Of a stretch of DNA of 64,000 bases, positions 1 through 64,000 are shown piece after piece. Source of the stretch: Croceivirga radicis (GTDB lineage: Bacteria; Bacteroidota; Bacteroidia; Flavobacteriales; Flavobacteriaceae); NCBI RefSeq assembly GCF_002072105.2, contig NZ_MTBC01000007.1, forward strand, positions 1 to 64,000. The letters are read 5' to 3'. The notes under the pieces were generated by a model. The model searched no databases and had not been told where the DNA came from. It saw only the letters and a list, made by a program, of their open reading frames with translations. Numbering within the stretch: the stretch's first letter is position 1; each line of letters begins with the position of its first letter. The position numbers and the translations under genes were made by a program.

Positions 1-2
1 AC

Positions 3-122
3 CTATTCTACCATGACTCTAGCTTATCCAAGGGGGTTACACACCTTAGGTCCGTGAAAATGGCGCCCATACAACACAATCCCGAAGGAAACATCAAAAC
101 CTTAAAACCCTATGGGGACTAA
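3..122 (+). CDS. GH43-like glycoside hydrolase, C-terminal end only
   Basis: This is the last 39 codons of a gene entering from the left edge. The reading frame from base 3 runs open to a TAA at 120-122. It contains the string LFYHDSSLSKG, then THLRSVKMAPI and a Pro-Glu-Gly turn. That is the usual closing strand pattern of GH43 beta-xylosidase/arabinosidase propellers, where a FYH-S-L-G core precedes an R-S-V strand and an N-x-D/E-G turn. The catalytic residues lie outside the window, so activity and substrate cannot be stated. It reads toward the leftward FG-GAP/SusD/SusC group, so it may belong to the same polysaccharide locus but not to the same transcript. Confidence 0.6.
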   Translation, partial: LFYHDSSLSKGVTHLRSVKMAPIQHNPEGNIKTLKPYGD

Positions 123-148
123 ACACTTGACATTAATTTCAATTGTTG

Positions 149-184
149 GCCGTTGTAGCATTTATTTGCGCAGCGGCTTTTTTA
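149..184 (+). terminator. Rho-independent terminator after the GH43-like gene
   Basis: GCCGTTG at 149-155 pairs with CAGCGGC at 171-177 (seven pairs, one G-U) around a 15-base loop, followed by six T. It sits 27 bases past the GH43-like stop. The T run is on the + strand only, so it ends rightward transcription; it also overlaps the stop codon of the converging gene. Confidence 0.65.
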
Positions 185-3100
185 TTGAATCTTGATACCT
201 TGTACATAATCATTATTTTTTGCCGCTAATAGATAATCTGCTCCGTTTGCTTTAATAGCAATCATTTGTTTAACATCGCCAGGTATAAAAAGGCCACTCT
301 TATGAGCGGGTATTGGTTTAAATTTTCCTGTACCGTCTCCAGTTAAAAAAAGTCCATATCCCGCATCGTTTCTTGGAGTTTCAACTTCCGAAACAAACAG
401 GTTACCCGCAATTATCAAATCTAAATTACCATCTGTATTAAAATCATCAACAATTATAGAAGTAATATTGCTTAATTGGGCTTCTCTTGGTAATTGGTGT
501 ACAATAAATGTTCCGTTTTTATTCTCTAGATAAATACTTGCAAAAGAATGTACTTGGTAATGAAGTGATTTTTCCAAATCTGCTTCGGTATAAACATCAA
601 TCAAAGATGCTTGAGAAAAACTTTCATAGTCTTTGAATTTCTGTTTTATAGCCGGAATTTGTTGAGAAGAACACTCCCTACCCCTTACTGGATACTGTTC
701 CCCATCATTATAATAACTAAGAACAATATCGTTTTGTTCATTTTTATCAAAATCGTTAACATAGATATCAAAGGTTTCCTCCTTGTTTGCCTTGTATTTG
801 TAATTAAGCCCATTATTTCCAAGAACGTAATCCATATCACCATCATTATCAAAGTCGCCCTGTGCAATGCTCCACCACCATCCAGCTGTTTCTTTACCTA
901 ATCCTAGTTCTTCTGAAACTTCTTTAAAGCTACCCTTGTTATTCTTAAATACCCTAACTGGCATCCATTCTCCAACAACGATTATATCTTGCCAACCATC
1001 GTTATCATAATCGGTTACAACTGCACTGGTAGCCATACCCATATTATCAAATTCTTTTGGCTGTTTGCTAAGATCCGTCTCAAATTTAATTTCGTTTTTA
1101 GACGATTTGTTCATTAGAATATAGGAAGAAGCCGGCGAAGGATAATTGCCTGGTGTTTGTCTTCCCAAGACCAGAATATCTAACTTATTATCTTTATTAA
1201 AGTCCGCTATATAGGCTTGTGAACCACTAATACTAGGGCTGTTTAACAAAGTTGTATCGGCTTTCACAAAAGTTCCTTTCCTATTTATATATAACCTATC
1301 TGCCAATAATGGGTCTTCTTTTTTGAATTCATAACCACCACTAACCACATATAAATCATTATCCCCATCTTGGTCTGCATCAAAAATTATGGCAGCAACA
1401 TCTTCTGATTGGGCATCTTGCTCTAATGCCGGTATGGGCAAACTCTCAAATCCTGATTTATTCTGAATATACACCGCTCCGGTTTTTCCGGCCGCACCGC
1501 CTACAAAGTAATCTTCTAATCCGTCTCCATTTAAATCTCCCTTGGCCAAAGCTGGGCCAAAAGCAGACATTTTATGCGGTAATAGTACTTGTTGATTAAA
1601 ATCGTCATAATAATTCTCTTCGTGCTTATGCTCAGGAAAAGTTTGTTGGTCTGTTGTAAACTGATATTCTTGATATGGCGACTGTACGTTTTCAAAAATT
1701 GCATCAGTCTCGTTTAGCTGTAATCGTTGATTGGCTTTAATGTTAGACAAAACCTGAGAGGCGCCGGAAGGCCACATTACCTTAAGGTTTTTAATTGTTA
1801 ATTGGTTTGCCAGACCAAAATGTATAATTGGAGATACCGAAGATTGAAACCCTCTTGTTAATGTTAGTTCTTGCATTTGGATACCCGCCTCTGTTTCTAT
1901 CTGAACCCTTGCCCCAATACCCTGATGATTTTTACCCTTACCAATTAATTTTATTTGAAAATAATTATTAGTTTTTGCACTGTTATTTTGAAATAGACTA
2001 ACCTTATCGTCTATATTATTGGTCAAAATCTCTAAATCACCATCATTATCTAAATCTACATAAACCACTCCATTACTAAACCCTTCATAAGAAATACCCC
2101 ACTCTTTATTAGCAATTTCATAACTCAAATTTCCTTGATTTTTAAACATAAAATTGTCTATTTTTTCTGAAGGAATAGCCTTACTCAAAGCTAACAAGGT
2201 GTCTTTCTTCAACTGCATTTTCTTAATCTTTTTAAAGAAATCATTATTATTTACCTCTCTTCTAGTGCCATTGCTCACGAACAAATCCTTTAAACCATCA
2301 TTATCAAAATCGGCAAACAACGGACCCCAACTCCAATCTGTAGAAGAAGTACCTGTTAACCTAGAAACATTTGAGAATTTAGGCACCCCATTTTCATAAA
2401 TTCCAGAATTTAACTGAAAACAATTGTGCATGTACTGGTAATGAAACCCGGCATTAACAACATCCCAAAAGAGCGGAATATTCATACTGGCCATGTTGGC
2501 TTTTTTTCTGCGGTTATTGTTCGCATCCATATCCACTTGAAAAATATCTAGATGACCATCATTGTTTGCATCCGCAATATCTACTCCCATACCATAGAAT
2601 GCAGTATGCCCTGTTGCATCTGCCACGGCTTCTTTAAAAGTACCGTCTCCCTTATTCAAGTATAAAAAATCTGGTGCGTTAAAATCATTTGAGACATAAA
2701 TATCTGGCCAAGAGTCATTATTTACATCTGCAATGGTAGCACTTAAAGACAAACCAAAATCCAATAAGCCAGCTTCTTTGGTAATCTTTGTAAAGCTATC
2801 ACCATCATTTCTATACAATTGATTAGATTCCAAATCTTTAGGGTTATTCATTTTATACCTATAAAAATAGGTTGGGGCGTCAAATCTGGTCATAGGATAA
2901 TTGGCCACGTACAAGTCCAGGTCTCCATCTTTATCATAATCAAAAAAGGTTGCCTGTACACTTTGGCCTAAATCTGCAATACCTAATTGTTGTGCTACCT
3001 CCTTAAAAGTGCCATCGCCATTATTTAAAAAGAACTGATTGGCTTTATTGCCGTCTTTTCCAGAAACCGAACAATAAATATCCATAAAACCATCTGCATT

Positions 3101-3499
3101 TACATCTGCCATGGTAACCCCGGTGTACCACCTATCATCTCCGCCCACACCCGCCTTTGCGGTTATATCTTCAAATTGTAAATTCCCCTTATTCAAATAC
3201 AATTTGTTCTGGACCATGTTACCCGTAAAATAAATATCTTCCAGCCCATCGTTATTAACATCGCCTACCGCAATACCGCCTCCCATGTATAAATAAGAAT
3301 ATGTAAAATAATTTATGGTATCATTTTCGGTCAAAATATTCGCAAAATCTAATCCAGAAACAGTACTAGGAACAGCTTCAAATATCTTTTCCTGTTCAGT
3401 AGACTTTGTAGAATTGTCTACACATCCTATTAGGATAAATACAAAAAGTATGAAAAAGTAAGAAATAAGTAGTCTGTCTTTTTTAGCCTCAATATACAT
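182..3499 (-). CDS. FG-GAP/VCBS repeat lipoprotein with central ASPIC/UnbV domain
   Basis: An 1105-residue predicted surface lipoprotein: a hydrophobic signal ends in an IGC lipobox near residue 26. I count fourteen D-x-[DN]-x-D-G-like calcium-loop motifs (for example GDVNNDGLED, FDYDKDGDLD, GDFDNDGDMD), seven before and seven after an ASPIC/UnbV domain at about residues 520-595 (GIGARVQIETEAG through VMWPSGASQ). This is the CRTAC1-like double-propeller layout common in Bacteroidetes. Such proteins are often encoded beside SusC/SusD pairs and are presumed to bind or hold glycan at the cell surface, but no reaction is known. Here it follows the susD-like gene by about 100 bases with a terminator between them, so it may be expressed at a lower level from read-through. 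Substrate unknown. Confidence 0.85.
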   Translation of the reverse strand: MYIEAKKDRLLISYFFILFVFILIGCVDNSTKSTEQEKIFEAVPSTVSGLDFANILTENDTINYFTYSYLYMGGGIAVGDVNNDGLEDIYFTGNMVQNKLYLNKGNLQFEDITAKAGVGGDDRWYTGVTMADVNADGFMDIYCSVSGKDGNKANQFFLNNGDGTFKEVAQQLGIADLGQSVQATFFDYDKDGDLDLYVANYPMTRFDAPTYFYRYKMNNPKDLESNQLYRNDGDSFTKITKEAGLLDFGLSLSATIADVNNDSWPDIYVSNDFNAPDFLYLNKGDGTFKEAVADATGHTAFYGMGVDIADANNDGHLDIFQVDMDANNNRRKKANMASMNIPLFWDVVNAGFHYQYMHNCFQLNSGIYENGVPKFSNVSRLTGTSSTDWSWGPLFADFDNDGLKDLFVSNGTRREVNNNDFFKKIKKMQLKKDTLLALSKAIPSEKIDNFMFKNQGNLSYEIANKEWGISYEGFSNGVVYVDLDNDGDLEILTNNIDDKVSLFQNNSAKTNNYFQIKLIGKGKNHQGIGARVQIETEAGIQMQELTLTRGFQSSVSPIIHFGLANQLTIKNLKVMWPSGASQVLSNIKANQRLQLNETDAIFENVQSPYQEYQFTTDQQTFPEHKHEENYYDDFNQQVLLPHKMSAFGPALAKGDLNGDGLEDYFVGGAAGKTGAVYIQNKSGFESLPIPALEQDAQSEDVAAIIFDADQDGDNDLYVVSGGYEFKKEDPLLADRLYINRKGTFVKADTTLLNSPSISGSQAYIADFNKDNKLDILVLGRQTPGNYPSPASSYILMNKSSKNEIKFETDLSKQPKEFDNMGMATSAVVTDYDNDGWQDIIVVGEWMPVRVFKNNKGSFKEVSEELGLGKETAGWWWSIAQGDFDNDGDMDYVLGNNGLNYKYKANKEETFDIYVNDFDKNEQNDIVLSYYNDGEQYPVRGRECSSQQIPAIKQKFKDYESFSQASLIDVYTEADLEKSLHYQVHSFASIYLENKNGTFIVHQLPREAQLSNITSIIVDDFNTDGNLDLIIAGNLFVSEVETPRNDAGYGLFLTGDGTGKFKPIPAHKSGLFIPGDVKQMIAIKANGADYLLAAKNNDYVQGIKIQ

Positions 3500-3544
3500 T
3501 GGTCGTAGTTTTAAAAGGTGGTTATGCTAGTATTTAAAGATAAA

Positions 3545-3570
3545 AAAGCAGCATGTAAACACGCTGCTTT
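3545..3570 (-). terminator. Terminator after susD-like gene
   Basis: AAAGCAGC at 3545-3552 and GCTGCTTT at 3563-3570 form an eight-pair stem with a ten-base loop. Read leftward it is followed by a T run. It lies between the susD-like stop and the FG-GAP lipoprotein start, so it probably sets lower expression of the latter instead of separating unrelated genes. Confidence 0.75.
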
Positions 3571-3605
3571 TAATCAAAAACTAACTGAAACTATATTAAC
3601 GAAGA

Positions 3606-5075
3606 TTAATATCCTGGGTTCTGATCTACCTCTGACAAGGCTGCATTTGCATTAATTTCTGCTGCTGGAATTGGTAATAACTCATGTTTACCGGCTTGAA
3701 AATTAGATCCGGCCAATTCTGTTGCGGCATTACCCCATCTAATTATATCATTAAATCTAACTTGTTCCCCGGCCAGCTCTACTTTTCTTTCGTGCACAAT
3801 AGCATTAAACACTTGAGCAGAAGATAATGTTGTAGGTAATGGGGCCAAACCAGTGCTAGGTCTAGTTCTTACCTCGTTTATATACTCTACCGCAAGCGCA
3901 GGATTGCTTTCATATACACATTCTGCCATCATTAAAAGTACATCTGCGTAACGTAAATACTTAAAATTAATGCCAGATGCCGCATCTTCTGAAGCTTCTG
4001 CATGGTAATTCTGATATTTTTTCCAAGCCGCACGGTAGATCGTACCACTAGCGTCTGCCAAATCTGATTCTTGAATGGTGCCACAACAATAGTCATCACC
4101 TGCCATATAAAAATTATCTTTTAACCTACCATCTCCTGCCTCGTATTCGTCTAACAAATCATCAGAAACGTGAACGTTGTACCAATTTAAAACACCATAT
4201 TCCTGACCCCTAAAAGTAATTTCATTTAAACCGGTTCCGGTCTCACCCCATGCAGAACCACCAATTTCATCATCATATACCACTTCGAAAATGGATTCTG
4301 GACCAAATTCACCTTCCTCAGTGAAATTATTAAAGTACTCGTCCTCTAACTGAAACTGGCCGTATATTTTTTGGAACTCTACCAATGCAGCAGTTTTGTT
4401 GTTTCTAAATAAATATACTTTACCCAACATGGCTATAGCAGCTTCTCTTGTAGCTCTACCGGTGTCTTCAACGGATTTAGAACGTAAACTAGTAGTTGCA
4501 TCCGTTAAATCTGAGATAATTAAATTGTATACCTCATCTACTGAAGAACGCGGTTGACCCTCAGAGGATAAACCATCGTTAATAGGTACGCCGCCAAAAC
4601 GAGTAACCAATAAAAAGTAGTATAACGCTCGCATAAATTTGGCTTCGCCCACAAATTTTGCTTTCATTTCAGGAGAAAGCTCAGAATCGTTCAACGCCAA
4701 TACTTTATCTTCATTATTAATTAGAAGATTACAGTTATTTATACCTCGGTAACAAGCTTTCCAATATTCGCCTATTGGACCATGATTAGCATTAAATGCA
4801 AACTGCAAATACTCTACTTTATCTGCTTCTAATTGTTGATTTCTACCATTTTCCTGACTCATGTTGTCCATCATAAAAAACATGTGCCTGGTATACAAAC
4901 CCCTATTTTGCAAATGAGCATAAGTGCCTGTTGCAGCAGACTCTACTTGGGCTGCGGTCTTAAAAAATGTATCTGGTGATAACTCATTAGGATTGGTTTT
5001 AAACAAAGCGTCTTCTTTACAGGAAACCAGTGTAACCAATGCGGTTGCTATTAAAATTATACTATATTTTTTCAT
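3606..5075 (-). CDS. RagB/SusD family nutrient-uptake lipoprotein
   Basis: A 489-residue SusD-like surface lipoprotein: lipobox with Cys near residue 19 (LVTLVSCKED), then the SusD N-terminal pattern and a TPR-like helical core (MRALYYFLLVTRFGGVP), and the typical C-terminal end in which a PIPAAEINAN stretch leads to QNPGY. SusD proteins cap the SusC channel and grip oligosaccharides on the outer surface. The start lies 12 bases after the susC-like stop, so the two are co-transcribed. Length is normal for the family. Nothing in the sequence names the glycan. Confidence 0.93.
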   Translation of the reverse strand: MKKYSIILIATALVTLVSCKEDALFKTNPNELSPDTFFKTAAQVESAATGTYAHLQNRGLYTRHMFFMMDNMSQENGRNQQLEADKVEYLQFAFNANHGPIGEYWKACYRGINNCNLLINNEDKVLALNDSELSPEMKAKFVGEAKFMRALYYFLLVTRFGGVPINDGLSSEGQPRSSVDEVYNLIISDLTDATTSLRSKSVEDTGRATREAAIAMLGKVYLFRNNKTAALVEFQKIYGQFQLEDEYFNNFTEEGEFGPESIFEVVYDDEIGGSAWGETGTGLNEITFRGQEYGVLNWYNVHVSDDLLDEYEAGDGRLKDNFYMAGDDYCCGTIQESDLADASGTIYRAAWKKYQNYHAEASEDAASGINFKYLRYADVLLMMAECVYESNPALAVEYINEVRTRPSTGLAPLPTTLSSAQVFNAIVHERKVELAGEQVRFNDIIRWGNAATELAGSNFQAGKHELLPIPAAEINANAALSEVDQNPGY

Positions 5076-5087
5076 TGCTATTTTTAT

Positions 5088-8000
5088 TTAAAATGTTACT
5101 TGTAAACCAACTAACACAGATTTTGGTTGTGGATAATTACCACGATCAACACCAAATTCAGAATTGGTACTTTTTGCATTACCAATTTCAGGATCTAAAC
5201 CAGAATAATCCGTTACCGTAAGTAGGTTTTGACCACTTGCATATATTCTTAACTTGGAAAAGTAAGAAGACAAGGCACTTGTCTGCGGAAAGGTATACCC
5301 AACTGTTAGGTTTTTTAACCTAGCAAAAGAACCATCTTCTATAAAACGGTCTGATGATGCCGTGTTTATACCATTATTACCATCAAATGCACGTGGAATG
5401 GTATTGGAAGGGTTGGTAGGGGTCCAACGATCTAATACAGCAACACCAGCATTAAAAGTTCTTGGCATACCTTGTAAATCATAAATGTTGGTATTGTAAA
5501 TTTCATTACCGGTTACTCCATTTATAAATACGTTGAAATCCCAATTTTTATAATTTGCATCAAGATTTAAACCAAATATTAATTCTGGTGTGGGGTTACC
5601 AATGGCAACAATGTCTTCGTTATTTATTTGTCCGTCTCCATTTTGATCTACAAATCGGATATCTCCTGGCTGTATTGCCGTTTGATCTGTTCCTAAAACG
5701 GCCTCTACCTCTGCTTGTGTTTGATAAATGCCATCTGTCTGATAACCATAGAAAGAATAAATTGGATCACCAACTCTTAAACCGTTAATAAACTGTGCCT
5801 CAAAAGTACTACCGGGTATAATATCCTCTCCCGTTCCTGTTTTTAAAACTTCGTTTTTGGTTGTAGATAAATTTAAATTAGCAGACCAAGTAAAATCTCC
5901 TTCAAAATCATTGTAACCCAAACTTACTTCAAAACCTTTGCTCTCTACATCCCCAATGTTGGTTGGTACCGTAGAACTTAAACTTCCAAAAGAGCCGGGT
6001 AATTGCAAATCTATTAACAGGCCGTTACTCGTATTTTTAAAATATTCAATTGCAGCCGTAAACTTGTTTTGGAAAAAACCTAAATCCATACCAATGTTCA
6101 GCATTTCTCTTTCTTCCCAAGCCACATTTGGATTTGGTGTACTAGATGGTGCCGTACCGCCTAAGGCATTACCATTTACTACGTAGTTAAAGTTATTAGT
6201 TAAGGTTGTACTGTATCTATAGTTAGAAATTTCATCAAAACCACTAATACCCCAACTAGCTCTTAACTTTAAGGTATTTATGTTTGATTGTGACATAAAG
6301 TCCTCTTCTGCAAGATTCCAACCGGCAGAGGCCGCTGGAAACCACCCCCATTTAGTAGAAGGTCCAAAACGAGAAGAACCGTCTCTTCTAATAGACCCAG
6401 AAAGCAAATATTTGTTCTTGTAGTTGTAATTTAACCTACCTAAATAACCAATTTTATCTACCTCATCCGTTAATGAAGATATTTCGGATTGCTCGTTGGT
6501 TAATTGCTCTAATTCATCAGATACTGAGTTTTGACTTGTTGTATTTACTTGATTGTAAATTGCTTCGTTCTTTTCTATCAAGGCCAGAACATCAAAGTTA
6601 TGGTCATCGCCTAAGGTAAAATTGTAGTTTAAACTATTGGTAAACAAAAATCTTCTAAAGGTGTTAGCGTTTTTGGTGATTCTTGCAAAAACCTGTGCGT
6701 GCGTAGACTGGCCATTACTATCATCATCATAGGAAGGTACAAATTCATCGTAATTGTTATAGTTATATTCCAAACCAAACTGAGACCTAAATTTCAAACC
6801 TTTAAGTAATTCGTATTCCCCAAAAACACTTCCAAATACTTGGGTTCTTTTAGACAACCTGTTACCATGTTCTTGAACCCTTACAGGGTTTTCCGCATCT
6901 TGCCCGTCTAGGGCCGATGTAGGACCTTGATAGCCACCATTATTATTTTCATTATATATAGGTAAATATGGAGCCATTTTTATGGCATGTTCCAAAAGTG
7001 ATCTAGAACCTGCATTATCTGCTCCCAGTTCTGGACTTTGATCACTAAACGTTACGGCCAAAGTTTGCCCTACCTTAAAGTTATCTGTAACATCAAAATT
7101 ACTATTAACACGAATGTTGTACCTATTGTAACCTGTTTCTATAACAGCCCCTTGTTGTTTTAGCATACCTAGAGACGTTCTAAAATTGCTTTTTTCGTTA
7201 CCCCCTGCCATACTTAAATCATAATTCTGTAGAAAACCGGTTTGAAATATGGCATCTTGCCAATCTGTATTAAGTCCAGAGCTACTCAATGGGCTTGTAG
7301 GCACCGTGCCAAAAGCCTCGTCTATAAACTGTAGATATTGCTCTGTGTTAAGCAGATCAAACCTATTGGTAATAAATTGTACCCCGGTGTAGGTATTAAA
7401 TGTTACTTCTGAGCGTCCTGCCCTACCTTGTTTGGTGGTTACCACAATAACACCGTTGGCTGCCTGCGAGCCATAAGCTGCTGCCGTAGCAGCATCTTTA
7501 AGTACGTTTATACTTTCAATATCATTGGGATTAATAGCCCCTAATCCGGTTGAGATTACACCATCTATAACATACAAAGGGCTACCACCGTTAGGTGATC
7601 CCACACCACGTATACGAACTACGGGGGCCGTACCAGGCCCTCCACTATTGGTTACTGTTATACCCGCTGCCCGTCCTTGCAATGCTTGGTCTGCAGTGGC
7701 TACTGGTAGTGCCGAAATCTCATCTGCATCTACACTAGCAATGGCACCGGTTACAGCAGCTCTTGATTGGCTACCATACGCCACAACAACAACCTCATCT
7801 AAAGCTTCAAGGTTTTCTTCTAACGTTACGTTGACCGTGGTTCTACCATTTAAGGCCGTTTCTTGGGTATTGTAACCAATATAACGAAATACCAATGTGG
7901 CATTTGCTGGCACGTTTTCTAGGACATAGTTACCATCAAAGTCTGTTGCAGCACCATTATTGGTACCTTTTACTATTACACTTACTCCTGGTAAAGGACC

Positions 8001-8132
8001 GGAAGAGTCTGACACGTTACCTGTAACCTGCACCTCTTGGGCATAAATTGCAATGCTAAAAACACCCATACAAATAGTAAGCAACAGGGTTTTTAACCTT
8101 GCGAATTTCTCGTAATTGAGTTTGAGAATCAT
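5088..8132 (-). CDS. SusC/RagA family TonB-linked outer-membrane transporter
   Basis: A 1014-residue SusC-like transporter. A signal peptide ends near AIYAQ; a carboxypeptidase-like beta-sandwich follows (residues about 35-110, GTNNGAATDFDGNY); a plug domain begins with EEVVVVAYG-type sequence and contains VRIRGVGSPNGG and LYVIDGV; the rest is a 22-strand-type barrel ending in a strand with a terminal Phe (VLVGLQVTF). It imports oligosaccharides with energy from TonB/ExbBD. It is first in a leftward transcript with its SusD partner. Unlike the starch locus at 25-37 kb there is no recognisable enzyme read in the same direction, so the substrate is open. Confidence 0.95.
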   Translation of the reverse strand: MILKLNYEKFARLKTLLLTICMGVFSIAIYAQEVQVTGNVSDSSGPLPGVSVIVKGTNNGAATDFDGNYVLENVPANATLVFRYIGYNTQETALNGRTTVNVTLEENLEALDEVVVVAYGSQSRAAVTGAIASVDADEISALPVATADQALQGRAAGITVTNSGGPGTAPVVRIRGVGSPNGGSPLYVIDGVISTGLGAINPNDIESINVLKDAATAAAYGSQAANGVIVVTTKQGRAGRSEVTFNTYTGVQFITNRFDLLNTEQYLQFIDEAFGTVPTSPLSSSGLNTDWQDAIFQTGFLQNYDLSMAGGNEKSNFRTSLGMLKQQGAVIETGYNRYNIRVNSNFDVTDNFKVGQTLAVTFSDQSPELGADNAGSRSLLEHAIKMAPYLPIYNENNNGGYQGPTSALDGQDAENPVRVQEHGNRLSKRTQVFGSVFGEYELLKGLKFRSQFGLEYNYNNYDEFVPSYDDDSNGQSTHAQVFARITKNANTFRRFLFTNSLNYNFTLGDDHNFDVLALIEKNEAIYNQVNTTSQNSVSDELEQLTNEQSEISSLTDEVDKIGYLGRLNYNYKNKYLLSGSIRRDGSSRFGPSTKWGWFPAASAGWNLAEEDFMSQSNINTLKLRASWGISGFDEISNYRYSTTLTNNFNYVVNGNALGGTAPSSTPNPNVAWEEREMLNIGMDLGFFQNKFTAAIEYFKNTSNGLLIDLQLPGSFGSLSSTVPTNIGDVESKGFEVSLGYNDFEGDFTWSANLNLSTTKNEVLKTGTGEDIIPGSTFEAQFINGLRVGDPIYSFYGYQTDGIYQTQAEVEAVLGTDQTAIQPGDIRFVDQNGDGQINNEDIVAIGNPTPELIFGLNLDANYKNWDFNVFINGVTGNEIYNTNIYDLQGMPRTFNAGVAVLDRWTPTNPSNTIPRAFDGNNGINTASSDRFIEDGSFARLKNLTVGYTFPQTSALSSYFSKLRIYASGQNLLTVTDYSGLDPEIGNAKSTNSEFGVDRGNYPQPKSVLVGLQVTF

Positions 8133-8265
8133 TCTGTTTAGTTTAAAGTTAATTTCTTCTAGTTTGTTAATGATTTATCCTGTTTTACGTAATACGATTA
8201 CGGATTCATAAAAATTAAACCCATTAAAAAATCATATTATCAATAAATGAACAGGAAGATTGAAA

Positions 8266-8273
8266 CAAATCTA
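8266..8273 (-). promoter_or_regulatory. Candidate -7 box for the susC-like operon
   Basis: Read leftward this is TAGATTTG, a match to the Bacteroidetes -7 consensus TAnnTTTG. It would give a leader of roughly 125 bases before the susC-like start at 8132. No clear TTG element is visible at the usual 17-23 base distance. The rest of the 335-base gap 8133-8467 is A+T-rich; apart from the terminator at its right end I see no gene in it. Confidence 0.3.
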
Positions 8274-8417
8274 TATGCTAGCTTTTTCTATAAATAAAAA
8301 TCCTGTAGCATCCTATGTAATATTTGATGCATCAAGGGTGTATTGCCTTTAAAATTAACTGCTGGCGAAGGGTACTGGCAGCTATAGACCTTGCATAAAT
8401 GCTTAAAATGTAAACAA

Positions 8418-8446
8418 AAAAAGCACCCTGTTTGAGGGTGCTTTTT
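8418..8446 (-). terminator. Terminator after the phosphoesterase-barrel gene
   Basis: AAAAAGCACCCT at 8418-8429 and AGGGTGCTTTTT at 8435-8446 pair perfectly around a five-base loop. T runs exist on both strands, so it could work in both directions; its position 22 bases past the stop at 8468 fits the leftward gene. Confidence 0.85.
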
Positions 8447-8467
8447 ATTCAATTTTGATGGTTTGGA

Positions 8468-11400
8468 TTAGAAGTCTATTCCAAAGCCTACTTGTATTAG
8501 GTTATTTTCTTTAGAATTAAAATAGCCTAAATTAAAACTAAACGCTTTAAGGGTACTAACCCAGATACCACCGCCTTGGCTAATGTGCCAAATAGAAGAG
8601 TCTTTATTTTTTGCCCATACCCTACCGTAATCAAAACCACCAAATAAACCTATGGTTACCGGAGTTATGGCCGTATTGTATTGTTTTAAACGGAGTTTTA
8701 AATCTGTAGACTGATAGAAATAGGAATTACCACTAAAACGTTCGTCCCTAAAACCACGTAGACCGTTGTTACCACCTAAAGAAGGTGCATGGTAAAAATA
8801 ATAGTCGTTATCTCCAATATTCGTATTAAACTCTGCTTCACTAGCTAATACTAAATTGCCAGAGGATATTAGTTTATGTGCAAAAGAAGTGGTGAACTTA
8901 AAGTAGCCAAACTTATTATCGCTATTATCTATATTGTATTTGTAACCTGCCGTTAACCCAAATAAAATTGCCTTGGTAGGAAAATCATCTGCGTTATCCC
9001 TGTCATATTGTGCAGAGACCTCCGCACCTACATAGTTTTGGGCATCAAAAATAGCTTGATCAAAATTGTTAGGATTAAAGAAACGGTTAGGATTATCTGC
9101 CACTTCAAATGATTCGAACAAGGCATTAAAACGTAAATCGTAATACGCCAAACCTGCCCTAGCTTTTATTTGTCTTATCCTGGCCCTATAATAGTCCCTA
9201 TCTAGTGCAGCTTCATTATTTACGGTCTCGTTACCAATTCCAAAAAAGTTCTTAGCATATTTATCACTGGTGTAATACCCTTCTATCTCAAAATTCCATT
9301 TGGGAAAAATATTGGCAAAAGTGCCCTTATAATTCAATTCCACCGCGCTGAAACCAAAATAGTAATTACCTAAGAATTGGTGCTTTTGCTTAAAATCGTC
9401 CGCGTTTAAGCCTTTTTTGATATATGTATCCCCTAAACCTAGAAAAAAACCATCATCTGTTCTAAATCCAATTTTTGGTGCTACTATATTCAAATTAGGA
9501 CTAAAATAACGCCAGTGGTACGAATTTGTGGTGTACATATCACTGATTTGGGTAGCTGGCTTTTTACCTTTGAAATCGCTATCCTCATGTTCCCAATCAT
9601 ATACCTTTAACCTAGAACGATTGGTAACATCATAAAGGTCCTCACCATAACCACCTACAATCCTTACCTTAATCTTTTTGGTACCGTCGCCAGTAACACT
9701 AAATTTATCATCGTCTCCTAAACCATAAACCCAAATCTCTTTGGTTTCCTTATGATTAAACGTCCTATTGTAGATAACCTCATTCGGTTTGTCTGAAAAA
9801 AGACGTTTTACCTTTACACTGGTTTCTCCATTTGTAAGCCTTTCTATCTCAAATAAATCATCTTTCTCTGTTCCTGTTACCGCAACAATTTTATCAAGAT
9901 ATGACGCATATGCAACCGCCTTTTCTTCTAATTGGTCCAATCTAGCTAACAAGTTACTTTTAATCTCTTCAAGCGTATCATCTTGCACCGCATCTGGCAG
10001 ATTATTAAATGCGTTATCTATATCTGCTTTGGAAATATTTTCTACAATTGCTCTTGCTTCTTCTCTCCAAACCTCTTTTCCATATCCGTTTAATAAGGCC
10101 CTATCCAATTTGTTTCCGCCAATATTAAGCCATTTAACGTCTCCTATCTTATCATCAAAAGATTGAAACCTTCTACTGTTGGGCGCAAATAGTTTGATTA
10201 AATTGAGTGCAAATCCATCAAATTTAGGAAAAGCATTGTCCCTATCTCTTGGTACGGGCATTAATTCAACGCTACCGTCTTCTTTCTCATATTCTACCCA
10301 TCGCCATTGGTCTTGGTGCCTATCCCAATCGCCAATTAGCATATCAAATATTCTTGCTCTGATGTAATTTTTTTGATCAATAGTATAATCCTCATCACTC
10401 TTAATAAGCTCCAACATATCTGTTGTGCTTTCAAAATCCTTTACTTTTCCTGCAACGTCTATGGTTCTTCTATAACCTTTATAGTTTAGTTGCTCATCAG
10501 AAGGTCTTCGCTCTATAAAATATAGGCCATTTCCAAAGGTATCATTGTGTTGTGCCAACGCCTTTTGTTTGGGTACATAATATAGATAAGTATCGGAATG
10601 GTTTACCCCTACTTTTCTAGCTAATGGATTAACCGCTAACTGCATATAGGGGTGGGCTGTGGTAAAAAAGTCCGAAATTATTTCTTCTGGAAATGTATCT
10701 ACAAAATCACTTTCATTGTAAGAAATGCCAGGCAATTGTGATTTTAAATATTTTAACGCACTTTTCTGGAGAGAACGCATATTGTATTGCCTACCTTTTG
10801 CATCTTCTAATCTAAGCGTAAAAGATTGGTGCCCGCCACCTTCTTTTATCACCTTTAAACCACCAGATAGCGTGTCTAAATCTACAACAGGTGCTTTTAC
10901 TTCTTTACCAAAATAGGAACGGTATCTTTCTCCCCATAAAAACGTATGAAATCCAGATTTGTGAATAGCTTTTGGATCTGAAAGTACCTTTGCCATTTTT
11001 TGCTTTTCTGCTATTGTAGGATAGGTTTTGGTACTATCATACACAGAAAATGGTGGTAACACCTCAAATGTTGGGGAGTCTGTCTCTTCTTTTATAAACG
11101 TTACCGAAGAACTGCCGTCTTCAAAGAACTCTAGTTTAGCAAATCCCCTTTCACCCGCAGTATATAAACCATTGTAGTTTAAGCTTCCACCAATAGCCGT
11201 AATTCTATCGTTGTTCAATTTTGTAGCCGCCTTGGCACCTAAAGAACCACTTATAATCTGATTTATTTTGTCGCTCTTAAGGTACTGCAGACTTTCTTCA
11301 TGACCAGAAATTATAGTAACCCTTTCTGCATTATTGGCTAGGGCAGTTATCAAAATTCGTAAGTAATTATACCGTCTGCTGTTTAAATGTTCTGGATTAA

Positions 11401-12178
11401 ATGCTCCTAAATCCATTACAGCCTCTTTTAAGGTGCCGTAAACCGGTATTGGCGTTAGGTGGTCCGTTAATTTGGTATTGCCTGCGTATTCCCCGTTACT
11501 AAAAACAGGGTGATGCATTAGCACCACTATATTCTTTCCCTGAGCATCATTTAAGTATCCCTCGAACTCCTCCATAAAGCGTCTGCGGGTAACAATATTT
11601 GGGCATTTTTTGTTAATGTCCAGCTCTCTAGACCAGTTACCAACAAACCATTTGGAATCTACTATTAATAAATCTAGCTTATCATTGACTACTTTATATT
11701 CTAGGGGGCATGCGTTATTTGGATAGTAATTGATATCCTCTAAATCTAGGTCTTTTATAATATTTTCGTAATCCTCAACCTTATTCGTATCATGGCTTTT
11801 CCATTCGTTATTCCCAGGAATAAACAACGTTTGACCTTTAAAATCTTGAACAATCTCTAAATGCTTTTGCAAAAGGGCTTCATCTTTTTGCCATTGCTCC
11901 GATTCTTTGGACACATTGTCTCCCGTAAAAACCATAAAGCTATTTTTTGGAGCTTTTTTTAGTTCGTTTTTTAATTTATCAATAAGGTTATTGCTTGTAT
12001 CCTCTTGGTTGCCCAAGCCACCTGCTATATAAAAGGTTTGGGCTACTTGCTTAGCATTGTTCTGTCTTGTTACGGCTTGCTCATTTATTTGCTCGTTATA
12101 GGTTGCGCACCCAGCTAGAAATAGTAAACTGGATATTGCAAATAAGGTTATAAATTTTATTGTGAAGGATTTTATCAT
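8468..12178 (-). CDS. Lipoprotein fusing phosphoesterase-like, kinase-like and outer-membrane barrel domains
   Basis: A 1236-residue lipoprotein (lipobox LAGC, Cys24). Residues about 45-300 have the outline of a calcineurin-type metallophosphoesterase: TGDN at 85-88, GNNEW at 122-126, VVLMHHPVFSNGEY around 218-231 and SGHEESLQYL at 291-300. In active relatives the first motif carries Asp (GDAGN), the third is GNHDW and the last GHxHSLQ; here they read GGLGN, GNNEW and GHEESLQ, so several metal ligands seem lost. Residues about 435-660 hold GDWDRHQDQWRW (616-627) and PRDRDNAF (643-650), which resemble the catalytic and metal-binding loops of HipA/FAM20-like kinases. From about residue 880 to the end it is rich in beta strands and resembles an Omp85/surface-antigen barrel ending in Phe. 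It is transcribed alone. The domain outline is well supported; catalytic activity is uncertain. Confidence 0.75.
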   Translation of the reverse strand: MIKSFTIKFITLFAISSLLFLAGCATYNEQINEQAVTRQNNAKQVAQTFYIAGGLGNQEDTSNNLIDKLKNELKKAPKNSFMVFTGDNVSKESEQWQKDEALLQKHLEIVQDFKGQTLFIPGNNEWKSHDTNKVEDYENIIKDLDLEDINYYPNNACPLEYKVVNDKLDLLIVDSKWFVGNWSRELDINKKCPNIVTRRRFMEEFEGYLNDAQGKNIVVLMHHPVFSNGEYAGNTKLTDHLTPIPVYGTLKEAVMDLGAFNPEHLNSRRYNYLRILITALANNAERVTIISGHEESLQYLKSDKINQIISGSLGAKAATKLNNDRITAIGGSLNYNGLYTAGERGFAKLEFFEDGSSSVTFIKEETDSPTFEVLPPFSVYDSTKTYPTIAEKQKMAKVLSDPKAIHKSGFHTFLWGERYRSYFGKEVKAPVVDLDTLSGGLKVIKEGGGHQSFTLRLEDAKGRQYNMRSLQKSALKYLKSQLPGISYNESDFVDTFPEEIISDFFTTAHPYMQLAVNPLARKVGVNHSDTYLYYVPKQKALAQHNDTFGNGLYFIERRPSDEQLNYKGYRRTIDVAGKVKDFESTTDMLELIKSDEDYTIDQKNYIRARIFDMLIGDWDRHQDQWRWVEYEKEDGSVELMPVPRDRDNAFPKFDGFALNLIKLFAPNSRRFQSFDDKIGDVKWLNIGGNKLDRALLNGYGKEVWREEARAIVENISKADIDNAFNNLPDAVQDDTLEEIKSNLLARLDQLEEKAVAYASYLDKIVAVTGTEKDDLFEIERLTNGETSVKVKRLFSDKPNEVIYNRTFNHKETKEIWVYGLGDDDKFSVTGDGTKKIKVRIVGGYGEDLYDVTNRSRLKVYDWEHEDSDFKGKKPATQISDMYTTNSYHWRYFSPNLNIVAPKIGFRTDDGFFLGLGDTYIKKGLNADDFKQKHQFLGNYYFGFSAVELNYKGTFANIFPKWNFEIEGYYTSDKYAKNFFGIGNETVNNEAALDRDYYRARIRQIKARAGLAYYDLRFNALFESFEVADNPNRFFNPNNFDQAIFDAQNYVGAEVSAQYDRDNADDFPTKAILFGLTAGYKYNIDNSDNKFGYFKFTTSFAHKLISSGNLVLASEAEFNTNIGDNDYYFYHAPSLGGNNGLRGFRDERFSGNSYFYQSTDLKLRLKQYNTAITPVTIGLFGGFDYGRVWAKNKDSSIWHISQGGGIWVSTLKAFSFNLGYFNSKENNLIQVGFGIDF

Positions 12179-12220
12179 TTAAATGTGTTTGATTAAAAAT
12201 AAATTGAAGTTTAAAAAACA

Positions 12221-12385
12221 CTAGAAAAGAATACCACTAACGGCAACACCAATAATTAACAAGACAAGTACAGCAAGCGTAAAGTAGAAACCAAGTTTAG
12301 TTTTACTGTTTTTCTGAAAGATGTAATGTCTTGTTTTTTCTTCTTCTTCTTTTACAAATTGTGTTTTTTCTTCTCCTTGTTTCAT
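12221..12385 (-). CDS. Small single-span membrane protein
   Basis: A 54-residue protein: a charged N-terminal half rich in Glu and Lys (KTQFVKEEEEKTRHYIF) and one hydrophobic segment near the C-terminus (FYFTLAVLVLLIIGVAVSGILF minus its ends). I chose the ATG at 12385, which follows an A-rich tract typical of this group, over an in-frame ATG at 12463 that would add 26 residues of unlike composition. It lies 42 bases upstream of the big phosphoesterase-barrel gene and reads the same way, so it may share its transcript. I do not recognise a family. Confidence 0.5.
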   Translation of the reverse strand: MKQGEEKTQFVKEEEEKTRHYIFQKNSKTKLGFYFTLAVLVLLIIGVAVSGILF

Positions 12386-12534
12386 TTTTTTAAAATTTCT
12401 AATAATTGCAGCTGCAAGGTATTTTAAAGGTTTTGTTAACAGTGCTTGTAAACAATTTAACATTAACGCAATCCAAAAAATGAATCACGGCAAGGATTAA
12501 CGGGAATGCATTAAACTACCTTATAAAGTAGAGT

Positions 12535-12542
12535 TAGTTTTG
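12535..12542 (+). promoter_or_regulatory. Candidate -7 box for the YtxH operon
   Basis: TAGTTTTG fits TAnnTTTG and would place the transcription start about 18 bases before the ATG at 12567. No good -33 TTG is seen at the usual spacing. Confidence 0.45.
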
Positions 12543-12566
12543 GGTTGAATCTAAAAATCAAATATT

Positions 12567-12896
12567 ATGAGCGATAGCAGCAACACAATTTTAGGAATAT
12601 TAGCAGGAACAGCAATAGGGGCTACATTAGGCATCTTATTTGCTCCAGACAAGGGGTCTTCTACCAGAAGAAAATTAGTGGAAGAATCTAATAGTGTGGT
12701 AGACAGCGTAACGCAAAACGCTAATCAACTAACACATCAAATCGCAAATAGTTTCACTTCCCACAAAAGAGATTTAAAAAACGAAGTTGATGCGTTGGTA
12801 ACAGATGCTAGTTATAAGGCAGATGACGTAATTAATACGCTAGAGGCTAAATTAAAAGAGTTGAAGGCAAAAAATAGAAAATTACAAACATCATAA
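12567..12896 (+). CDS. YtxH domain-containing protein
   Basis: A 109-residue protein with the YtxH pattern: a glycine-rich membrane segment (ILGILAGTAIGATLGILFAP) followed by DKGSSTRRKL and a long, probably coiled-coil, helix of charged residues with repeated Asn and Lys. Family members are small envelope proteins often induced by general, salt or envelope stress; no reaction is known. It is first of three closely spaced genes (YtxH, holin-like, coiled-coil), an arrangement frequent in Flavobacteriia. The start ATG lies downstream of a plausible -7 box. Confidence 0.85.
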   Translation: MSDSSNTILGILAGTAIGATLGILFAPDKGSSTRRKLVEESNSVVDSVTQNANQLTHQIANSFTSHKRDLKNEVDALVTDASYKADDVINTLEAKLKELKAKNRKLQTS

Positions 12897-12906
12897 ATTG
12901 GGGCCT

Positions 12907-13254
12907 ATGGACAAGAAGTTAGGTACCATTACCTCAGAATCAATAGATAACTCCCAAGAATTAATTGAAAATTCTTGGGAGTATTATAAGTTAAAACTGT
13001 TCTACCACACCTCCGAAATAAGTATTTCTTTTATTAAGTACTTTTTTGTGGGCATGTTAAGTCTACTAGCCCTTTTATTTTTATCTGTAAGTATGGCCTT
13101 GTTTATTGGTCAAGGATTAGACAATAGTGCGCTTGGTTATTTAATAGTAGGAGGCTTTTATGTACTATTAGGATTAGTTGCCTTACCACTAAAAAAATGG
13201 TTAGAGAAAACAATTATTAAGAAACTTTCCAAAACCATATTACGAGATGAATAA
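12907..13254 (+). CDS. Phage-holin-superfamily-III-like membrane protein
   Basis: A 115-residue protein with two long membrane segments (FFVGMLSLLALLFLSVSMAL and LGYLIVGGFYVLLGLVAL) between a charged N-terminal helix and a basic C-terminal helix. This resembles the putative Actinobacterial holin-X / holin superfamily III group usually found next to YtxH genes; those proteins are chromosomal and not involved in phage lysis. An in-frame TTG nine bases upstream exists, but the ATG at 12907 is the simpler start. It follows the YtxH gene by 10 bases and its end overlaps the next gene by 8 bases, so the three are translated together. Confidence 0.7.
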   Translation: MDKKLGTITSESIDNSQELIENSWEYYKLKLFYHTSEISISFIKYFFVGMLSLLALLFLSVSMALFIGQGLDNSALGYLIVGGFYVLLGLVALPLKKWLEKTIIKKLSKTILRDE

Positions 13255-13453
13255 TACTAATTATGAGTCCTTAGAGCAAATAAGGCAAGACCTTAAAGTT
13301 CTAAGGTTAAAAAAGGAGATAAATTTAGAAATGCTAAAGTCTAGTAGAAAAGACTTTGAAGACCTGATGCAACCGCTAAATTTGGCAAACCGAATTTTAG
13401 GCCCGGTTAAGAAAATTTTCATAGCCTATTTACTTAAGAAAGTAGTTAAATAA
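13247..13453 (+). CDS. Small charged helical protein, third gene of YtxH operon
   Basis: A 68-residue protein, strongly charged and predicted mostly helical (IRQDLKVLRLKKEINLEML), with a more hydrophobic C-terminal end (ILGPVKKIFIAYLLKK) that could contact the membrane. Its ATG overlaps the last codons of the holin-like gene, evidence for translational coupling. I do not recognise a named family; its position after YtxH and the holin-like protein suggests it works with them at the inner membrane, which is inference. Confidence 0.6.
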   Translation: MNNTNYESLEQIRQDLKVLRLKKEINLEMLKSSRKDFEDLMQPLNLANRILGPVKKIFIAYLLKKVVK

Positions 13454-13534
13454 TTATTTGGCTAAGAATTACACCCAATAAGGTATTCTACCACACTACC
13501 ACCTTTACTATACCCTCTACTAGGGGGCATAGGA

Positions 13535-13553
13535 TGTAGCGCATAACGCTACA
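13535..13553 (+). other. Hairpin in the YtxH-operon / mscS intergenic region
   Basis: TGTAGCG (13535-13541) and CGCTACA (13547-13553) make a perfect seven-pair stem with the loop CATAA, 56 bases before the mscS-like start. No T run follows, so it is either a weak terminator for the YtxH operon or part of the mscS leader. Confidence 0.35.
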
Positions 13554-13608
13554 AGCTAAATTACCAAGGGCGATTTAGTTTAACTAACCCCAAAAATTAA
13601 TTACAAAA

Positions 13609-14490
13609 ATGGAACAAAAATTTAAAGATGCACTTGAAGGAATGTGGGACAAGCTAGATGGATGGCTAAACAGTTTTGTTGCCAGCTTACCCAACATAAT
13701 CCTAGCCATTCTTGTATTTGTAATTACCATAATCCTATCTAGGTACATTAAAAAGTTGGCGTACCGTTTATCTAACCGAACTAAGTTACAAGAGAGCATG
13801 AAACAATTGCTTTCACAGATTGTTTCGGTTATTGTAATTCTTGTAGGTCTGTTTTTTGTTCTGGGAATTTTAAATCTTAGTAAGGCCTTAAATACTATTT
13901 TGGCAGGTGCCGGTGTAGCAGGTTTAGCAGTAGGTTTGGCTTTGCAAGGAGCCCTAGCAAATACCTACTCAGGAATTATTCTTTCCTATGTAAAACAAAT
14001 AAAATTTGGAGATTGGATAGAAACCAACGATTACGAAGGCGAAGTTGTAGATATAGACCTTAGGGTAACTACCATAAAGCAAGTAGACAATAACATGGTG
14101 TACATACCCAACAAGTTGGTAGTGGAAAATCCTATTAAAAACTACTCTACCACCGCACAATCTAGAGTAATTTTAGAGTGCGGCGTGGCTTACGATTCTG
14201 ACTTAGAATTTGTTCGAAAATTAGTAAAAGATACTATTGTATCTAATTTTGAGGCCGTAGAAAATAACAATGAAGTTTTATTCTTATATCGAGAATTTGG
14301 AGACAGTTCTATAAACTTTGAAACTCGTTTTTGGATCAATAGTACCTCTGCTCTTGAAGTGGCCAAGGCCAAGACGGAAGCCATGATAAAAATAAAGTCG
14401 GCCTTTGACCAAAATAATATAAATATCCCATTTCCAATTCGCACATTGGACATACCCAAAACAATTGTAAAAGAGTTTACGCAAGCATAA
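13609..14490 (+). CDS. MscS-family small-conductance mechanosensitive channel
   Basis: A 293-residue MscS-type channel that releases solutes when membrane tension rises at osmotic downshift. Three membrane segments are visible: LPNIILAILVFVITIILSRY, then LLSQIVSVIVILVGLFFVLG, and the pore-lining TM3 at about residues 90-125 with the Gly/Ala-rich VAGLAVGLALQGALANTYSG. The cytoplasmic beta domain follows (GDWIETNDYEGEVVDIDLR, then TIKQVDNNMVYIPNKLVVENPIKNYS without the middle). The length is that of the basic E. coli form. It is transcribed alone between the YtxH operon and the SRAP-like gene, within a cluster of envelope-stress genes. Confidence 0.93.
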   Translation: MEQKFKDALEGMWDKLDGWLNSFVASLPNIILAILVFVITIILSRYIKKLAYRLSNRTKLQESMKQLLSQIVSVIVILVGLFFVLGILNLSKALNTILAGAGVAGLAVGLALQGALANTYSGIILSYVKQIKFGDWIETNDYEGEVVDIDLRVTTIKQVDNNMVYIPNKLVVENPIKNYSTTAQSRVILECGVAYDSDLEFVRKLVKDTIVSNFEAVENNNEVLFLYREFGDSSINFETRFWINSTSALEVAKAKTEAMIKIKSAFDQNNINIPFPIRTLDIPKTIVKEFTQA

Positions 14491-14492
14491 AG

Positions 14493-14560
14493 TTAGCTTT
14501 GTTTAATGGTCATAGACCATATAGGAAAAAGTCCCTATAAAAGCTAAACAAAGTGCTTTC
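14493..14560 (+). other. Structured element that can fold as a three-way junction
   Basis: Directly after the mscS-like stop, CTTTGTTTA (14497-14505) pairs with TAAACAAAG (14545-14553), enclosing two abutting hairpins: ATGGTC/GACCAT (14506-14511 with 14515-14520) and ATAGG/CCTAT (14521-14525 with 14534-14538). A competing eight-pair stem, TTAGCTTT (14493-14500) with AAAGCTAA (14540-14547), uses some of the same bases. No T run follows, so it is not an ordinary terminator. It could be a 3-prime-end stability element of the mscS mRNA or a leader element of the gene at 14637. Confidence 0.4.
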
Positions 14561-14636
14561 ATATGCAATACAGTTTATTCTTTTTAAGTCATTGTAAGTT
14601 GCAGACATTTAGTTACTTGCATAAAAATAATACAAG

Positions 14637-15329
14637 ATGATATACAAACTTTCTAATGTTGCGGAGCTAGAAGAAATAGAATATGAGTTTGGTATACCGT
14701 ATAAATATCCTAATCTATATGCGCCGCAACCTATAATCAACGGATTTAGAGAAGAAAACCTTTCTATCATAACACTAGACAAAAAACATGAAATACAATA
14801 TGCAATTTGGGGGTTAATGCCAAATGGTTTTAAGGACGAATGGATAGTTTTTCAAAACCTATCCAATACCTTAAACGTGCCAAAAGATAACCCTAACAAC
14901 GACTGGGTTGCAGAGTCTTTAGAAAACGATAGATGCCTTATCATCGTAACGGGATTTTATACTTTCCTTTTTGAAGACGGACACATAAAACCGTTTTTAA
15001 TCACCTTAAAAGATAATAAGCCGTTTTACCTTGCTGGTGTTTATAGCATTCTAGAAGATGGTTTTTTATCCTGCGCCGTGGTAACCACGGGTACCTATAA
15101 TGAAATATCTAAATTTCATGATATAAGCGATGTTGCCCCCCTAATTATATCCAAAACAGATGGCGAAAAATGGTTATCACCAGATATTAGTGAAGAAAAT
15201 GCAGAACAGATAGTAAATTCTCTAAAAGAACTGGAATTTAGTGTTAGACCGGTACCTAAAAAACTATTCGAAAAGAACCTAACTCCCGAGCTGGTAGAAA
15301 TGGACCTATTTCCTTTTTCACTTAATTAA
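14637..15329 (+). CDS. SRAP-like protein lacking the catalytic cysteine
   Basis: A 230-residue protein with the skeleton of the SOS-response-associated peptidase family (YedK/HMCES, which crosslink to abasic sites through Cys2). Recognisable strands are IWGLMPNGFKDEW (58-70), RCLIIVTGFYTF (99-110), KPFYLAGVYSI (128-138) and VVTTGTYNEISKFHD (148-162). The defining active-site residues differ: position 2 is Ile where Cys is required, the N-A-R-x-E-T motif is absent (QNLSNTLN instead), and GFYEW is GFYTF, removing the usual Glu; His161 remains. The N-terminus is true: the ATG has no upstream in-frame M-C. So it is probably a non-catalytic or re-purposed paralogue. It stands alone with its own terminator. 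Confidence 0.6.
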   Translation: MIYKLSNVAELEEIEYEFGIPYKYPNLYAPQPIINGFREENLSIITLDKKHEIQYAIWGLMPNGFKDEWIVFQNLSNTLNVPKDNPNNDWVAESLENDRCLIIVTGFYTFLFEDGHIKPFLITLKDNKPFYLAGVYSILEDGFLSCAVVTTGTYNEISKFHDISDVAPLIISKTDGEKWLSPDISEENAEQIVNSLKELEFSVRPVPKKLFEKNLTPELVEMDLFPFSLN

Positions 15330-15350
15330 GAAAAACATAATAATTTAACT

Positions 15351-15388
15351 AAAGGCTTTCATGATTCATACGCATGAAAGCCTTTTTT
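15351..15388 (+). terminator. Terminator after the SRAP-like gene
   Basis: AAAGGCTTTCATG (15351-15363) pairs with CATGAAAGCCTTT (15373-15385), followed by further T residues. It ends 22-59 bases past the stop codon. Confidence 0.85.
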
Positions 15389-15474
15389 GTATAAATCAAA
15401 TCTGTTTAAAGTTTTTTAGTGCTAATGAGTTAACTTAACATTCATAAGCGGTAATTATTGCAATTAGTTAACCC

Positions 15475-15482
15475 TACATTTG
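15475..15482 (+). promoter_or_regulatory. Candidate -7 box for the DUF1328 gene
   Basis: TACATTTG is a full match to TAnnTTTG. A TTG lies 14 bases upstream, shorter than the usual spacing. The predicted start would give a leader of about 44 bases. Confidence 0.5.
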
Positions 15483-15532
15483 TAATGTACTGATTAAGAG
15501 ATAGTCAGACATCAACCTTAAAAATTAAAACT

Positions 15533-15694
15533 ATGTTACGTTGGACAGTCACTTTTGTTATATTGGCAATAATAGCCGCAATATTTGGATTTGGTGGAAT
15601 CGCAGCAGGAGCTGCAAGTATTGCTAAAATTTTATTCTTCATTTTCATCATCTTGTTTATCATCTCTTTGATTACAGGTAGAAAAAGAATCTAG
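15533..15694 (+). CDS. DUF1328 (YtjA-type) small membrane protein
   Basis: A 53-residue protein starting MLRWTVTFVILAIIAAIFGF and continuing with a GGIAAGAASIAKILFFI stretch and a basic tail ending GRKRI. This is the full-length DUF1328/YtjA pattern: two short membrane segments with the conserved G-F-G-G-I-A-x-G-A-A turn. The function is unknown; relatives are often stress-induced. A good -7 box precedes it and the acidic lipoprotein gene follows 49 bases downstream, so the two are probably one transcript ending at the terminator near 16000. Confidence 0.88.
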   Translation: MLRWTVTFVILAIIAAIFGFGGIAAGAASIAKILFFIFIILFIISLITGRKRI

Positions 15695-15743
15695 ACCAAG
15701 AATAAAATAAAAACAGAACAATAAACACTTAAAACAAATTATT

Positions 15744-15956
15744 ATGATCACTATGTTGAAGAAAAAATCGGTCTCTTTGTTAACTCTTTTATTTGTAATG
15801 GCAGTATGCTTTACAAGCTGTAGAGAAACAAACGAGGAAAAAGCAGAAGACGCCATAGAAGAAGTAGAAGATGGCTTTGAAGAAGCAGGAGAAGAAGTAG
15901 AGGATGCTGCTAAAGATATTGAAGAAGAGTTGGACGGTGATACGGACGACAACTAG
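15744..15956 (+). CDS. Small, highly acidic lipoprotein
   Basis: A 70-residue protein: signal peptide with lipobox (AVCFTSCRE, Cys at 26), then a mature part of about 45 residues dominated by Glu and Asp in a repeating pattern (EEVEDGFEEAGEEVEDAAKD). An in-frame ATG at 15753 is an equally good start and would remove three residues. The mature chain probably forms a charged amphipathic helix on the periplasmic side; it has no recognisable catalytic domain. It shares a transcript with the DUF1328 gene, suggesting a role in envelope stress, which is inference. Confidence 0.75.
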   Translation: MITMLKKKSVSLLTLLFVMAVCFTSCRETNEEKAEDAIEEVEDGFEEAGEEVEDAAKDIEEELDGDTDDN

Positions 15957-15977
15957 ATATTAATAAAAATTGCTATG

Positions 15978-16008
15978 AAAAAACTCTGGTCTAAGACCAG
16001 AGTTTTTT
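15978..16008 (+). terminator. Terminator after the DUF1328/acidic-lipoprotein pair
   Basis: AAAAAACTCTGGTCT (15978-15992) is complementary to AGACCAGAGTTTTTT (15994-16008), a strong hairpin with a T run, 22 bases after the stop. Confidence 0.88.
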
Positions 16009-16025
16009 GTTTGTAACTTAAATTG

Positions 16026-16655
16026 ATGAAAAGGCGCTATATAAAGAAATTTACCTGGCTATCTTGTTTAAGTCTAGGTTTACTAATACTCTATTTTAAT
16101 TTGAAAACTCCCTTAAGAACTATTCCAAAAGAGATACAAGAAGAGACTGGCATTGCACTCTCCTATTTTAAGGATTTAAAGGATATACCCATTGAATTTA
16201 AATTCAAGAAAAACATTAAGAAATCTGTAATGATGGCCCAGCCCACATTTTCAAGTTTATTTAGACCACGTAGTAAAAGAGCCTATGTGATTTTAATAAG
16301 TGAGAAATTTAAAATCAACAATCAAAAATTTAAAACCACAGACGTTCCCAAAGACGTTTTAATAGGTTGGTTAGGCCATGAGTTGGGTCATGTAATGGAC
16401 TATCAAGAAAAGAACAATTGGCAAATGATTGTGTTTGGAATACGGTATGTATTGTTTAAAGAACATGTAAAATCGGCAGAACGCAGTGCAGATTCTTTGG
16501 CGGTAGCCAATGGAATGGCACCCTACATATTAAAAACCAAAGATTTTATATTAAATAATGCAGCAATTGACCAAGTGTATAAAAACAGAATAAAGCAATA
16601 TTACCTTAGTCCGGAAGAAATAAGGGAATTGGTAAAGGAGTTGGGCAAAGATTAA
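16026..16655 (+). CDS. Membrane-anchored zincin-like metalloprotease
   Basis: A 209-residue protein with an N-terminal membrane anchor (FTWLSCLSLGLLILYFNL) and the zinc-binding signature GHELGHVMDY, whose HExxH lies at residues 118-122 from this start. A possible third ligand region follows in SAERSADSLAV, where Glu or Asp lies about 35 residues after HExxH as in gluzincins. The ATG at 16026 was taken over a TTG one codon earlier. No named family is recognised. It lies 18 bases past the terminator of the previous operon and converges without a gap on the GH3-type gene. Substrate unknown; the domain probably faces the periplasm. Confidence 0.65.
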   Translation: MKRRYIKKFTWLSCLSLGLLILYFNLKTPLRTIPKEIQEETGIALSYFKDLKDIPIEFKFKKNIKKSVMMAQPTFSSLFRPRSKRAYVILISEKFKINNQKFKTTDVPKDVLIGWLGHELGHVMDYQEKNNWQMIVFGIRYVLFKEHVKSAERSADSLAVANGMAPYILKTKDFILNNAAIDQVYKNRIKQYYLSPEEIRELVKELGKD

Positions 16656-18185
16656 TTACTTAAAATTGTTTTCGGCCAAAAAGTTTTCCCACTCGGCAAA
16701 CTTTTCCTCTCCCATAACCCGTTCCATCTTAACCTGTCCACCTTTCTTTTTATTGGCCCCACTCCATTCTGCAAATGCTTTTTGTGGCACAAAATGTGTT
16801 TTTACACCCTCTAAGGCCTTAGTACGGGCCACCCGGTAATTTTTATTGGCGTCTTTTAAAAACGCATCTAAGCTCTTGGCCGCTTGTTCCGTATTGGGCT
16901 TAGCATCGCTGCCCAAATACCAGGTATGGTAGAAACCATCATCGTACCGCTTTGCACACAAGGTAAATTCTGGAATTTTTATACCCAAATCTTCTTCTAA
17001 ATGCTGCACGGCATCATTCATTTTATTAACCGATAATTGAGAACCTACTGTATTTAAGAAAAACTTGGTTCTACCGGTAATTTTTATCTCTGCCCTAGCA
17101 ACATCTGTAAATTCTATGGTATCACCAATAATATATCGCCATGCTCCAGAAACGGTAGAAATTATTAGTACGTAGTCCTCCCCTGTTTCAACTTCATCTA
17201 ATCCCAAACTAGGAGCATCTTGTACCAAAGAACCATCTGTGTTAATGTATTCTGGTTTAAACGGAACAAATTCAAAATAAATACCATTATTGGTAATCAG
17301 TTTCATAGCAGTAGTTTCTGGCCTTACTTGGCAGGCAATAAAGCCTTCAGAAGCCAAATAGGTGTCTATAATTTGAATGGGCTTACCCAACAACGCATTA
17401 AAACTTTTTTGATAGGGGTCAAATGCAACGCCTCCAGATGTATAAACTTGTAAATTTGGCCATATTTCATGAATGTTGTTTACGCCATGGTATTCAATTA
17501 CCTTTTCTAACATCAATTCCATCCAAGAGGGTATACCACTCAAAGCACCAATATCCCAATTCTTGGCTTCCTTGGCAATCTGTAGCACGCGCTGGTCCCA
17601 TTCATCTATCTGGGCAATTTCTTCCCCAGGTTTATAATACCCCTTAAACCAAAAAGGTATATTACTGGCACTAATACCACTAATCTCACCTTCTAAATGA
17701 CCTCCCCTTTTATTGAGGTCTGTAGAACTACCTAGCATCATAATTTCCTTTTCAAAAAAATCTGCTGGTAAATCAAAATTATGCAGTGCCATTACCTGTG
17801 AAATCCCTGCACTTTTAATAGCTTTCACCATTTGGTCCGTAACTGGTATACGCTTACTTTTTTTACCGGTAGTTCCAGAACTCAAGGCAAAATAATCTGG
17901 GCTTCCTGGCCAAGTAATATCTGGTTTACCGGCAACTATATCTTCCCACCATTCACTAGCCATTTTATTATAATCATGAAAAGGGATTCTTTCCCTGTAC
18001 GTTTGGGTTGGAGAATCTGAGGCTAAAATAGACTCAAATCCATAATGTTGTCCAAATAAGGTGTCTTTTGCTGTATCTAACAGCTCATGTAAAACAGCTT
18101 TTTGTTCTTCTACCGGGTTGCTTTCTGGTCTTAATTTACCACCAACCTCTATTACACCTTTGATTATATTACCTAAAATTGCCAT
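16656..18185 (-). CDS. GH3-family (auxin-responsive type) acyl-adenylating enzyme
   Basis: A 509-residue member of the GH3 family, the branch of the ANL adenylating superfamily that in plants links amino acids to jasmonate or auxin. The ATP-binding loop is clear: YFALSSGTTGKKSKRIPVT (about 100-118). Further family marks are TYLASEGFIACQ, WRYIIGDTIEFTD (the Y-x-x-G-D motif) and the C-terminal GGQVKMERV. Bacterial members are common in Bacteroidetes but their acyl substrate and acceptor are unknown. It converges with the zincin gene and is preceded by the DJ-1/PfpI gene with a terminator between, so it has its own transcript. The assignment to the family is firm; the reaction beyond adenylation is not. 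Confidence 0.88.
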   Translation of the reverse strand: MAILGNIIKGVIEVGGKLRPESNPVEEQKAVLHELLDTAKDTLFGQHYGFESILASDSPTQTYRERIPFHDYNKMASEWWEDIVAGKPDITWPGSPDYFALSSGTTGKKSKRIPVTDQMVKAIKSAGISQVMALHNFDLPADFFEKEIMMLGSSTDLNKRGGHLEGEISGISASNIPFWFKGYYKPGEEIAQIDEWDQRVLQIAKEAKNWDIGALSGIPSWMELMLEKVIEYHGVNNIHEIWPNLQVYTSGGVAFDPYQKSFNALLGKPIQIIDTYLASEGFIACQVRPETTAMKLITNNGIYFEFVPFKPEYINTDGSLVQDAPSLGLDEVETGEDYVLIISTVSGAWRYIIGDTIEFTDVARAEIKITGRTKFFLNTVGSQLSVNKMNDAVQHLEEDLGIKIPEFTLCAKRYDDGFYHTWYLGSDAKPNTEQAAKSLDAFLKDANKNYRVARTKALEGVKTHFVPQKAFAEWSGANKKKGGQVKMERVMGEEKFAEWENFLAENNFK

Positions 18186-18203
18186 GCTGGTTTTAACTTA
18201 AAA

Positions 18204-18227
18204 AAGGCAAGGTAGCTACCTTGCCTT
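18204..18227 (-). terminator. Terminator after the PfpI/DJ-1 gene
   Basis: A perfect 24-base palindrome (AAGGCAAGGTAG followed by its complement). Read leftward it is followed by six T, so it ends transcription of the gene whose stop is at 18252. Confidence 0.85.
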
Positions 18228-18251
18228 ATTATTATGAATATGTTTTAAATA

Positions 18252-18815
18252 CTAGGCATTTACTACCTGTCCTTCGTGCTTTCCTTCTTTTAATTCTTCT
18301 ATTACCTTACTTATAAATTGAGGTAAATCGTCTGGATTTCTACTTGTGGTCAAACCTTCGTCTACTACTACCGGTTCATCTACCCACTCAGCTCCTGCAT
18401 TAATTACATCATCCTTTATACTTTTGTAAGAAGTTACTTTTCTATTTTCTATTACGCCAGCACTAATTAACAACCATGGTGCGTGGCATATGGCCGCCAC
18501 TGGTTTGCTTAATTTAAAAAAGTCTTTTATAAATGTTAAGGCATCTTCGTTTGTACGCATGCTGTCCGGATTGGCCACGCCCCCAGGTAATACCAAAGTA
18601 TGGTAATCTTCTGCCTTAACGTCTTTGATTAGCTTATCTACTTGGATAGATTCGCCCCAATTGTCGCCGTCCCAACTTTTTATTTCGCCTTCGTGATAGG
18701 ATATGATATCTACGGTTGCGCCTTCTTCCTTAAGGGCATTATAAGGTTCAAAAAGTTCTGATTTTTCAAATCCGTGTGTAACTAAAATTGCTACTTTTTT
18801 ATTCTCTAAATTCAT
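18252..18815 (-). CDS. DJ-1/PfpI family protein (type 1 glutamine-amidotransferase fold)
   Basis: A 187-residue cytosolic protein of the PfpI/YhbO group. It has the Glu of the active site in THGFEKSEL, the nucleophile elbow AICHAPWLL with its Cys, and SYKSIKDDVINAGAEWVDEP after it, ending in TSRNPDDLPQF, all typical. Relatives are described as glyoxalase/deglycase or stress chaperone-like; the exact activity is debated. I set the start at the ATG at 18815 (MNLENKKVAIL), since the preceding 11 codons are not conserved in type. It is a single-gene transcript. Confidence in the family is high. Confidence 0.92.
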   Translation of the reverse strand: MNLENKKVAILVTHGFEKSELFEPYNALKEEGATVDIISYHEGEIKSWDGDNWGESIQVDKLIKDVKAEDYHTLVLPGGVANPDSMRTNEDALTFIKDFFKLSKPVAAICHAPWLLISAGVIENRKVTSYKSIKDDVINAGAEWVDEPVVVDEGLTTSRNPDDLPQFISKVIEELKEGKHEGQVVNA

Positions 18816-18987
18816 ATAGCTTGTTTTTATTTTTCTCAAAACTAGCAAAGAACTTAGGGTTTGTTTTGTTCTATCAATTTTTAGGTTGACTTAAAAGAAA
18901 TAGCAAGCTAAAAGCCGTTGGTCAAAATTTAGATGCCTTTATAGCCGTAAGCCCTTACTTTTAAGCATGGGCTTATCTACTTAATTT

Positions 18988-21258
18988 TTATCCCACCAAA
19001 GGTGGCCTATCCGTTATAAAAGGTTGATGGTAATAGCGTCTACCGGTTGCCTTGTACAAAGCGTTGGCCAAGGCGCCCATAATTGGAGGAAAAGGCGGTT
19101 CGCCCATTCCAGTTGGGTCTATATCGTTCTTTACAAAATGCGTTTCTATAGCTTTAGGTGCTTCTGCATGGCGAATTAGGCGGTACCTATCAAAATTAGT
19201 TTGTTCCGCAGAACCATCCTTAAAAGTTAATCCACTATACATAGCATGCCCAATACCATCTACGGCCCCTCCTTCAGATAGGTTGGCCGCTGCACCGGGG
19301 TTTACCACAATGCCACAATCAATTGCCGCCGTAACTTTTTCTACCACCGGCTTATCGCCTTCCATTACAATATCCAATACCTGGGCTACATAACTTTGAT
19401 GACAGAAATAAGCGGATACCCCACGGTGAATTCCTTCTTGATTTTGACCCCAATTAGTCTTTTCCCGTATCAACTCCAATACCCCTGCATAACGCGAAGC
19501 ATCATAATCATTGGATTCTGGGTTACCAACAGGATTCTCCTCTGCACGTTTGAGGAGTTCCAATCTAAAATCAATAGGGTCTTTTCCCATCTCCTCTGCC
19601 AGTTCATCAAGAAACGATTGTTCTGCTCCTGCAATGAAATTGGAGCGCGGCGCCCTAAAGGCCCCTGTAGTGATGTTGGTATCTACTGTAAAATCTTCTG
19701 CCAGATAATTATCAATGGCACCAGCCGGAAAGCGGTTGGCAAACAAAGGACTTTCTGGGATGCCTCCGGCCCTTACGTGAAAACCAATTAGGTTGTTCTC
19801 TGCATCCAAGGCCGCCCGATAAGTGGCATAATACGCTGGACGATAAATTCCTTGGGTCATATCATCTTCACGGGTGTACACCAATTTAACCGGCGCTTTC
19901 ATCCGTTGAGAAATGGCGGCCACTTCTACCATAAAATGTCCGTAAAGCCTACGCCCAAATCCACCTCCTTGACGCGTCATTTGTATATCCACTTTTTCTA
20001 AGGGTAGGCCCAAACGTTCTGCCACGGCAGGTTCCATCCATTCCGGGGTCTGGGTAGGTCCCAACAATTCTGCATGGTCTTCCGTTACATGGGCAAAAAA
20101 GTTCATTGGTTCCATGGTATTGTGTGCCAAAAAAGGGCAACTATAGCTGCGTTCCACAATTTTGGCCGCATTTTTAAATGCCTTTTCAGGATTACCATCT
20201 TTGCGGGCCACTTTAGCATTACGCGCTATCAATTCCTTCAATTTGGACATGTGCCCCTCAGAATTTTCCATTCCAGCAGGGTGTTTCACTTCCATTTGAT
20301 TACCGAACAGAGACATTTTTTGGGTAACATCAGGAGCGTCTTCCCAATCCACTTCAATAGCTTTTTTTGCCTGAAATACCTGCCATGTAGATTCGCCCAC
20401 TACCACCAATACTTCATTAAACGCCGTAAAATGGAACGCCATTTTATCAAAATCGTCTTCATATAATTTTAGGGAAAATACCTCCTTAATACCCGGCATT
20501 CCCATAGCAGCATCTGCATTAAAAGACTTGAGCCTTTTTCCAAATGCTGGCGGATGCACCAAACCGGCAATCAACATTCCCTCTCGCTGAACATCTAGAC
20601 CAAACAAAGGTTTTCCGGTCACTATTTTTTTTCCATCTACATTTTTTCGAGTGGTGCCAATTATGGAGAAATCGGTAATCTCCTTGAGTTCCACTTGCTC
20701 CGGCACCTCTAATTGGGCTGCAGTGGAGGCCATATCGCCATAACCCGCCGTTTTACCACTAGCCTCATGGGACAAAACACCTGCAATAGCGGTTATCTCA
20801 CTTGCAGGTACTTGCCATGCCTTTGCGGCAGCCTCTTTTAACATTTGGCGGGCCGTTGCACCTGCCATACGCAAATTTTGCCAAGAGCTACTAATAGACC
20901 TACTACCACCGGCTACCTGCCAGCTGTATAAATTGGTGTTTAAAGGTGCTTGTTCTACCACCACGTTTTTCCAATCTATCTCCAGTTCGTCCGCAACGAT
21001 CATGGGCATAGACGTTCGTACGTTCTGCCCTATTTCGGGATTTGGAGACATGATGGTGACCACGCCATTATCCCCTATCTTTAGATACCCATTAATTTCG
21101 AACCACTCTTTGGGCATTTCCAATTCCATGCCAACAGCCTCGGCAACTTTAGGCTTACAGGAATTGAAAAAACTGAATCCTAAAACCAATCCACCCCCGG
21201 CCAAACCGGTATTTCTGATAAAGGCCCTACGGCCCAATGTTGATTTTACTAGTGTCAT
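18988..21258 (-). CDS. Xanthine-dehydrogenase-family molybdenum subunit (IorB/aldehyde-oxidase type)
   Basis: A 756-residue molybdopterin cytosine dinucleotide-binding subunit. A Tat signal is visible at the N-terminus (GRRAFIRNTGLAGGG) with a Cys at about residue 34 (FFNSCKP) that may be lipidated, so the enzyme acts in the periplasm. Cofactor motifs include GGGFGRRLYGHFMVEVA and the C-terminal GMGEPPFPPIMGAL with the catalytic Glu. The electron-transfer subunit lies 21 bases upstream. The pair resembles isoquinoline 1-oxidoreductase / membrane-bound aldehyde dehydrogenase; the substrate cannot be told from sequence. No cofactor-insertion gene (XdhC/MocA) is next to it. Confidence 0.9.
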   Translation of the reverse strand: MTLVKSTLGRRAFIRNTGLAGGGLVLGFSFFNSCKPKVAEAVGMELEMPKEWFEINGYLKIGDNGVVTIMSPNPEIGQNVRTSMPMIVADELEIDWKNVVVEQAPLNTNLYSWQVAGGSRSISSSWQNLRMAGATARQMLKEAAAKAWQVPASEITAIAGVLSHEASGKTAGYGDMASTAAQLEVPEQVELKEITDFSIIGTTRKNVDGKKIVTGKPLFGLDVQREGMLIAGLVHPPAFGKRLKSFNADAAMGMPGIKEVFSLKLYEDDFDKMAFHFTAFNEVLVVVGESTWQVFQAKKAIEVDWEDAPDVTQKMSLFGNQMEVKHPAGMENSEGHMSKLKELIARNAKVARKDGNPEKAFKNAAKIVERSYSCPFLAHNTMEPMNFFAHVTEDHAELLGPTQTPEWMEPAVAERLGLPLEKVDIQMTRQGGGFGRRLYGHFMVEVAAISQRMKAPVKLVYTREDDMTQGIYRPAYYATYRAALDAENNLIGFHVRAGGIPESPLFANRFPAGAIDNYLAEDFTVDTNITTGAFRAPRSNFIAGAEQSFLDELAEEMGKDPIDFRLELLKRAEENPVGNPESNDYDASRYAGVLELIREKTNWGQNQEGIHRGVSAYFCHQSYVAQVLDIVMEGDKPVVEKVTAAIDCGIVVNPGAAANLSEGGAVDGIGHAMYSGLTFKDGSAEQTNFDRYRLIRHAEAPKAIETHFVKNDIDPTGMGEPPFPPIMGALANALYKATGRRYYHQPFITDRPPLVG

Positions 21259-21279
21259 CTTTTCTCGTTTTAGGGTGAA

Positions 21280-21741
21280 TTATGAATTGTTTTCAGCAGC
21301 TAATTTCACGGCCTTTTTAATTCGTGTATACGTACCACAACGGCAAATATTTCCGTGCATGGCATTGGCAATCTCATCGTCCGTAGGGTTAGGATTATGC
21401 TTCAATAAGGCAGAAGCGGTCATTATTTGCCCTGCCTGGCAGTACCCACATTGTGGCACATCAACTTCTAGCCAAGCTTTTTGCACTGGATGGTCGCCAT
21501 GTTCGGACAATCCTTCTATGGTCGTAATTTCTTGTTCCCCTACGGCCGATACAGGCAGTTGGCAAGAGCGAACCGCATTATCGCCTAAATGAACCGTGCA
21601 GGCCCCACATTGAGCGATACCACAACCAAATTTGGTCCCTACCATTTGCAAGTGGTCTCGTAACACCCAGAGCATGGGTGTAGCCCCATCTACGTCTACC
21701 GTTTGGGTTTTTCCGTTGATTTTTAGATTGAATGTTGCCAT
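21280..21741 (-). CDS. [2Fe-2S] subunit of molybdenum hydroxylase (IorA type)
   Basis: A 153-residue two-cluster iron-sulfur subunit. The plant-type ferredoxin cluster is bound by [16 protein letters not shown] with the fourth Cys in RSCQLPV; the second cluster by [10 protein letters not shown] and [12 protein letters not shown]. Length is normal. I set the start at the ATG at 21741 ([10 protein letters not shown]), where the family's first beta strand begins; an ATG at 21789 would add 16 unlike residues. It passes electrons from the molybdenum subunit encoded just downstream to an acceptor, probably a cytochrome, that is not encoded nearby. It has no signal peptide and would be exported with its Tat-bearing partner. 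Confidence 0.93.
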
Positions 21742-21898
21742 TGTTTTGCGTGTTTGTTTGAAGGTACTGAAATATCCTTTTGGATGCATTCTAAATTATT
21801 GATTCTCCCATTGTTATTCTGTTAAATCTTCATAATTGAACCTTTACAGTTATTGGCAACTAAAATACCCGTAAACTGCGTAATGGTTCAATCATTAA

Positions 21899-22396
21899 TT
21901 AGTTTAACCGTTCTGCCACCTTATCATAATATGCTTGGCTTACTACTTCGGTCCAAACCGTAGGGGTTTCTCCGCCATAAATGGCCAAATAGGTTACATC
22001 TTTATGCTTGGATGAGGAATGCCAATGTTCCGTATTCTTTTCGCACCTAATAACATCTCCTTCTTTTACCAGTACCGCTTCTTTTCCTTTTTCTTGGTAA
22101 TACCCTACCCCATCCACAATAATCAATACTTGAACCGACTCATGTTTGTGCCAATCCAATGTTGAATTGGCTTTAAACGTAGCTTTGGTAATGTTGTAGT
22201 CCAAATCATCATCTGCCCGCAGCAACGGGTTTAACCAAGCTTCCCCTATATAATGGGTGTTGGGTGCTTTTACTCCTTCGGTTTGGTAAGAAGATATGGC
22301 ATAATCTGTTTTTTGGGCAAAGACACCCGTGGTATAACAGATAAGACCTAGTATTTGCATTGTAAATTTTCTAAAATTGTTATTTGTAGTTTCCAT
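21899..22396 (-). CDS. Secreted cupin-domain protein
   Basis: A 165-residue protein with a signal peptide (MQILGLICYTTGVFAQ after a short charged N-terminus) and one cupin barrel. The metal-site pattern is DWHKHESVQVLIIVDGVGYY in motif 1 (H-x-H and later residues) and TEHWHSSS in motif 2. This resembles the quercetinase/carboxymuconolactone-associated cupins of Bacteroidetes, for which no reaction is known. It lies upstream of the molybdenum hydroxylase in the same direction with a 157-base gap, and downstream of the outer-membrane protein gene, so the leftward group 18988-23293 may be regulated together by the divergent AraC gene. Confidence 0.78.
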   Translation of the reverse strand: METTNNNFRKFTMQILGLICYTTGVFAQKTDYAISSYQTEGVKAPNTHYIGEAWLNPLLRADDDLDYNITKATFKANSTLDWHKHESVQVLIIVDGVGYYQEKGKEAVLVKEGDVIRCEKNTEHWHSSSKHKDVTYLAIYGGETPTVWTEVVSQAYYDKVAERLN

Positions 22397-22510
22397 TGTA
22401 TTTTGATTTTATATTTAAAATTACAGATTATCCCTATAGTAAATTGTATTACCTATCTACCAAAGCCGTTTCAAAATCCCTTCTACCTTCATTTGTTTGT
22501 TTAGAGTCTT

Positions 22511-23293
22511 TCATATTTTTCGTTTTTTGTTCGCTTTTCTATTGGTACTTCCAAAACTGTAGTTTAGGGAGATGTTCCATGTAAAATCGTCTTCGGGAAC
22601 AATTTGGGTGTCTATGGCTTTGTTTAAAATGGACGAAATGGAAAGGGGGAAATTCTTTTTTGCGAGGGTGATAAAACCAACCACATATACCCCATCTATG
22701 GTGTCCATACGTAAATAATAGGCTTGTGGTGATATATTTAGGTAATAGTCTTTTGCTATACCTATGTTATTAAAGTAGGAATTGAACACCACAAAATTGG
22801 TCTGTTTTACACCATCATCAAACCCACGACCGTGCAAATAATACAAACCAATACCTATATTCTTGCCTAACTTATAGGTGGGTACCACCTCTGCAGCTAC
22901 ATAGCGACGAGATTCTAATATATTTTCTTGAACGCCATTACGCATTATGCTTATGGTTCTAAAATTTAAGGCTGGATGCGCCCCGACCCGCAAGGAGAAT
23001 TTTTCTTTCTGAATTGCCTTGTAGCGAAACCAAAATAAAAAAGACCACGGTTTACCTTCCAATGCAAAGCGCATATCGGGCTCAAAACTTACCCGTCCTT
23101 TGGTAAACTTCAAGTCGAACAACAACGCCGGATCACCCAACGAAAAAGAAGGCACCAACGAAATTCCGTTATGGGTTACGCTGGCCGTTCCCCTAAAATC
23201 ATCCAGAAATTTTTGTTCTTCTTCTTGGGCATTTGCAGCAGTGACCACAAAAATAAATACAGCTATAAATTGCTTAAAATGAAAAGGTTTCAT
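22511..23293 (-). CDS. Predicted outer-membrane beta-barrel protein
   Basis: A 260-residue protein with a clear signal peptide (KQFIAVFIFVVTAANAQ) and a mature part of alternating hydrophobic strands with aromatic ends (FLFWFRYKAIQKEKFSLRVG; the last strand DDFTWNISLNYSFG), as in small outer-membrane barrels. I recognise no named family. The last 14 residues are basic (TNRKANKKRKI), unusual for a barrel, where the chain normally ends at the final aromatic. It is the gene nearest the divergent AraC regulator at 23437. Function unknown. Confidence 0.55.
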   Translation of the reverse strand: MKPFHFKQFIAVFIFVVTAANAQEEEQKFLDDFRGTASVTHNGISLVPSFSLGDPALLFDLKFTKGRVSFEPDMRFALEGKPWSFLFWFRYKAIQKEKFSLRVGAHPALNFRTISIMRNGVQENILESRRYVAAEVVPTYKLGKNIGIGLYYLHGRGFDDGVKQTNFVVFNSYFNNIGIAKDYYLNISPQAYYLRMDTIDGVYVVGFITLAKKNFPLSISSILNKAIDTQIVPEDDFTWNISLNYSFGSTNRKANKKRKI

Positions 23294-23436
23294 GTGCTTT
23301 TTTCAATTTAAACCAAAACTAACCAACTAAATAAGAGCAAGTACTACCCAGATTACGGATGTTTATACCATTATTACGGATTTGGTTTTACTTGATAGGC
23401 AAATGTTTACCTTTAAGCTATTAAGCTTAGAAAAGC

Positions 23437-24339
23437 ATGGAAAACATTTACCACATTAAATCTGTTGCTGATTATTTTGCATGGCGAAATACGAAACCTA
23501 CACATCCTTTGGTGGGAATTTTAGATTACGAGAAAACCACGGCCTACCCAGATTATTCTTTTGACGGATTACACTTTGATTGTTATGCCATTTTTCTAAA
23601 AATGGCCAAAAATTGCAAGCTAAAATACGGGGGTGGAGTATATGATTTTGACGAAGGTTCCATGGTGTTTCTAGCGCCCGGACAACAGGCCGGAATTAGC
23701 TATGACCCCAATTACGTACCCAAAGGGTATGCACTAATTTTTCATCCAGATTTATTATTGGGCTCAGACTTGGACCGCAAGATGAAGAGCTACAAATACT
23801 TTTCATATGGGGTTAAGGAAGCCTTGCATTTATCTGAACGGGAACAGGGGTTGGTCTTGAGCGTTTTGGACAAGATTCAGTTTGAGTTGGAACAGAACCT
23901 GGATAAGCACAGTAAAAAATTGATTGTTAGCAATATTGAATTGCTGTTGGATTATTCCCTTCGTTTTTACGACCGACAGTTCTTGACCCGGGAAATTCCG
24001 CATCAAAGTGCCTTACAAAAGTTCGATAGTTTATTGAACGATTATTTAAATTCTGAAAAGCCCCAAAAATATGGTTTACCCTCCGTGGGTTATTTTGCGG
24101 ACCAGTTAAATTTATCGTCCAACTATTTTGGGGATTTGGTTAAAAAAGAAACGGGTAACTCTGCCCAAGAATACATACAGACCAAACTTATAGATGTAGC
24201 TAAAAGCAAAGTGTTTAATCCTAATAAATCCGTTAGTGAAATTGCTTATGAACTGGGCTTTAAATACCCACAACATTTTAGCCGACTTTTTAAAAAGCAA
24301 GTGGGGCATTCGCCTAAGGAATTTAGGCAGTTAAATTAA
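23437..24339 (+). CDS. AraC-family transcriptional regulator
   Basis: A 300-residue cytosolic regulator. Residues about 1-190 form a cupin-like sensor (VYDFDEGSMVFLAPGQQAG), and the last 100 hold two helix-turn-helix units: YFADQLNLSSNYFGDLVKKE and VSEIAYELGFKYPQHFSRLF, ending in the signature GHSPKEFRQLN. It is divergent from the outer-membrane protein, cupin and molybdenum hydroxylase genes, with a 143-base shared upstream region, so these are its likely targets. The inducer is unknown. No TAnnTTTG box stands out in front of it. Confidence 0.9.
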   Translation: MENIYHIKSVADYFAWRNTKPTHPLVGILDYEKTTAYPDYSFDGLHFDCYAIFLKMAKNCKLKYGGGVYDFDEGSMVFLAPGQQAGISYDPNYVPKGYALIFHPDLLLGSDLDRKMKSYKYFSYGVKEALHLSEREQGLVLSVLDKIQFELEQNLDKHSKKLIVSNIELLLDYSLRFYDRQFLTREIPHQSALQKFDSLLNDYLNSEKPQKYGLPSVGYFADQLNLSSNYFGDLVKKETGNSAQEYIQTKLIDVAKSKVFNPNKSVSEIAYELGFKYPQHFSRLFKKQVGHSPKEFRQLN

Positions 24340-24481
24340 TATTCTTATTCTATTAGATTTCATTAATAGCGTTAATCAACATATACTTTAAGTTAAAGAT
24401 TACCAGTAGAAAAACTTAATTTCAATTTTATGATTATTGCCTATGAATCCCATAAGGCAACAAAAAAACTATTCGTAAATA

Positions 24482-24580
24482 ATGAAGGGTAAAAATTGTA
24501 ATAAGGTTTTAACCAATATGGTATTTGTGGTGCTAATACTAGGTGCCCTGTTACTATTTCTTTCTATCTTAAATTACTGA
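24482..24580 (+). CDS. Possible 32-residue membrane peptide
   Basis: The frame MKGKNCNKVLTNMVFVVL continues as a hydrophobic segment ending LSILNY. It has a basic N-terminus and a single span, ends 7 bases before the YetF-like gene and reads the same way. Short genes of this kind are easily formed by chance in A+T-rich DNA, so only conservation would settle it. Confidence 0.3.
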   Translation: MKGKNCNKVLTNMVFVVLILGALLLFLSILNY

Positions 24581-24587
24581 TTTAATT

Positions 24588-25109
24588 ATGCTATCTAAAT
24601 TGTTAAGTACAACTTGGGAAACTGCCTTAATAATCGTTATAACGAGTATAGGTATTTATTTGTCCATAATTGTACTTACACGTTTGGTGGGTAAACGAAG
24701 TTTTTCCAAAATGTCCAGTTTTGATTTTGCCATGACCATTGCAATTGGTTCGGTAATAGCATCTACCATATTACCTAAAAAAGTGAATTTTACAGAAGGT
24801 ACTATAGGTTTAACTACTATATATTTATTACAACTACTCGTAGCTCATTTAAGAGAGCATCCATTTATACAAAAATGGACAGATAATAAGCCTTTACTTC
24901 TTATGGATGGTAGCAACATTAATTATTCTAACTTGAAAAAAGCAAAAGTTACGGAGAGCGATTTAAAAGCAAAACTAAGAGAAGCCAACGTTACCCACTT
25001 AAACCAAGTAAAAGCAGTAATATTTGAATCTACCGGTGATGTTTCCGTCTTGCATAAAAACCAAGAAAATCCAGTACAAGACTGGATTTTAGACGGTGTA
25101 AAAAGGTAA
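24588..25109 (+). CDS. DUF421 / YetF-domain membrane protein
   Basis: A 173-residue protein of the YetF type. Two or three N-terminal membrane segments (ALIIVITSIGIYLSIIVLTRLVG with the R-x-V-G-K-R-S motif, then SFDFAMTIAIGSVIASTIL) precede the soluble alpha/beta YetF domain (PLLLMDGSNINYSNLKKA and KAVIFESTGDVSVLHK). The family is linked to membrane stress and sporulation in Bacillus; its biochemical role is unknown. Length is at the short end of the family. It converges on the neopullulanase gene with a 7-base gap and no terminator between them. Confidence 0.88.
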   Translation: MLSKLLSTTWETALIIVITSIGIYLSIIVLTRLVGKRSFSKMSSFDFAMTIAIGSVIASTILPKKVNFTEGTIGLTTIYLLQLLVAHLREHPFIQKWTDNKPLLLMDGSNINYSNLKKAKVTESDLKAKLREANVTHLNQVKAVIFESTGDVSVLHKNQENPVQDWILDGVKR

Positions 25110-25116
25110 ACATAAA

Positions 25117-26955
25117 TTAGTCTATCTCTATAATCATGGCCGTTTTTGCAGGTACATTAATTGTATTGGCATTCTTAAATTGTTTACCGGTTAGCACATC
25201 TTTACCACTTACACTACCTTTTAATACTTCTTTATATTCAACAACATCCAATAGCTTGGCATTCGCATCTTTATTTAAAATAACCATTACCTTTTGGTGC
25301 TCATTGTACCTAAAATAAACATAAATATTATCCTTTGGCGCAAAATGTATAAGCTTTCCGTTGTGGATAACCTCAACATTTTTTCGCCAATTAAATAACT
25401 TGCTCAAATAAGCTTTTGCGTCTTTCTGTTCTTTTGTGAGTCCGTCTCCGGTGAAGGCATTTACTTTATCTTTTGCCCATCCGCCAGGATAATCCGTTCT
25501 AATAATGCCATGGTCTTCGGTACCCTTATTGCCCATTAGTATTTCCGTACCATAATAAATTTGAGGTATACCGCGAACGGTAGCAACATACGTCAATGCC
25601 AATTTTACCAAATCTGCATCTTCATTTAGTTGGGTGTAAATACGGCTCATATCATGATTATCTGGAAAAACCACCAAGTTTTTTGGATCTGGATATAAAT
25701 AATCTTGGCCCAACTCCTCATAAACCGCATTCCAAGAACCGGCGTCGTTTAAAGAGGTACTCAAGGCGTGTTGTATTGGAAAATCCATCACACTTTTTAA
25801 TTCAGAAGTATAGCCATTGGTATTCTCCTTGCCTTTTTGCCAATACGATACAATAGTTGGGCGGAGCACCCACTCTTCCCCAACTATATTAAAATTTGGA
25901 TATTCTTTCATCACAGCAGCCGTCCAATCTCGCATAAAATACATATCTGGATACGGATAGGTATCCATACGGATTCCGGCAATACCAGAATATTCTATCC
26001 ACCACAAGGTGTTTTGTATTAAATAGTTGGCCATAGACGCATTACGCTGATTTAAATCTGGCATGGTGGGCACAAACCAGCCATCAAAAAATTCTTTGGT
26101 GTCCTTTTTAGTAGCATAGGGGTCTAACACTACCGTCTTTTTGTGATTGGTTTGGGTGTAGGTATCCCATTGGTTGATCCAATCTTCCGATGGTAAATCT
26201 TTCATCCACCAATGTTCCAAACCACAGTGGTTGGCAATCATATCCATAATTACCTTCATTCCTTTATCAGAAGCTTTTTCTACCATCTTCTTATAAGATT
26301 CGTTGCTTCCGTAACGTGGGTCTACTTTATAGAAATCTGTAATGGCATACCCATGGTAGCTATAGCTAGGCATGTTGTTTTCTAGAATAGGATTGGTCCA
26401 AATGGCGGTAAATCCCATATCCTTAATCGCATCTAAACTATTAACAATACCTTGCACATCCCCGCCGTGTCTACCTCCTTTATCTTTTCGGTTGGGTTTT
26501 TCTAGCATGCCCGCAACAGCGTCGTTGTCTGGGTCTCCATTCACAAAACGGTCTGGCGTTATTAAGTAAATAGCATCAGTACTATTAAAACCGGCTATGT
26601 TTTTACGGTTGTTTTCACGTGCTTTTAGCTCATATTCATGAATGAATGTCGAAGTACCATTTTTGTGGAAGTCTAATTGTAAATTACCCGGTTGGGCCTG
26701 TTCACCTATTGCAATGGTTACAAATAGGTAATTGGGGTTGGCTGCTTTTTTAACGCTTTGTAATTGTACGTTTTCATAAGTTTTTAGTCTTACATCGTTG
26801 GCCGCAATGTCTTTTCCATAAATCAATAATTCTATCGAATTATATTCCATACCCACCCACCAATTGGGCGGTTCAACCCGTTCTATGGTATTTTGGCCCA
26901 ACAATGGTGTTAGGTTTAACACCATGATCATAACTAGTGTAATTGCAATCCTCAT
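25117..26955 (-). CDS. GH13 neopullulanase / cyclomaltodextrinase (SusA-like)
   Basis: A 612-residue periplasmic GH13 enzyme: signal peptide to about residue 20, a cyclomaltodextrinase-type N-terminal immunoglobulin-like domain (WWVGMEYNSIELLIYG), the (beta/alpha)8 barrel, and a short C-terminal beta domain. Catalytic residues are present: nucleophile Asp331 in GIRMDTYPY, acid/base Glu360 in IVGEEW, and Asp435 in FPDNHDMSRI; the first conserved region is DMIANH. It would cut imported malto-oligosaccharides or pullulan to glucose and maltose, as SusA does in Bacteroides. It follows the sensor-regulator gene by 113 bases and is the last gene of the starch locus. Confidence 0.92.
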   Translation of the reverse strand: MRIAITLVMIMVLNLTPLLGQNTIERVEPPNWWVGMEYNSIELLIYGKDIAANDVRLKTYENVQLQSVKKAANPNYLFVTIAIGEQAQPGNLQLDFHKNGTSTFIHEYELKARENNRKNIAGFNSTDAIYLITPDRFVNGDPDNDAVAGMLEKPNRKDKGGRHGGDVQGIVNSLDAIKDMGFTAIWTNPILENNMPSYSYHGYAITDFYKVDPRYGSNESYKKMVEKASDKGMKVIMDMIANHCGLEHWWMKDLPSEDWINQWDTYTQTNHKKTVVLDPYATKKDTKEFFDGWFVPTMPDLNQRNASMANYLIQNTLWWIEYSGIAGIRMDTYPYPDMYFMRDWTAAVMKEYPNFNIVGEEWVLRPTIVSYWQKGKENTNGYTSELKSVMDFPIQHALSTSLNDAGSWNAVYEELGQDYLYPDPKNLVVFPDNHDMSRIYTQLNEDADLVKLALTYVATVRGIPQIYYGTEILMGNKGTEDHGIIRTDYPGGWAKDKVNAFTGDGLTKEQKDAKAYLSKLFNWRKNVEVIHNGKLIHFAPKDNIYVYFRYNEHQKVMVILNKDANAKLLDVVEYKEVLKGSVSGKDVLTGKQFKNANTINVPAKTAMIIEID

Positions 26956-26958
26956 TGT

Positions 26959-26984
26959 TTTAGTTTTATTCAGTTAAAACTAAA
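26959..26984 (-). promoter_or_regulatory. Hairpin over the translation start region of the neopullulanase
   Basis: TTTAGTTTTA (26959-26968) and TAAAACTAAA (26975-26984) form a perfect ten-pair inverted repeat with a six-base loop. On the coding strand the 3-prime arm (TAAAACTAAA) ends three bases before the ATG at 26955, covering the A-rich tract where ribosomes bind in this group. It may be a regulatory leader hairpin; it lacks a T run suitable for termination. Confidence 0.4.
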
Positions 26985-27068
26985 GTAGGACGAAATGAGG
27001 GGAGTATCGTCTTAAATTATAAATTGGGAATTAAAAGCTATAAAATGAGACCAATTAAGAGGCTAATA

Positions 27069-29006
27069 CTAGTCTTGATTTAATTGATTAAAATATTCGC
27101 GGGGCGACTTGTCCGTTACCTTTTTAAATGAACGGTTAAAAGAGGATTTGGAATTAAAACCTACGGCCAAGGCAATAGCCAAGAAAGTCTGATTTTTATA
27201 TTTTTCGTCTTGTGCCCTATTTATAAAATCTTGTATTCGATATTGATTTACAAAATCTCTAAAGTTTTTATTAAAACCAGCATTTATTGCCCTTGATAAA
27301 GTATGTACGTTGGTGTTCATCTTTTCGGCCAGCTCTGGCAAGCTTAATTGTGGATTTAAATACACCTGCTCTTGGGTCATTATCTGGTGTAAATTGGTCT
27401 TTAATTGCGCTAACTCTTCCGTTTCAAGAACTGGTTTTTCTATTTTAGGTTCTTCTATTTCTTCCTCTGGTTCTGGCATCCTAAATATTTGTGGTTGCTT
27501 TATTGCAAAATATCCCAAGAAAAAAACTACCACAGAAAACACAATCCAAATACCATCAATTAAAAAATTAATTAGAAAATTGGCTGGTTGCTCTGTAAAA
27601 GTAGCATACACATCTACCGTTATAATTACCGTCCACAAGAGAAGGCAAATACCCAAAATTATTAATATGGTATTTAGATATTTTAGGTTTTGGTCCGTAG
27701 AATAATTGTGTTCTATATTTTTAAAATACCTGTTTACTATACCGTTAATTTTAAACCAATACCAAATATTGAAAGCCAAAGCTAGAACCACTATAACTTC
27801 ATACACAGCATATGGAGGCGAATCCATTGACTGAAACAAATTCTGTTCTATAAAGGTGTGGGTAGGTTTAAAAAAGAACGTTACGTAAACGATACATTGC
27901 AGTAAAAACGGTAGAAAATGTGGCCAATACTGCCAAATTGATTTTTTTGCGTGATGCAGTAATCTTTTAATATAAATAAGCAATGTTGGAGCATATAGAA
28001 AAAACACCAAATCCGTTAACAAGGATAGCTTAGGGTAATTGGTATAAATAACACGGTCATAAATAACCACCCTAGCAATGAGGGTAAAAGAGATAACAAA
28101 AATTAGTATACTAAGTGCTTGGTTGGCCCATTTATTATTGTTTTGATTTGAGTTTATAATAAAAATGAGAAAGAAACCCTGTAAGGCCGTTAAAACCAAA
28201 ACCAATGTGTACGGATTAAAAATACCGTAAGATTGGTCTTCCCAAAAGGCTATACTATCCTTAATTAGGGTTTTAGTACTCAAGATATTCACATCTAAAA
28301 CCCTGTTAGGCCTTGGTCTTCCATAGCTGTTACCTTCCACGGTTAACCAATTTCCCCTTGTATATTTATACTCTATTCTATTGCCATACACCGGAATAGA
28401 AATTTGATGAATGCCATTACCTATGTCCTGTAATTTATAGCGTTCATCACCTGGTACCCATCCATTAAAATTACCACAAACAAAAAGAGAAGTATTTGGT
28501 GGCGTATTATTAGGCAAGTCTACCACCTGTAAAACTATTTTATTGGTTTTTTCTTTCTTTAGTTGGTCTGCCCAACCTGCAACTTGAAGTGTTACGGTTT
28601 CTGGTTTTGAACTAGTAAAAGAGTGCTTTCTAACGTTTAGTGGTTGGCCATTTTTTTGAACCTCCACCGTTTCCCAATTACCACGTGTTATTTTATACGA
28701 AATCCAAGATGAATTATGGAATTGCTTGTTAGCCAATACGTAATTACCATTTTCTTGTAATTGAAAAATATAATTTTTATCTGCCGGATTCCAATTGTTA
28801 AAAGAGCCACTTAAATACAACGTATCTTTTACGTTGGTCTCTGGTGGAACGTAGTCTACTATAAAAGTAGTCTGCGCATTTAATTTTAAAAATATAGATT
28901 GTAATAAGAGTACTATTAAAACAACATACCTATACACGCTATATCCTTTTCTTTTGGTCGGACAATGCGTTTTTTTACTGGATAACAGTAAGCTAGTAGT
29001 AGTCAT
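27069..29006 (-). CDS. Membrane-spanning AraC regulator with two starch-binding-like domains
   Basis: A 645-residue one-chain sensor and transcription factor. After a signal or anchor segment (about 26-44) come two similar domains of about 90 residues: YLSGSFNNWNPAD (64-76) with SYKITRGNWETVE (103-115), and FVCGNFNGWVPGD (175-187) with EYKYTRGNWLTVE (212-224) and a final RPRPNR. These are CBM20/CBM48-like (starch or glycogen binding). Seven hydrophobic spans follow (about 266-510), then a charged linker (EPEEEIEEPKIEKPVLETEE) and a C-terminal AraC domain (about 545-645; LSLPELAEKMNTNVHTLSRA and FLAIALAVGFNSKSSFNRSF). Placed between the sus operon and the neopullulanase, it is the obvious candidate activator, sensing malto-oligosaccharide in the periplasm. 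It has its own terminator upstream and a plausible -7 box. The domain order is seen; starch as ligand is inference. Confidence 0.82.
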   Translation of the reverse strand: MTTTSLLLSSKKTHCPTKRKGYSVYRYVVLIVLLLQSIFLKLNAQTTFIVDYVPPETNVKDTLYLSGSFNNWNPADKNYIFQLQENGNYVLANKQFHNSSWISYKITRGNWETVEVQKNGQPLNVRKHSFTSSKPETVTLQVAGWADQLKKEKTNKIVLQVVDLPNNTPPNTSLFVCGNFNGWVPGDERYKLQDIGNGIHQISIPVYGNRIEYKYTRGNWLTVEGNSYGRPRPNRVLDVNILSTKTLIKDSIAFWEDQSYGIFNPYTLVLVLTALQGFFLIFIINSNQNNNKWANQALSILIFVISFTLIARVVIYDRVIYTNYPKLSLLTDLVFFLYAPTLLIYIKRLLHHAKKSIWQYWPHFLPFLLQCIVYVTFFFKPTHTFIEQNLFQSMDSPPYAVYEVIVVLALAFNIWYWFKINGIVNRYFKNIEHNYSTDQNLKYLNTILIILGICLLLWTVIITVDVYATFTEQPANFLINFLIDGIWIVFSVVVFFLGYFAIKQPQIFRMPEPEEEIEEPKIEKPVLETEELAQLKTNLHQIMTQEQVYLNPQLSLPELAEKMNTNVHTLSRAINAGFNKNFRDFVNQYRIQDFINRAQDEKYKNQTFLAIALAVGFNSKSSFNRSFKKVTDKSPREYFNQLNQD

Positions 29007-29042
29007 TGAGATAGTGAAGATTGAGTCTGTTATTATTTGCTA

Positions 29043-29050
29043 CAAAACTA
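29043..29050 (-). promoter_or_regulatory. Candidate -7 box for the starch regulator gene
   Basis: Read leftward it is TAGTTTTG, matching TAnnTTTG, 37 bases before the ATG at 29006 and downstream of the sus-operon terminator. It would let the regulator be made independently of the susCDE transcript. No clear -33 element. Confidence 0.45.
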
Positions 29051-29097
29051 CGAATAAGAAACAGTTTACCTAATGGTTTATCTAGTGTAACCATAAA

Positions 29098-29126
29098 AAA
29101 AGGGTTGTTACAAGAACAACCCTTTT
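29098..29126 (-). terminator. Terminator of the susCDE-amylase operon
   Basis: AAAAGGGTTGTT (29098-29109) pairs with AACAACCCTTTT (29115-29126) around a five-base loop, followed by T residues on the leftward strand. It lies 45 bases past the amylase stop. Confidence 0.85.
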
Positions 29127-29170
29127 ACATCACAAACTATAATTAAAAATTAACTAAACCGAAACAACTC

Positions 29171-31456
29171 TCAATTTCCAGTAATAGTAAAAGTATTTGT
29201 GAATAAATCTAATGTTATGGTATAATTTCCAGCAGCGGCAACGGCAATATTAGCTCCATCTTGTTCTACACTACCATCTCCGTTATTATCTCCTAAATTA
29301 ACGGCCCAATCATCATTAAATCTAAATTTCATTTCACCAGCCACTAAATCCAAGGTAATGGTCCAGACTTGGTTAACCGTATCATACATCATGTTGGTAT
29401 CAGCATCCCAACCACTAGGCGTAGCACTACCTATAACACCCCAATTACCAAGGGTAAATGAATTGTTTGCCACATCTAAATCTATTTGATAGCTACCCGC
29501 AGTTACGGCAATATTATCACCACCATTATCCAACACACCATCTGCGCCAGTGTCCCCTAGGTTTACATCCCATCCATTATTGGCTCGAAATTTTAATTCA
29601 CCATCTGCAAGTGTTGTACTTACCGTCCAAACGTTTCTATCAAAATCATAAGACATATCCGTATCTGGATCGTCCCAACCGTTAGGCGTGGCACTACCTA
29701 TAATTGCCCAAGTGTTGGCAGACCAGGTATTATTGGCCAAGTCAACATTTATCTCATAATCTTGAGGTCCTGCCAAAACTATGTTATTACCAGGCGAAGC
29801 CAATACACCTGTTGTACCATCTCCCGCATCTGCGTAAATTCCATTATCCCAATTTGGAGCATCTGTAAACTTAAATTCGTTACTTGCTTCTGTAAAACGA
29901 ACGTGACCGCTAAACGTACCGGCTAAGTTTGGTAATTCTACCGCATTTAAGGCAGGAGCAGATGATGGGTCCCAACCTTGGTAACCTCCTGGAACATATA
30001 ATACCTCTGGGAAAGCCAACTGTTCGTCTTCTGTAGCTGCCCAAATGGCAAAACCGTTGGCTGGGGCTTTTAACGTAACCAAACCACTAGCATCTGATTG
30101 TTCAAAAATCAAATATTCTTCTGTGTAATCCTTAATATTGGCACTAGCCCAATGCGTTTGTACTTCTCTGGATACTTCTTCCCCACTTAAGTTAATATAT
30201 AATACCAAGCCTGGTTTTTCTGCATCGCCACCACGAGTAGCCACAAACTCTTGATTAGAAACATGATTCACTGTCCAATCCCCAGCAGCTAATTCTGAAC
30301 GAATCTGAATTAACTGGTTGATTTTAGCTTTTTGCTCTTCACCGCTATCCTCATAGTGCGAATAAAATACACAAGGATATCCCGGAGCACTCATAATATA
30401 TGCATAAGCATGGGTTTCAAACGCATCTGGAAATTCATTACTACCATCTCTAGCTTCCGTATCATGGTTACCCACAAAAGTTACCGCTTTCTCTGGCATG
30501 GTAGATAGTAAGCTAGGTTTAACCAACTCGTTTAAATTACCGTTTAAAAAGGCATTGCGCATATTAAAGAAGTTAGGAAAATCAAAGGCATTAGCACCAG
30601 AGGCTTCTACCCATGGACCAACTACACCTTCTACATTACCATCAAAATTTTCACCTACGCTATAACCACCCACGGTAGCTATCCAATCTTTAACAACATC
30701 TGGAGAAAAACCTTTTACAAAATCGAATCTCCAACCGTCAATTTTCAACGTATTCATGTAGTAATTGGCAACCGATTCTTCGGACTGCCATAACCAATCG
30801 CGCACATAGTCATTCTTTAAATCCAAGTCTGGAAAACCACCAAATCTGCCTTCATCCTTTAAATTTTCAGCATTAGGCAAGTAGTTTAACCAAGTTCTAT
30901 TGAATAAACCAGATGCTGGCTCAAACAAGGTATAGGTTTCAATTTGTCTAAACTCGTTATACTCTAACTGTCCACCAGAATTGTGGTTTAGTACAATGTC
31001 TGCAATAACCGCAATATTATTCTCGTGCGCAGTACCAATCATATTTTCTAATTCTGCACGATTACCAAAACGGGTTTCTACAGTTCCATGCTGTTGAAAG
31101 TCACCAAAATCGAAGTAATCCGCCGGGTCGTACCCCATAGAAAAACCACCACTTTGACCTTTAGAGATTGGCGGAATCCAAATGGCATCAATTCCGTTGG
31201 CTGCCCAGCTGTCTAGTTTAGATTCTACATTGTTCCACCAAATACCGCCCTCGGTAACGTCCCAATAAAAGGCTTGCATCATAACACCATTACCCGGTAC
31301 TAATGCATCTGTTCTACCAGCTGCCGAGCCAGAAGGTAAATCTTCTGCATCGTTAGCTTCTTTAACTTTTAAGGGCGAAAAATCATCGTTAGTACAAGCT
31401 GCGAACACAAAGGTTAACGCAGCCAGACTTAGATTTATATATTTTTTGATTTTCAT
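29171..31456 (-). CDS. Surface GH13 alpha-amylase with three SusE-like binding modules
   Basis: A 761-residue lipoprotein (Cys21 in VFAACTND). Residues about 55-480 are a GH13 barrel of the bacterial liquefying/archaeal type: WIPPISKG, GYDPADYFDFG, DIVLNHNSGG, nucleophile Asp245 in GWRFDFVKGF, Glu269 in YSVGENFDG and Asp332 in FVGNHDTEAR. The rest is three tandem modules of about 90 residues (near 486-580, 583-671 and 673-761); the last two start WAIIGSATPNGW and WGVIGSATPSGW and match the modules of the SusE/F protein encoded next to it. It would cut starch at the cell surface like SusG, with its own extra binding sites. It is the last gene of the susC-susD-susE operon, 11 bases past susE. 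Confidence 0.93.
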   Translation of the reverse strand: MKIKKYINLSLAALTFVFAACTNDDFSPLKVKEANDAEDLPSGSAAGRTDALVPGNGVMMQAFYWDVTEGGIWWNNVESKLDSWAANGIDAIWIPPISKGQSGGFSMGYDPADYFDFGDFQQHGTVETRFGNRAELENMIGTAHENNIAVIADIVLNHNSGGQLEYNEFRQIETYTLFEPASGLFNRTWLNYLPNAENLKDEGRFGGFPDLDLKNDYVRDWLWQSEESVANYYMNTLKIDGWRFDFVKGFSPDVVKDWIATVGGYSVGENFDGNVEGVVGPWVEASGANAFDFPNFFNMRNAFLNGNLNELVKPSLLSTMPEKAVTFVGNHDTEARDGSNEFPDAFETHAYAYIMSAPGYPCVFYSHYEDSGEEQKAKINQLIQIRSELAAGDWTVNHVSNQEFVATRGGDAEKPGLVLYINLSGEEVSREVQTHWASANIKDYTEEYLIFEQSDASGLVTLKAPANGFAIWAATEDEQLAFPEVLYVPGGYQGWDPSSAPALNAVELPNLAGTFSGHVRFTEASNEFKFTDAPNWDNGIYADAGDGTTGVLASPGNNIVLAGPQDYEINVDLANNTWSANTWAIIGSATPNGWDDPDTDMSYDFDRNVWTVSTTLADGELKFRANNGWDVNLGDTGADGVLDNGGDNIAVTAGSYQIDLDVANNSFTLGNWGVIGSATPSGWDADTNMMYDTVNQVWTITLDLVAGEMKFRFNDDWAVNLGDNNGDGSVEQDGANIAVAAAGNYTITLDLFTNTFTITGN

Positions 31457-31467
31457 AATTTCTTGAT

Positions 31468-32781
31468 TTATTCGATAGTGTAGGTTGGGTTATCGGCATC
31501 TGCCAAATACAATGTTATGGTATACGTACCTGCACTTACTGGAATGTTGGCTCCGTCTACCTCTAACGTACCGTCATTACCATCATCTCCATAATTAAAA
31601 TCCCAAGCATCATTGGTACGGAATTTAATTTCACCGTCTAACAACGTAACATTTTCCAAAATCCAAACGCCTTCGTTGGCATAATCCGGTGTAAAACGTA
31701 CGTTAGGACCGTCCCACCCATTGGGAGCAGCATCACCAACCAAGCCCCAAATATCAATAGGTTCTAAAGTATATAGGTTATTGGTGAAGTCTACCGAAAC
31801 TAGATAGTTACCAGCTTCTACCATAATATTATCACCATTAGCTTCAATAGTACCATCTGCACCGGTATCACCAAAGTTTACGGCCCAATCGTTATTTTGT
31901 CTAAACTTCATTTCACCATTGGTAAGTGTTACCACTGCCCTCCATTGGTCAGAAGAAGAGTCATACGTTAAAGGCGTATCAGGACCATCCCAACCATTTG
32001 GTGTAGCATCACCAACCAATCCCCATGAGAATGGCTCTATGCTGTAGGTAAAGTCGTTTAAGCTAAACATTACTTTGTAAGTACCAGCCGTTACCTGAAT
32101 GTTATCACCGCCTTCGTCAAGAATACCATCTGCTCCTGTATCGCCATAATTAACGGCCCAATCATTATCTCTTCTTATCTTAAGCTCGCCGTCTACCAGT
32201 GTAACATAAGCCACAAATTCGTTAGCGATAGCCGTACTGTAAACCGGCACATCTGGCCCATCCCAACCATTAGGTGTTGCAGAACCCACAAGACCCCAAG
32301 GCGAGCTTAGATCAAATGTAGTTGCATACCCTGTAATGGTTAAAAGTTGTGGGCTGGATGCCGCTACAACCTCTTGGCCCAACATGGCCTCTACCCAAAT
32401 CTTAACCTCATTTTCCAAACCGGCTAAAGCGCCAGCATCTGCTACCGATTCATTCAATTCTTCTGCTAAGAATTCTTTACTTAAAACATTGCCTACGTTT
32501 ACACGAGATGGTTCTGCTTCTGTTGCGGCGTCTACGCCTACCACCACATTATAAGTGGGCACTGCACCAGTAAAGCCAAAATCTGGAGCGGTCCAATTTA
32601 GGCTTAGTACGGTTTCGCCCGTCATGTCTCTAGTTAATTCTAGTGCATCCGTGGAAGATAGTGTAAGCTGTGTACTTGCCTCGCTACTTACTCTAATATT
32701 CTCATCATCATCGCTACAACCTGTCACCAAAAGTGCCATTGCCACGATGGATGCATATATAAATGCTAAATTTTTCTTCAT
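31468..32781 (-). CDS. SusE/SusF-like surface starch-binding lipoprotein
   Basis: A 437-residue lipoprotein (Cys22, LLVTGCSDD). An N-terminal SusE-type domain (about 30-155) is followed by three tandem modules of about 92 residues beginning WGLVGSATPNGWDGP, WGLVGDATPNGWDGP and WGLVGDAAPNGWDGP. Each contains the pattern G-E-[LIM]-K-[FI]-R-x-[ND]-[ND]-x-W, which supplies the Trp platform and polar residues for alpha-glucan binding in SusE/F. It holds starch at the surface for the amylase and SusCD. It starts 11 bases after susD, in the same transcript. The repeats differ from each other enough to be stable at the DNA level. Confidence 0.9.
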   Translation of the reverse strand: MKKNLAFIYASIVAMALLVTGCSDDDENIRVSSEASTQLTLSSTDALELTRDMTGETVLSLNWTAPDFGFTGAVPTYNVVVGVDAATEAEPSRVNVGNVLSKEFLAEELNESVADAGALAGLENEVKIWVEAMLGQEVVAASSPQLLTITGYATTFDLSSPWGLVGSATPNGWDGPDVPVYSTAIANEFVAYVTLVDGELKIRRDNDWAVNYGDTGADGILDEGGDNIQVTAGTYKVMFSLNDFTYSIEPFSWGLVGDATPNGWDGPDTPLTYDSSSDQWRAVVTLTNGEMKFRQNNDWAVNFGDTGADGTIEANGDNIMVEAGNYLVSVDFTNNLYTLEPIDIWGLVGDAAPNGWDGPNVRFTPDYANEGVWILENVTLLDGEIKFRTNDAWDFNYGDDGNDGTLEVDGANIPVSAGTYTITLYLADADNPTYTIE

Positions 32782-32792
32782 CGTTTTAGTTT

Positions 32793-34352
32793 TTAGTTAG
32801 TATAGCCTGGGTTTTGTTCCAATAATGGATTTGCTTGTAATGCTTCTAAAGGAAATGGAAACAAGTTGTAATGGTCTGGAATGGAAGTACCATCTGCCAC
32901 ATTACCTTTCCAAGGCCAATTGTAAGTTCCTCCAGTAAAGCGACCAAAACGAATCAAATCTTGTCTTCTATGACCTTCATAGTACAATTCGCGTGCGCGC
33001 TCATCTATCAAGAACTGCTCAGTTAAATCTGCTTCTGTAATATTTCCACTAGCATCACCGTATGCTCTTTCTCTAAGGGCATTTATGTAATCTACAGCCT
33101 GAGCTGCAGAACCACCACCACCTCTAAAAAATGCTTCTGCATACATAAGATAGGCATCTGCCAAACGGAATAATGGAATATCGGTATCTGAGAAACGACT
33201 CTGACCAGAACTTCCGTCTGAGTATTGGTTTTGGAATTTAGTAGTTGGATAACCACTTTCCCACGTACGGTAATCGTCCATTTCATAACTATGCCCCTCT
33301 GTCCAGAAAATAGCTCTGCTATCTGCTGTGGTCTCTAAATCGCCAAACAAACCATAAATAGCAGGCGTACAACGGTGACCAAACCAACTTTCAGAATTTC
33401 CGAATTCCGCTATTGGCATAGTAGTATCTCCTAAACTACCATTAGTTAGATATGTAGCCGTACCAAAAGATTGTACAGTATTTCTATCTCCTATAATTGG
33501 GAAAATTATTTCTGGAGAGGTAAAATTATCACCTTGAAATATAGATTGGTAATCATCATCCAAAGTAAATGGCGATTCTAAAATTACCTTTTCACTATAC
33601 GTTAATGCATCTGCATATCTATCGGTACCCGTATACACCGCTGCGTTTAAATACACCTTTGCCAATAACATGTGTACGGCTGCTTTATTTGCCCTACCGT
33701 ATTCATTATTTGCAGGTATTGTTTCTTCTACCGCCAACAATTCGCTTTCCACAAAATCAAATACCTCCGTACGTGTGCTCTTTGCACGGCTTACACCTGT
33801 TACACCGTCTGCTTCGGTCACTAAGACAACGCCACCAAAAGTGTCCATTAAATAATAATAGAACAACGCACGTAAAAAGCGCGCCTCGGCAACATACAAT
33901 TCCGCATTGGCATCATCTGTCTTTTGCACATCTATAATGAAGTTATTGATTTGTGCAATATTGAAGTAACTTCTATTATATAAATAACCAAAGAATTTGT
34001 TTGTTGGCACCCAGTTGGTAGCAGTAGTTAATGGGTCTAAGCCACCATCTCCCCAACGATTTTTAGCAATATCCGTAGTAAGCTCTTGCATGTTCCAAAT
34101 TGCCCTAAAAAATACCGTTTCTCCTGGGTCATCGCCAGCTATATCTGCTTGCTGATTACCACTACCCGGAATACCAATACCATGCAATGCCAAACCACCG
34201 TATAATTTACCAAGGATACCCAAGGTGGCATTTGGGTCTGAATCTAACAAGTTATCCAAACTTTGTTCTATTCTAGGCTCCGTATTTAAATCGTCTGTAC
34301 AGCCTACCAAGAGGGTAGCCGTAAAAAGTCCGAATATTATTTTTTTAATCAT
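32793..34352 (-). CDS. susD: SusD-like starch-binding lipoprotein
   Basis: A 519-residue RagB/SusD protein: lipobox TLLVGCTDD (Cys18), the SusD helical core (RFLRALFYYYLMDTFGGVV) and the family end (NLFPFPLEALQANPLLEQNP). Its neighbours (SusE/F, a GH13 amylase, a neopullulanase and a regulator with starch-binding domains) make starch or another alpha-glucan the likely ligand. It starts 13 bases after the susC stop. It is distinct from the susD-like protein at 3606-5075, which belongs to a different locus. Confidence 0.92.
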   Translation of the reverse strand: MIKKIIFGLFTATLLVGCTDDLNTEPRIEQSLDNLLDSDPNATLGILGKLYGGLALHGIGIPGSGNQQADIAGDDPGETVFFRAIWNMQELTTDIAKNRWGDGGLDPLTTATNWVPTNKFFGYLYNRSYFNIAQINNFIIDVQKTDDANAELYVAEARFLRALFYYYLMDTFGGVVLVTEADGVTGVSRAKSTRTEVFDFVESELLAVEETIPANNEYGRANKAAVHMLLAKVYLNAAVYTGTDRYADALTYSEKVILESPFTLDDDYQSIFQGDNFTSPEIIFPIIGDRNTVQSFGTATYLTNGSLGDTTMPIAEFGNSESWFGHRCTPAIYGLFGDLETTADSRAIFWTEGHSYEMDDYRTWESGYPTTKFQNQYSDGSSGQSRFSDTDIPLFRLADAYLMYAEAFFRGGGGSAAQAVDYINALRERAYGDASGNITEADLTEQFLIDERARELYYEGHRRQDLIRFGRFTGGTYNWPWKGNVADGTSIPDHYNLFPFPLEALQANPLLEQNPGYTN

Positions 34353-34365
34353 GTTCAGTTTGTTT

Positions 34366-37350
34366 TTAGAAATCTACATTCAATCCTAAAGTATAGGTAC
34401 GTGGTCTTGCATAAGGTGCTGATTCTATACCATCAAAATTTTCTGGATCTAAACCATCGTAATCTGTAATAACAAATAGGTTATTGGCAGATCCGTAAAT
34501 TCTTAAGGCCAATTTTTTATCCTCGAAAGGTTTAAGATTGTAACCAATAGTAATATTGTCTAGCCTTAAAAAAGAAGCATCGGATAAATAAAAATCAGAC
34601 AATGCTTGGTTATCAGACGGTATATCTGAAAATCCATTGTATTGCCCATTATTATAAAGGTCTAGGGTGTTGGTTATAAATCCTGAATCTGTTTGCGGTA
34701 TTGCCGCCAAAGAATAACCTCTATTCAATAGGTTGGCGTTATACACCTTGCCCCCTAATTGTCCTCTTAAGTTTGCCGTAAAATCCAGGTTTTTATACTG
34801 AACAAACGTACCAAAACCGTATGTCCACTTAGGTTCAAACGGGATAAATCTTCTATCTGCATCAGAGATAACACCATCTCCATTTTGATCTACAAAAGCG
34901 TCTTCTATAGCGCTACCATTAGCATCATAAACCTGCTCATATAACCAAAAAGTACGGTTGCGCTCACCAACTGCTGTTTGCCCAATATTAACACCTGTTC
35001 CACGACCTATACCTCCGCCGCTAGAAAATTGGGTAATGTTATCCAAATCGGTAATATAAGTTTCGTTGAACGCTGCATTGGCATTCAATTCTAAATTAAA
35101 GTCCTCTGTCTGTATAGGTCTATACTGCAAGGCAGCCTCAAAACCTTTACTTTCTGTTTCGCCAACATTGCTTACAAATCTGTTTCTCAAGGCTCCTTCT
35201 GATTGGGGCACCTCTGCCAATAAATCCGTGGTGTTTCTAATATAACCATCAACACTACCACTTAACCTATTAGAAAAGAAGTTAAAATCTACACCAATGT
35301 TATAAGTTGATGTTTTTTCCCAAGTTAAATCTGGATTAAAGGCATTGGCCCTGTAAGTTGTTACCACTTGATTTCCAAAAATATAGCCTACGGTAGGGTC
35401 GCCATCATCATACAAAGCGGTGTAAGGGAAATAACCCACTGGTCCCGTGATGTCTTGTTGGCCCGTAAGACCCCAACCTAATCTTAATTTTAATTGGTCT
35501 ATCCAATTGGTATTTTCCAAAAATTGCTCTTCATCTAATTTCCATGCCAATGCTGCCGCAGGAAAATACCCCCACCTATCATCTTCTGAGAATAAAGAAG
35601 AGGCATCTGCCCTTACCGAAGCCGTAAACAAAAAGCTATCATATAATGTTAGGTTTGCCCTGGCAAAGAAAGATTGTAGATTAAGTTCTGTATAATACTT
35701 AAACGGTTGCTGGGATTCCCTAAAACCATTCTCTGTTGTAGTTGGAAAAGTGGTTCCTTGGGTCGTAAAATTTTGATAGGCATAACCGGCTTGTACATCC
35801 AATCTATTAATAGCGCCTTCAAAATCTTTAGCATAATTTAAATAGGCATCTAATAAGTGATCTCTCTTTATCTGATTTTCCCCGTAATTAGGGCTAAAAT
35901 TGTTAAATATGGGTAAACCATCAAAAACCGTGTAGGCGGCCACTGCGCTAGGTAAAAAATATTCGTTTATAGTTGATTCAGAATAATCTATACCCGTATT
36001 TACTACTGCTGTTAACTCCTCAAAACCATGGATTTTATATCTAAGTTCAGCACTACCAATAAAACGGTCTGCATCTTCATTACGCTCACGCTGTTTTAGT
36101 AACGCCAATGGATTTGCCGGCCCTACGATACCTTGATCGTCCGTAATTTGATAAAAGCCACCAAAAATACCACCTTGTGGGTCATAAATTGGCAATGTTG
36201 GGTTTGCTGCTAGGGCACTACCAATAGCACCACCATCTGGCTGGTCTTTTTCCGTAGCAATCTCTTTGGCATTAATAGTAACCTTTAAATGCTGGTCAAA
36301 AAATTCTGGTGCAATATTTAGAGATGCCGTATACCTATCTAACTGCGATTCTTTTAAAATACCTGCAATTTCTGAATGACCAAAAGAAGCTCTAATTGGT
36401 ATTTTGTTAAAAAGATTTGCTCTAGCCGTAAGGTTGTTATTAACCGTGTAAGAAGTTCTGTATATTTCTTCTTGCCAATTAGTGTCGTATATGGTTCCAT
36501 TTAAACCTAGTAAACCAGCACTGTCTGGATAGGTATTCTGGATAAAATCTACATACTCGGCAGAGTCAAAAATATCAATTTGATTACTAAGAGTACCTAC
36601 TTGTACGTTAGAAGAGAAATTAAATTGCGGTGCTCCTTTGGTTCCAGACTTAGTAGTGATTATAATTACCCCGTTGGAAGCCCTAGAACCATAAATAGCT
36701 GTAGAAGAAGCGTCTTTAAGTACCGAAAACGACTCAATATCGTTTGGATTTATTAAAGTTAATGGGTTTGCCTGACCAGCAGGATTTTGGTTAGACAACG
36801 GAATACCATCAATAACGATCAATGGGCTATTGTTCGCGTTAAGTGAAGATCCACCACGTATACGGATGTTGATTCCTGCATCCGGGTCACCACCATTGTT
36901 TACCACACGAACACCGGCCGATTTACCGGTTATCATTTGGTCAGCGGTTGTAATAGCACCTTTGTTTAAGTCTTCTGCCGTTAATAATTGCACAGCACCT
37001 GTAGCATCCTTTTTGGTAGTAGTACCATAACCTATTACCACCACCTCTTCCAATTGAGACACATCGCTCTCCAAAGCAACATTTATGGTATTTGCGGTAA
37101 CGGTAACTTCTTTTGATTTTAATCCTATGTAGGAAAAAATTAAAATACTTCCCGTTTCTGCCTCAATAGAATAGTTACCATCAAAATCTGTTGTAACTCC
37201 AGTAGTTGTACCTTTAATTACAATTGATGCGCCTGGTAAAGGTGTACCAAAATCTGCATCAGTGACCGTTCCTGTAACCGTAGTTTGTGCCAATACAAAA
37301 ATTGGAGCACAAAGAAGCCACAGAAAAATCATCGAAATTTTCTTTCGCAT
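34366..37350 (-). CDS. susC: SusC-like TonB-dependent malto-oligosaccharide transporter
   Basis: A 994-residue SusC/RagA protein. Signal peptide ending IFVLAQ; carboxypeptidase-like domain (KGTTTGVTTDFDGNYSIEA); plug with EEVVVIGYGTTTKKDATGAV, INIRIRGGSSLNANNSPLIV and DASSTAIYGSRASNGVIIIT; then a large barrel ending YTLGLNVDF. It imports starch fragments bound by SusD. It heads the operon susC-susD-susE-amylase. The leader upstream of the start contains a ten-base inverted repeat described separately. Confidence 0.94.
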   Translation of the reverse strand: MRKKISMIFLWLLCAPIFVLAQTTVTGTVTDADFGTPLPGASIVIKGTTTGVTTDFDGNYSIEAETGSILIFSYIGLKSKEVTVTANTINVALESDVSQLEEVVVIGYGTTTKKDATGAVQLLTAEDLNKGAITTADQMITGKSAGVRVVNNGGDPDAGINIRIRGGSSLNANNSPLIVIDGIPLSNQNPAGQANPLTLINPNDIESFSVLKDASSTAIYGSRASNGVIIITTKSGTKGAPQFNFSSNVQVGTLSNQIDIFDSAEYVDFIQNTYPDSAGLLGLNGTIYDTNWQEEIYRTSYTVNNNLTARANLFNKIPIRASFGHSEIAGILKESQLDRYTASLNIAPEFFDQHLKVTINAKEIATEKDQPDGGAIGSALAANPTLPIYDPQGGIFGGFYQITDDQGIVGPANPLALLKQRERNEDADRFIGSAELRYKIHGFEELTAVVNTGIDYSESTINEYFLPSAVAAYTVFDGLPIFNNFSPNYGENQIKRDHLLDAYLNYAKDFEGAINRLDVQAGYAYQNFTTQGTTFPTTTENGFRESQQPFKYYTELNLQSFFARANLTLYDSFLFTASVRADASSLFSEDDRWGYFPAAALAWKLDEEQFLENTNWIDQLKLRLGWGLTGQQDITGPVGYFPYTALYDDGDPTVGYIFGNQVVTTYRANAFNPDLTWEKTSTYNIGVDFNFFSNRLSGSVDGYIRNTTDLLAEVPQSEGALRNRFVSNVGETESKGFEAALQYRPIQTEDFNLELNANAAFNETYITDLDNITQFSSGGGIGRGTGVNIGQTAVGERNRTFWLYEQVYDANGSAIEDAFVDQNGDGVISDADRRFIPFEPKWTYGFGTFVQYKNLDFTANLRGQLGGKVYNANLLNRGYSLAAIPQTDSGFITNTLDLYNNGQYNGFSDIPSDNQALSDFYLSDASFLRLDNITIGYNLKPFEDKKLALRIYGSANNLFVITDYDGLDPENFDGIESAPYARPRTYTLGLNVDF

Positions 37351-37362
37351 TTGTGAGTTAAT

Positions 37363-37414
37363 TTTTAGTTAGAAGTTCTAGGTCTTTACACCTATTTCAA
37401 TTTGCTAACTAAAA
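37363..37414 (-). promoter_or_regulatory. Nested inverted repeat in the susC leader
   Basis: TTTTAGTTAG (37363-37372) and CTAACTAAAA (37405-37414) are exact complements with 32 bases between, inside which TAGGT (37379-37383) and ACCTA (37390-37394) form a smaller stem. On the coding strand the 3-prime arm (CTAACTAAAA) lies 12 bases before the ATG, over the A-rich ribosome entry region. No T run is present. It may act on translation of susC. The remaining gap up to 37815 holds no convincing gene. Confidence 0.4.
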
Positions 37415-37751
37415 CTACTGGATGCGCTCTTCTGGTTCGCTTCAAATTATAAAATGACCTAAAATCAGTATATGACCCCTTCTATTCTAAATAGTGCGCT
37501 TATTTTTAAATTGTTGTTTTTCAGGTATTTATTTTCTATTGTAGCTTCTGCGTAACCAATTAACCAACAATTGTCAGGTTGTGTTAAAATTTGATTTATA
37601 TACGTTATTTGGAACAGTTGTTTTTCATAAATCGTAATATATCCCTGTTTAATTCCGAATATAAAAATCACATCCCTAGCAAAAAGAGAAAACCTCAATA
37701 TAACCTTTGTTCTTTTTCTTAATTGGGTTAACAACTAACCGATATAAGCAA

Positions 37752-37772
37752 ACCAAATACGGCGCATTTGGT
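37752..37772. repeat. Inverted repeat ACCAAAT-N7-ATTTGGT
   Basis: Seven-base arms at 37752-37758 and 37766-37772. The same arms recur about 100 bases further right with a three-base spacer. It lies between the divergent susC and copper-storage-like genes, in the otherwise gene-free stretch 37351-37815, so it is a candidate operator. Confidence 0.35.
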
Positions 37773-37815
37773 GATTTTTGTTTTGAAAAATTGTTTGACA
37801 TCAAAAAGAAAATAT

Positions 37816-37938
37816 ATGACATCTATAAGCGATTCTCATAAAGTTTTAGAACGTACCAAATATTATTTGGTAACCTCTGGTATCTTTTTTTGCCTGTCTT
37901 TTGTTATATCTGTACTCTTTATATTGAACAACTTATAA
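37816..37938 (+). CDS. Possible 40-residue membrane protein upstream of the Csp-like gene
   Basis: The frame starts MTSISDSHKVLERTKYYL and continues as one hydrophobic span ending SVLFILNNL. It follows an A-rich tract usual for starts here and ends 9 bases before the cysteine-rich protein gene, so the two could be co-transcribed. No family recognised. Confidence 0.4.
   Translation: MTSISDSHKVLERTKYYLVTSGIFFCLSFVISVLFILNNL
37854..37872. repeat. Second inverted repeat, TACCAAAT-N3-ATTTGGTA
   Basis: Eight-base arms at 37854-37861 and 37865-37872, the inner seven identical to those at 37752-37772. It falls inside the possible 40-residue reading frame, so either the frame is not real or the repeat acts as a site within coding sequence. 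Confidence 0.3.
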
Positions 37939-37947
37939 GCAAAAGAT

Positions 37948-38262
37948 ATGAACCGTTACACCATTTGTATACAATTATGCCAACAATGTATGGTAGATTG
38001 CCAAAATTGTTTGGCCAATATGGCAGGCAAACAAAGTATGAACGACTGCCCTGTGTGCTGTATGGAGTGTATTGATGCTTGCTTGGCTTGTATAAAAAGT
38101 ATGAGTGCCAATTCTAAGTTTAGTAAAGCCTATGCTGCCATATGTGCCGAAATCTGTGATTGGTGTGCAGAACAATGCGGTGCGCACAGTCATGAACACT
38201 GTCAAATTTGTGCCGCCAGTTGTAAAGCTTGTGCGGATGAATGTAGAAAGATAGCAGCATAA
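37948..38262 (+). CDS. Four-helix copper-storage-like cysteine-rich protein (Csp / DUF326)
   Basis: A 104-residue protein with 20 Cys, spaced as C-x3-C and C-x2-C along predicted helices (CIQLCQQCMVDCQNC, CPVCCMECIDACLAC, CQICAASCKACADEC). This is the pattern of Csp copper-storage proteins, in which Cys side chains inside a four-helix bundle hold many Cu(I) ions. It has no signal peptide, so it matches the cytosolic Csp3 type; family assignment is firm, metal and capacity are inferred. It ends just before a bidirectional terminator and faces the tRNA-Pro gene. Confidence 0.88.
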   Translation: MNRYTICIQLCQQCMVDCQNCLANMAGKQSMNDCPVCCMECIDACLACIKSMSANSKFSKAYAAICAEICDWCAEQCGAHSHEHCQICAASCKACADECRKIAA

Positions 38263-38268
38263 CACTAT

Positions 38269-38308
38269 AAAAAACAAAGGCTTCCAAATTTGGAAGCCTT
38301 TGTTTTTT
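38269..38308. terminator. Bidirectional terminator between the Csp-like gene and tRNA-Pro
   Basis: A perfect 40-base palindrome: AAAAAACAAAGGCTTCCAAA followed by its exact complement. Both strands end in a T run. It ends the Csp-like gene (stop 7 bases before it) rightward and the tRNA transcript (10 bases away) leftward. Confidence 0.92.
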
Positions 38309-38317
38309 ATTAGTTCG

Positions 38318-38391
38318 TCGGGATGACTGGATTCGAACCAGCGACCACACGCACCCCATGCGTGTACGCTACCAGACTGCGCCACATCCCG
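38318..38391 (-). tRNA. tRNA-Pro (anticodon GGG)
   Basis: Read leftward: acceptor stem CGGGATG with CATCCCG, discriminator A, D arm GGCGCAGTCTGGTAGCG, anticodon stem CACGC/GCGTG around ATGGGGT (anticodon GGG), and T arm CTGGTTCGAATCCAG. The CCA end is not encoded. It is 74 bases long, as expected for a tRNA with a short variable loop. Confidence 0.97.
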
Positions 38392-38403
38392 GATTTTGGG
38401 ATG

Positions 38404-38411
38404 CAAAAATA
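38404..38411 (-). promoter_or_regulatory. Candidate -7 box of tRNA-Pro
   Basis: Read leftward this is TATTTTTG, matching TAnnTTTG, 12 bases before the mature tRNA end. The position fits a short tRNA leader. No -33 TTG is clear. Confidence 0.5.
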
Positions 38412-38448
38412 AGAATATATTTTAGATAGCACTACTCTTTTTAAGACC

Positions 38449-41400
38449 TTATCTATACAATGTAAAATGACCAACAAATTGTTGCTTGTCTGCATCATTG
38501 GCATTAACAACATACCAATAATCTCCTGTTGGTAAAGGAGAGCCTTCGTATGTACCGTCCCAGCCCTTTACTTCGTTTAAAATTGCAACCACCCTGCCGT
38601 ATCTATCAAAGATTTTAACCTCCATGTTCGGAAATAAGTCTGCATTCTTTACAAACCAATTTTCGTTCATCACATCTCCGTTGGGTGTAAAGAAATCTGG
38701 AAATTCTGGCATACCTTCAAAATCAAAAGGCATAAATATTATAGACTCGCAACCCTGGGCATCTATTACCCTAATTTCTATGTTAGAGTCGTAATTAATG
38801 GTAAATACGTTTTCCGCCCCGTAAGACTCACCATTAAAGAAGAACTCGTAATCACCAAAGCCGCCTATTGCCGTAGCCGTAATCTCACCTGGACCCGTTT
38901 GTTCCGCAGACAACGTTAATGGTTCAAAGGTATCTACACTAAACTCCACAAAGGTTACACAACCATTTTCATGATAGGCATACACCGTATGTTCGCCTGC
39001 TGGTAGATTTCCAAAAACACGTTCCTCAGAAGCCATAGATACATCATCTACATCCAATGAAAATAAAGTTCTAGACAGTTCACTCCTATCCATTAAATCT
39101 ATGGTAACAGTGCTAAATGGAAATATACCTTCGCAACCGTAAACCACTTCTGCAGTTGGCACCAAGTCCACACCACTATTAATAGGTACTATGACAGTGG
39201 TTTCACAGCCCATGGCATCTCTCACGAAAAACACATAAGACTCACCTCCCAATAGATTCTCATATAAGAGGGTATCATTTCTTTGGTAATCTTCTTCTAA
39301 TGAAGAATTAAATGCTACCTCATAATACGATTGTCCTGATATTGCGTCCACAAAAGGTGTTCCTCCTTGTATATTAAGTTGTGCGCTACCATCTGCAACC
39401 CCTAGACAAGTTTCTGGTGTTGCCGTAAACGTAGCCGTTAACTCTTCTGGTGAAAATACACGCACGGTCTCTGTTTCTGAACAACCTTGGGAATCCTGTA
39501 TTAGAATAATATACTCCGTACCAGATGGGCTACCTTGCAAGTCCTCAAAAGTGTAAACACCCGGGGTATCAACATCATTAAAGAACTCATTAAAATTAGG
39601 AGCAATGGCGAATTGTATTAATCCTTCACCTCCACTAGTAACTTCTATGGTTATACTACCATCTTCTTCTCCACTACAACTTACGTTAGTAGTAGAAATT
39701 TGAAATTCTATAGGATCTGGCCTTTCTATTACAAATGGCCCCTCTACATCTGAACAGGTTACACCACTGGTTACCGCAACGTAATAATCCGTACCTTCTG
39801 GCAGCGCCTCAAAGGTACCGTCTGGCTGTGGACCTCTAACCAAAGTAGCACCGGCGTTTGGATTAAAAGGATCCCCCGGATTACCGGAAAATAAATAATA
39901 ATTATTAGAGCCCACACCTCCAGAAGAGAAAGATTCTATACGCCCATCTGTTTCTGAAGCACAGGAAATATCATCAGGTAAATTTACTACCAGATCCAAG
40001 TCTTGTGCATCTACCAAGGTTAGACCATTAGATGCAACTGGATCACAAGTATTGTTAAGGTTCACTTTTCTTACATCAAACTGGTAAAAGCCCGGACCAC
40101 CATCTATGATAACCGATGTAACACCTGATCCCATAGAAATGTAGGGGTCGTTAATTGGGTCTGGTGTATTAACAGATCTATACTCATAGTCAAATCCGGC
40201 CTCTGGATTGGTCACCGTTAAACGCATTTGTCCTAAACCACCACATCCTGGTGCTCTAACCTGTACCAAATTAGGTATTATTGCTGGTGGCGGATTTACA
40301 TAATACGGTTCTGTTACCCCAACACAAGAATAACTAGAAGAAATTTCTATGGCATACCACCCTTCACTTATATACCCTTCTCCACTCACACCAATAAAAG
40401 TTGGCGAATCTTGTAGACCACTTCTTGATAATTCGTCCGTGATATTATTACTACCTAGATAAATTAATTGGTATTTATAGCCTGCTCCCGCAACGCCTCC
40501 AGATGCCCCAGCCGTTGCCGTATCTGCATCTCCTGTTGTTGGATCAAATGCTTCTAATACCGCATTATTACCACCAGGACACACCAATCCCGCAGGTTCT
40601 CTAATTCCTGCAACAATGGGGTCTATTGGATTTAAAGTAATATCATCAAAAGTTATACACCCTTCAATGTCCCTAACTTCTACTCGGTAATCACCACTAG
40701 AAAGGTCTTCAAATTCATTTATTGCAGAAAACGGACTTACCTCTGTTGGATAGGTACCCGTACCATCATCCAGCAATAAACGATATTCATAAGGCGAAAC
40801 ATCCCAACCCCCCGTTGCAATAGCTTCAATGTTTCCTGTATTATCCAGACAACTCACATTACCAATTTCCATGGTACTCACCGCCAAAGGACCACTTGGC
40901 GTTCTAATGGTTGCCAAGTTACTTTCTGCAGAACAGAACGGTGTATCCAAAGATGTAATACGTACCACAAAGTTACCTCCTGGCAGGCCTGCTATTCTTG
41001 CGGCATCTCCATTAATATCCGGGAAATTAGCCGTATTAAACGAGCCAGTATTGCCGGTAGAAACTTGTGTTCCCGCACCGTCTACGGCAAAAACCTCGTA
41101 GCTATAATTCCCGGAATAATTGGATACATCTATAAAAAGTGCACCATTGGCATCCCCATCACAAAGTATAGGGGCAGCCTCAGATATTAATGCAGTTGGT
41201 ACAATAGGTTCATTAACAGTATATTTCGGCAATGGATAAGAACATCCATTTGGAGATAAATCATTTACAACAAACAAATATTCACCGGCATTTGGTAGGT
41301 TAATAGTTGTTGTTGCAGCGCCCCCACTGTTAAAAGGACTTCCCGGCACGGCAGGTGTCACTTCTATTTCATAATTAGTTGTTCCGGTTACCGTTACCTC

Positions 41401-44400
41401 CACCAACTCATCAGTAGCACACGTTAAGGCCGTGGTATTGGTAATTGTAGGTACTACATCTGTAGGTGGCGAAATGATAACGTCAAATTGGTCTTGACAA
41501 CCATTACCATCTATGGCATAAACCGTTATGGTTTGTGTGGTGCCATCATCTATAATTTCAAAAGTGTTTGTAGATTGATAATTACTAAAACCGGTTATAC
41601 TATATTGATAGCCAGCCGTACCTACATTACCGGTTGCATTGGGATCAACACTTACCGTTATAATGGTACTACTAAATCTATTTGCTCCTACTTCACATGC
41701 AAAATCTGGAGCTGTTGCACCTATTTCAAATACTGGTGGTTCTTCTATTTCAATATTGTCTCGGCGATCTTCACATCCTCTATCAGATACAACCACAACA
41801 TCATAAAAACCTTGAACAAGACCATTAAATACGCCCGAAGCATTTGTCTGTACAATTGTAGCTGTACCTGCTTGGTATAAGTTATAGGTAAAAGGACTAT
41901 CTACAGCACTAACGGGATCAATTAATACGTCTATAGAACCATCATTTGCACCATTACAAGAAATATCTTGATCCACAACCGAATCAATAACAGGCGGTAC
42001 GGGGTCGTCCAGATTTATGGTAACCGTGTCATTACATCCCGTTTCATTATCTGAAACAAAAACCCTATAATTTCCTGTGGTTAAATTGGTAAAAACACCC
42101 GCCGTTCTATCCCCAGTAAGCGTTGGTCCTATATACACTCCAAATTCATCTTGTAGTTCAAAGGTGAAATCATCGCTACCGCCCACAACATCAATAGCTA
42201 TGGTACCATCGTTATCAAAACAATTGGGCATGGTACTAAACGAACCACTGACCGTTAAAAATTCATAAACATCAGCAATTCCCTGACTGGTACAACCATC
42301 CGCATCTTGCACATCTATAGTGTAATTTCCAGGAGAATTAACGTAAAATGTAGCCACGTAGTCCGTACCATTATCCACTCCAATTTGGGTGTCTCCACCC
42401 ATGGTAAATCTTGGTGTATCTGCCAAAGTATTTGCAATACGTACTTGAATTTCAAAACTGGTAGCCGTAACATCACATTGATTAACCACATCTATTGTAG
42501 GCGCTGGTAAATCTGGACGCAAAGCGATTATAGTTGCGATATCAAAAGAGGTACAACCCGAAGCATCCCTTACATATACATCATAATCTCCAGCAGGACC
42601 TACAAACGTTGTTTCATTGCTATAATCTCCCACTGCTGGAATAGCGCCATCTGGCATAAAAGCAAATTCGTAAGGACCGCCATCGCCACCATAACCTTGT
42701 ACGGTTATCTGGCCAAACGCATTACAATTAGCTGGCTCTTCTGAAAGTATAATATAGCTAGGCAGATTTTCTTCTATTGTAACCGAACCTGCAGCATTAC
42801 AATTGTCTGTTTGGTTGGTTACAATAACCTGATAGTTACCTGCCAGCTCCGCTATAGTATCTGAATAGGGAACCATACCTGGGGTAACCGTTCCTATTGG
42901 GGTTATAGAGCCGTCATCAGAATTCATTAATTCTACCACCAATGTATCCCCAAGGTTAAAACCATCTATTGTATATTGTATTTCTCCATTTCTATTTACA
43001 TCACAAGCACCAGGGGTAGAAGTTGCTGCAACAGAAAGTAAATTTGGTCCACTTACCGGTGGTATTTCATCTTCATAAATACATCCTGTACCTAAATCCG
43101 TAACTTCAACCGTATAGGTTACGCCAAACAATAGATTAGTAAAAGTATGTCTTCTTGGCGGGCTATTTGGTGTAACCGCAGGGTTTGGGTCTCCTACCAA
43201 ACGGATTAAAAACGGTCCTACCCCACCAACAATCTCAACCGTGTTGGAAAAACCTGAAGGTCCACATGTGGGCGCAATCACAGGGTCTGGTACTACATCT
43301 AAAGTGGTCTGTGTAATCGTCACATTATCCGTGTCCGTACATCCATTGGCATCCACCGTAATTACGCGGTAATTACCTGGCTCTAAGCCAGTAAATGATT
43401 CAGAAGTACTTGCAGTTGGGCCAATGGTGGCAATTTCTGCACCAAACTCATCTTGCAAAATATAGGTAAAATCAGGAACACCATCTGTAACATTAGTGAT
43501 ACTAATACCACCTAATATGGTTCCTGAGGAACAGGTGGCTATATCTTGTACTACAGTTGCATCTGGCGGAGGAGTACCATCCGTAGGAACGGTAAAGCTT
43601 TGTGCTACCGTTACACAACCTCTAGCATCTCTAACCTGATAGGTATATGTTTGCCCAGCTTGAAGATTGGAGAAGGCGGTCTGTGAGGACCACCCACCTC
43701 CATCAAAATCAACTTCATAAGGGGGTAATCCACTTGTCGCGTCTGGCGTAATGATTACCCGGCCATTATTCGTTTGTCCACAGCTAGCTGGACTCACATT
43801 ATGAGTCGCCGGATTTATATTTGCCGGCGGATTCATTATTATTGGAGAGGATGTAGCAACACAACCCTCATTATCGGTTACCCTAAACACATAGGTACCG
43901 TCTACATTGGTAAAATGGCTAAATGTATTTGTGGTTAAAGGTTGTGGCGCAGACCAAGTAACCCCATTATCTGAGCTAATTTCATAATTCTTTGGGCCAG
44001 AACCCGAAAGATAACCTCTACTTGCCCTTACCTCAATTTCGCCATCTAAACCACCACAGGGTATCTCTGCGATGATATTAGCGGTTACACGTAATTGTGG
44101 TCTTATGGTAACATTAACCGTATCCGTACAACCATTAGCATCTTCTACTTCTATTGTATGCGTTCCCGTACCCACATTTGTAAAGGTGCCGGTTGGTTGC
44201 GTAGCACCACCGTCCATTCTAAAAGTATAAGGAGGCCCCGCAGAACCACCACTGGCCGTTACTACTACCGTAGCACCGGTGCTTGGCTCAAAACAATAAT
44301 CCGTACTTGCGTCTAGCGCAATTACTGGTGCTTCTATCCTATTTAAAGAAAAGGTAAACGTATCCGTACAACCTTCTATATCTTCAACCGTTAAGGTATA

Positions 44401-46947
44401 CATACCTTCTTGACCTAGATTGCCGAAAACCGTTCCCGATTTTGGCCCAGCCTGCGTTGAACCATCAGGATATAATAATGTATAACTGTAATTTCCCCAA
44501 CCTCCGGTTGCATTGGCCACTACCCTACCCAAGTTGTTGTTATCGCAACTCATAGCGGTTACGGTACCACTTAATCCAATAGCTGTTGCCGGTTCTTCTA
44601 TAGTTAGGGTGGCGGTATCCGTACAACCAGAATCCACATCGGTTACGGTAATGGTATAATTACCCGCCGCCAAACTGTTAACGGTAACTTCTGCATCGGA
44701 TTGAGCAGCACTTTCTGTACCACCATTAATGTTGTATGTATAATTGTTGGTAAAACCGTCTATTATAAAGGTTCCTGATCCATCAGAAGCACCACTACAT
44801 ATACGAGTATCTCCTCCAGATTTTACCCTAGCCCTAACCGAACTTATAACAGAAGGATTATAACTTTCTTCGTATTGACAACCATTTACATCTGTTACCC
44901 TAAAAGTATAGTTGGTATTATTGGTAAGCCCTAAAAACGTATCGTTACCACCATTGTTAATTACCACAGGGCTAATAACCTCATAAGTAGCAATAGCAGC
45001 AGTAGCTGTAACTGTTAGTTGAACGTCTGATGTATTTGCCGCACAATTGGTATTATTTTGCGAGAAATCGATATTGCTAGGAGGGTCAACATCCAAAATA
45101 GTTATTGGCGTTAACTCTAATCTACACCCACCACCATCTCTTATTATTGGAGTATATGTGCCGGGCGCTAAATTTGTATAAGTAGTTTGCGTACTAAAAT
45201 TAGCGGCGGCATCTCCTGAAATACTAAATACATACCCACTACCGGAACCACCACTAAAAGGACCTTGAAACTCAATAATACCACCATCTACACCTCCGGC
45301 CCCATTACAAGACCTATCGGAAAGTTTAACGGCATTACCTACAATGGTACCCACACTGGTTACCGTAACCGAGCTAGGCACGTTTAAAATACAATCTACC
45401 GTTCCTTGCTGATACCTAACCTGAATATTATTGTAAGTTCCTGCCGCAACGGAGAGGATAGGGTTTGTAGACCAAGGGTCTGCGGATGTTGCCCTAAAAG
45501 ACAAATTGTAACCTTTAGAATCGTTGATGGTAAAATTTAATTTTGCACCACCATTACTACATGTTCCATCCGTACCTGTAACCGTAATATCAGGGGGCGT
45601 AAGCTCTTCAACAGAGGCAGATGCCGTTATGGTACAGCCGTTGGCGTCCGTAATATAAAAATCATAATCCCCTGCAGCAGTAACATTGTAAGTTGTACTA
45701 GTAGTATAGGAACCACCAGAATTACCACCATCACTCGTTGTAAATGTGTAGGGGGCCGCACCACCAGAGGTACGTACTATAATATTTACATCGTTAACCC
45801 CACAAGTAGCATTTAAACTCTCGTTTACCTCTGTAGATGCTGCCAATGGAACCAATCCATCACCAATGGTGATTGGATTGCCATTGACATCTGTTGTTTG
45901 TCTGGGAGCGGGGATACCATTTCCAGGGTCTCCGGCACATTGTTGCGTTTCTACTTGCACGCTATAGGTACCAAAACCAACCGCTGAAAAGGTATAAGGG
46001 TTCGTTGCAATAAAAGTTGTAAATTCTTGAGGTACACCCATTTGGTCCAATAAGGTGTATTTGTACGGACCAGGTACGTCATTTACCGTTACAGTAATAC
46101 TTCCTGTTTCTCCAAAACAATTAGCATCTGTATAGGTAACATCAATATCAATTTCTCTTTCTTCAATTTCTATTGGCTCATACGGGTACTCACAAGTGTT
46201 TGGTGTATTTCTTAGTCTTGCTTTAACCACATAAGTCCCCGGTGTTAAACCTTCAAAAATTGCAGAATTTTGCCAAGCACCAAAACCAGTACCAGGATTA
46301 ATGGCGTATTCATAAGAACTAGAAAGATTTGTAATTTGTATTCTACCCGGAACATCACAGATGTAATTTCTTTTTACATAGGTTTGGGTAATCGTACTCT
46401 TTTTAACCTTAAAATAATAGTAGGCACCATTGTCTACCCTAACACGAAATTCCCCACCGTTGGTAGGGTTAATTGAACTTGCGTCTATTGTAAAATTAGA
46501 ATCGGTATCTACTGTAGACCAGCAGGTGTTGGTAGTATTTGGACAGGTATCATTGATATCTGCCGTACAGGTACCACTTGGACTAAATTGCTGCCATTGA
46601 TAGCTACCATAACTGCCATTAAGGGTAACCGTTCTGTCGTCAAAATCACCACATAGATTATACCGCACTACTGTAAAACCATTATCCGTACATCCCACGC
46701 TCTCATCTCCATTGGTAATAATGGTGGTGAACATTGCGGCTGTTGCTTCAAATGTATTTTCGCTAAAATTGTGTTTACTAGAAGAACTGGTCACTTCTTC
46801 CAATTGCTTGGTAACTTTGGGCGTTGCTTCCGTTTTCCATTCAAGAAAACGAAGCACCCTTGCTTCTGAGAGAGAGGCATAGCCTACTATTGATACAAAA
46901 ATCAACAATAGCGCATATAAAACACGTAGGGCTTTATTGCTTTGCAT
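38449..46947 (-). CDS. Giant SprB-repeat adhesin with T9SS type B C-terminal domain
   Basis: A 2832-residue secreted protein. The N-terminus has a signal-type hydrophobic segment (ALLLIFVSIVGYASL). The body is a long run of roughly 90-residue beta modules whose last strand carries a D-x-x-G-C-like turn (TVEDIEGCTDTFTF, EVEDANGCTDTVNV, YVRDASGCTSFDIATI, FVRDAMGCETTVIVPI); at least twenty such turns are visible. The end is the gliding-motility-associated CHU_C domain (FFTPNGDVMNENW, VKIFDRYGRVV, GWDGTYEGSPLPTGDYWYVV), the type IX secretion type B signal that anchors large motility adhesins such as SprB. No PorP/SprF-like partner follows. It probably acts in gliding or attachment. It stands alone upstream of tRNA-Pro. 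Confidence 0.92.
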   Translation of the reverse strand: MQSNKALRVLYALLLIFVSIVGYASLSEARVLRFLEWKTEATPKVTKQLEEVTSSSSKHNFSENTFEATAAMFTTIITNGDESVGCTDNGFTVVRYNLCGDFDDRTVTLNGSYGSYQWQQFSPSGTCTADINDTCPNTTNTCWSTVDTDSNFTIDASSINPTNGGEFRVRVDNGAYYYFKVKKSTITQTYVKRNYICDVPGRIQITNLSSSYEYAINPGTGFGAWQNSAIFEGLTPGTYVVKARLRNTPNTCEYPYEPIEIEEREIDIDVTYTDANCFGETGSITVTVNDVPGPYKYTLLDQMGVPQEFTTFIATNPYTFSAVGFGTYSVQVETQQCAGDPGNGIPAPRQTTDVNGNPITIGDGLVPLAASTEVNESLNATCGVNDVNIIVRTSGGAAPYTFTTSDGGNSGGSYTTSTTYNVTAAGDYDFYITDANGCTITASASVEELTPPDITVTGTDGTCSNGGAKLNFTINDSKGYNLSFRATSADPWSTNPILSVAAGTYNNIQVRYQQGTVDCILNVPSSVTVTSVGTIVGNAVKLSDRSCNGAGGVDGGIIEFQGPFSGGSGSGYVFSISGDAAANFSTQTTYTNLAPGTYTPIIRDGGGCRLELTPITILDVDPPSNIDFSQNNTNCAANTSDVQLTVTATAAIATYEVISPVVINNGGNDTFLGLTNNTNYTFRVTDVNGCQYEESYNPSVISSVRARVKSGGDTRICSGASDGSGTFIIDGFTNNYTYNINGGTESAAQSDAEVTVNSLAAGNYTITVTDVDSGCTDTATLTIEEPATAIGLSGTVTAMSCDNNNLGRVVANATGGWGNYSYTLLYPDGSTQAGPKSGTVFGNLGQEGMYTLTVEDIEGCTDTFTFSLNRIEAPVIALDASTDYCFEPSTGATVVVTASGGSAGPPYTFRMDGGATQPTGTFTNVGTGTHTIEVEDANGCTDTVNVTIRPQLRVTANIIAEIPCGGLDGEIEVRASRGYLSGSGPKNYEISSDNGVTWSAPQPLTTNTFSHFTNVDGTYVFRVTDNEGCVATSSPIIMNPPANINPATHNVSPASCGQTNNGRVIITPDATSGLPPYEVDFDGGGWSSQTAFSNLQAGQTYTYQVRDARGCVTVAQSFTVPTDGTPPPDATVVQDIATCSSGTILGGISITNVTDGVPDFTYILQDEFGAEIATIGPTASTSESFTGLEPGNYRVITVDANGCTDTDNVTITQTTLDVVPDPVIAPTCGPSGFSNTVEIVGGVGPFLIRLVGDPNPAVTPNSPPRRHTFTNLLFGVTYTVEVTDLGTGCIYEDEIPPVSGPNLLSVAATSTPGACDVNRNGEIQYTIDGFNLGDTLVVELMNSDDGSITPIGTVTPGMVPYSDTIAELAGNYQVIVTNQTDNCNAAGSVTIEENLPSYIILSEEPANCNAFGQITVQGYGGDGGPYEFAFMPDGAIPAVGDYSNETTFVGPAGDYDVYVRDASGCTSFDIATIIALRPDLPAPTIDVVNQCDVTATSFEIQVRIANTLADTPRFTMGGDTQIGVDNGTDYVATFYVNSPGNYTIDVQDADGCTSQGIADVYEFLTVSGSFSTMPNCFDNDGTIAIDVVGGSDDFTFELQDEFGVYIGPTLTGDRTAGVFTNLTTGNYRVFVSDNETGCNDTVTINLDDPVPPVIDSVVDQDISCNGANDGSIDVLIDPVSAVDSPFTYNLYQAGTATIVQTNASGVFNGLVQGFYDVVVVSDRGCEDRRDNIEIEEPPVFEIGATAPDFACEVGANRFSSTIITVSVDPNATGNVGTAGYQYSITGFSNYQSTNTFEIIDDGTTQTITVYAIDGNGCQDQFDVIISPPTDVVPTITNTTALTCATDELVEVTVTGTTNYEIEVTPAVPGSPFNSGGAATTTINLPNAGEYLFVVNDLSPNGCSYPLPKYTVNEPIVPTALISEAAPILCDGDANGALFIDVSNYSGNYSYEVFAVDGAGTQVSTGNTGSFNTANFPDINGDAARIAGLPGGNFVVRITSLDTPFCSAESNLATIRTPSGPLAVSTMEIGNVSCLDNTGNIEAIATGGWDVSPYEYRLLLDDGTGTYPTEVSPFSAINEFEDLSSGDYRVEVRDIEGCITFDDITLNPIDPIVAGIREPAGLVCPGGNNAVLEAFDPTTGDADTATAGASGGVAGAGYKYQLIYLGSNNITDELSRSGLQDSPTFIGVSGEGYISEGWYAIEISSSYSCVGVTEPYYVNPPPAIIPNLVQVRAPGCGGLGQMRLTVTNPEAGFDYEYRSVNTPDPINDPYISMGSGVTSVIIDGGPGFYQFDVRKVNLNNTCDPVASNGLTLVDAQDLDLVVNLPDDISCASETDGRIESFSSGGVGSNNYYLFSGNPGDPFNPNAGATLVRGPQPDGTFEALPEGTDYYVAVTSGVTCSDVEGPFVIERPDPIEFQISTTNVSCSGEEDGSITIEVTSGGEGLIQFAIAPNFNEFFNDVDTPGVYTFEDLQGSPSGTEYIILIQDSQGCSETETVRVFSPEELTATFTATPETCLGVADGSAQLNIQGGTPFVDAISGQSYYEVAFNSSLEEDYQRNDTLLYENLLGGESYVFFVRDAMGCETTVIVPINSGVDLVPTAEVVYGCEGIFPFSTVTIDLMDRSELSRTLFSLDVDDVSMASEERVFGNLPAGEHTVYAYHENGCVTFVEFSVDTFEPLTLSAEQTGPGEITATAIGGFGDYEFFFNGESYGAENVFTINYDSNIEIRVIDAQGCESIIFMPFDFEGMPEFPDFFTPNGDVMNENWFVKNADLFPNMEVKIFDRYGRVVAILNEVKGWDGTYEGSPLPTGDYWYVVNANDADKQQFVGHFTLYR

Positions 46948-47091
46948 AGGTTAAGTCTGTTGTAGAAATACCGGGATTTGGGAGCCTAATATTTCTAGGT
47001 GTAATTATTTATCTATATAATCTAGTTATCTTTATTCACCGTAAAACAATTGCATTTTAACGGGTATTACCATTATTCTAACGATCAATTT

Positions 47092-48213
47092 ATGAAAAAG
47101 TATATATTGACTTTACATTTTTTCGTTGTACTGCTAGGAACGTCTTGTGGACAAAACACGGATAATACCATCTCAACCACTGAAAAACCTATACTTTCCA
47201 AAGAATTAGTAGTACCGGATTTAAGGAACCCTTGGGGCTTTGTTTTTTTACCAGATAACAGTTTACTTATTACCGAGAAAGAAGGAAAACTAATTTTATA
47301 TAAAGATGGCTCAAAAAGAATTATAAAGGGCTTACCCGATATTAAAGTAGCTGGTCAAGGCGGTCTATTGGATGTAGCACTGGACCCACAATATTCTTCT
47401 AACGGTTACATTTATTTAACCTATGTTTCTGCAGACGGAAAAGAAAAAGGTAGCAATACCGCTCTTTTAAGATGCAAACTGTTTAACGAGGAACTTATAG
47501 ATAAAAAAGTTCTGTACAAAGCAAGTCCAAATAGCACCACATCGCATCACTTCGGTTCCAGAATTGTTTTTGATAAAGAAGGATATCTATATTTTTCTAT
47601 TGGAGATAGAGGCAATAGAGATGAAAATCCGCAAGATATTACCAGAGATGGCGGTAAAATATATCGTCTAAACAAAGACGGGAGTATACCTACGGATAAT
47701 CCATTTTATACCGAAACCAATGCAAAAAAAGCTGTTTTTAGTTATGGGCATCGTAATCCACAGGGATTAGTACTAAATCCGTTTAACGGCGAAATTTGGG
47801 AGCACGAACATGGTCCTAGGGGTGGAGACGAAATTAATACCATTAAAAAAGGTAAAAACTATGGCTGGCCGTCTATTACCTATGGTATTAACTACAGTGG
47901 CACAAAAATTACAGATAAAACCAAAATGCAAGGTATGGAACAGCCTATACATTATTGGGTACCTTCTATAGCACCTAGTGGAATGGCTTTTATAACAACT
48001 AATAAATACCCCAATTGGAAAGGTAATCTTTTGGTTGGCTCGCTGGCTTTTCAGTATTTAGAGCGCCTGGTATTAAAAGATAATAAAGTTATCTATCGTG
48101 AAAAGTTATTGGATGGTATTGGCCGTGTACGTAGCGTTAAGGAAGGGCCAGATGGCTATGTTTATATAGGGGTAGAGGGTAAAGGTATATATAAGTTAAC
48201 CCCAAAGTCCTAA
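47092..48213 (+). CDS. PQQ-dependent sugar dehydrogenase-like lipoprotein
   Basis: A 373-residue beta-propeller protein of the soluble glucose/sorbosone dehydrogenase family (YliI/Asd type). Lipobox VVLLGTSCGQ (Cys about 19). Motifs: NPWGFVFLPDNSLLITEKEG, GGLLDVALDPQY, HHFGSRIVFDKEGYLYFSIG with its active-site His, YGHRNPQG, and WEHEHGPRGGDEIN. Family members oxidise aldose sugars using PQQ with calcium in the periplasm. The ATG at 47092 was chosen because it gives a proper lipoprotein signal; a TTG 42 bases upstream would not. It stands alone and converges with murQ with a 3-base gap. Substrate unknown. Confidence 0.88.
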   Translation: MKKYILTLHFFVVLLGTSCGQNTDNTISTTEKPILSKELVVPDLRNPWGFVFLPDNSLLITEKEGKLILYKDGSKRIIKGLPDIKVAGQGGLLDVALDPQYSSNGYIYLTYVSADGKEKGSNTALLRCKLFNEELIDKKVLYKASPNSTTSHHFGSRIVFDKEGYLYFSIGDRGNRDENPQDITRDGGKIYRLNKDGSIPTDNPFYTETNAKKAVFSYGHRNPQGLVLNPFNGEIWEHEHGPRGGDEINTIKKGKNYGWPSITYGINYSGTKITDKTKMQGMEQPIHYWVPSIAPSGMAFITTNKYPNWKGNLLVGSLAFQYLERLVLKDNKVIYREKLLDGIGRVRSVKEGPDGYVYIGVEGKGIYKLTPKS

Positions 48214-48216
48214 CTC

Positions 48217-49038
48217 CTATCCGTTATCCTTTAGATTCACTATTGCGGCCCGTACGGAGCCAAATTTTTTAAGTGCAGCTTCCGCAACCTCATATTCCAG
48301 ACCTAAAGCTTCAATAAGATAACGGGTTCCACGATCCACCAGTTTTTTATTGCTTAATTGCATATCTACCATTTTGTTGCCTTTTATCCTACCTATTCGA
48401 ATCATCAAAGCGGTAGAAATCATATTTAAGACCATTTTTTGACTGGTGCCCGATTTCATTCTAGTGCTACCGGTCACAAATTCCGGACCTACCTCAACAG
48501 CAATAGCAATATCCGCTTGGGTAGCCAAAGGAGACCCGGGATTATTCGTAATTCCAGCTGTTAGCAGTCCGTTCTTTTTTGCATCTTCTATGCCACCCAA
48601 AACATAAGGGGTGGTACCAGATGCGGCTATCCCAACAACAACGTCGTTTTTATTAATACCATATACATTTAAATCTTTCCAGGCCTGTAGGGTATTATCC
48701 TCTGCAAACTCCACTGCTTTTCTAATAGCAACATCACCACCTGCAATTAATCCAATGACCCTGTCATAGGGCATACCAAAAGTAGGTGGTATCTCTGATG
48801 CATCTAAAACACCCAATCTACCACTGGTACCGGCACCAATATAAAATAACCTTCCTCCTTTTTCAAATCTGGCAACCAATTGCTCTACCAATTTTTCAAT
48901 TTGTGGTATTACCTTTTGTACCGCTAAGGCAACCTTTTGGTCTTCTTCATTAATTTTATGCAATAATTCTTTTGTAGACAGACTTTCCAAATTATCGTGT
49001 AAGGAAGATGTTTCCGTAATTTTATTAAATGCGGTCAT
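48217..49038 (-). CDS. murQ: N-acetylmuramic acid 6-phosphate etherase
   Basis: A 273-residue SIS-domain etherase that removes the lactyl group from MurNAc-6-phosphate to give GlcNAc-6-phosphate. Motifs: RLFYIGAGTSGRLGVLDASE with the family's catalytic Glu, the second SIS part GIAASGTTPYVLG, TAGITNNPGSPLA, and VTGSTRMKSGTSQKMVLNM. The N-terminus looks complete although the protein is shorter than the usual 300. It starts one base after the DeoR regulator stop, so the two are one transcript. It links the product of anmK (56312) to the nagB step. Confidence 0.95.
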   Translation of the reverse strand: MTAFNKITETSSLHDNLESLSTKELLHKINEEDQKVALAVQKVIPQIEKLVEQLVARFEKGGRLFYIGAGTSGRLGVLDASEIPPTFGMPYDRVIGLIAGGDVAIRKAVEFAEDNTLQAWKDLNVYGINKNDVVVGIAASGTTPYVLGGIEDAKKNGLLTAGITNNPGSPLATQADIAIAVEVGPEFVTGSTRMKSGTSQKMVLNMISTALMIRIGRIKGNKMVDMQLSNKKLVDRGTRYLIEALGLEYEVAEAALKKFGSVRAAIVNLKDNG

Positions 49039-49039
49039 A

Positions 49040-49789
49040 TTAAAGTAAGCTAATTTCTTGGTTTTTAAAGGGATTAAGGTCTCTATGGTCTGGTTCCAAT
49101 TCTGTTACCATTGTATTAATTTGTGCTAAATCGCATGTTTTATAACGGTGTTGCGAATTTAATTTTTCAGAAATGCATAATAAGACGGATTTCTTGGAAG
49201 CCTTTATTACAGCCTTCTTAGTTTGCACAATATCCCAATCAAATTCCGTAAGACCATAAGTAGCATCTACGTAACCCGTACCAATAAATGCCCAGTCTAC
49301 TTTTAGTTGGGACAAGTTATTAATGGTATTGGCTCCGTAAGATATTTGGGAATCCTTGGATAAATTACCTCCTATAAAAATGGTTTCTACATTAGGTTTA
49401 TTTAATAATTCCATGGCTACGGGCAAGCTTAAGGTAAAACAGGTTATATTTAGGTTAACCGGTAACAACCTTGCTAATTCTAAACAAGTAGTACCCCCAT
49501 CAATTAAGATTACACTATTGTTTTTTATAAGCTTTAAGGCTTTTTCTGCAATTGCCGTCTTCTTCTCTAACGCATAAACGTTATTCCTAGAGGGACTAAA
49601 ATTGGCAAAACCTAAAGATACCGCACCACCATGCACCTTTCTAAGTTTACTCTCTGCATCCAACTCCTTCACATCTCGCCTAACCGTGTCTATAGAAACG
49701 TCTAATTTTTCCGCTATATCCATAAGAAGTACTTTATTATGTAATTCTACCTCATTAAGGATTATTCGTTGCCGTTCTTCTTTGAGCAT
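49040..49789 (-). CDS. DeoR-family regulator of amino-sugar / peptidoglycan recycling genes
   Basis: A 249-residue DeoR-type regulator: N-terminal winged helix with the signature VSIDTVRRDVKELDAESKLRKVHGGA, and a C-terminal sugar-phosphate sensing domain (ILIDGGTTCLELARLLP, IGGNLSKDSQISYG, AFIGTGYVDATYGLTEFD). It is divergent from nagB and in an operon with murQ. The 173-base shared upstream region contains paired 13-bp inverted sites near both candidate promoters, so it most likely represses both sides and responds to an amino-sugar phosphate such as GlcNAc-6-P or MurNAc-6-P, the last being inference. Confidence 0.9.
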   Translation of the reverse strand: MLKEERQRIILNEVELHNKVLLMDIAEKLDVSIDTVRRDVKELDAESKLRKVHGGAVSLGFANFSPSRNNVYALEKKTAIAEKALKLIKNNSVILIDGGTTCLELARLLPVNLNITCFTLSLPVAMELLNKPNVETIFIGGNLSKDSQISYGANTINNLSQLKVDWAFIGTGYVDATYGLTEFDWDIVQTKKAVIKASKKSVLLCISEKLNSQHRYKTCDLAQINTMVTELEPDHRDLNPFKNQEISLL

Positions 49790-49806
49790 TTCTTGAATTT
49801 ATGTTG

Positions 49807-49814
49807 CAAATATA
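49807..49814 (-). promoter_or_regulatory. Candidate -7 box for deoR-murQ
   Basis: Read leftward it is TATATTTG, matching TAnnTTTG, 18 bases before the ATG at 49789, giving a leader of about 12 bases. Confidence 0.45.
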
Positions 49815-49830
49815 TGGAATTCTCAAAATT

Positions 49831-49843
49831 GCTGTTTTATGCT
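49831..49843 (+). promoter_or_regulatory. Candidate DeoR operator, left copy
   Basis: GCTGTTTTATGCT lies about 17 bases upstream of the deoR -7 box, in its -33 region. Its exact reverse complement occurs at 49894-49906. Confidence 0.55.
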
Positions 49844-49893
49844 AGCATAATATTGATTTAAAGTTATTATTTGCAGTAAAGTGAAAATAAAAC

Positions 49894-49906
49894 AGCATAA
49901 AACAGC
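49894..49906 (-). promoter_or_regulatory. Candidate DeoR operator, right copy
   Basis: AGCATAAAACAGC on the + strand is the exact complement of the left copy and overlaps a direct repeat of AACAGC. It is about 19 bases upstream of the nagB -7 box; a further half-site (GCTGTTTTT, 49934-49942) lies at the expected transcription start. Confidence 0.55.
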
Positions 49907-49924
49907 AAATAATAGATTTTTTTA

Positions 49925-49932
49925 TAACTTTG
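49925..49932 (+). promoter_or_regulatory. Candidate -7 box for nagB
   Basis: TAACTTTG matches TAnnTTTG and sits 30 bases before the ATG at 49963, between two putative operator elements. Confidence 0.6.
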
Positions 49933-49962
49933 TGCTGTTTTTAAATCAGAAATTACAGACTT

Positions 49963-51906
49963 ATGTCCGAAACGCTCACCAAACAGCAAACCATTTTGGA
50001 TAATGATAATCCAGAAATTAGAAAATTTGAAAAGGTAAACACTATGATCCATGAGGATTCTAATAGTGCTTCTTTTTATGTAGCAAATGAAATTGCAGAA
50101 CTTATCCGCAGAAGACAGAAAGAAGGAAAAATGGCAGTGTTAGGATTGGCTACAGGGTCCACTCCTACCAAGGTTTACGACTATTTGGTTAAATTTCATC
50201 AAGAAGATGGATTGAGTTTTAAAAACGTTGCAACCTTTAATTTGGATGAATATTATCCTATGCAACCGGACTCTATCCATAGTTACGTTCGCTTTATGAA
50301 CGAGCATCTTTTTGACCATTTAGATATCGATAAAAAAAATATCCACATACCGGATGGCACCTTAAAAAAAGAGGATATTAGGGCATTTTGCGATGCATAC
50401 GAGCAAAAAATTGCAGATTTAGGCGGTATTGACATACAAGTATTGGGGATTGGTAGAACAGGACACATTGGTTTTAATGAACCTGGTTCCAGTATAAGTA
50501 GTAAAACCAGATTGGTACGCCTAGATCGTGTAACCAAATTAGACGCCGCAAGTGATTTCTTTGGAGAAGAAAACGTACCACAACGCGCCATAACCATGGG
50601 TGTTGGTACTATTATGAGCGCTACAAGAATTATCTTAATGGCTTGGGGCGAAGGTAAATCTCGCATAATAAAAGAGGCCGTAGAAGGTGAAATCAGGGAA
50701 AGTGTACCTGCCACTTTTTTACAGGAACATCCCAACTGTGATTACATAATAGATGAAGCTGCCGGATCTTTACTAACCCGTATAGAAACACCTTGGTTGG
50801 TAGGAGAAGTCAACTGGAACGATAGACTTATAAAAAAAGCAACCATATGGTTATCCGAAAAATTGGAAAAAGCTATACTTAAGCTTACCAACGAGGATTA
50901 CAACGAATATGGAATGGGTAATTTAATTGCAGAAATAGGATCTGCGGAACAAATTAACCTTAAGGTTTTTAACCAATTGCAAGCCACCATTACTGGCTGG
51001 CCAGGTGGCAAACCAAATGCAGATGATAGCAATAGACCAGAACGTGCTAATCCTTATCCTAAAACATCTTTAATCTTTAGTCCACACCCAGATGACGATG
51101 TAATTTCTATGGGTGGCACCCTCTTACGATTGGTAGATCAAGGGCACGATGTACACGTGGCCTACCAAACATCTGGAAATATTGCCGTTTTTGATGATGA
51201 AGTAATTCGATTTTTAGATTTTGCTACGGAAGTAGATAAAGATGATAAATTGAATTCTAAAATGAAAGCGGTACGTGAGTTCATAAACAACAAAAAACCG
51301 GGAGAAGTAGACAGTCCAGAAATCCAAGAATACAAAGGGTTAATTAGAAAAGGTGAAGCGCTAGCAGCCTGTAGATACTGTGGTGTTCCAGAAAAAAACG
51401 CACATTTTCAAAATTTACCATTTTATGAAACGGGGGCAGTTAAGAAAAAACCACATTCAGAAGAAGATATTCAGTTAACGGTAGACTTATTAAATAAAGT
51501 GCAACCCCATCAAATATTCGCGGCAGGAGACTTGTCTGACCCTCATGGTACACATAGGGTTTGTTTACAAATAATATTCTTGGCATTGGAAAGGCTACAA
51601 GAGCAAGGTGCAAAATGGTTAAAAGACTGTTATGTATGGTTATACCGTGGTGCATGGCAAGAATGGGATATTGCAGATATGGAAATGGCCGTTCCTATTG
51701 GCCCCAAGGATATGAAGCGTAAAATTAACGCCATATTTAAGCACCAATCTCAAAAAGATAGTGCCATGTTCCCAGGAAACGATAAACGAGAATTTTGGCA
51801 AAGAGCACAACAACGTAACACGGAAACGGCCTTTAAATACAATGCCCTAGGCCTAGCCGAATATGAAGCAATGGAAGGTTTTGTTCAATACCATTTTAAA
51901 AAATAG
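49963..51906 (+). CDS. nagB: Glucosamine-6-phosphate deaminase fused to a PIG-L-type deacetylase-like domain
   Basis: A 647-residue fusion. Residues about 30-290 are NagB: GLATGSTPTKVYDYL for the phosphate, NLDEYYPM, and GIGRTGHIGFNEPGSS. Residues about 360-640 are a PIG-L/LmbE-like domain with the zinc motif SPHPDDDVISMGG and a DPHGTHR second site, of the kind that removes acetyl groups from GlcNAc. The long form is normal in Bacteroidetes. One chain could therefore carry GlcNAc-6-P deacetylation and deamination to fructose-6-P, which would fit the lack of a nagA gene in the window, but that is inference. Divergent from the DeoR gene; first of the rightward recycling genes. Confidence 0.92.
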   Translation: MSETLTKQQTILDNDNPEIRKFEKVNTMIHEDSNSASFYVANEIAELIRRRQKEGKMAVLGLATGSTPTKVYDYLVKFHQEDGLSFKNVATFNLDEYYPMQPDSIHSYVRFMNEHLFDHLDIDKKNIHIPDGTLKKEDIRAFCDAYEQKIADLGGIDIQVLGIGRTGHIGFNEPGSSISSKTRLVRLDRVTKLDAASDFFGEENVPQRAITMGVGTIMSATRIILMAWGEGKSRIIKEAVEGEIRESVPATFLQEHPNCDYIIDEAAGSLLTRIETPWLVGEVNWNDRLIKKATIWLSEKLEKAILKLTNEDYNEYGMGNLIAEIGSAEQINLKVFNQLQATITGWPGGKPNADDSNRPERANPYPKTSLIFSPHPDDDVISMGGTLLRLVDQGHDVHVAYQTSGNIAVFDDEVIRFLDFATEVDKDDKLNSKMKAVREFINNKKPGEVDSPEIQEYKGLIRKGEALAACRYCGVPEKNAHFQNLPFYETGAVKKKPHSEEDIQLTVDLLNKVQPHQIFAAGDLSDPHGTHRVCLQIIFLALERLQEQGAKWLKDCYVWLYRGAWQEWDIADMEMAVPIGPKDMKRKINAIFKHQSQKDSAMFPGNDKREFWQRAQQRNTETAFKYNALGLAEYEAMEGFVQYHFKK

Positions 51907-51968
51907 AACATTTTTAACTTTCAATTTATTGCAGCGATTAAATCTATTTTGTTAGTTTAACCCCCACT

Positions 51969-51998
51969 AGGCCTACCTATATTTGGTAGGCCTTTTTA
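51969..51998 (+). terminator. Terminator after nagB, 13 bases before the next gene
   Basis: AGGCCTACC (51969-51977) pairs with GGTAGGCCT (51985-51993) around a seven-base loop, followed by a T run. It ends only about 13 bases before the digH-like ATG, so that operon either depends on read-through or has a promoter upstream of this hairpin. Confidence 0.8.
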
Positions 51999-52010
51999 GC
52001 TTTATATTTT

Positions 52011-53516
52011 ATGAGAAAACTACTGCCCATTTCTGTTTTGCTGTTTTTTGCCGTTTCTTGCTCAACCTTTAAAGCGGTACCTAGCGGCACTACCGAGTTT
52101 AGAGGTATTTGGATTGCTTCTGTAGCCAACATAGACTGGCCTAAAAACGGAAACGATGGCTTAGCTAAAAAAAAGAAAGATTACCTAGAACTGTTATCCT
52201 TTTACAAAGCGCTAAATTTTAATGCGGCTATAGTTCAGATAAGAACCGCCGGTGATGCTTTGTATCCTACCAAATTGGCGCCATGGTCTAGATATCTTAC
52301 CGGCACGGAAGGTAATCCCCCAAAAGACACTACAGACATACTACCATGGTTAATTGAACAAACCCATGCCCATGGTATGGAATTTCATGCTTGGTTAAAC
52401 CCCTACAGGGCTACAATGAGCTTAGACACATCTACTCTTGCCCCTACTCATGATTTTTACAGGCACCGTAATTGGATGGTTCCGTATGGTACTAAATTTT
52501 ATTATAATCCAGGGTTACCAGAAGTTCAGGAACATTTGGTCTCCATAATGGAAGAAGTAGTCAGTAGATATCAAGTTGATGCTATTCATTTTGATGATTA
52601 TTTTTACCCGTACACCATTAAAGATGAAATTTTTAATGATTCTCTCGCCTATAAAGCACATGCGTTACCCAACCAGTCCTTGGCAGAATGGAGGCGCAGT
52701 AACGTAGATAGTTTGCTAAAAAAGGTGAATGTGCGCATAAAAAATAGTAAGCCATGGGTACATTTTGGCATAAGTCCGTTTGGGGTATGGAAAAACAAAA
52801 CAACGGATACCAAAGGGTCCTTAACAGAAGCCGGGCAAACTACTTATGAAAATTTATTTGCCGATCCTTTGCTATGGGATAAAGAGGGTTATATAGATTA
52901 TTTAATTCCGCAACTTTATTGGAGTTTGGATAACAAACCTGCATCTTACAACATTCTTACAGATTGGTGGGCATCTAACATAGAAAACATAAATTTATAC
53001 ATTGGAAACGGCCCTTATAAAATTTACAACAACGCGGACAAGGCTTGGGACAATCCTTTAGAACTTCCCAAACAACTTAATAAAACCAGAGCAACCAAGC
53101 GTATAGACGGTAATGCCTTTTTTAGCGCCAAATCCCTCACCGCCAACAAAGAAACAATAGTTAAGACCCTAAAAAAGAAAGTTTACAAGCACAAGGCATT
53201 AACTCCAGCACTTTCTAAACTCTACGAAGTTACTCTTCCGTTAAAAATTGCTATTAAAGAGGTAAAGAAAAAGGATGATGGCTATATAGTTGAATATGTA
53301 TCGGATACGGATTTAAAACAGGTTATTTACCTAAAAAAGCCCGAATTGACCTCAAAAAATATCATAGGAAAACAGTATCTTAACCCAAGTGATTCATTCT
53401 ATGTTCCAAGAAATATCGTTAAAGGAAAAAAGAAATGCTACGTGGTCTTTCGCACAAAATATGGCCAACCCAGTCAACTTATACCCATCAACCTAACTTC
53501 AACCCATGAAAAGTAA
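52011..53516 (+). CDS. GHL10 glycosyl-hydrolase-like lipoprotein (DigH type)
   Basis: A 501-residue lipoprotein (Cys17, FFAVSCSTF) with the GHL10 (DUF187) barrel: FRGIWIASVANIDWPKNG, FNAAIVQIRTAGDALYPTK, GMEFHAWLNPYRA, YQVDAIHFDDYFYPY with the probable catalytic Asp pair, and IDYLIPQLYWSLD. E. coli DigH (YddW) is a member and cleaves peptidoglycan glycan strands stripped of stem peptides. A short C-terminal domain (from about 430) is of fibronectin/Ig type. Position first in an operon with ampG-like, nagZ-like and anmK genes supports peptidoglycan turnover. It overlaps the permease gene by 11 bases. The precise bond cut is inferred. Confidence 0.85.
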   Translation: MRKLLPISVLLFFAVSCSTFKAVPSGTTEFRGIWIASVANIDWPKNGNDGLAKKKKDYLELLSFYKALNFNAAIVQIRTAGDALYPTKLAPWSRYLTGTEGNPPKDTTDILPWLIEQTHAHGMEFHAWLNPYRATMSLDTSTLAPTHDFYRHRNWMVPYGTKFYYNPGLPEVQEHLVSIMEEVVSRYQVDAIHFDDYFYPYTIKDEIFNDSLAYKAHALPNQSLAEWRRSNVDSLLKKVNVRIKNSKPWVHFGISPFGVWKNKTTDTKGSLTEAGQTTYENLFADPLLWDKEGYIDYLIPQLYWSLDNKPASYNILTDWWASNIENINLYIGNGPYKIYNNADKAWDNPLELPKQLNKTRATKRIDGNAFFSAKSLTANKETIVKTLKKKVYKHKALTPALSKLYEVTLPLKIAIKEVKKKDDGYIVEYVSDTDLKQVIYLKKPELTSKNIIGKQYLNPSDSFYVPRNIVKGKKKCYVVFRTKYGQPSQLIPINLTSTHEK

Positions 53517-54774
53517 AAAAGATAAGAATGCCTGGCTTTGGGTGCCTATACTTTACTTTACACAAGGATTACCATACGTTATAGTAGTTACCCTTTCTGT
53601 TATTATGTACAAACAATTAGGCTTGGGCAATGCAGAAATTGGATTGTATACAAGTTGGTTGTATTTACCCTGGGTTTTAAAACCGCTTTGGAGCCCTTTG
53701 GTAGATTTAAAATGGACCAAAAGAAAATGGTTCTTAAGCATGCAGTTTGTAATTGCGCTTGCTTTTTTGGGTATTGGCCTTAGCCTTAAAACAGATATTT
53801 TTTTAACAGCCAGTTTGGCTTGTTTTTGGATGGTGGCCTTTGCCTCTGCAACCAACGACATAGCTTCTGATGGCTATTATATGCTTGCCCTTACAGAGCA
53901 AAAGCAATCGTTTTTTATTGGCATGCGAAGTACCTTTTATAGGTTGGCAATGATAACCGGGCAAGGTTTAATCGTAATTCTAGCGGGTTATTTGGAAAAT
54001 ACTTTTGGAGACAATCAGAAGGCATGGTCTATAACTATGGTTTGCACGGCCGTTTTAATGCTTCTCATAACTTTGGGTAATTTGTTTACCACACCAAAGG
54101 TAGAACCTAACCAACTAGGACAGAAACAAACTAAAACCAGCTTTGTTACCATTTTTACCAGTTTTTTTCAGAAAAAAGGTATCTGGCTTTCTTTGGCTTT
54201 TATCCTTACTTATCGTTTAGGCGAATCACAACTGGTTAAAATGGCCTCCCCATTTTTGTTAGATTCCCAACCAGCTGGTGGCTTAAACTATTCTACCGAA
54301 GCGGTTGGCACCATTTACGGAACCGTTGGGATTATAATGCTTTCCATTGGCGGTATCTTGGGCGGTATTCTTATTTCTAGAGACGGATTAAAAAAATGGA
54401 TGTTTCCAATGATTTTGGCCTTAAACGTACCCAATGTATTGTACGCTTTATTGGCACTCACTAACACTACCCACATTGCGGCCGTGGTGGGCACTGTTGT
54501 TATAGAACAATTTGGTTATGGTTTTGGTTTCGCTGCATTCTTGGTTTATTTAATCTATGTGGCAGAAGGTTTGTCCAAGACCAGCCATTATGCTTTGGCC
54601 ACAGGTTTTATGGCTTTGGGTATGATGCTTCCGGGTATGCTAAGTGGTTATATTCAAGAATGGTTGGGCTATGACGGCTTTTTTATCTGGGTGGTTTTGG
54701 CCGCCCTACCGGTTCTTGTCATAGTACGTTATTTGGATTACCCTGCTGATTTTGGAAAAAAAGCAACAACCTAA
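53506..54774 (+). CDS. AmpG-like muropeptide permease (MFS)
   Basis: A 422-residue twelve-span carrier of the AmpG family: it begins AWLWVPILYFTQGLPYVIVV, the usual start of AmpG and its relatives, and contains LYLPWVLKPLWSPLVD, ATNDIASDGYYMLAL and GFGFAAFLVYLIYVAEG. AmpG brings GlcNAc-anhydroMurNAc (peptides) from the periplasm to the cytosol. The gene overlaps the DigH-like gene and is followed 6 bases later by the NagZ-like gene that would process its cargo, so the role is well supported by context. Confidence 0.9.
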   Translation: MKSKKDKNAWLWVPILYFTQGLPYVIVVTLSVIMYKQLGLGNAEIGLYTSWLYLPWVLKPLWSPLVDLKWTKRKWFLSMQFVIALAFLGIGLSLKTDIFLTASLACFWMVAFASATNDIASDGYYMLALTEQKQSFFIGMRSTFYRLAMITGQGLIVILAGYLENTFGDNQKAWSITMVCTAVLMLLITLGNLFTTPKVEPNQLGQKQTKTSFVTIFTSFFQKKGIWLSLAFILTYRLGESQLVKMASPFLLDSQPAGGLNYSTEAVGTIYGTVGIIMLSIGGILGGILISRDGLKKWMFPMILALNVPNVLYALLALTNTTHIAAVVGTVVIEQFGYGFGFAAFLVYLIYVAEGLSKTSHYALATGFMALGMMLPGMLSGYIQEWLGYDGFFIWVVLAALPVLVIVRYLDYPADFGKKATT

Positions 54775-54780
54775 TTACCC

Positions 54781-56310
54781 ATGAAAAACAAGCTAAGTTT
54801 AAAGCAAAAGGTTGGGCAGTTATTTATGCCGGCCGCATTTATAAATGATTCAGAGGAAGAGATTCAACGCCTTGAACAACTCATTGCTAACTATCATATT
54901 GGTTCTATTTGCTTTTTTCACAGTAGAGCTAGTGCCGCCACCAATTTTGAGGGGAAAAAAGAGGTGCTTTACAACAAGGATAGTTTGGATCAACTAAAAA
55001 TCTTGATAAATCGTTACCAAAAGGCGGCAAAAACCCCCTTGATAATTGCGATTGATGCGGAATGGGGACTGGCCATGCGGGTAGAAAACACCCCCCAGTA
55101 TCCTTACGCTATTACTTTAGGTGCTTTACCGGAAGAAGCGTTGAACTTGATAAGAGAAACGGGAAAAAATATTGGAAGGGACTGTTTAGAAGCAGGAATA
55201 CATTGGAATTTAGCTCCTGTGTTGGATGTTAATAGCAATCCTAAAAATCCGGTAATTGGCTACCGCTCTTTTGGTTCCAATAAACATAAAGTGTTGCAAA
55301 AAACACAGGCGTTTATAGATGGAATGAACGAAACAGGAATTCTGAACTCCGTGAAACACTTTCCTGGCCACGGAGACACTGCGGTTGATTCGCATTTGGG
55401 GTTACCACAAATTGAGAAGACCGAAGATGAATTACTTAATCAAGAACTTTTTCCATTTTATCATATAGAAAAAGAAAAATTAGATGCTGTTATGGTTGGG
55501 CATTTGGCACTACCCAAAATTACCGGTGATTCCTTATTACCAGCTACCCTAAGTAAACTTCTAATTGACCGGTATATCCGAGAAAAAATGAATTTTGATG
55601 GCATTATAATATCAGATGCATTGAATATGCATAGTATTTCTAAAAAATTTCAAGAAAAAGGAGCTGTTGAATACCAAGCATTTATGGCCGGCATGGATGT
55701 ACTTTGTTTCGCGGAACACGTTAAAGAAGGAATTGAAAGAATAGTGGAACAAGCACCGGAAGCTTTAATAAACGAAAAATATAATCGCTTTGAAATTTTA
55801 AAATCCAAAGCATTTGCGGCCAAACCTCAATTAAATTATATATCCTACCAAGACCTAATTGCTAAAACAGCTACCAAGAGCTTAACACAGTTATTGCCAG
55901 ATATTGATACAAGTAGCTATTTGGATGCCCAAACCCATTTGATTACAATGGGCAAGGAACTAAGCCATTTTGAAAATCTTTTGGTAACGGAATCTTCTAT
56001 TATTAAAAGTGCTGTGGAGAAGCCTTTAAGTACTAAAATTGTATTGGCACTGGCCCCACCGTCTATTAAACCCCTAAATCATTTTGGATTCACTACCTTA
56101 GAACTAGAACGCATAAACAAATTACTCCAAGAGAAAAATGTTGTGCTCTTTAATTTTGGCAATCCTTTGTTTTTAAACGAAATAGACTACAAAAAGGCCA
56201 AGCAAGTTTATCTGGTGTACCAAGATTTTCCTCAATTTCAAGAACATGCCGCTAAACAGCTTTTACAACAATTGCCATTGTATGGTAGCTTGCCCGTAAA
56301 TTTAGATTAA
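54781..56310 (+). CDS. nagZ: GH3 beta-N-acetylhexosaminidase (NagZ-like)
   Basis: A 509-residue GH3 enzyme. The NagZ signature SVKHFPGHGDTAVDSHLGLP, with the His/Asp dyad that protonates the glycosidic bond, is present near residues 182-201, and the nucleophile Asp is in IIISDALNMHSI (about 275-286). Unlike many NagZ proteins in Bacteroidetes there is no signal peptide: it is cytosolic, as needed to split GlcNAc from anhydroMurNAc after AmpG import. A C-terminal alpha/beta domain (about 340-509) makes it longer than the 340-residue E. coli form. It is 6 bases after ampG and 1 base before anmK. Confidence 0.9.
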   Translation: MKNKLSLKQKVGQLFMPAAFINDSEEEIQRLEQLIANYHIGSICFFHSRASAATNFEGKKEVLYNKDSLDQLKILINRYQKAAKTPLIIAIDAEWGLAMRVENTPQYPYAITLGALPEEALNLIRETGKNIGRDCLEAGIHWNLAPVLDVNSNPKNPVIGYRSFGSNKHKVLQKTQAFIDGMNETGILNSVKHFPGHGDTAVDSHLGLPQIEKTEDELLNQELFPFYHIEKEKLDAVMVGHLALPKITGDSLLPATLSKLLIDRYIREKMNFDGIIISDALNMHSISKKFQEKGAVEYQAFMAGMDVLCFAEHVKEGIERIVEQAPEALINEKYNRFEILKSKAFAAKPQLNYISYQDLIAKTATKSLTQLLPDIDTSSYLDAQTHLITMGKELSHFENLLVTESSIIKSAVEKPLSTKIVLALAPPSIKPLNHFGFTTLELERINKLLQEKNVVLFNFGNPLFLNEIDYKKAKQVYLVYQDFPQFQEHAAKQLLQQLPLYGSLPVNLD

Positions 56311-56311
56311 T

Positions 56312-57394
56312 ATGGAGCAAAGCTATTCAGTTTTAGGATTAATGTCTGGAACATCTTTAGATGGTTTGGATATTGCCCATTGTGACTTTTGGAGGCACAA
56401 AACCAAATGGAATTTTAAAATAAACAAGGGTGTTACCATTGCTTATGATGCTGTTTTACAGGAACAATTAAAAAATGCAATTCACCTAAGCGAAGAAGAA
56501 CATCAACATCTGCACCTTACGTATGGAAAATGGCTTGGTGCGCAAGCCAAGCAATTCTTGGTTAATGAAAAACTCACGGTAGATTTTATAGCAAGTCACG
56601 GCCATACCAGTCATCATAGGCCATCAGAAGGATTAACCTTTCAATTAGGCGATGGTGCAGAACTTACCAAAACCGCCCAAATTAGTTGTGTAAATGATTT
56701 TAGGACTTTAGATGTCTCAAAAAATGGACAAGGAGCACCATTGGTACCAATTGGTGATGCCTTATTATTTGCAGATTACGATTTCTGTTTGAACTTAGGC
56801 GGCATCAGTAATATTAGTTTAGAACATAACAACAAGCGTATAGCCTTTGATATAGGTTTGGCCAATATGCCGTTAAATTACTTGGTAGCCCCCTTAGGAT
56901 TGAGTTATGATAAAGATGGAAAATTAGCGGAATCTGGCAAATTGATTGAACCACTTTTTAATAGCCTAAACAAACTACCCTATTATCAAAAAAAACACCC
57001 AAAAAGCACTGGAATAGAGTGGTTCAAGTCCGATGTAATTCCTCTATTGGAAAACTATAAAACCAATAAAGTAGAAAATGTATTGCACACCATAGTTCAG
57101 CATAATAATTACCAAATTGCCAATGCCATAAAGCAATTTGATACTAGCAGACCTACTAGATTATTAATTACCGGTGGAGGTGCTTTAAACGCATTCGCGA
57201 TGAAAAATTTAAAAACACATTTACCCAATACTGTTGAAATAGTACTGCCAGATAAAACCCTAATTGATTTTAAAGAAGCTATGGTTTTTGCTTTTATGGG
57301 CGTTCTAAGGCAACAGGGAGCTATAAATATTCTAGCCTCTGTAACGGGTGCAGATAGCGATTCTTGCGCAGGCAAAATACATACATTTAAGTAG
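56312..57394 (+). CDS. anmK: Anhydro-N-acetylmuramic acid kinase
   Basis: A 360-residue sugar kinase of the ASKHA fold that opens the 1,6-anhydro ring of anhydroMurNAc and phosphorylates it to MurNAc-6-phosphate, the MurQ substrate. Motifs: VLGLMSGTSLDGLDIAHCDF (phosphate 1), GHTSHHRPSEGLTFQLGDG, FRTLDVSKNGQGAPLVPIGD, LNLGGISNIS and TRLLITGGGALNAF. It is the last gene of the recycling operon, starting one base after nagZ; its final 8 bases overlap the converging exporter gene. Confidence 0.95.
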   Translation: MEQSYSVLGLMSGTSLDGLDIAHCDFWRHKTKWNFKINKGVTIAYDAVLQEQLKNAIHLSEEEHQHLHLTYGKWLGAQAKQFLVNEKLTVDFIASHGHTSHHRPSEGLTFQLGDGAELTKTAQISCVNDFRTLDVSKNGQGAPLVPIGDALLFADYDFCLNLGGISNISLEHNNKRIAFDIGLANMPLNYLVAPLGLSYDKDGKLAESGKLIEPLFNSLNKLPYYQKKHPKSTGIEWFKSDVIPLLENYKTNKVENVLHTIVQHNNYQIANAIKQFDTSRPTRLLITGGGALNAFAMKNLKTHLPNTVEIVLPDKTLIDFKEAMVFAFMGVLRQQGAINILASVTGADSDSCAGKIHTFK

Positions 57395-58601
57395 TTGCCG
57401 CAGCCAATTTATTAGCTCTTTTTACAAACAAGAAAATTACTAAAGAAATAAGCCCACAAATAGCCAAGCCCAAAAAAAGAGGTAAAACCCTATCATCTAC
57501 GTAGCTTCCTATAGCGGTGGCTATAGGGATAGAAACTACGGTAGAGAAAAAACCATTAATAGCCGCCCCAATACCTGCAATATGCCCTATAGGCTCCATG
57601 GCTATACTTCTAAAATTACCCCACATAAAACCTAGACAGAAAAATTGTAAGGATAGAAAAATCACCAATACCCAAATGCTTGGGTTAGGCGCGTTCCAAA
57701 ATAAAACCACATAAAGTAATGCAATCAAACAAAAGGCTACCAATGCGGTCAAGGAGAGTTTTCTCATCCCAAAACGCATTACCATAGTACCATTAGATAA
57801 GGTAGACAAGCCAATTGATATCGCTAGACCTGCAAAGATGTATGGAAACACTTCCTTTAAGCCGTATATTTCTTCAAAAATGTGCTGAGAAGCGCTTAAA
57901 TAAACCAAAAAAGCACCCGTTACCAAACCTGAAACAAGGGTAAAAGCTACCGATTCCCTATGCTTCATAAACTCTTTAAAACCATTCCAAAATAGACTGG
58001 CAGAGAATTTCTTTTTATGCTTTTCAGGTAACGTCTCTGGTTGTCTTTTCCAAAACCAAATTGCCACCAAGACGGCGAAGAAAACCTGTGAGTAAAAAAT
58101 AAACTGCCAACCTCCTAAATCTAACATTAACTTGCCAAAGGCAGGCGCAACAACAGGGATTAATATAAAAAAGGCCGTTACAAAAGACATTACTTTGGCC
58201 ATGGTATCACCTTCGTACAAATCTCGTATCATAGAGATAGATATAGACCTTGAAGTAGAGAGGCCTATACCTTGTAGCAACCTACCAAATAACATAATTT
58301 CCAAACTGGGTGCAAATACACAAACCCCACTAGAAATTATAAAAATGGCAAAACCCAGATACACCACTTTTTTTCTACCCAAGGAATCGGAAAGTGGGCC
58401 AAAAAATAATTGACCCACACCCAAACCTAAAAATATCATGGTAACCAACTTCTGATTTTCCGTTGGATCTAAGCTATTTATAGAATACCCAATCTCTGGA
58501 ATAGCCGGTAAAATAGCATCTATAGACAATGCTACAATACTCATTAAAGAGGCCATTAGGGCAATAAATTCAAACTTTGGCTTTTGTGCTGTATTTTGCA
58601 T
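57387..58601 (-). CDS. Bcr/CflA-type MFS multidrug exporter
   Basis: A 404-residue twelve-span carrier with the drug:proton antiporter-1 patterns: LSIDAILPAIPEIG in the first span, FFGPLSDSLGRKKVVYLG as motif A, and GRLLQGIGLSTSRSISISMIRDLYEG as the Bcr/CflA-specific motif. It would export bicyclomycin-like or other hydrophobic compounds; a role for muropeptide-related substrates is possible only by proximity. It converges on anmK with an 8-base overlap and no terminator between. It is unlikely to share regulation with the recycling genes. Confidence 0.9.
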   Translation of the reverse strand: MQNTAQKPKFEFIALMASLMSIVALSIDAILPAIPEIGYSINSLDPTENQKLVTMIFLGLGVGQLFFGPLSDSLGRKKVVYLGFAIFIISSGVCVFAPSLEIMLFGRLLQGIGLSTSRSISISMIRDLYEGDTMAKVMSFVTAFFILIPVVAPAFGKLMLDLGGWQFIFYSQVFFAVLVAIWFWKRQPETLPEKHKKKFSASLFWNGFKEFMKHRESVAFTLVSGLVTGAFLVYLSASQHIFEEIYGLKEVFPYIFAGLAISIGLSTLSNGTMVMRFGMRKLSLTALVAFCLIALLYVVLFWNAPNPSIWVLVIFLSLQFFCLGFMWGNFRSIAMEPIGHIAGIGAAINGFFSTVVSIPIATAIGSYVDDRVLPLFLGLAICGLISLVIFLFVKRANKLAAATT

Positions 58602-58704
58602 CTGGCAAAATTACTCCACCTTTTTTGATCAGCCCGTCTTTATATGTTTAACTTTTGTTAAGTTAAAATTGATGTATCAACTAATTTAAAATCTAATTAA
58701 TTGA

Positions 58705-60246
58705 TTATAAGGGTATATTACCGTGCTTTCTTTTTGGGGCATCTACCTGTTTGTTTTCTAACATGGCAAACGCTTTTAGCAACTTACGCCTAGAATTTTC
58801 AGGTAAGATAACCTCATCTATAAAGCCCCGATTTGCAGCTCTGTATGGGTTTGCAAACTTATCTGCATATTCTTTTTCTTTCTCCAATAGTTTTGCTTCA
58901 GAATCTGCTGCATCTGCAATTTCTTTTCTAAATATAATTTCGCTAGCGCCTTTTGCTCCCATAACCGCTATTTCCGCAGAAGGCCACGCATAATTAAAGT
59001 CGGCCCCAATGTGCTTGGAATTCATTACATCGTATGCACCACCATAGGCTTTTCTTGTTATTAGCGTTACCCTAGGTACGGTTGCTTCGCTTAAAGCATA
59101 CAATAATTTAGCCCCATTGGTTATAATAGCGTTCCACTCTTGATCCGTACCCGGTAAAAACCCAGGAACATCAACCAACACCAATAGGGGAATGTTAAAG
59201 GCATCACAGAAACGTACAAAGCGAGCAGATTTTATAGAACTATCTACATCTAAGACCCCTGCCAAAACCATGGGTTGGTTTGCAACTATGCCTATACTTC
59301 TGCCGCCCAATCTTGCAAAACCGGTAATAATATTCTCAGCATAATCCTTGTGGATTTCATAAAAGGATTGTTCATCTATTATTCCATTTATTACCGCATG
59401 CATATCATACGGTTTATTGGCATTATCAGGTACTATCTGTTTTAGTTCTGGACGCAGTTCCTCTCCAAGTTCAAAGGGTAGCTTTTTTGTTTTTTCCGTA
59501 TTGTTTTGTGGTAAATAAGTAAGTAATTGTTTAATATCTTCTAAACATGCCGCATCATTGATAGATGTTTTATGGGCAACTCCAGACTTGGAAGCATGTG
59601 TGCTTGCACCCCCTAATTCTTCGGAAGTTACATTTTCGTTAGTCACGGTTTTAACCACATTAGGCCCAGTTACAAACATATAACTTGTTTGTTCTACCAT
59701 CATAATAAAATCTGTCATGGCAGGAGAGTAAACCGCACCACCCGCGCACGGGCCCATAATTGCGGATATTTGTGGTACTACACCAGACGCTTGTACGTTT
59801 CTAAAAAAGATATCTGCATAGCCGCCCAAAGAACGTACCCCTTCTTGTATACGAGCTCCACCAGAATCATTTAACCCAATAATTGGTGCGCCTACTTTTA
59901 CAGCTAGGTCCATTACCTTACAAATTTTTTCTGCATGTGTTTCTGATAATGCCCCACCAAATACGGTAAAATCCTGAGCGTAGACATAGACTAGACGTCC
60001 ATCTACGGTACCATATCCCGTAACCACACCATCCCCATAAAATTTTTGGTCTTCCATACCAAAATCGGTTGTTCTATGGGTAACCAAGATGCCCATTTCT
60101 TCAAAAGAACCTTCGTCCAGGAGATAATTTATACGTTCCCTAGCCGTAAGCTTCTTTTTAGCATGTTGTTTCTCTATTCGTTTTTTACCACCGCCCAAAT
60201 GGGCTTCGGCAATCTTATCCTTTAGTATTTTAATCTTATCGTCCAT
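58705..60246 (-). CDS. Acyl-CoA carboxylase carboxyltransferase (propionyl-CoA carboxylase beta subunit)
   Basis: A 513-residue carboxyltransferase of the PccB/AccD5 type, with the two crotonase-fold halves: [46 protein letters not shown] in the first and [31 protein letters not shown] in the second, ending GNIPL. It moves the carboxyl group from biotin to propionyl-CoA (possibly acetyl-CoA). It is the third gene of a leftward set with the biotin carboxylase 4 bases upstream. The mutase gene at 63361 makes propionyl-CoA the likely substrate. Confidence 0.95.
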
Positions 60247-60250
60247 AGTG

Positions 60251-61693
60251 TTATTGAATGGGCAATCTTACTATTTTTTTATCCTCTAAATATTGTTTCA
60301 AAGCCATTAAACCAGCAATTCTAGCTATATGTTTTTCATTCTCTTTTATGGCTTCTGGCGTGTAATGTTGTTTTACAAAATGTGTATCAAAATCACCGGA
60401 AGTAAACGCTTCATGCTTCATTACAAAATCACCAAAAGGCAAGGTAGTCTGTACCCCTTCAACTTTGTAATTAGCAATTGCGGTTATCATCTTAGAAATA
60501 GCGGCTTCACGGGTTTCGCCATAGGTAATTAGTTTGGCCAGCATAGGGTCATAATAAATAGGTATATCCATACCTTCCTCAAAACCGTTATCTACACGTA
60601 TACCTTCACCTTTAGGAATCGTATAGGTTTCCAAGTTACCTACACTAGGCAAAAAATCGTTTAATGGATCCTCTGCATAGACCCTGAGCTCCATGGCGTG
60701 ACCATTTATTTTTAAATCTTCTTGTTTAAAGGGCAATGCTTCCCCTCTTGCTACACTTATTTGCAAGGCAACCAAATCCACTCCTGTTATTAACTCCGTG
60801 ACCGGGTGCTCTACCTGCAAGCGGGTGTTCATTTCTAAAAAGTAAAAATTATGATCTGCATCTAACAAAAATTCTACCGTACCGGCCCCAATATAATCAC
60901 AAGCTTGGGCCACACGTTTGGCAGCTTCGCCCATTTGGTTTCGCAAAGCTGGGGTTAACACTGCAGATGGCGCCTCTTCTACCACTTTTTGGTGCCTTCT
61001 TTGCACGCTACATTCGCGTTCAAAAAAATGCAATACGTTACCGTGGGTATCCGCCAGAACCTGAATTTCTATATGCCTGGGAGAACTTACATATTTTTCA
61101 ATAAAAACAGACCCATCTCCAAAGGCCGATTTTGCCTCACTAATAGCCCGTTCCATTTGTTGGGATAAATCTTCTTCTTTTTCTACCACGCGCATTCCTT
61201 TACCCCCACCACCGGCAGAAGCTTTTATGAGAATGGGAAAACCAATTTCTTTAGCTATAGCCTTAGCTTTTTCCACATCGGAAATAGCTTCTTCTATACC
61301 TGGCACCATTGGAATATCATAGGCCTTTACCGCTTCTTTTGCTGCAAGTTTGCTTCCCATGATTTTTATAGCATGAGATTTTGGCCCAATAAAAGTTAAA
61401 CCAGCATGTTCTACTGCTTCTGCAAAGCCTGCATTTTCGCTCAAAAAACCATACCCTGGGTGTATGGCATCTACGTTTAAGGCTTTGGCTTTGGCAATAA
61501 TTTTATCTCCCAACAAATAAGATTGGTTACTTGGCGCAGGACCTAAATAAACCGCTTCATCTGCAAATCTTACATGGGGTGCGTTCCTATCTGCTTCTGA
61601 ATAAACCGCAACGGTCTGTATGCCCATTTTCTTAGCCGTTTTCATAACCCTAAGGGCAATTTCTCCCCTATTGGCAACTAATATCTTTTTCAT
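60251..61693 (-). CDS. Biotin carboxylase subunit of acyl-CoA carboxylase
   Basis: A 480-residue ATP-grasp biotin carboxylase: [19 protein letters not shown] at the start, the glycine-rich lid [47 protein letters not shown] and ELRVYAEDP. It charges the biotin of the carrier protein with bicarbonate and ATP. Its length is slightly above that of AccC and it lacks the fused biotinyl domain of actinobacterial AccA, since here the carrier is encoded separately 2 bases upstream. It is a dedicated copy for this complex rather than the fatty-acid accC, judging by context. Confidence 0.95.
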
Positions 61694-61695
61694 AT

Positions 61696-62184
61696 CTAGT
61701 CTTCAAAGGTTAATAAAACTTGTTTTTTGTCTACAGCGTCTCCTTGCGCAACATTAATAGCCGCTATTACACCATCTCTAGGTGCGGCAAGAGCGTTCTC
61801 CATTTTCATAGCTTCTAAAATTAACAAGGTTTCACCTTCTTTAACTGTTTGCCCTACAGCCACGGAAAGTTCTAAAATAAGGCCAGGCATGGGTGCAATT
61901 AAACTACTAACTTGCGCGGCATTGCCCACACTTAGGCCCATCTCCTTAATCAATGTTGCCAGAGGGTTTTGAATGTGCACATTATTTTTAATGCCATTTA
62001 CCACTACTTGGTACTGTTTCTTTTGAAAGTTAGACTCAGAAAAAGAAACCGCATAGTTTTGGTTTTCGTGAATAAGGTGAAAATTTCTTTGGTCTGTTTT
62101 GATAAGGTCTAATTGATCTAAGTCTTCTTGAGAAAACACAAAGGTATGGTCTTCGCCAACCTTAACAATATATCTATTTTCCAT
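61696..62184 (-). CDS. Biotin carboxyl carrier subunit
   Basis: A 162-residue protein with a C-terminal biotinyl/lipoyl domain carrying the EAMKMENAL motif at about residues 124-132 (the biotinylated Lys in MKM), and the strand AVGQTVKEGETLLIL before it. The N-terminal 80 residues form a small beta domain (YAVSFSESNFQKKQYQVVV), comparable to the linker domain of propionyl-CoA carboxylase alpha chains. It is first in the leftward operon carrier - biotin carboxylase - carboxyltransferase. A 9-bp inverted repeat lies 37 bases upstream. Confidence 0.92.
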   Translation of the reverse strand: MENRYIVKVGEDHTFVFSQEDLDQLDLIKTDQRNFHLIHENQNYAVSFSESNFQKKQYQVVVNGIKNNVHIQNPLATLIKEMGLSVGNAAQVSSLIAPMPGLILELSVAVGQTVKEGETLLILEAMKMENALAAPRDGVIAAINVAQGDAVDKKQVLLTFED

Positions 62185-62220
62185 TCAATCCATTAAATTA
62201 ATCGCATTTAAAGATAGTTT

Positions 62221-62242
62221 ATTTGCTAAATAATTAGCAAAT
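62221..62242. promoter_or_regulatory. Palindrome upstream of the carboxylase operon, candidate operator
   Basis: ATTTGCTAA (62221-62229) and TTAGCAAAT (62234-62242) are exact complements with a four-base spacer. It lies 37 bases from the carrier-subunit start and 143 from udk; the length and spacing suit a dimeric regulator. Confidence 0.45.
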
Positions 62243-62360
62243 TTTCAATAAAAAGAGGTCTTGATTTTACAAATTCACTTAACTTTCTACCAAAGTGCGG
62301 CAACTTATTTAATTTTAGAATGGATAAGTGCAAATCGCTTTAATAAAAGCACCAATTGTG

Positions 62361-62368
62361 TATTTTTG
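62361..62368 (+). promoter_or_regulatory. Candidate -7 box for udk
   Basis: TATTTTTG fits TAnnTTTG and is 16 bases before the ATG at 62385, implying a very short leader. No suitable TTG at the usual distance. Confidence 0.4.
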
Positions 62369-62384
62369 GCGTAAATTTTTGTTC

Positions 62385-62993
62385 ATGTTGATTATAGGGA
62401 TTGCTGGAGGTACCGGATGTGGTAAAACCACGGTTGTTAAACAAATTGTGGATGAGCTTCCAGAGAATGAAGTGGTCGTGATTTCTCAAGATTCTTACTA
62501 CAATGATTTATCGCATTTAACCAAAGAAGAACGTAGCAAGGTAAATTTTGACCACCCTAATTCTATAGATTTTGACCTACTAATGCACCACCTTAACGAA
62601 TTAAGGGCAGGTAGAAGCATTAACATACCCGTTTATTCTTTTGTAGAAGAAACCCGTTTACCAGAAAGTATACCAACGGCTCCAAAAAAGGTGGTTATTG
62701 TAGAGGGTATACTAGTATTGAGCAATCCTGCTTTGCGTAAGTTATTTGATATTAAAATATACGTGCACGCAGATTCTGATGAGCGTCTTATAAGAAGGTT
62801 ACAAAGAGATATTAGAGAAAGGGGGCATGATTTGGAAAAGGCACTTTATAGGTACCAAACAGCCGTAAAACCTATGCACAACCAATTTATTGAACCTTCT
62901 AAAGAATTTGCTGATATAATTATACCTAACAACCATTATAACACAGTAGCTGTAGACATGGTTAGGACCATAATAAATGACAAACTTATCTAG
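62385..62993 (+). CDS. udk: Uridine kinase
   Basis: A 202-residue P-loop kinase phosphorylating uridine and cytidine in pyrimidine salvage. Walker A is GIAGGTGCGKTTVVKQ; other family marks are VVISQDSYYNDLSHL, NFDHPNSIDFDLL, IPVYSFVEETRLPE, VIVEGILVL and RLIRRLQRDIRERGHDLEK. I chose the ATG at 62385, giving MLIIGIAGG, the normal family start; a start at 62328 would add 19 residues and sit on the -7 box. It is followed 2 bases later by the FtsB/DivIC-like gene. Confidence 0.95.
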   Translation: MLIIGIAGGTGCGKTTVVKQIVDELPENEVVVISQDSYYNDLSHLTKEERSKVNFDHPNSIDFDLLMHHLNELRAGRSINIPVYSFVEETRLPESIPTAPKKVVIVEGILVLSNPALRKLFDIKIYVHADSDERLIRRLQRDIRERGHDLEKALYRYQTAVKPMHNQFIEPSKEFADIIIPNNHYNTVAVDMVRTIINDKLI

Positions 62994-62995
62994 TT

Positions 62996-63322
62996 ATGGG
63001 ATTAAAAGCACTTAGACAAAAAAAGTGGTTTAAACTAATGACCAACACCTATGTGCTTGTGCTTACCTTGTTTGTTATTTGGATGGCTTTCTTTGACACC
63101 AACTCCTTGTTGATTCATCATGAACTACAACAAGAAATAGACAAATTAGAACAAAAAAAAGAGTTTTTACAAAAGGAAATCAAGCATGATCAAGAAATGC
63201 TTAAAAAACTTTCTAGCAAAGACGAACTAGAAAAATTTGCCCGAGAAAACTATTATATGAAAAAGGACAATGAAGAAATTTTTCTAATAGAATTTGAGGA
63301 TAGCTTACAACAAAAAGAATAG
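62996..63322 (+). CDS. FtsB/DivIC-like septum formation initiator
   Basis: A 108-residue bitopic protein: short basic cytoplasmic part, one membrane span (TYVLVLTLFVIWMAFF), then a periplasmic coiled coil (LQQEIDKLEQKKEFLQKEIK) and the conserved end ELEKFARENYYMKKDNEEIF, typical of the FtsB/DivIC family that links FtsL and FtsQ in the division complex. The pairing with udk and a methylmalonyl-CoA mutase gene occurs in many Flavobacteriia. No transfer or damage is visible. Confidence 0.9.
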   Translation: MGLKALRQKKWFKLMTNTYVLVLTLFVIWMAFFDTNSLLIHHELQQEIDKLEQKKEFLQKEIKHDQEMLKKLSSKDELEKFARENYYMKKDNEEIFLIEFEDSLQQKE

Positions 63323-63360
63323 AACAAATAGTATAACTATCTGTTTGCAATAACCCAATT

Positions 63361-64000
63361 ATGACTAAAACTGCACTTTTTTCAGAATTTACACCGGTTA
63401 CCGCAAAACAGTGGAAACAGAAAATTCAATATGACCTTAAGGGTGCTGATTATAATGACACCTTAGTATGGGAAAGCATTGAAGGCATAAAGGTAAAACC
63501 TTTTTACAATGCGGAAGACGTAAGCGATATACCCAAATACAGGTTACCTAAAAAACAAATTTGGAACATTGGCGAATACATAAGTGTTACAGATGCGGAA
63601 ATTGCCAATAAAAAAGCAAAGCAGGCATTAAATAAGGGCGCTGAGGCTATTTATTTTGTTCTTGAAACTACACCCACCCATTTTCCAGCTTTGTTTCACG
63701 AACTGTTGGATACGGAACATCCAATTCACCTAGACCTTACTACTTTGGAGGTCGAAGGTTTTGAGCAAGCAATACAAGAACTTAATCCCTATCTCAGCAA
63801 AATTCATTTACATATAGATACCATAGGCCATTTGGCCAAGTCTGGCAATTGGTATCTAAGCATGGAGAAAGACAAAGAACTTCTTAAATCTTTGCTGGAT
63901 AAAACGGCTAAAAACCATGTTGGATTATCCATAGATGCATCCATTTATGGTAATGCCGGGGCAAATTGCGTACAGCAATTGGCCTATGCCTTGGCACATA
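63361..64000 (+). CDS. mutA: Methylmalonyl-CoA mutase small subunit, 5-prime part
   Basis: The frame from ATG 63361 stays open to the end of the window (213 codons). It starts MTKTALFSEFTPVTAKQWKQ and continues with KIQYDLKGADYNDTLVWES and the barrel strands HLDLTTLEVEG and VGLSIDASIYGNAGANCVQQ, the pattern of MutA, the non-B12-binding chain of heterodimeric methylmalonyl-CoA mutase. With the large chain, expected just outside, it interconverts methylmalonyl- and succinyl-CoA. It starts 38 bases after the FtsB/DivIC-like stop, and fits with the propionyl-CoA carboxylase encoded divergently at 58.7-62.2 kb. Confidence 0.88.
   Translation, partial: MTKTALFSEFTPVTAKQWKQKIQYDLKGADYNDTLVWESIEGIKVKPFYNAEDVSDIPKYRLPKKQIWNIGEYISVTDAEIANKKAKQALNKGAEAIYFVLETTPTHFPALFHELLDTEHPIHLDLTTLEVEGFEQAIQELNPYLSKIHLHIDTIGHLAKSGNWYLSMEKDKELLKSLLDKTAKNHVGLSIDASIYGNAGANCVQQLAYALAH

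Follow-up and report, generated by a model that had tools for sequence, protein, structure and literature searches.

A predicted membrane-held AraC-type regulator with starch-binding-like domains in an alpha-glucan locus of Croceivirga radicis

Gene content of the locus

We analyzed a 64,000-nt stretch of DNA from Croceivirga radicis (this whole stretch is called the window below). On its minus strand, genes occur in the order susC, susD, susE, alpha-amylase, regulator, and neopullulanase-type GH13, with a terminator-like site between the amylase and the regulator. The SusC TonB-dependent transporter (34366..37350) was assigned by TIGR04056; family profiles also identified SusD (32793..34352), a SusE-like protein (31468..32781), an alpha-amylase with three SusE/F-like stretches (29171..31456), and a neopullulanase/cyclomaltodextrinase-type GH13 enzyme (25117..26955). 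All are encoded on the minus strand, and all are predicted targets of the regulator, with susD, susE, and the amylase gene in a putative susC operon. These profile matches confirm a preliminary description of the sequence, which had placed the regulator inside a complete susC-susD-susE-amylase / neopullulanase locus. Because an intrinsic-terminator-like site (12-bp stem and T-run; 29098..29126, minus strand) separates the amylase gene from the regulator gene, the regulator gene probably has a transcript separate from that of susCDE-amylase; the scan identified 16 such sites in 13.9 kb, compared to 9.5 in shuffled sequences.

Architecture of the regulator

The regulator open reading frame (27069..29006, minus strand) begins with ATG and encodes 645 amino acids, with a predicted signal peptide, two CBM20/48-like domains, seven transmembrane helices, and an AraC-type helix-turn-helix (HTH). 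The signal-peptide-like segment covers residues 23-44 (28875..28940), with the helix itself at 23-41; its end carries (A/G)-Q in aligned two-domain relatives, and cleavage by signal peptidase would be expected. Sensor domain 1 spans residues ~45-146 (28569..28874; W72, K105, W111), and the membrane-proximal sensor domain 2 spans residues ~155-257 (28236..28544; W183, K214, W220). Each contains one copy of two motifs: the first reads GSFNNW (residues 67-72) and GNFNGW (178-183), and the second reads YKITRGNWETVE (104-115) and YKYTRGNWLTVE (213-224). At the C-terminus, residues 559-640 (27087..27332) match HTH_18 over the Pfam cut-off (E 8.6e-14). Both PF12833 and PF00165 passed their cut-offs, and AraC domains were also matched among PDB structures, which places the protein in the AraC/XylS family. 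The two motif-bearing domains, seven spans, and C-terminal AraC domain reported in the preliminary description were thus found, with motifs and coordinates as given there.

AlphaFold predicted the N-terminal signal-like helix followed by seven long helices ahead of the HTH, and hydropathy peaks coincide with the same eight helix positions. The predicted membrane helices (27498..28214; residues 265-503) occur at residues 265-286, 292-316, 325-351, 357-378, 397-422, 438-471, and 477-503. Since hydropathy at one threshold counted anywhere from 5 to 11 segments across 15 compared proteins, the number seven rests on the model and the alignment. The full-length model, built with 10 sequences, was of only moderate quality (pLDDT 74.5, pTM 0.47). 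GPCR structures appeared among its Foldseek matches (E 0.003-0.02), which we took as generic seven-helix similarity. An acidic linker between the last helix and the HTH (residues 509-527) has pLDDT below 50 and varies in length among relatives.

If the beta domains lie outside, the second and third inside loops are richer in lysine and arginine (KRLLHHAKKS; KINGIVNRYFKN); the outside loops hold 1, 1, and 0 such residues, and the first inside loop holds none. This distribution of charge is a modest fit to an N-out, C-in topology. The same domain order occurs in relatives down to 32-36% identity, indicating that the architecture is more than chance.

Fold and conservation of the sensor domains

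In a scan of Pfam and NCBIfam, no CBM family passed the Pfam cut-off in the window regulator (best match: X25_BaPul_like, E 0.11), and none of the nine relatives scanned passed a CBM cut-off. Because the regulator itself passes none, we based the assignment on relatives, a sequence profile, and predicted fold. Aligned to PDB sequences, a profile of 20 related sequences matched the AMPK-beta glycogen-binding domain best, albeit weakly (E 0.0038). With E 1 as the limit, 22 PDB sequences were listed; 21 of them were AMPK-beta, pullulanase, branching enzyme, or BoGH13A-Sus, and the last was a cyanophage protein. The G-x-F-N-x-W, K, and G-x-W of the sensor profile align with those of AMPK-beta, where these residues contact sugar.

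A model of the sensor region alone (mean pLDDT 91.3, pTM 0.85) consists of two similar beta domains, each a predicted beta-sandwich of the starch-binding type. Of 17 Foldseek matches at E up to 0.001, 14 were BoGH13A-Sus, CBM41, or CBM20 chains, including the CBM20 of STBD1 with maltotetraose (TMt 0.63); the other three were not alpha-glucan modules (one S-layer protein and two pilins). TM-scores of both domains together to solved structures were low, at about 0.1-0.3. The starch-binding-like fold proposed in the preliminary description therefore agrees with structure prediction.

Homologous domains also occur in other contexts. One forms the C-terminus of a Cohnella protein (L057) with three CBM25 stretches, where CBM_20 scored 30.9 bits against a cut-off of 23.3 bits. 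A lipoprotein (L047) with five domain copies, counted by eye, reached a whole-protein AMPK1_CBM score of 36.0 bits against a cut-off of 26.8 bits. Esterases carry the same domain as well, in several Mucilaginibacter loci divergent to susCDE-like genes. Taken at the strength of a weak profile match and a predicted fold, the regulator domains appear to resemble alpha-glucan modules (AMPK-beta glycogen-binding, CBM20, CBM41, and the Bacteroides amylase with CBM98/CBM48). In B. ovatus SusG, the CBM98 is reported to bind maltooligosaccharides, whereas the CBM48 does not (PMC11633381); a CBM48 fold therefore need not mean binding.

In an alignment of 13 full-length proteins, every one has the membrane-proximal domain, with G178, F180, N181, W183, P185, K214, R217, G218, and E224 invariant and W220 kept in 11 (lost in L044 and L045). 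The distal domain is absent in three proteins (L046, L131, and L132), and its lysine is replaced in two of the 10 that have the domain (L124 and L125). Since the distal domain can be missing and the proximal domain is kept throughout, the alignment identifies the membrane-proximal domain as the predicted core sensor, and chain reading by two domains is not needed. The suggestion that the repeated domain points to binding of a chain was weakened accordingly, and in view of the one-domain relatives, we do not regard it as supported.

Distribution and linkage to alpha-glucan loci

Our family sample comprised 397 genomes, taken as Flavobacteriaceae and including that of the window. Scoring at most three candidates per genome, we identified a full-length relative in at least eight genomes, including the window's. 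In a phylum sample, 10 of 395 genomes matched at E 1e-60, and four of these 10, including the window's, encode a protein with at least one sensor domain. Both other sampled members of the window's genus lacked a full-length regulator as well as a SusD match at E 1e-100. A search of genome contigs identified further relatives (L038-L046); the L039 genome is Euzebyella saccharophila.

In total, we distinguished 18 proteins with the CBM-7TM-AraC order, of which 17 adjoin a susC/susD or GH13 gene; the linkage of homologues to alpha-glucan loci, on which the preliminary description depended, was thus found. The remaining protein (L046) is on a 5-kb contig with an unreadable neighborhood, and three genomes (G227, G382, and G236) were read with 1.5-kb flanks only. 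Paralogues with the seven helices and AraC domain but no sensor domain are frequent in the family. Using equal 1.5-kb flanks, a GH13 match occurred beside seven of seven full-length relatives (L009-L015), whereas none of the 22 best-scoring sensorless paralogues (L016-L037) had a match to the window SusC, SusD, SusE, or GH13. One sensorless paralogue of the window genome does adjoin a susC/susD-like pair. A midpoint-rooted tree of the 7TM-AraC part with 44 rows places all 15 CBM-bearing proteins included on one side of a branch with support 97/98, which is consistent with a single fusion.

LacI genes at loci without the regulator

A SusD match at E 1e-100 occurs in 125 of the 397 genomes. In eight, SusD is ≥70% identical to that of the window; five of these have the regulator and three do not (G162, G021, and G057). 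We read six regulator-less loci, a non-random set made up of these three, which are the closest by SusD identity, and three of the next four in rank (G265, G163, and G159). In all six, a LacI gene adjoins susC (G021 has two LacI genes, one per end), and the stretch read also contains an MFS-type transporter, a beta-phosphoglucomutase-like gene, and GH65; LacI and GH65 were Pfam-confirmed for one locus (L121), and the MFS-type and beta-phosphoglucomutase-like names were assigned by eye. None of these four genes was matched in the ten closer regulator loci (the window, L038-L043, and L124-L126). The distant locus L044 has both LacI and the CBM-7TM-AraC regulator, and the window genome keeps a LacI-GH65 cluster beside another SusC/SusD pair on contig C17 (L133). 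A LacI query found a homologue in all 15 genomes searched, with or without the regulator. Two Bacteroides species, abbreviated Bf and Bu, are described as having sus loci with predicted LacI, MFS, and GH65 genes and as lacking a SusR homologue (PMC11633381).

A shared predicted operator

Alignment of the regions upstream of susC in seven related loci, from as many close species, revealed one nearly invariant block, which recurs before the neopullulanase gene. This 24-bp predicted operator (TCATTTTATAAAATGAAGCGAA-like) is found in the window upstream of susC as GGTCATTTTATAATTTGAAGCGAA (37436..37459, minus strand) and upstream of the neopullulanase gene as TCCCAATTTATAATTTAAGACGAT (27006..27029, minus strand). 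Aligned in register across the seven loci, the sites read GGTCATTTTATAAwwTGAAGCGAA before susC and nnYCAnnTTATAATwTAAGwCGAy before the neopullulanase gene. After a further 18 nt (19 in L038 susC) comes TA and a -7-like promoter box, e.g., TAGTTTTA, TAGTTTAG, and TAATTTGG; the weakest is TAGATTAA in L126. In the window, these boxes are TAGTTTTA for susC (37410..37417, minus strand) and TACTTTAG for the neopullulanase gene (26980..26987, minus strand), each 18 nt after the operator. The Bacteroidetes -7 consensus is TAnnTTTG. Ending 18-19 nt before the -7-like box, the predicted operator would overlap the expected -33 region, as for activators that replace -33.

Twelve distinct sites from these seven loci served to build a matrix, which we applied to three held-out loci (L124, L125, and L126), whose regulators are 48-50% identical. 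Scores were 32.1, 27.8, and 32.3 bits before susC and 32.2, 21.6, and 19.4 bits before the neopullulanase gene; the highest of 100 shuffles for these regions gave 8.3-17.1 bits. Over the whole window, only the two operator sites scored above 10.9 bits, and in six LacI-type susC promoters the matrix found nothing, with at most 9.8 bits. At four distant loci it found no site in the regions scored, which precede susC (L044, L045, and L131) or the GH13 gene (L132), and it found none before the L124 amylase. Nor did it find any before the regulator genes of L124, L125, L126, L044, L045, and L131 (best for L126, 8.6 bits on the reverse strand). Together with the terminator-like site, the absence of an operator before the regulator gene fits a steady level of the sensor, which parallels what has been described for the SusR transcript level (PMC11633381).

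The exact pattern TCANTTTATAANNTGANNCGA occurs in nine of the 397 family genomes: seven of the eight with the regulator, each time at the regulator locus, and two of the 389 without it (Fisher p 1e-12, for genomes that are not independent). Since we already knew the sites of G120, G370, and G211 when composing this pattern, these three genomes are no blind test of it. G370, the eighth regulator genome, has two sites with one mismatch at the regulator locus; a one-mismatch site also turns up in G265, which lacks the regulator. With two mismatches, matches occurred in 16 of 16 genomes checked, with and without the regulator; only exact or one-mismatch matches are therefore informative. Likewise, a wide pattern allowing up to two mismatches gave four matches in the window against a shuffle mean of 3.84, and only two exact matches stand out, from which that pattern had been written.

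Both exact matches in regulator-less genomes were inspected. In G059, the match is flanked by two small genes, with a sensorless 7TM-AraC gene about 0.5 kb away, a hint that related sites are recognized across the wider family. In G219, there was no sensorless 7TM-AraC neighbor among the open reading frames compared.

Proposed mechanism and alternative explanations

The regulator is probably an inner-membrane one-component activator that controls the alpha-glucan locus in which it is encoded, in response to maltooligosaccharides taken up into the periplasm. After cleavage of the signal peptide, the two CBM20/48-like domains would lie in the periplasm, where malto-oligosaccharides imported by SusC/SusD and trimmed by the neopullulanase may be bound by the proximal domain, aided in most relatives by the distal domain. 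Binding would shift the seven-helix bundle and so transmit the signal to the cytoplasmic AraC domain, which, with the regulator still held in the membrane, would bind the operator before the susC and neopullulanase promoters. From a site overlapping the expected -33 region, the AraC domain could recruit RNA polymerase and thereby activate susCDE-amylase and the neopullulanase gene, with a regulon consisting mainly of its own locus.

The regulator could also control the locus without sensing glycan directly, if the CBM-like domains dimerize or contact a partner, such as a loaded protein of the periplasm or outer membrane, and the ligand is read elsewhere, e.g., in the 7TM bundle. The frequency of sensorless paralogues, one of them beside a susC/susD-like pair in the window genome, indicates that the 7TM part can work without the domains, and the non-binding CBM48 of the Bacteroides amylase is a precedent. 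We nonetheless consider this unlikely, because domain 2 retains the AMPK-beta-aligned residues in every one of the 13 proteins (the last W in 11) and because all domain-bearing regulators with a readable neighborhood are at alpha-glucan-type loci. Quite unlikely is ligand-triggered proteolysis, in which the AraC part would be cut from the membrane and act as a soluble factor, as in RsgI-type signaling: the low-confidence, length-variable acidic linker between the last helix and the HTH speaks for it, but no protease family was matched among the locus proteins scanned (seven and six proteins), and the seven helices can be aligned along their whole extent even in distant relatives.

The remaining alternatives concern the operator. 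Its imperfect palindrome would suit a repressor released by ligand, as imperfect palindromes are common for repressor sites; however, AraC-family factors are mostly activators, and the location of the site 18-19 nt before a -7-like box, overlapping the expected -33, makes repression improbable. The motif might instead be the site of another factor, e.g., a LacI protein kept elsewhere, such as the one encoded with GH65 and its own SusC/SusD on contig C17, in which case the regulator would control something else or nothing. This is very unlikely: LacI homologues were found in every genome searched, yet the motif tracks the regulator, and it is absent from the six LacI-type susC promoters.

As a predicted circuit, membrane-held activation of the locus would be small and complete, built from a single gene with a single sensor module, a 24-bp site, and two promoters, and it could perhaps be rebuilt as a starch-responsive switch. 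It bears on a central question in Bacteroidota, namely how the presence of a polysaccharide outside is signaled to the locus that serves its use. Whether these regulators form a new receptor class, in which a CBM signals via a seven-helix bundle to AraC and a dedicated compact operator, replacing LacI in scattered Bacteroidota starch loci, we judge to be evenly balanced. A function is also suggested for the numerous sensorless 7TM-AraC paralogues; if the class is real, they would amount to an extensive and unexplored group of membrane receptors that share this output.

Comparison with known systems

Based on its predicted domains, the window regulator is not SusR by its DNA-binding domain, not a hybrid two-component system (HTCS), and not LacI, and it matches no 7TMR-DISM profile. 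Its predicted signal-like helix, two beta domains, seven helices, and HTH may correspond to the SusR layout of a periplasmic sensor and a cytoplasmic DNA-binding domain. DUF6377, perhaps the family to which SusR belongs, gave no above-cut-off match in the window genome and was not among the regulator's Pfam matches; as a stand-in for SusR it told us nothing firm. SusR (BT3705) of Bacteroides thetaiotaomicron is described as a one-polypeptide membrane protein with a periplasmic sensor and a cytoplasmic DNA-binding part that senses maltose and activates starch genes (PMC3878776, PMC11633381), much as proposed here. Membrane one-component starch sensing is thus already known from SusR (PMC3878776), and the earlier view that a membrane-resident factor reading starch would be a distinct way to run a polysaccharide locus is not supported as a principle. 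By description, the DNA-binding part of SusR resembles no other known factor, whereas that of the window regulator is AraC-type.

In the LacI-MFS-GH65 loci, the LacI gene sits beside homologous susCDE-amylase genes; however, LacI combines an HTH with a periplasmic-binding-like sugar domain (L121) and is expected to lack a membrane part, its susC promoters lack the operator, and Pfam found no LacI-family domains in the window regulator. 7TMR-DISM receptors join an extracytoplasmic domain, seven helices, and a cytoplasmic output, as the window regulator is predicted to do, but the Pfam 7TMR model was absent from the regulator (up to E 1) and from nine relatives (up to E 0.1-0.5). CBM-type sensors occur in RsgI proteins. 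The 7TMR-DISM family is named in PMC1592074. RsgI of Clostridium thermocellum is described as a membrane-bound substrate sensor that governs degradation genes, and RsgI anti-sigma factors as signaling by proteolysis within the membrane helix (PMC12203970); RsgI controls a sigma factor, whereas the window regulator has its own DNA-binding domain. HTCS proteins at polysaccharide loci likewise combine sensing in the periplasm with an AraC-type output in a single polypeptide (PMC3878776), but no histidine kinase, receiver, or propeller family was found in the window regulator (Pfam, up to E 1).

Among titles and abstract openings in the open-access literature, we found no description of a CBM-7TM-AraC regulator, and in the literature searched, neither the protein family nor its sensor or operator appears to have been described. 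The window regulator would add a further type of starch-locus regulator beside SusR and LacI.

Sensorless relatives of the regulator

In the window's own genome, a further 7TM-AraC protein without sensor domains is encoded on contig C20 (positions 7996-9213 of the stretch read as L171). Its gene adjoins one that is susC-like and another that is probably a susD; uptake loci may also be run by sensorless relatives of the regulator.

In genome G059, an exact match to the predicted operator pattern lies on contig C1 (positions 2363491-2363511; L169:9492-9512); this is one of only two such matches among the 389 genomes lacking the full-length regulator. The match is flanked by two small genes, both on the other strand, and a gene for a sensorless 7TM-AraC protein of 377 aa (L169:10036-11169) lies ~0.5 kb away. 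This gene and the nearby site possibly form a related regulator-site pair with another role.

Other loci in the window's genome

A second locus with LacI and GH65 genes (contig C17, L133:7451-10803) adjoins a SusC/SusD pair different from that of the window; in those regulator-less loci that were read, this LacI-GH65 module neighbours the starch genes. Upstream of susC in the window, a small cysteine-rich protein of 104 aa (37948-38262, + strand) resembles four-helix copper-storage-type proteins by eye. A repetitive, secreted-looking protein of 2832 aa (38449-46947, - strand) has a C-terminal part that, also by eye, is like a gliding/T9SS-type domain.

The CBM20/48-like domain in other proteins

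Two 582-aa lipoproteins (L047:9995-11743 and L048:10031-11779) each carry, as judged by eye, five copies of the regulator's CBM20/48-like domain; directly upstream are genes resembling, again by eye, a histidine kinase (348 aa) and a LytTR-type response regulator (253 aa). The same domain is N-terminal in seven proteins with an esterase-like remainder (L051, L058, L059, L061, L063, L064 and L073; Pfam Esterase was checked for L051 alone). Their genes are divergent from susC-susD-susE-like genes in Mucilaginibacter and one Bacteroidetes MAG, and an esterase tied to starch-type loci is unexpected.
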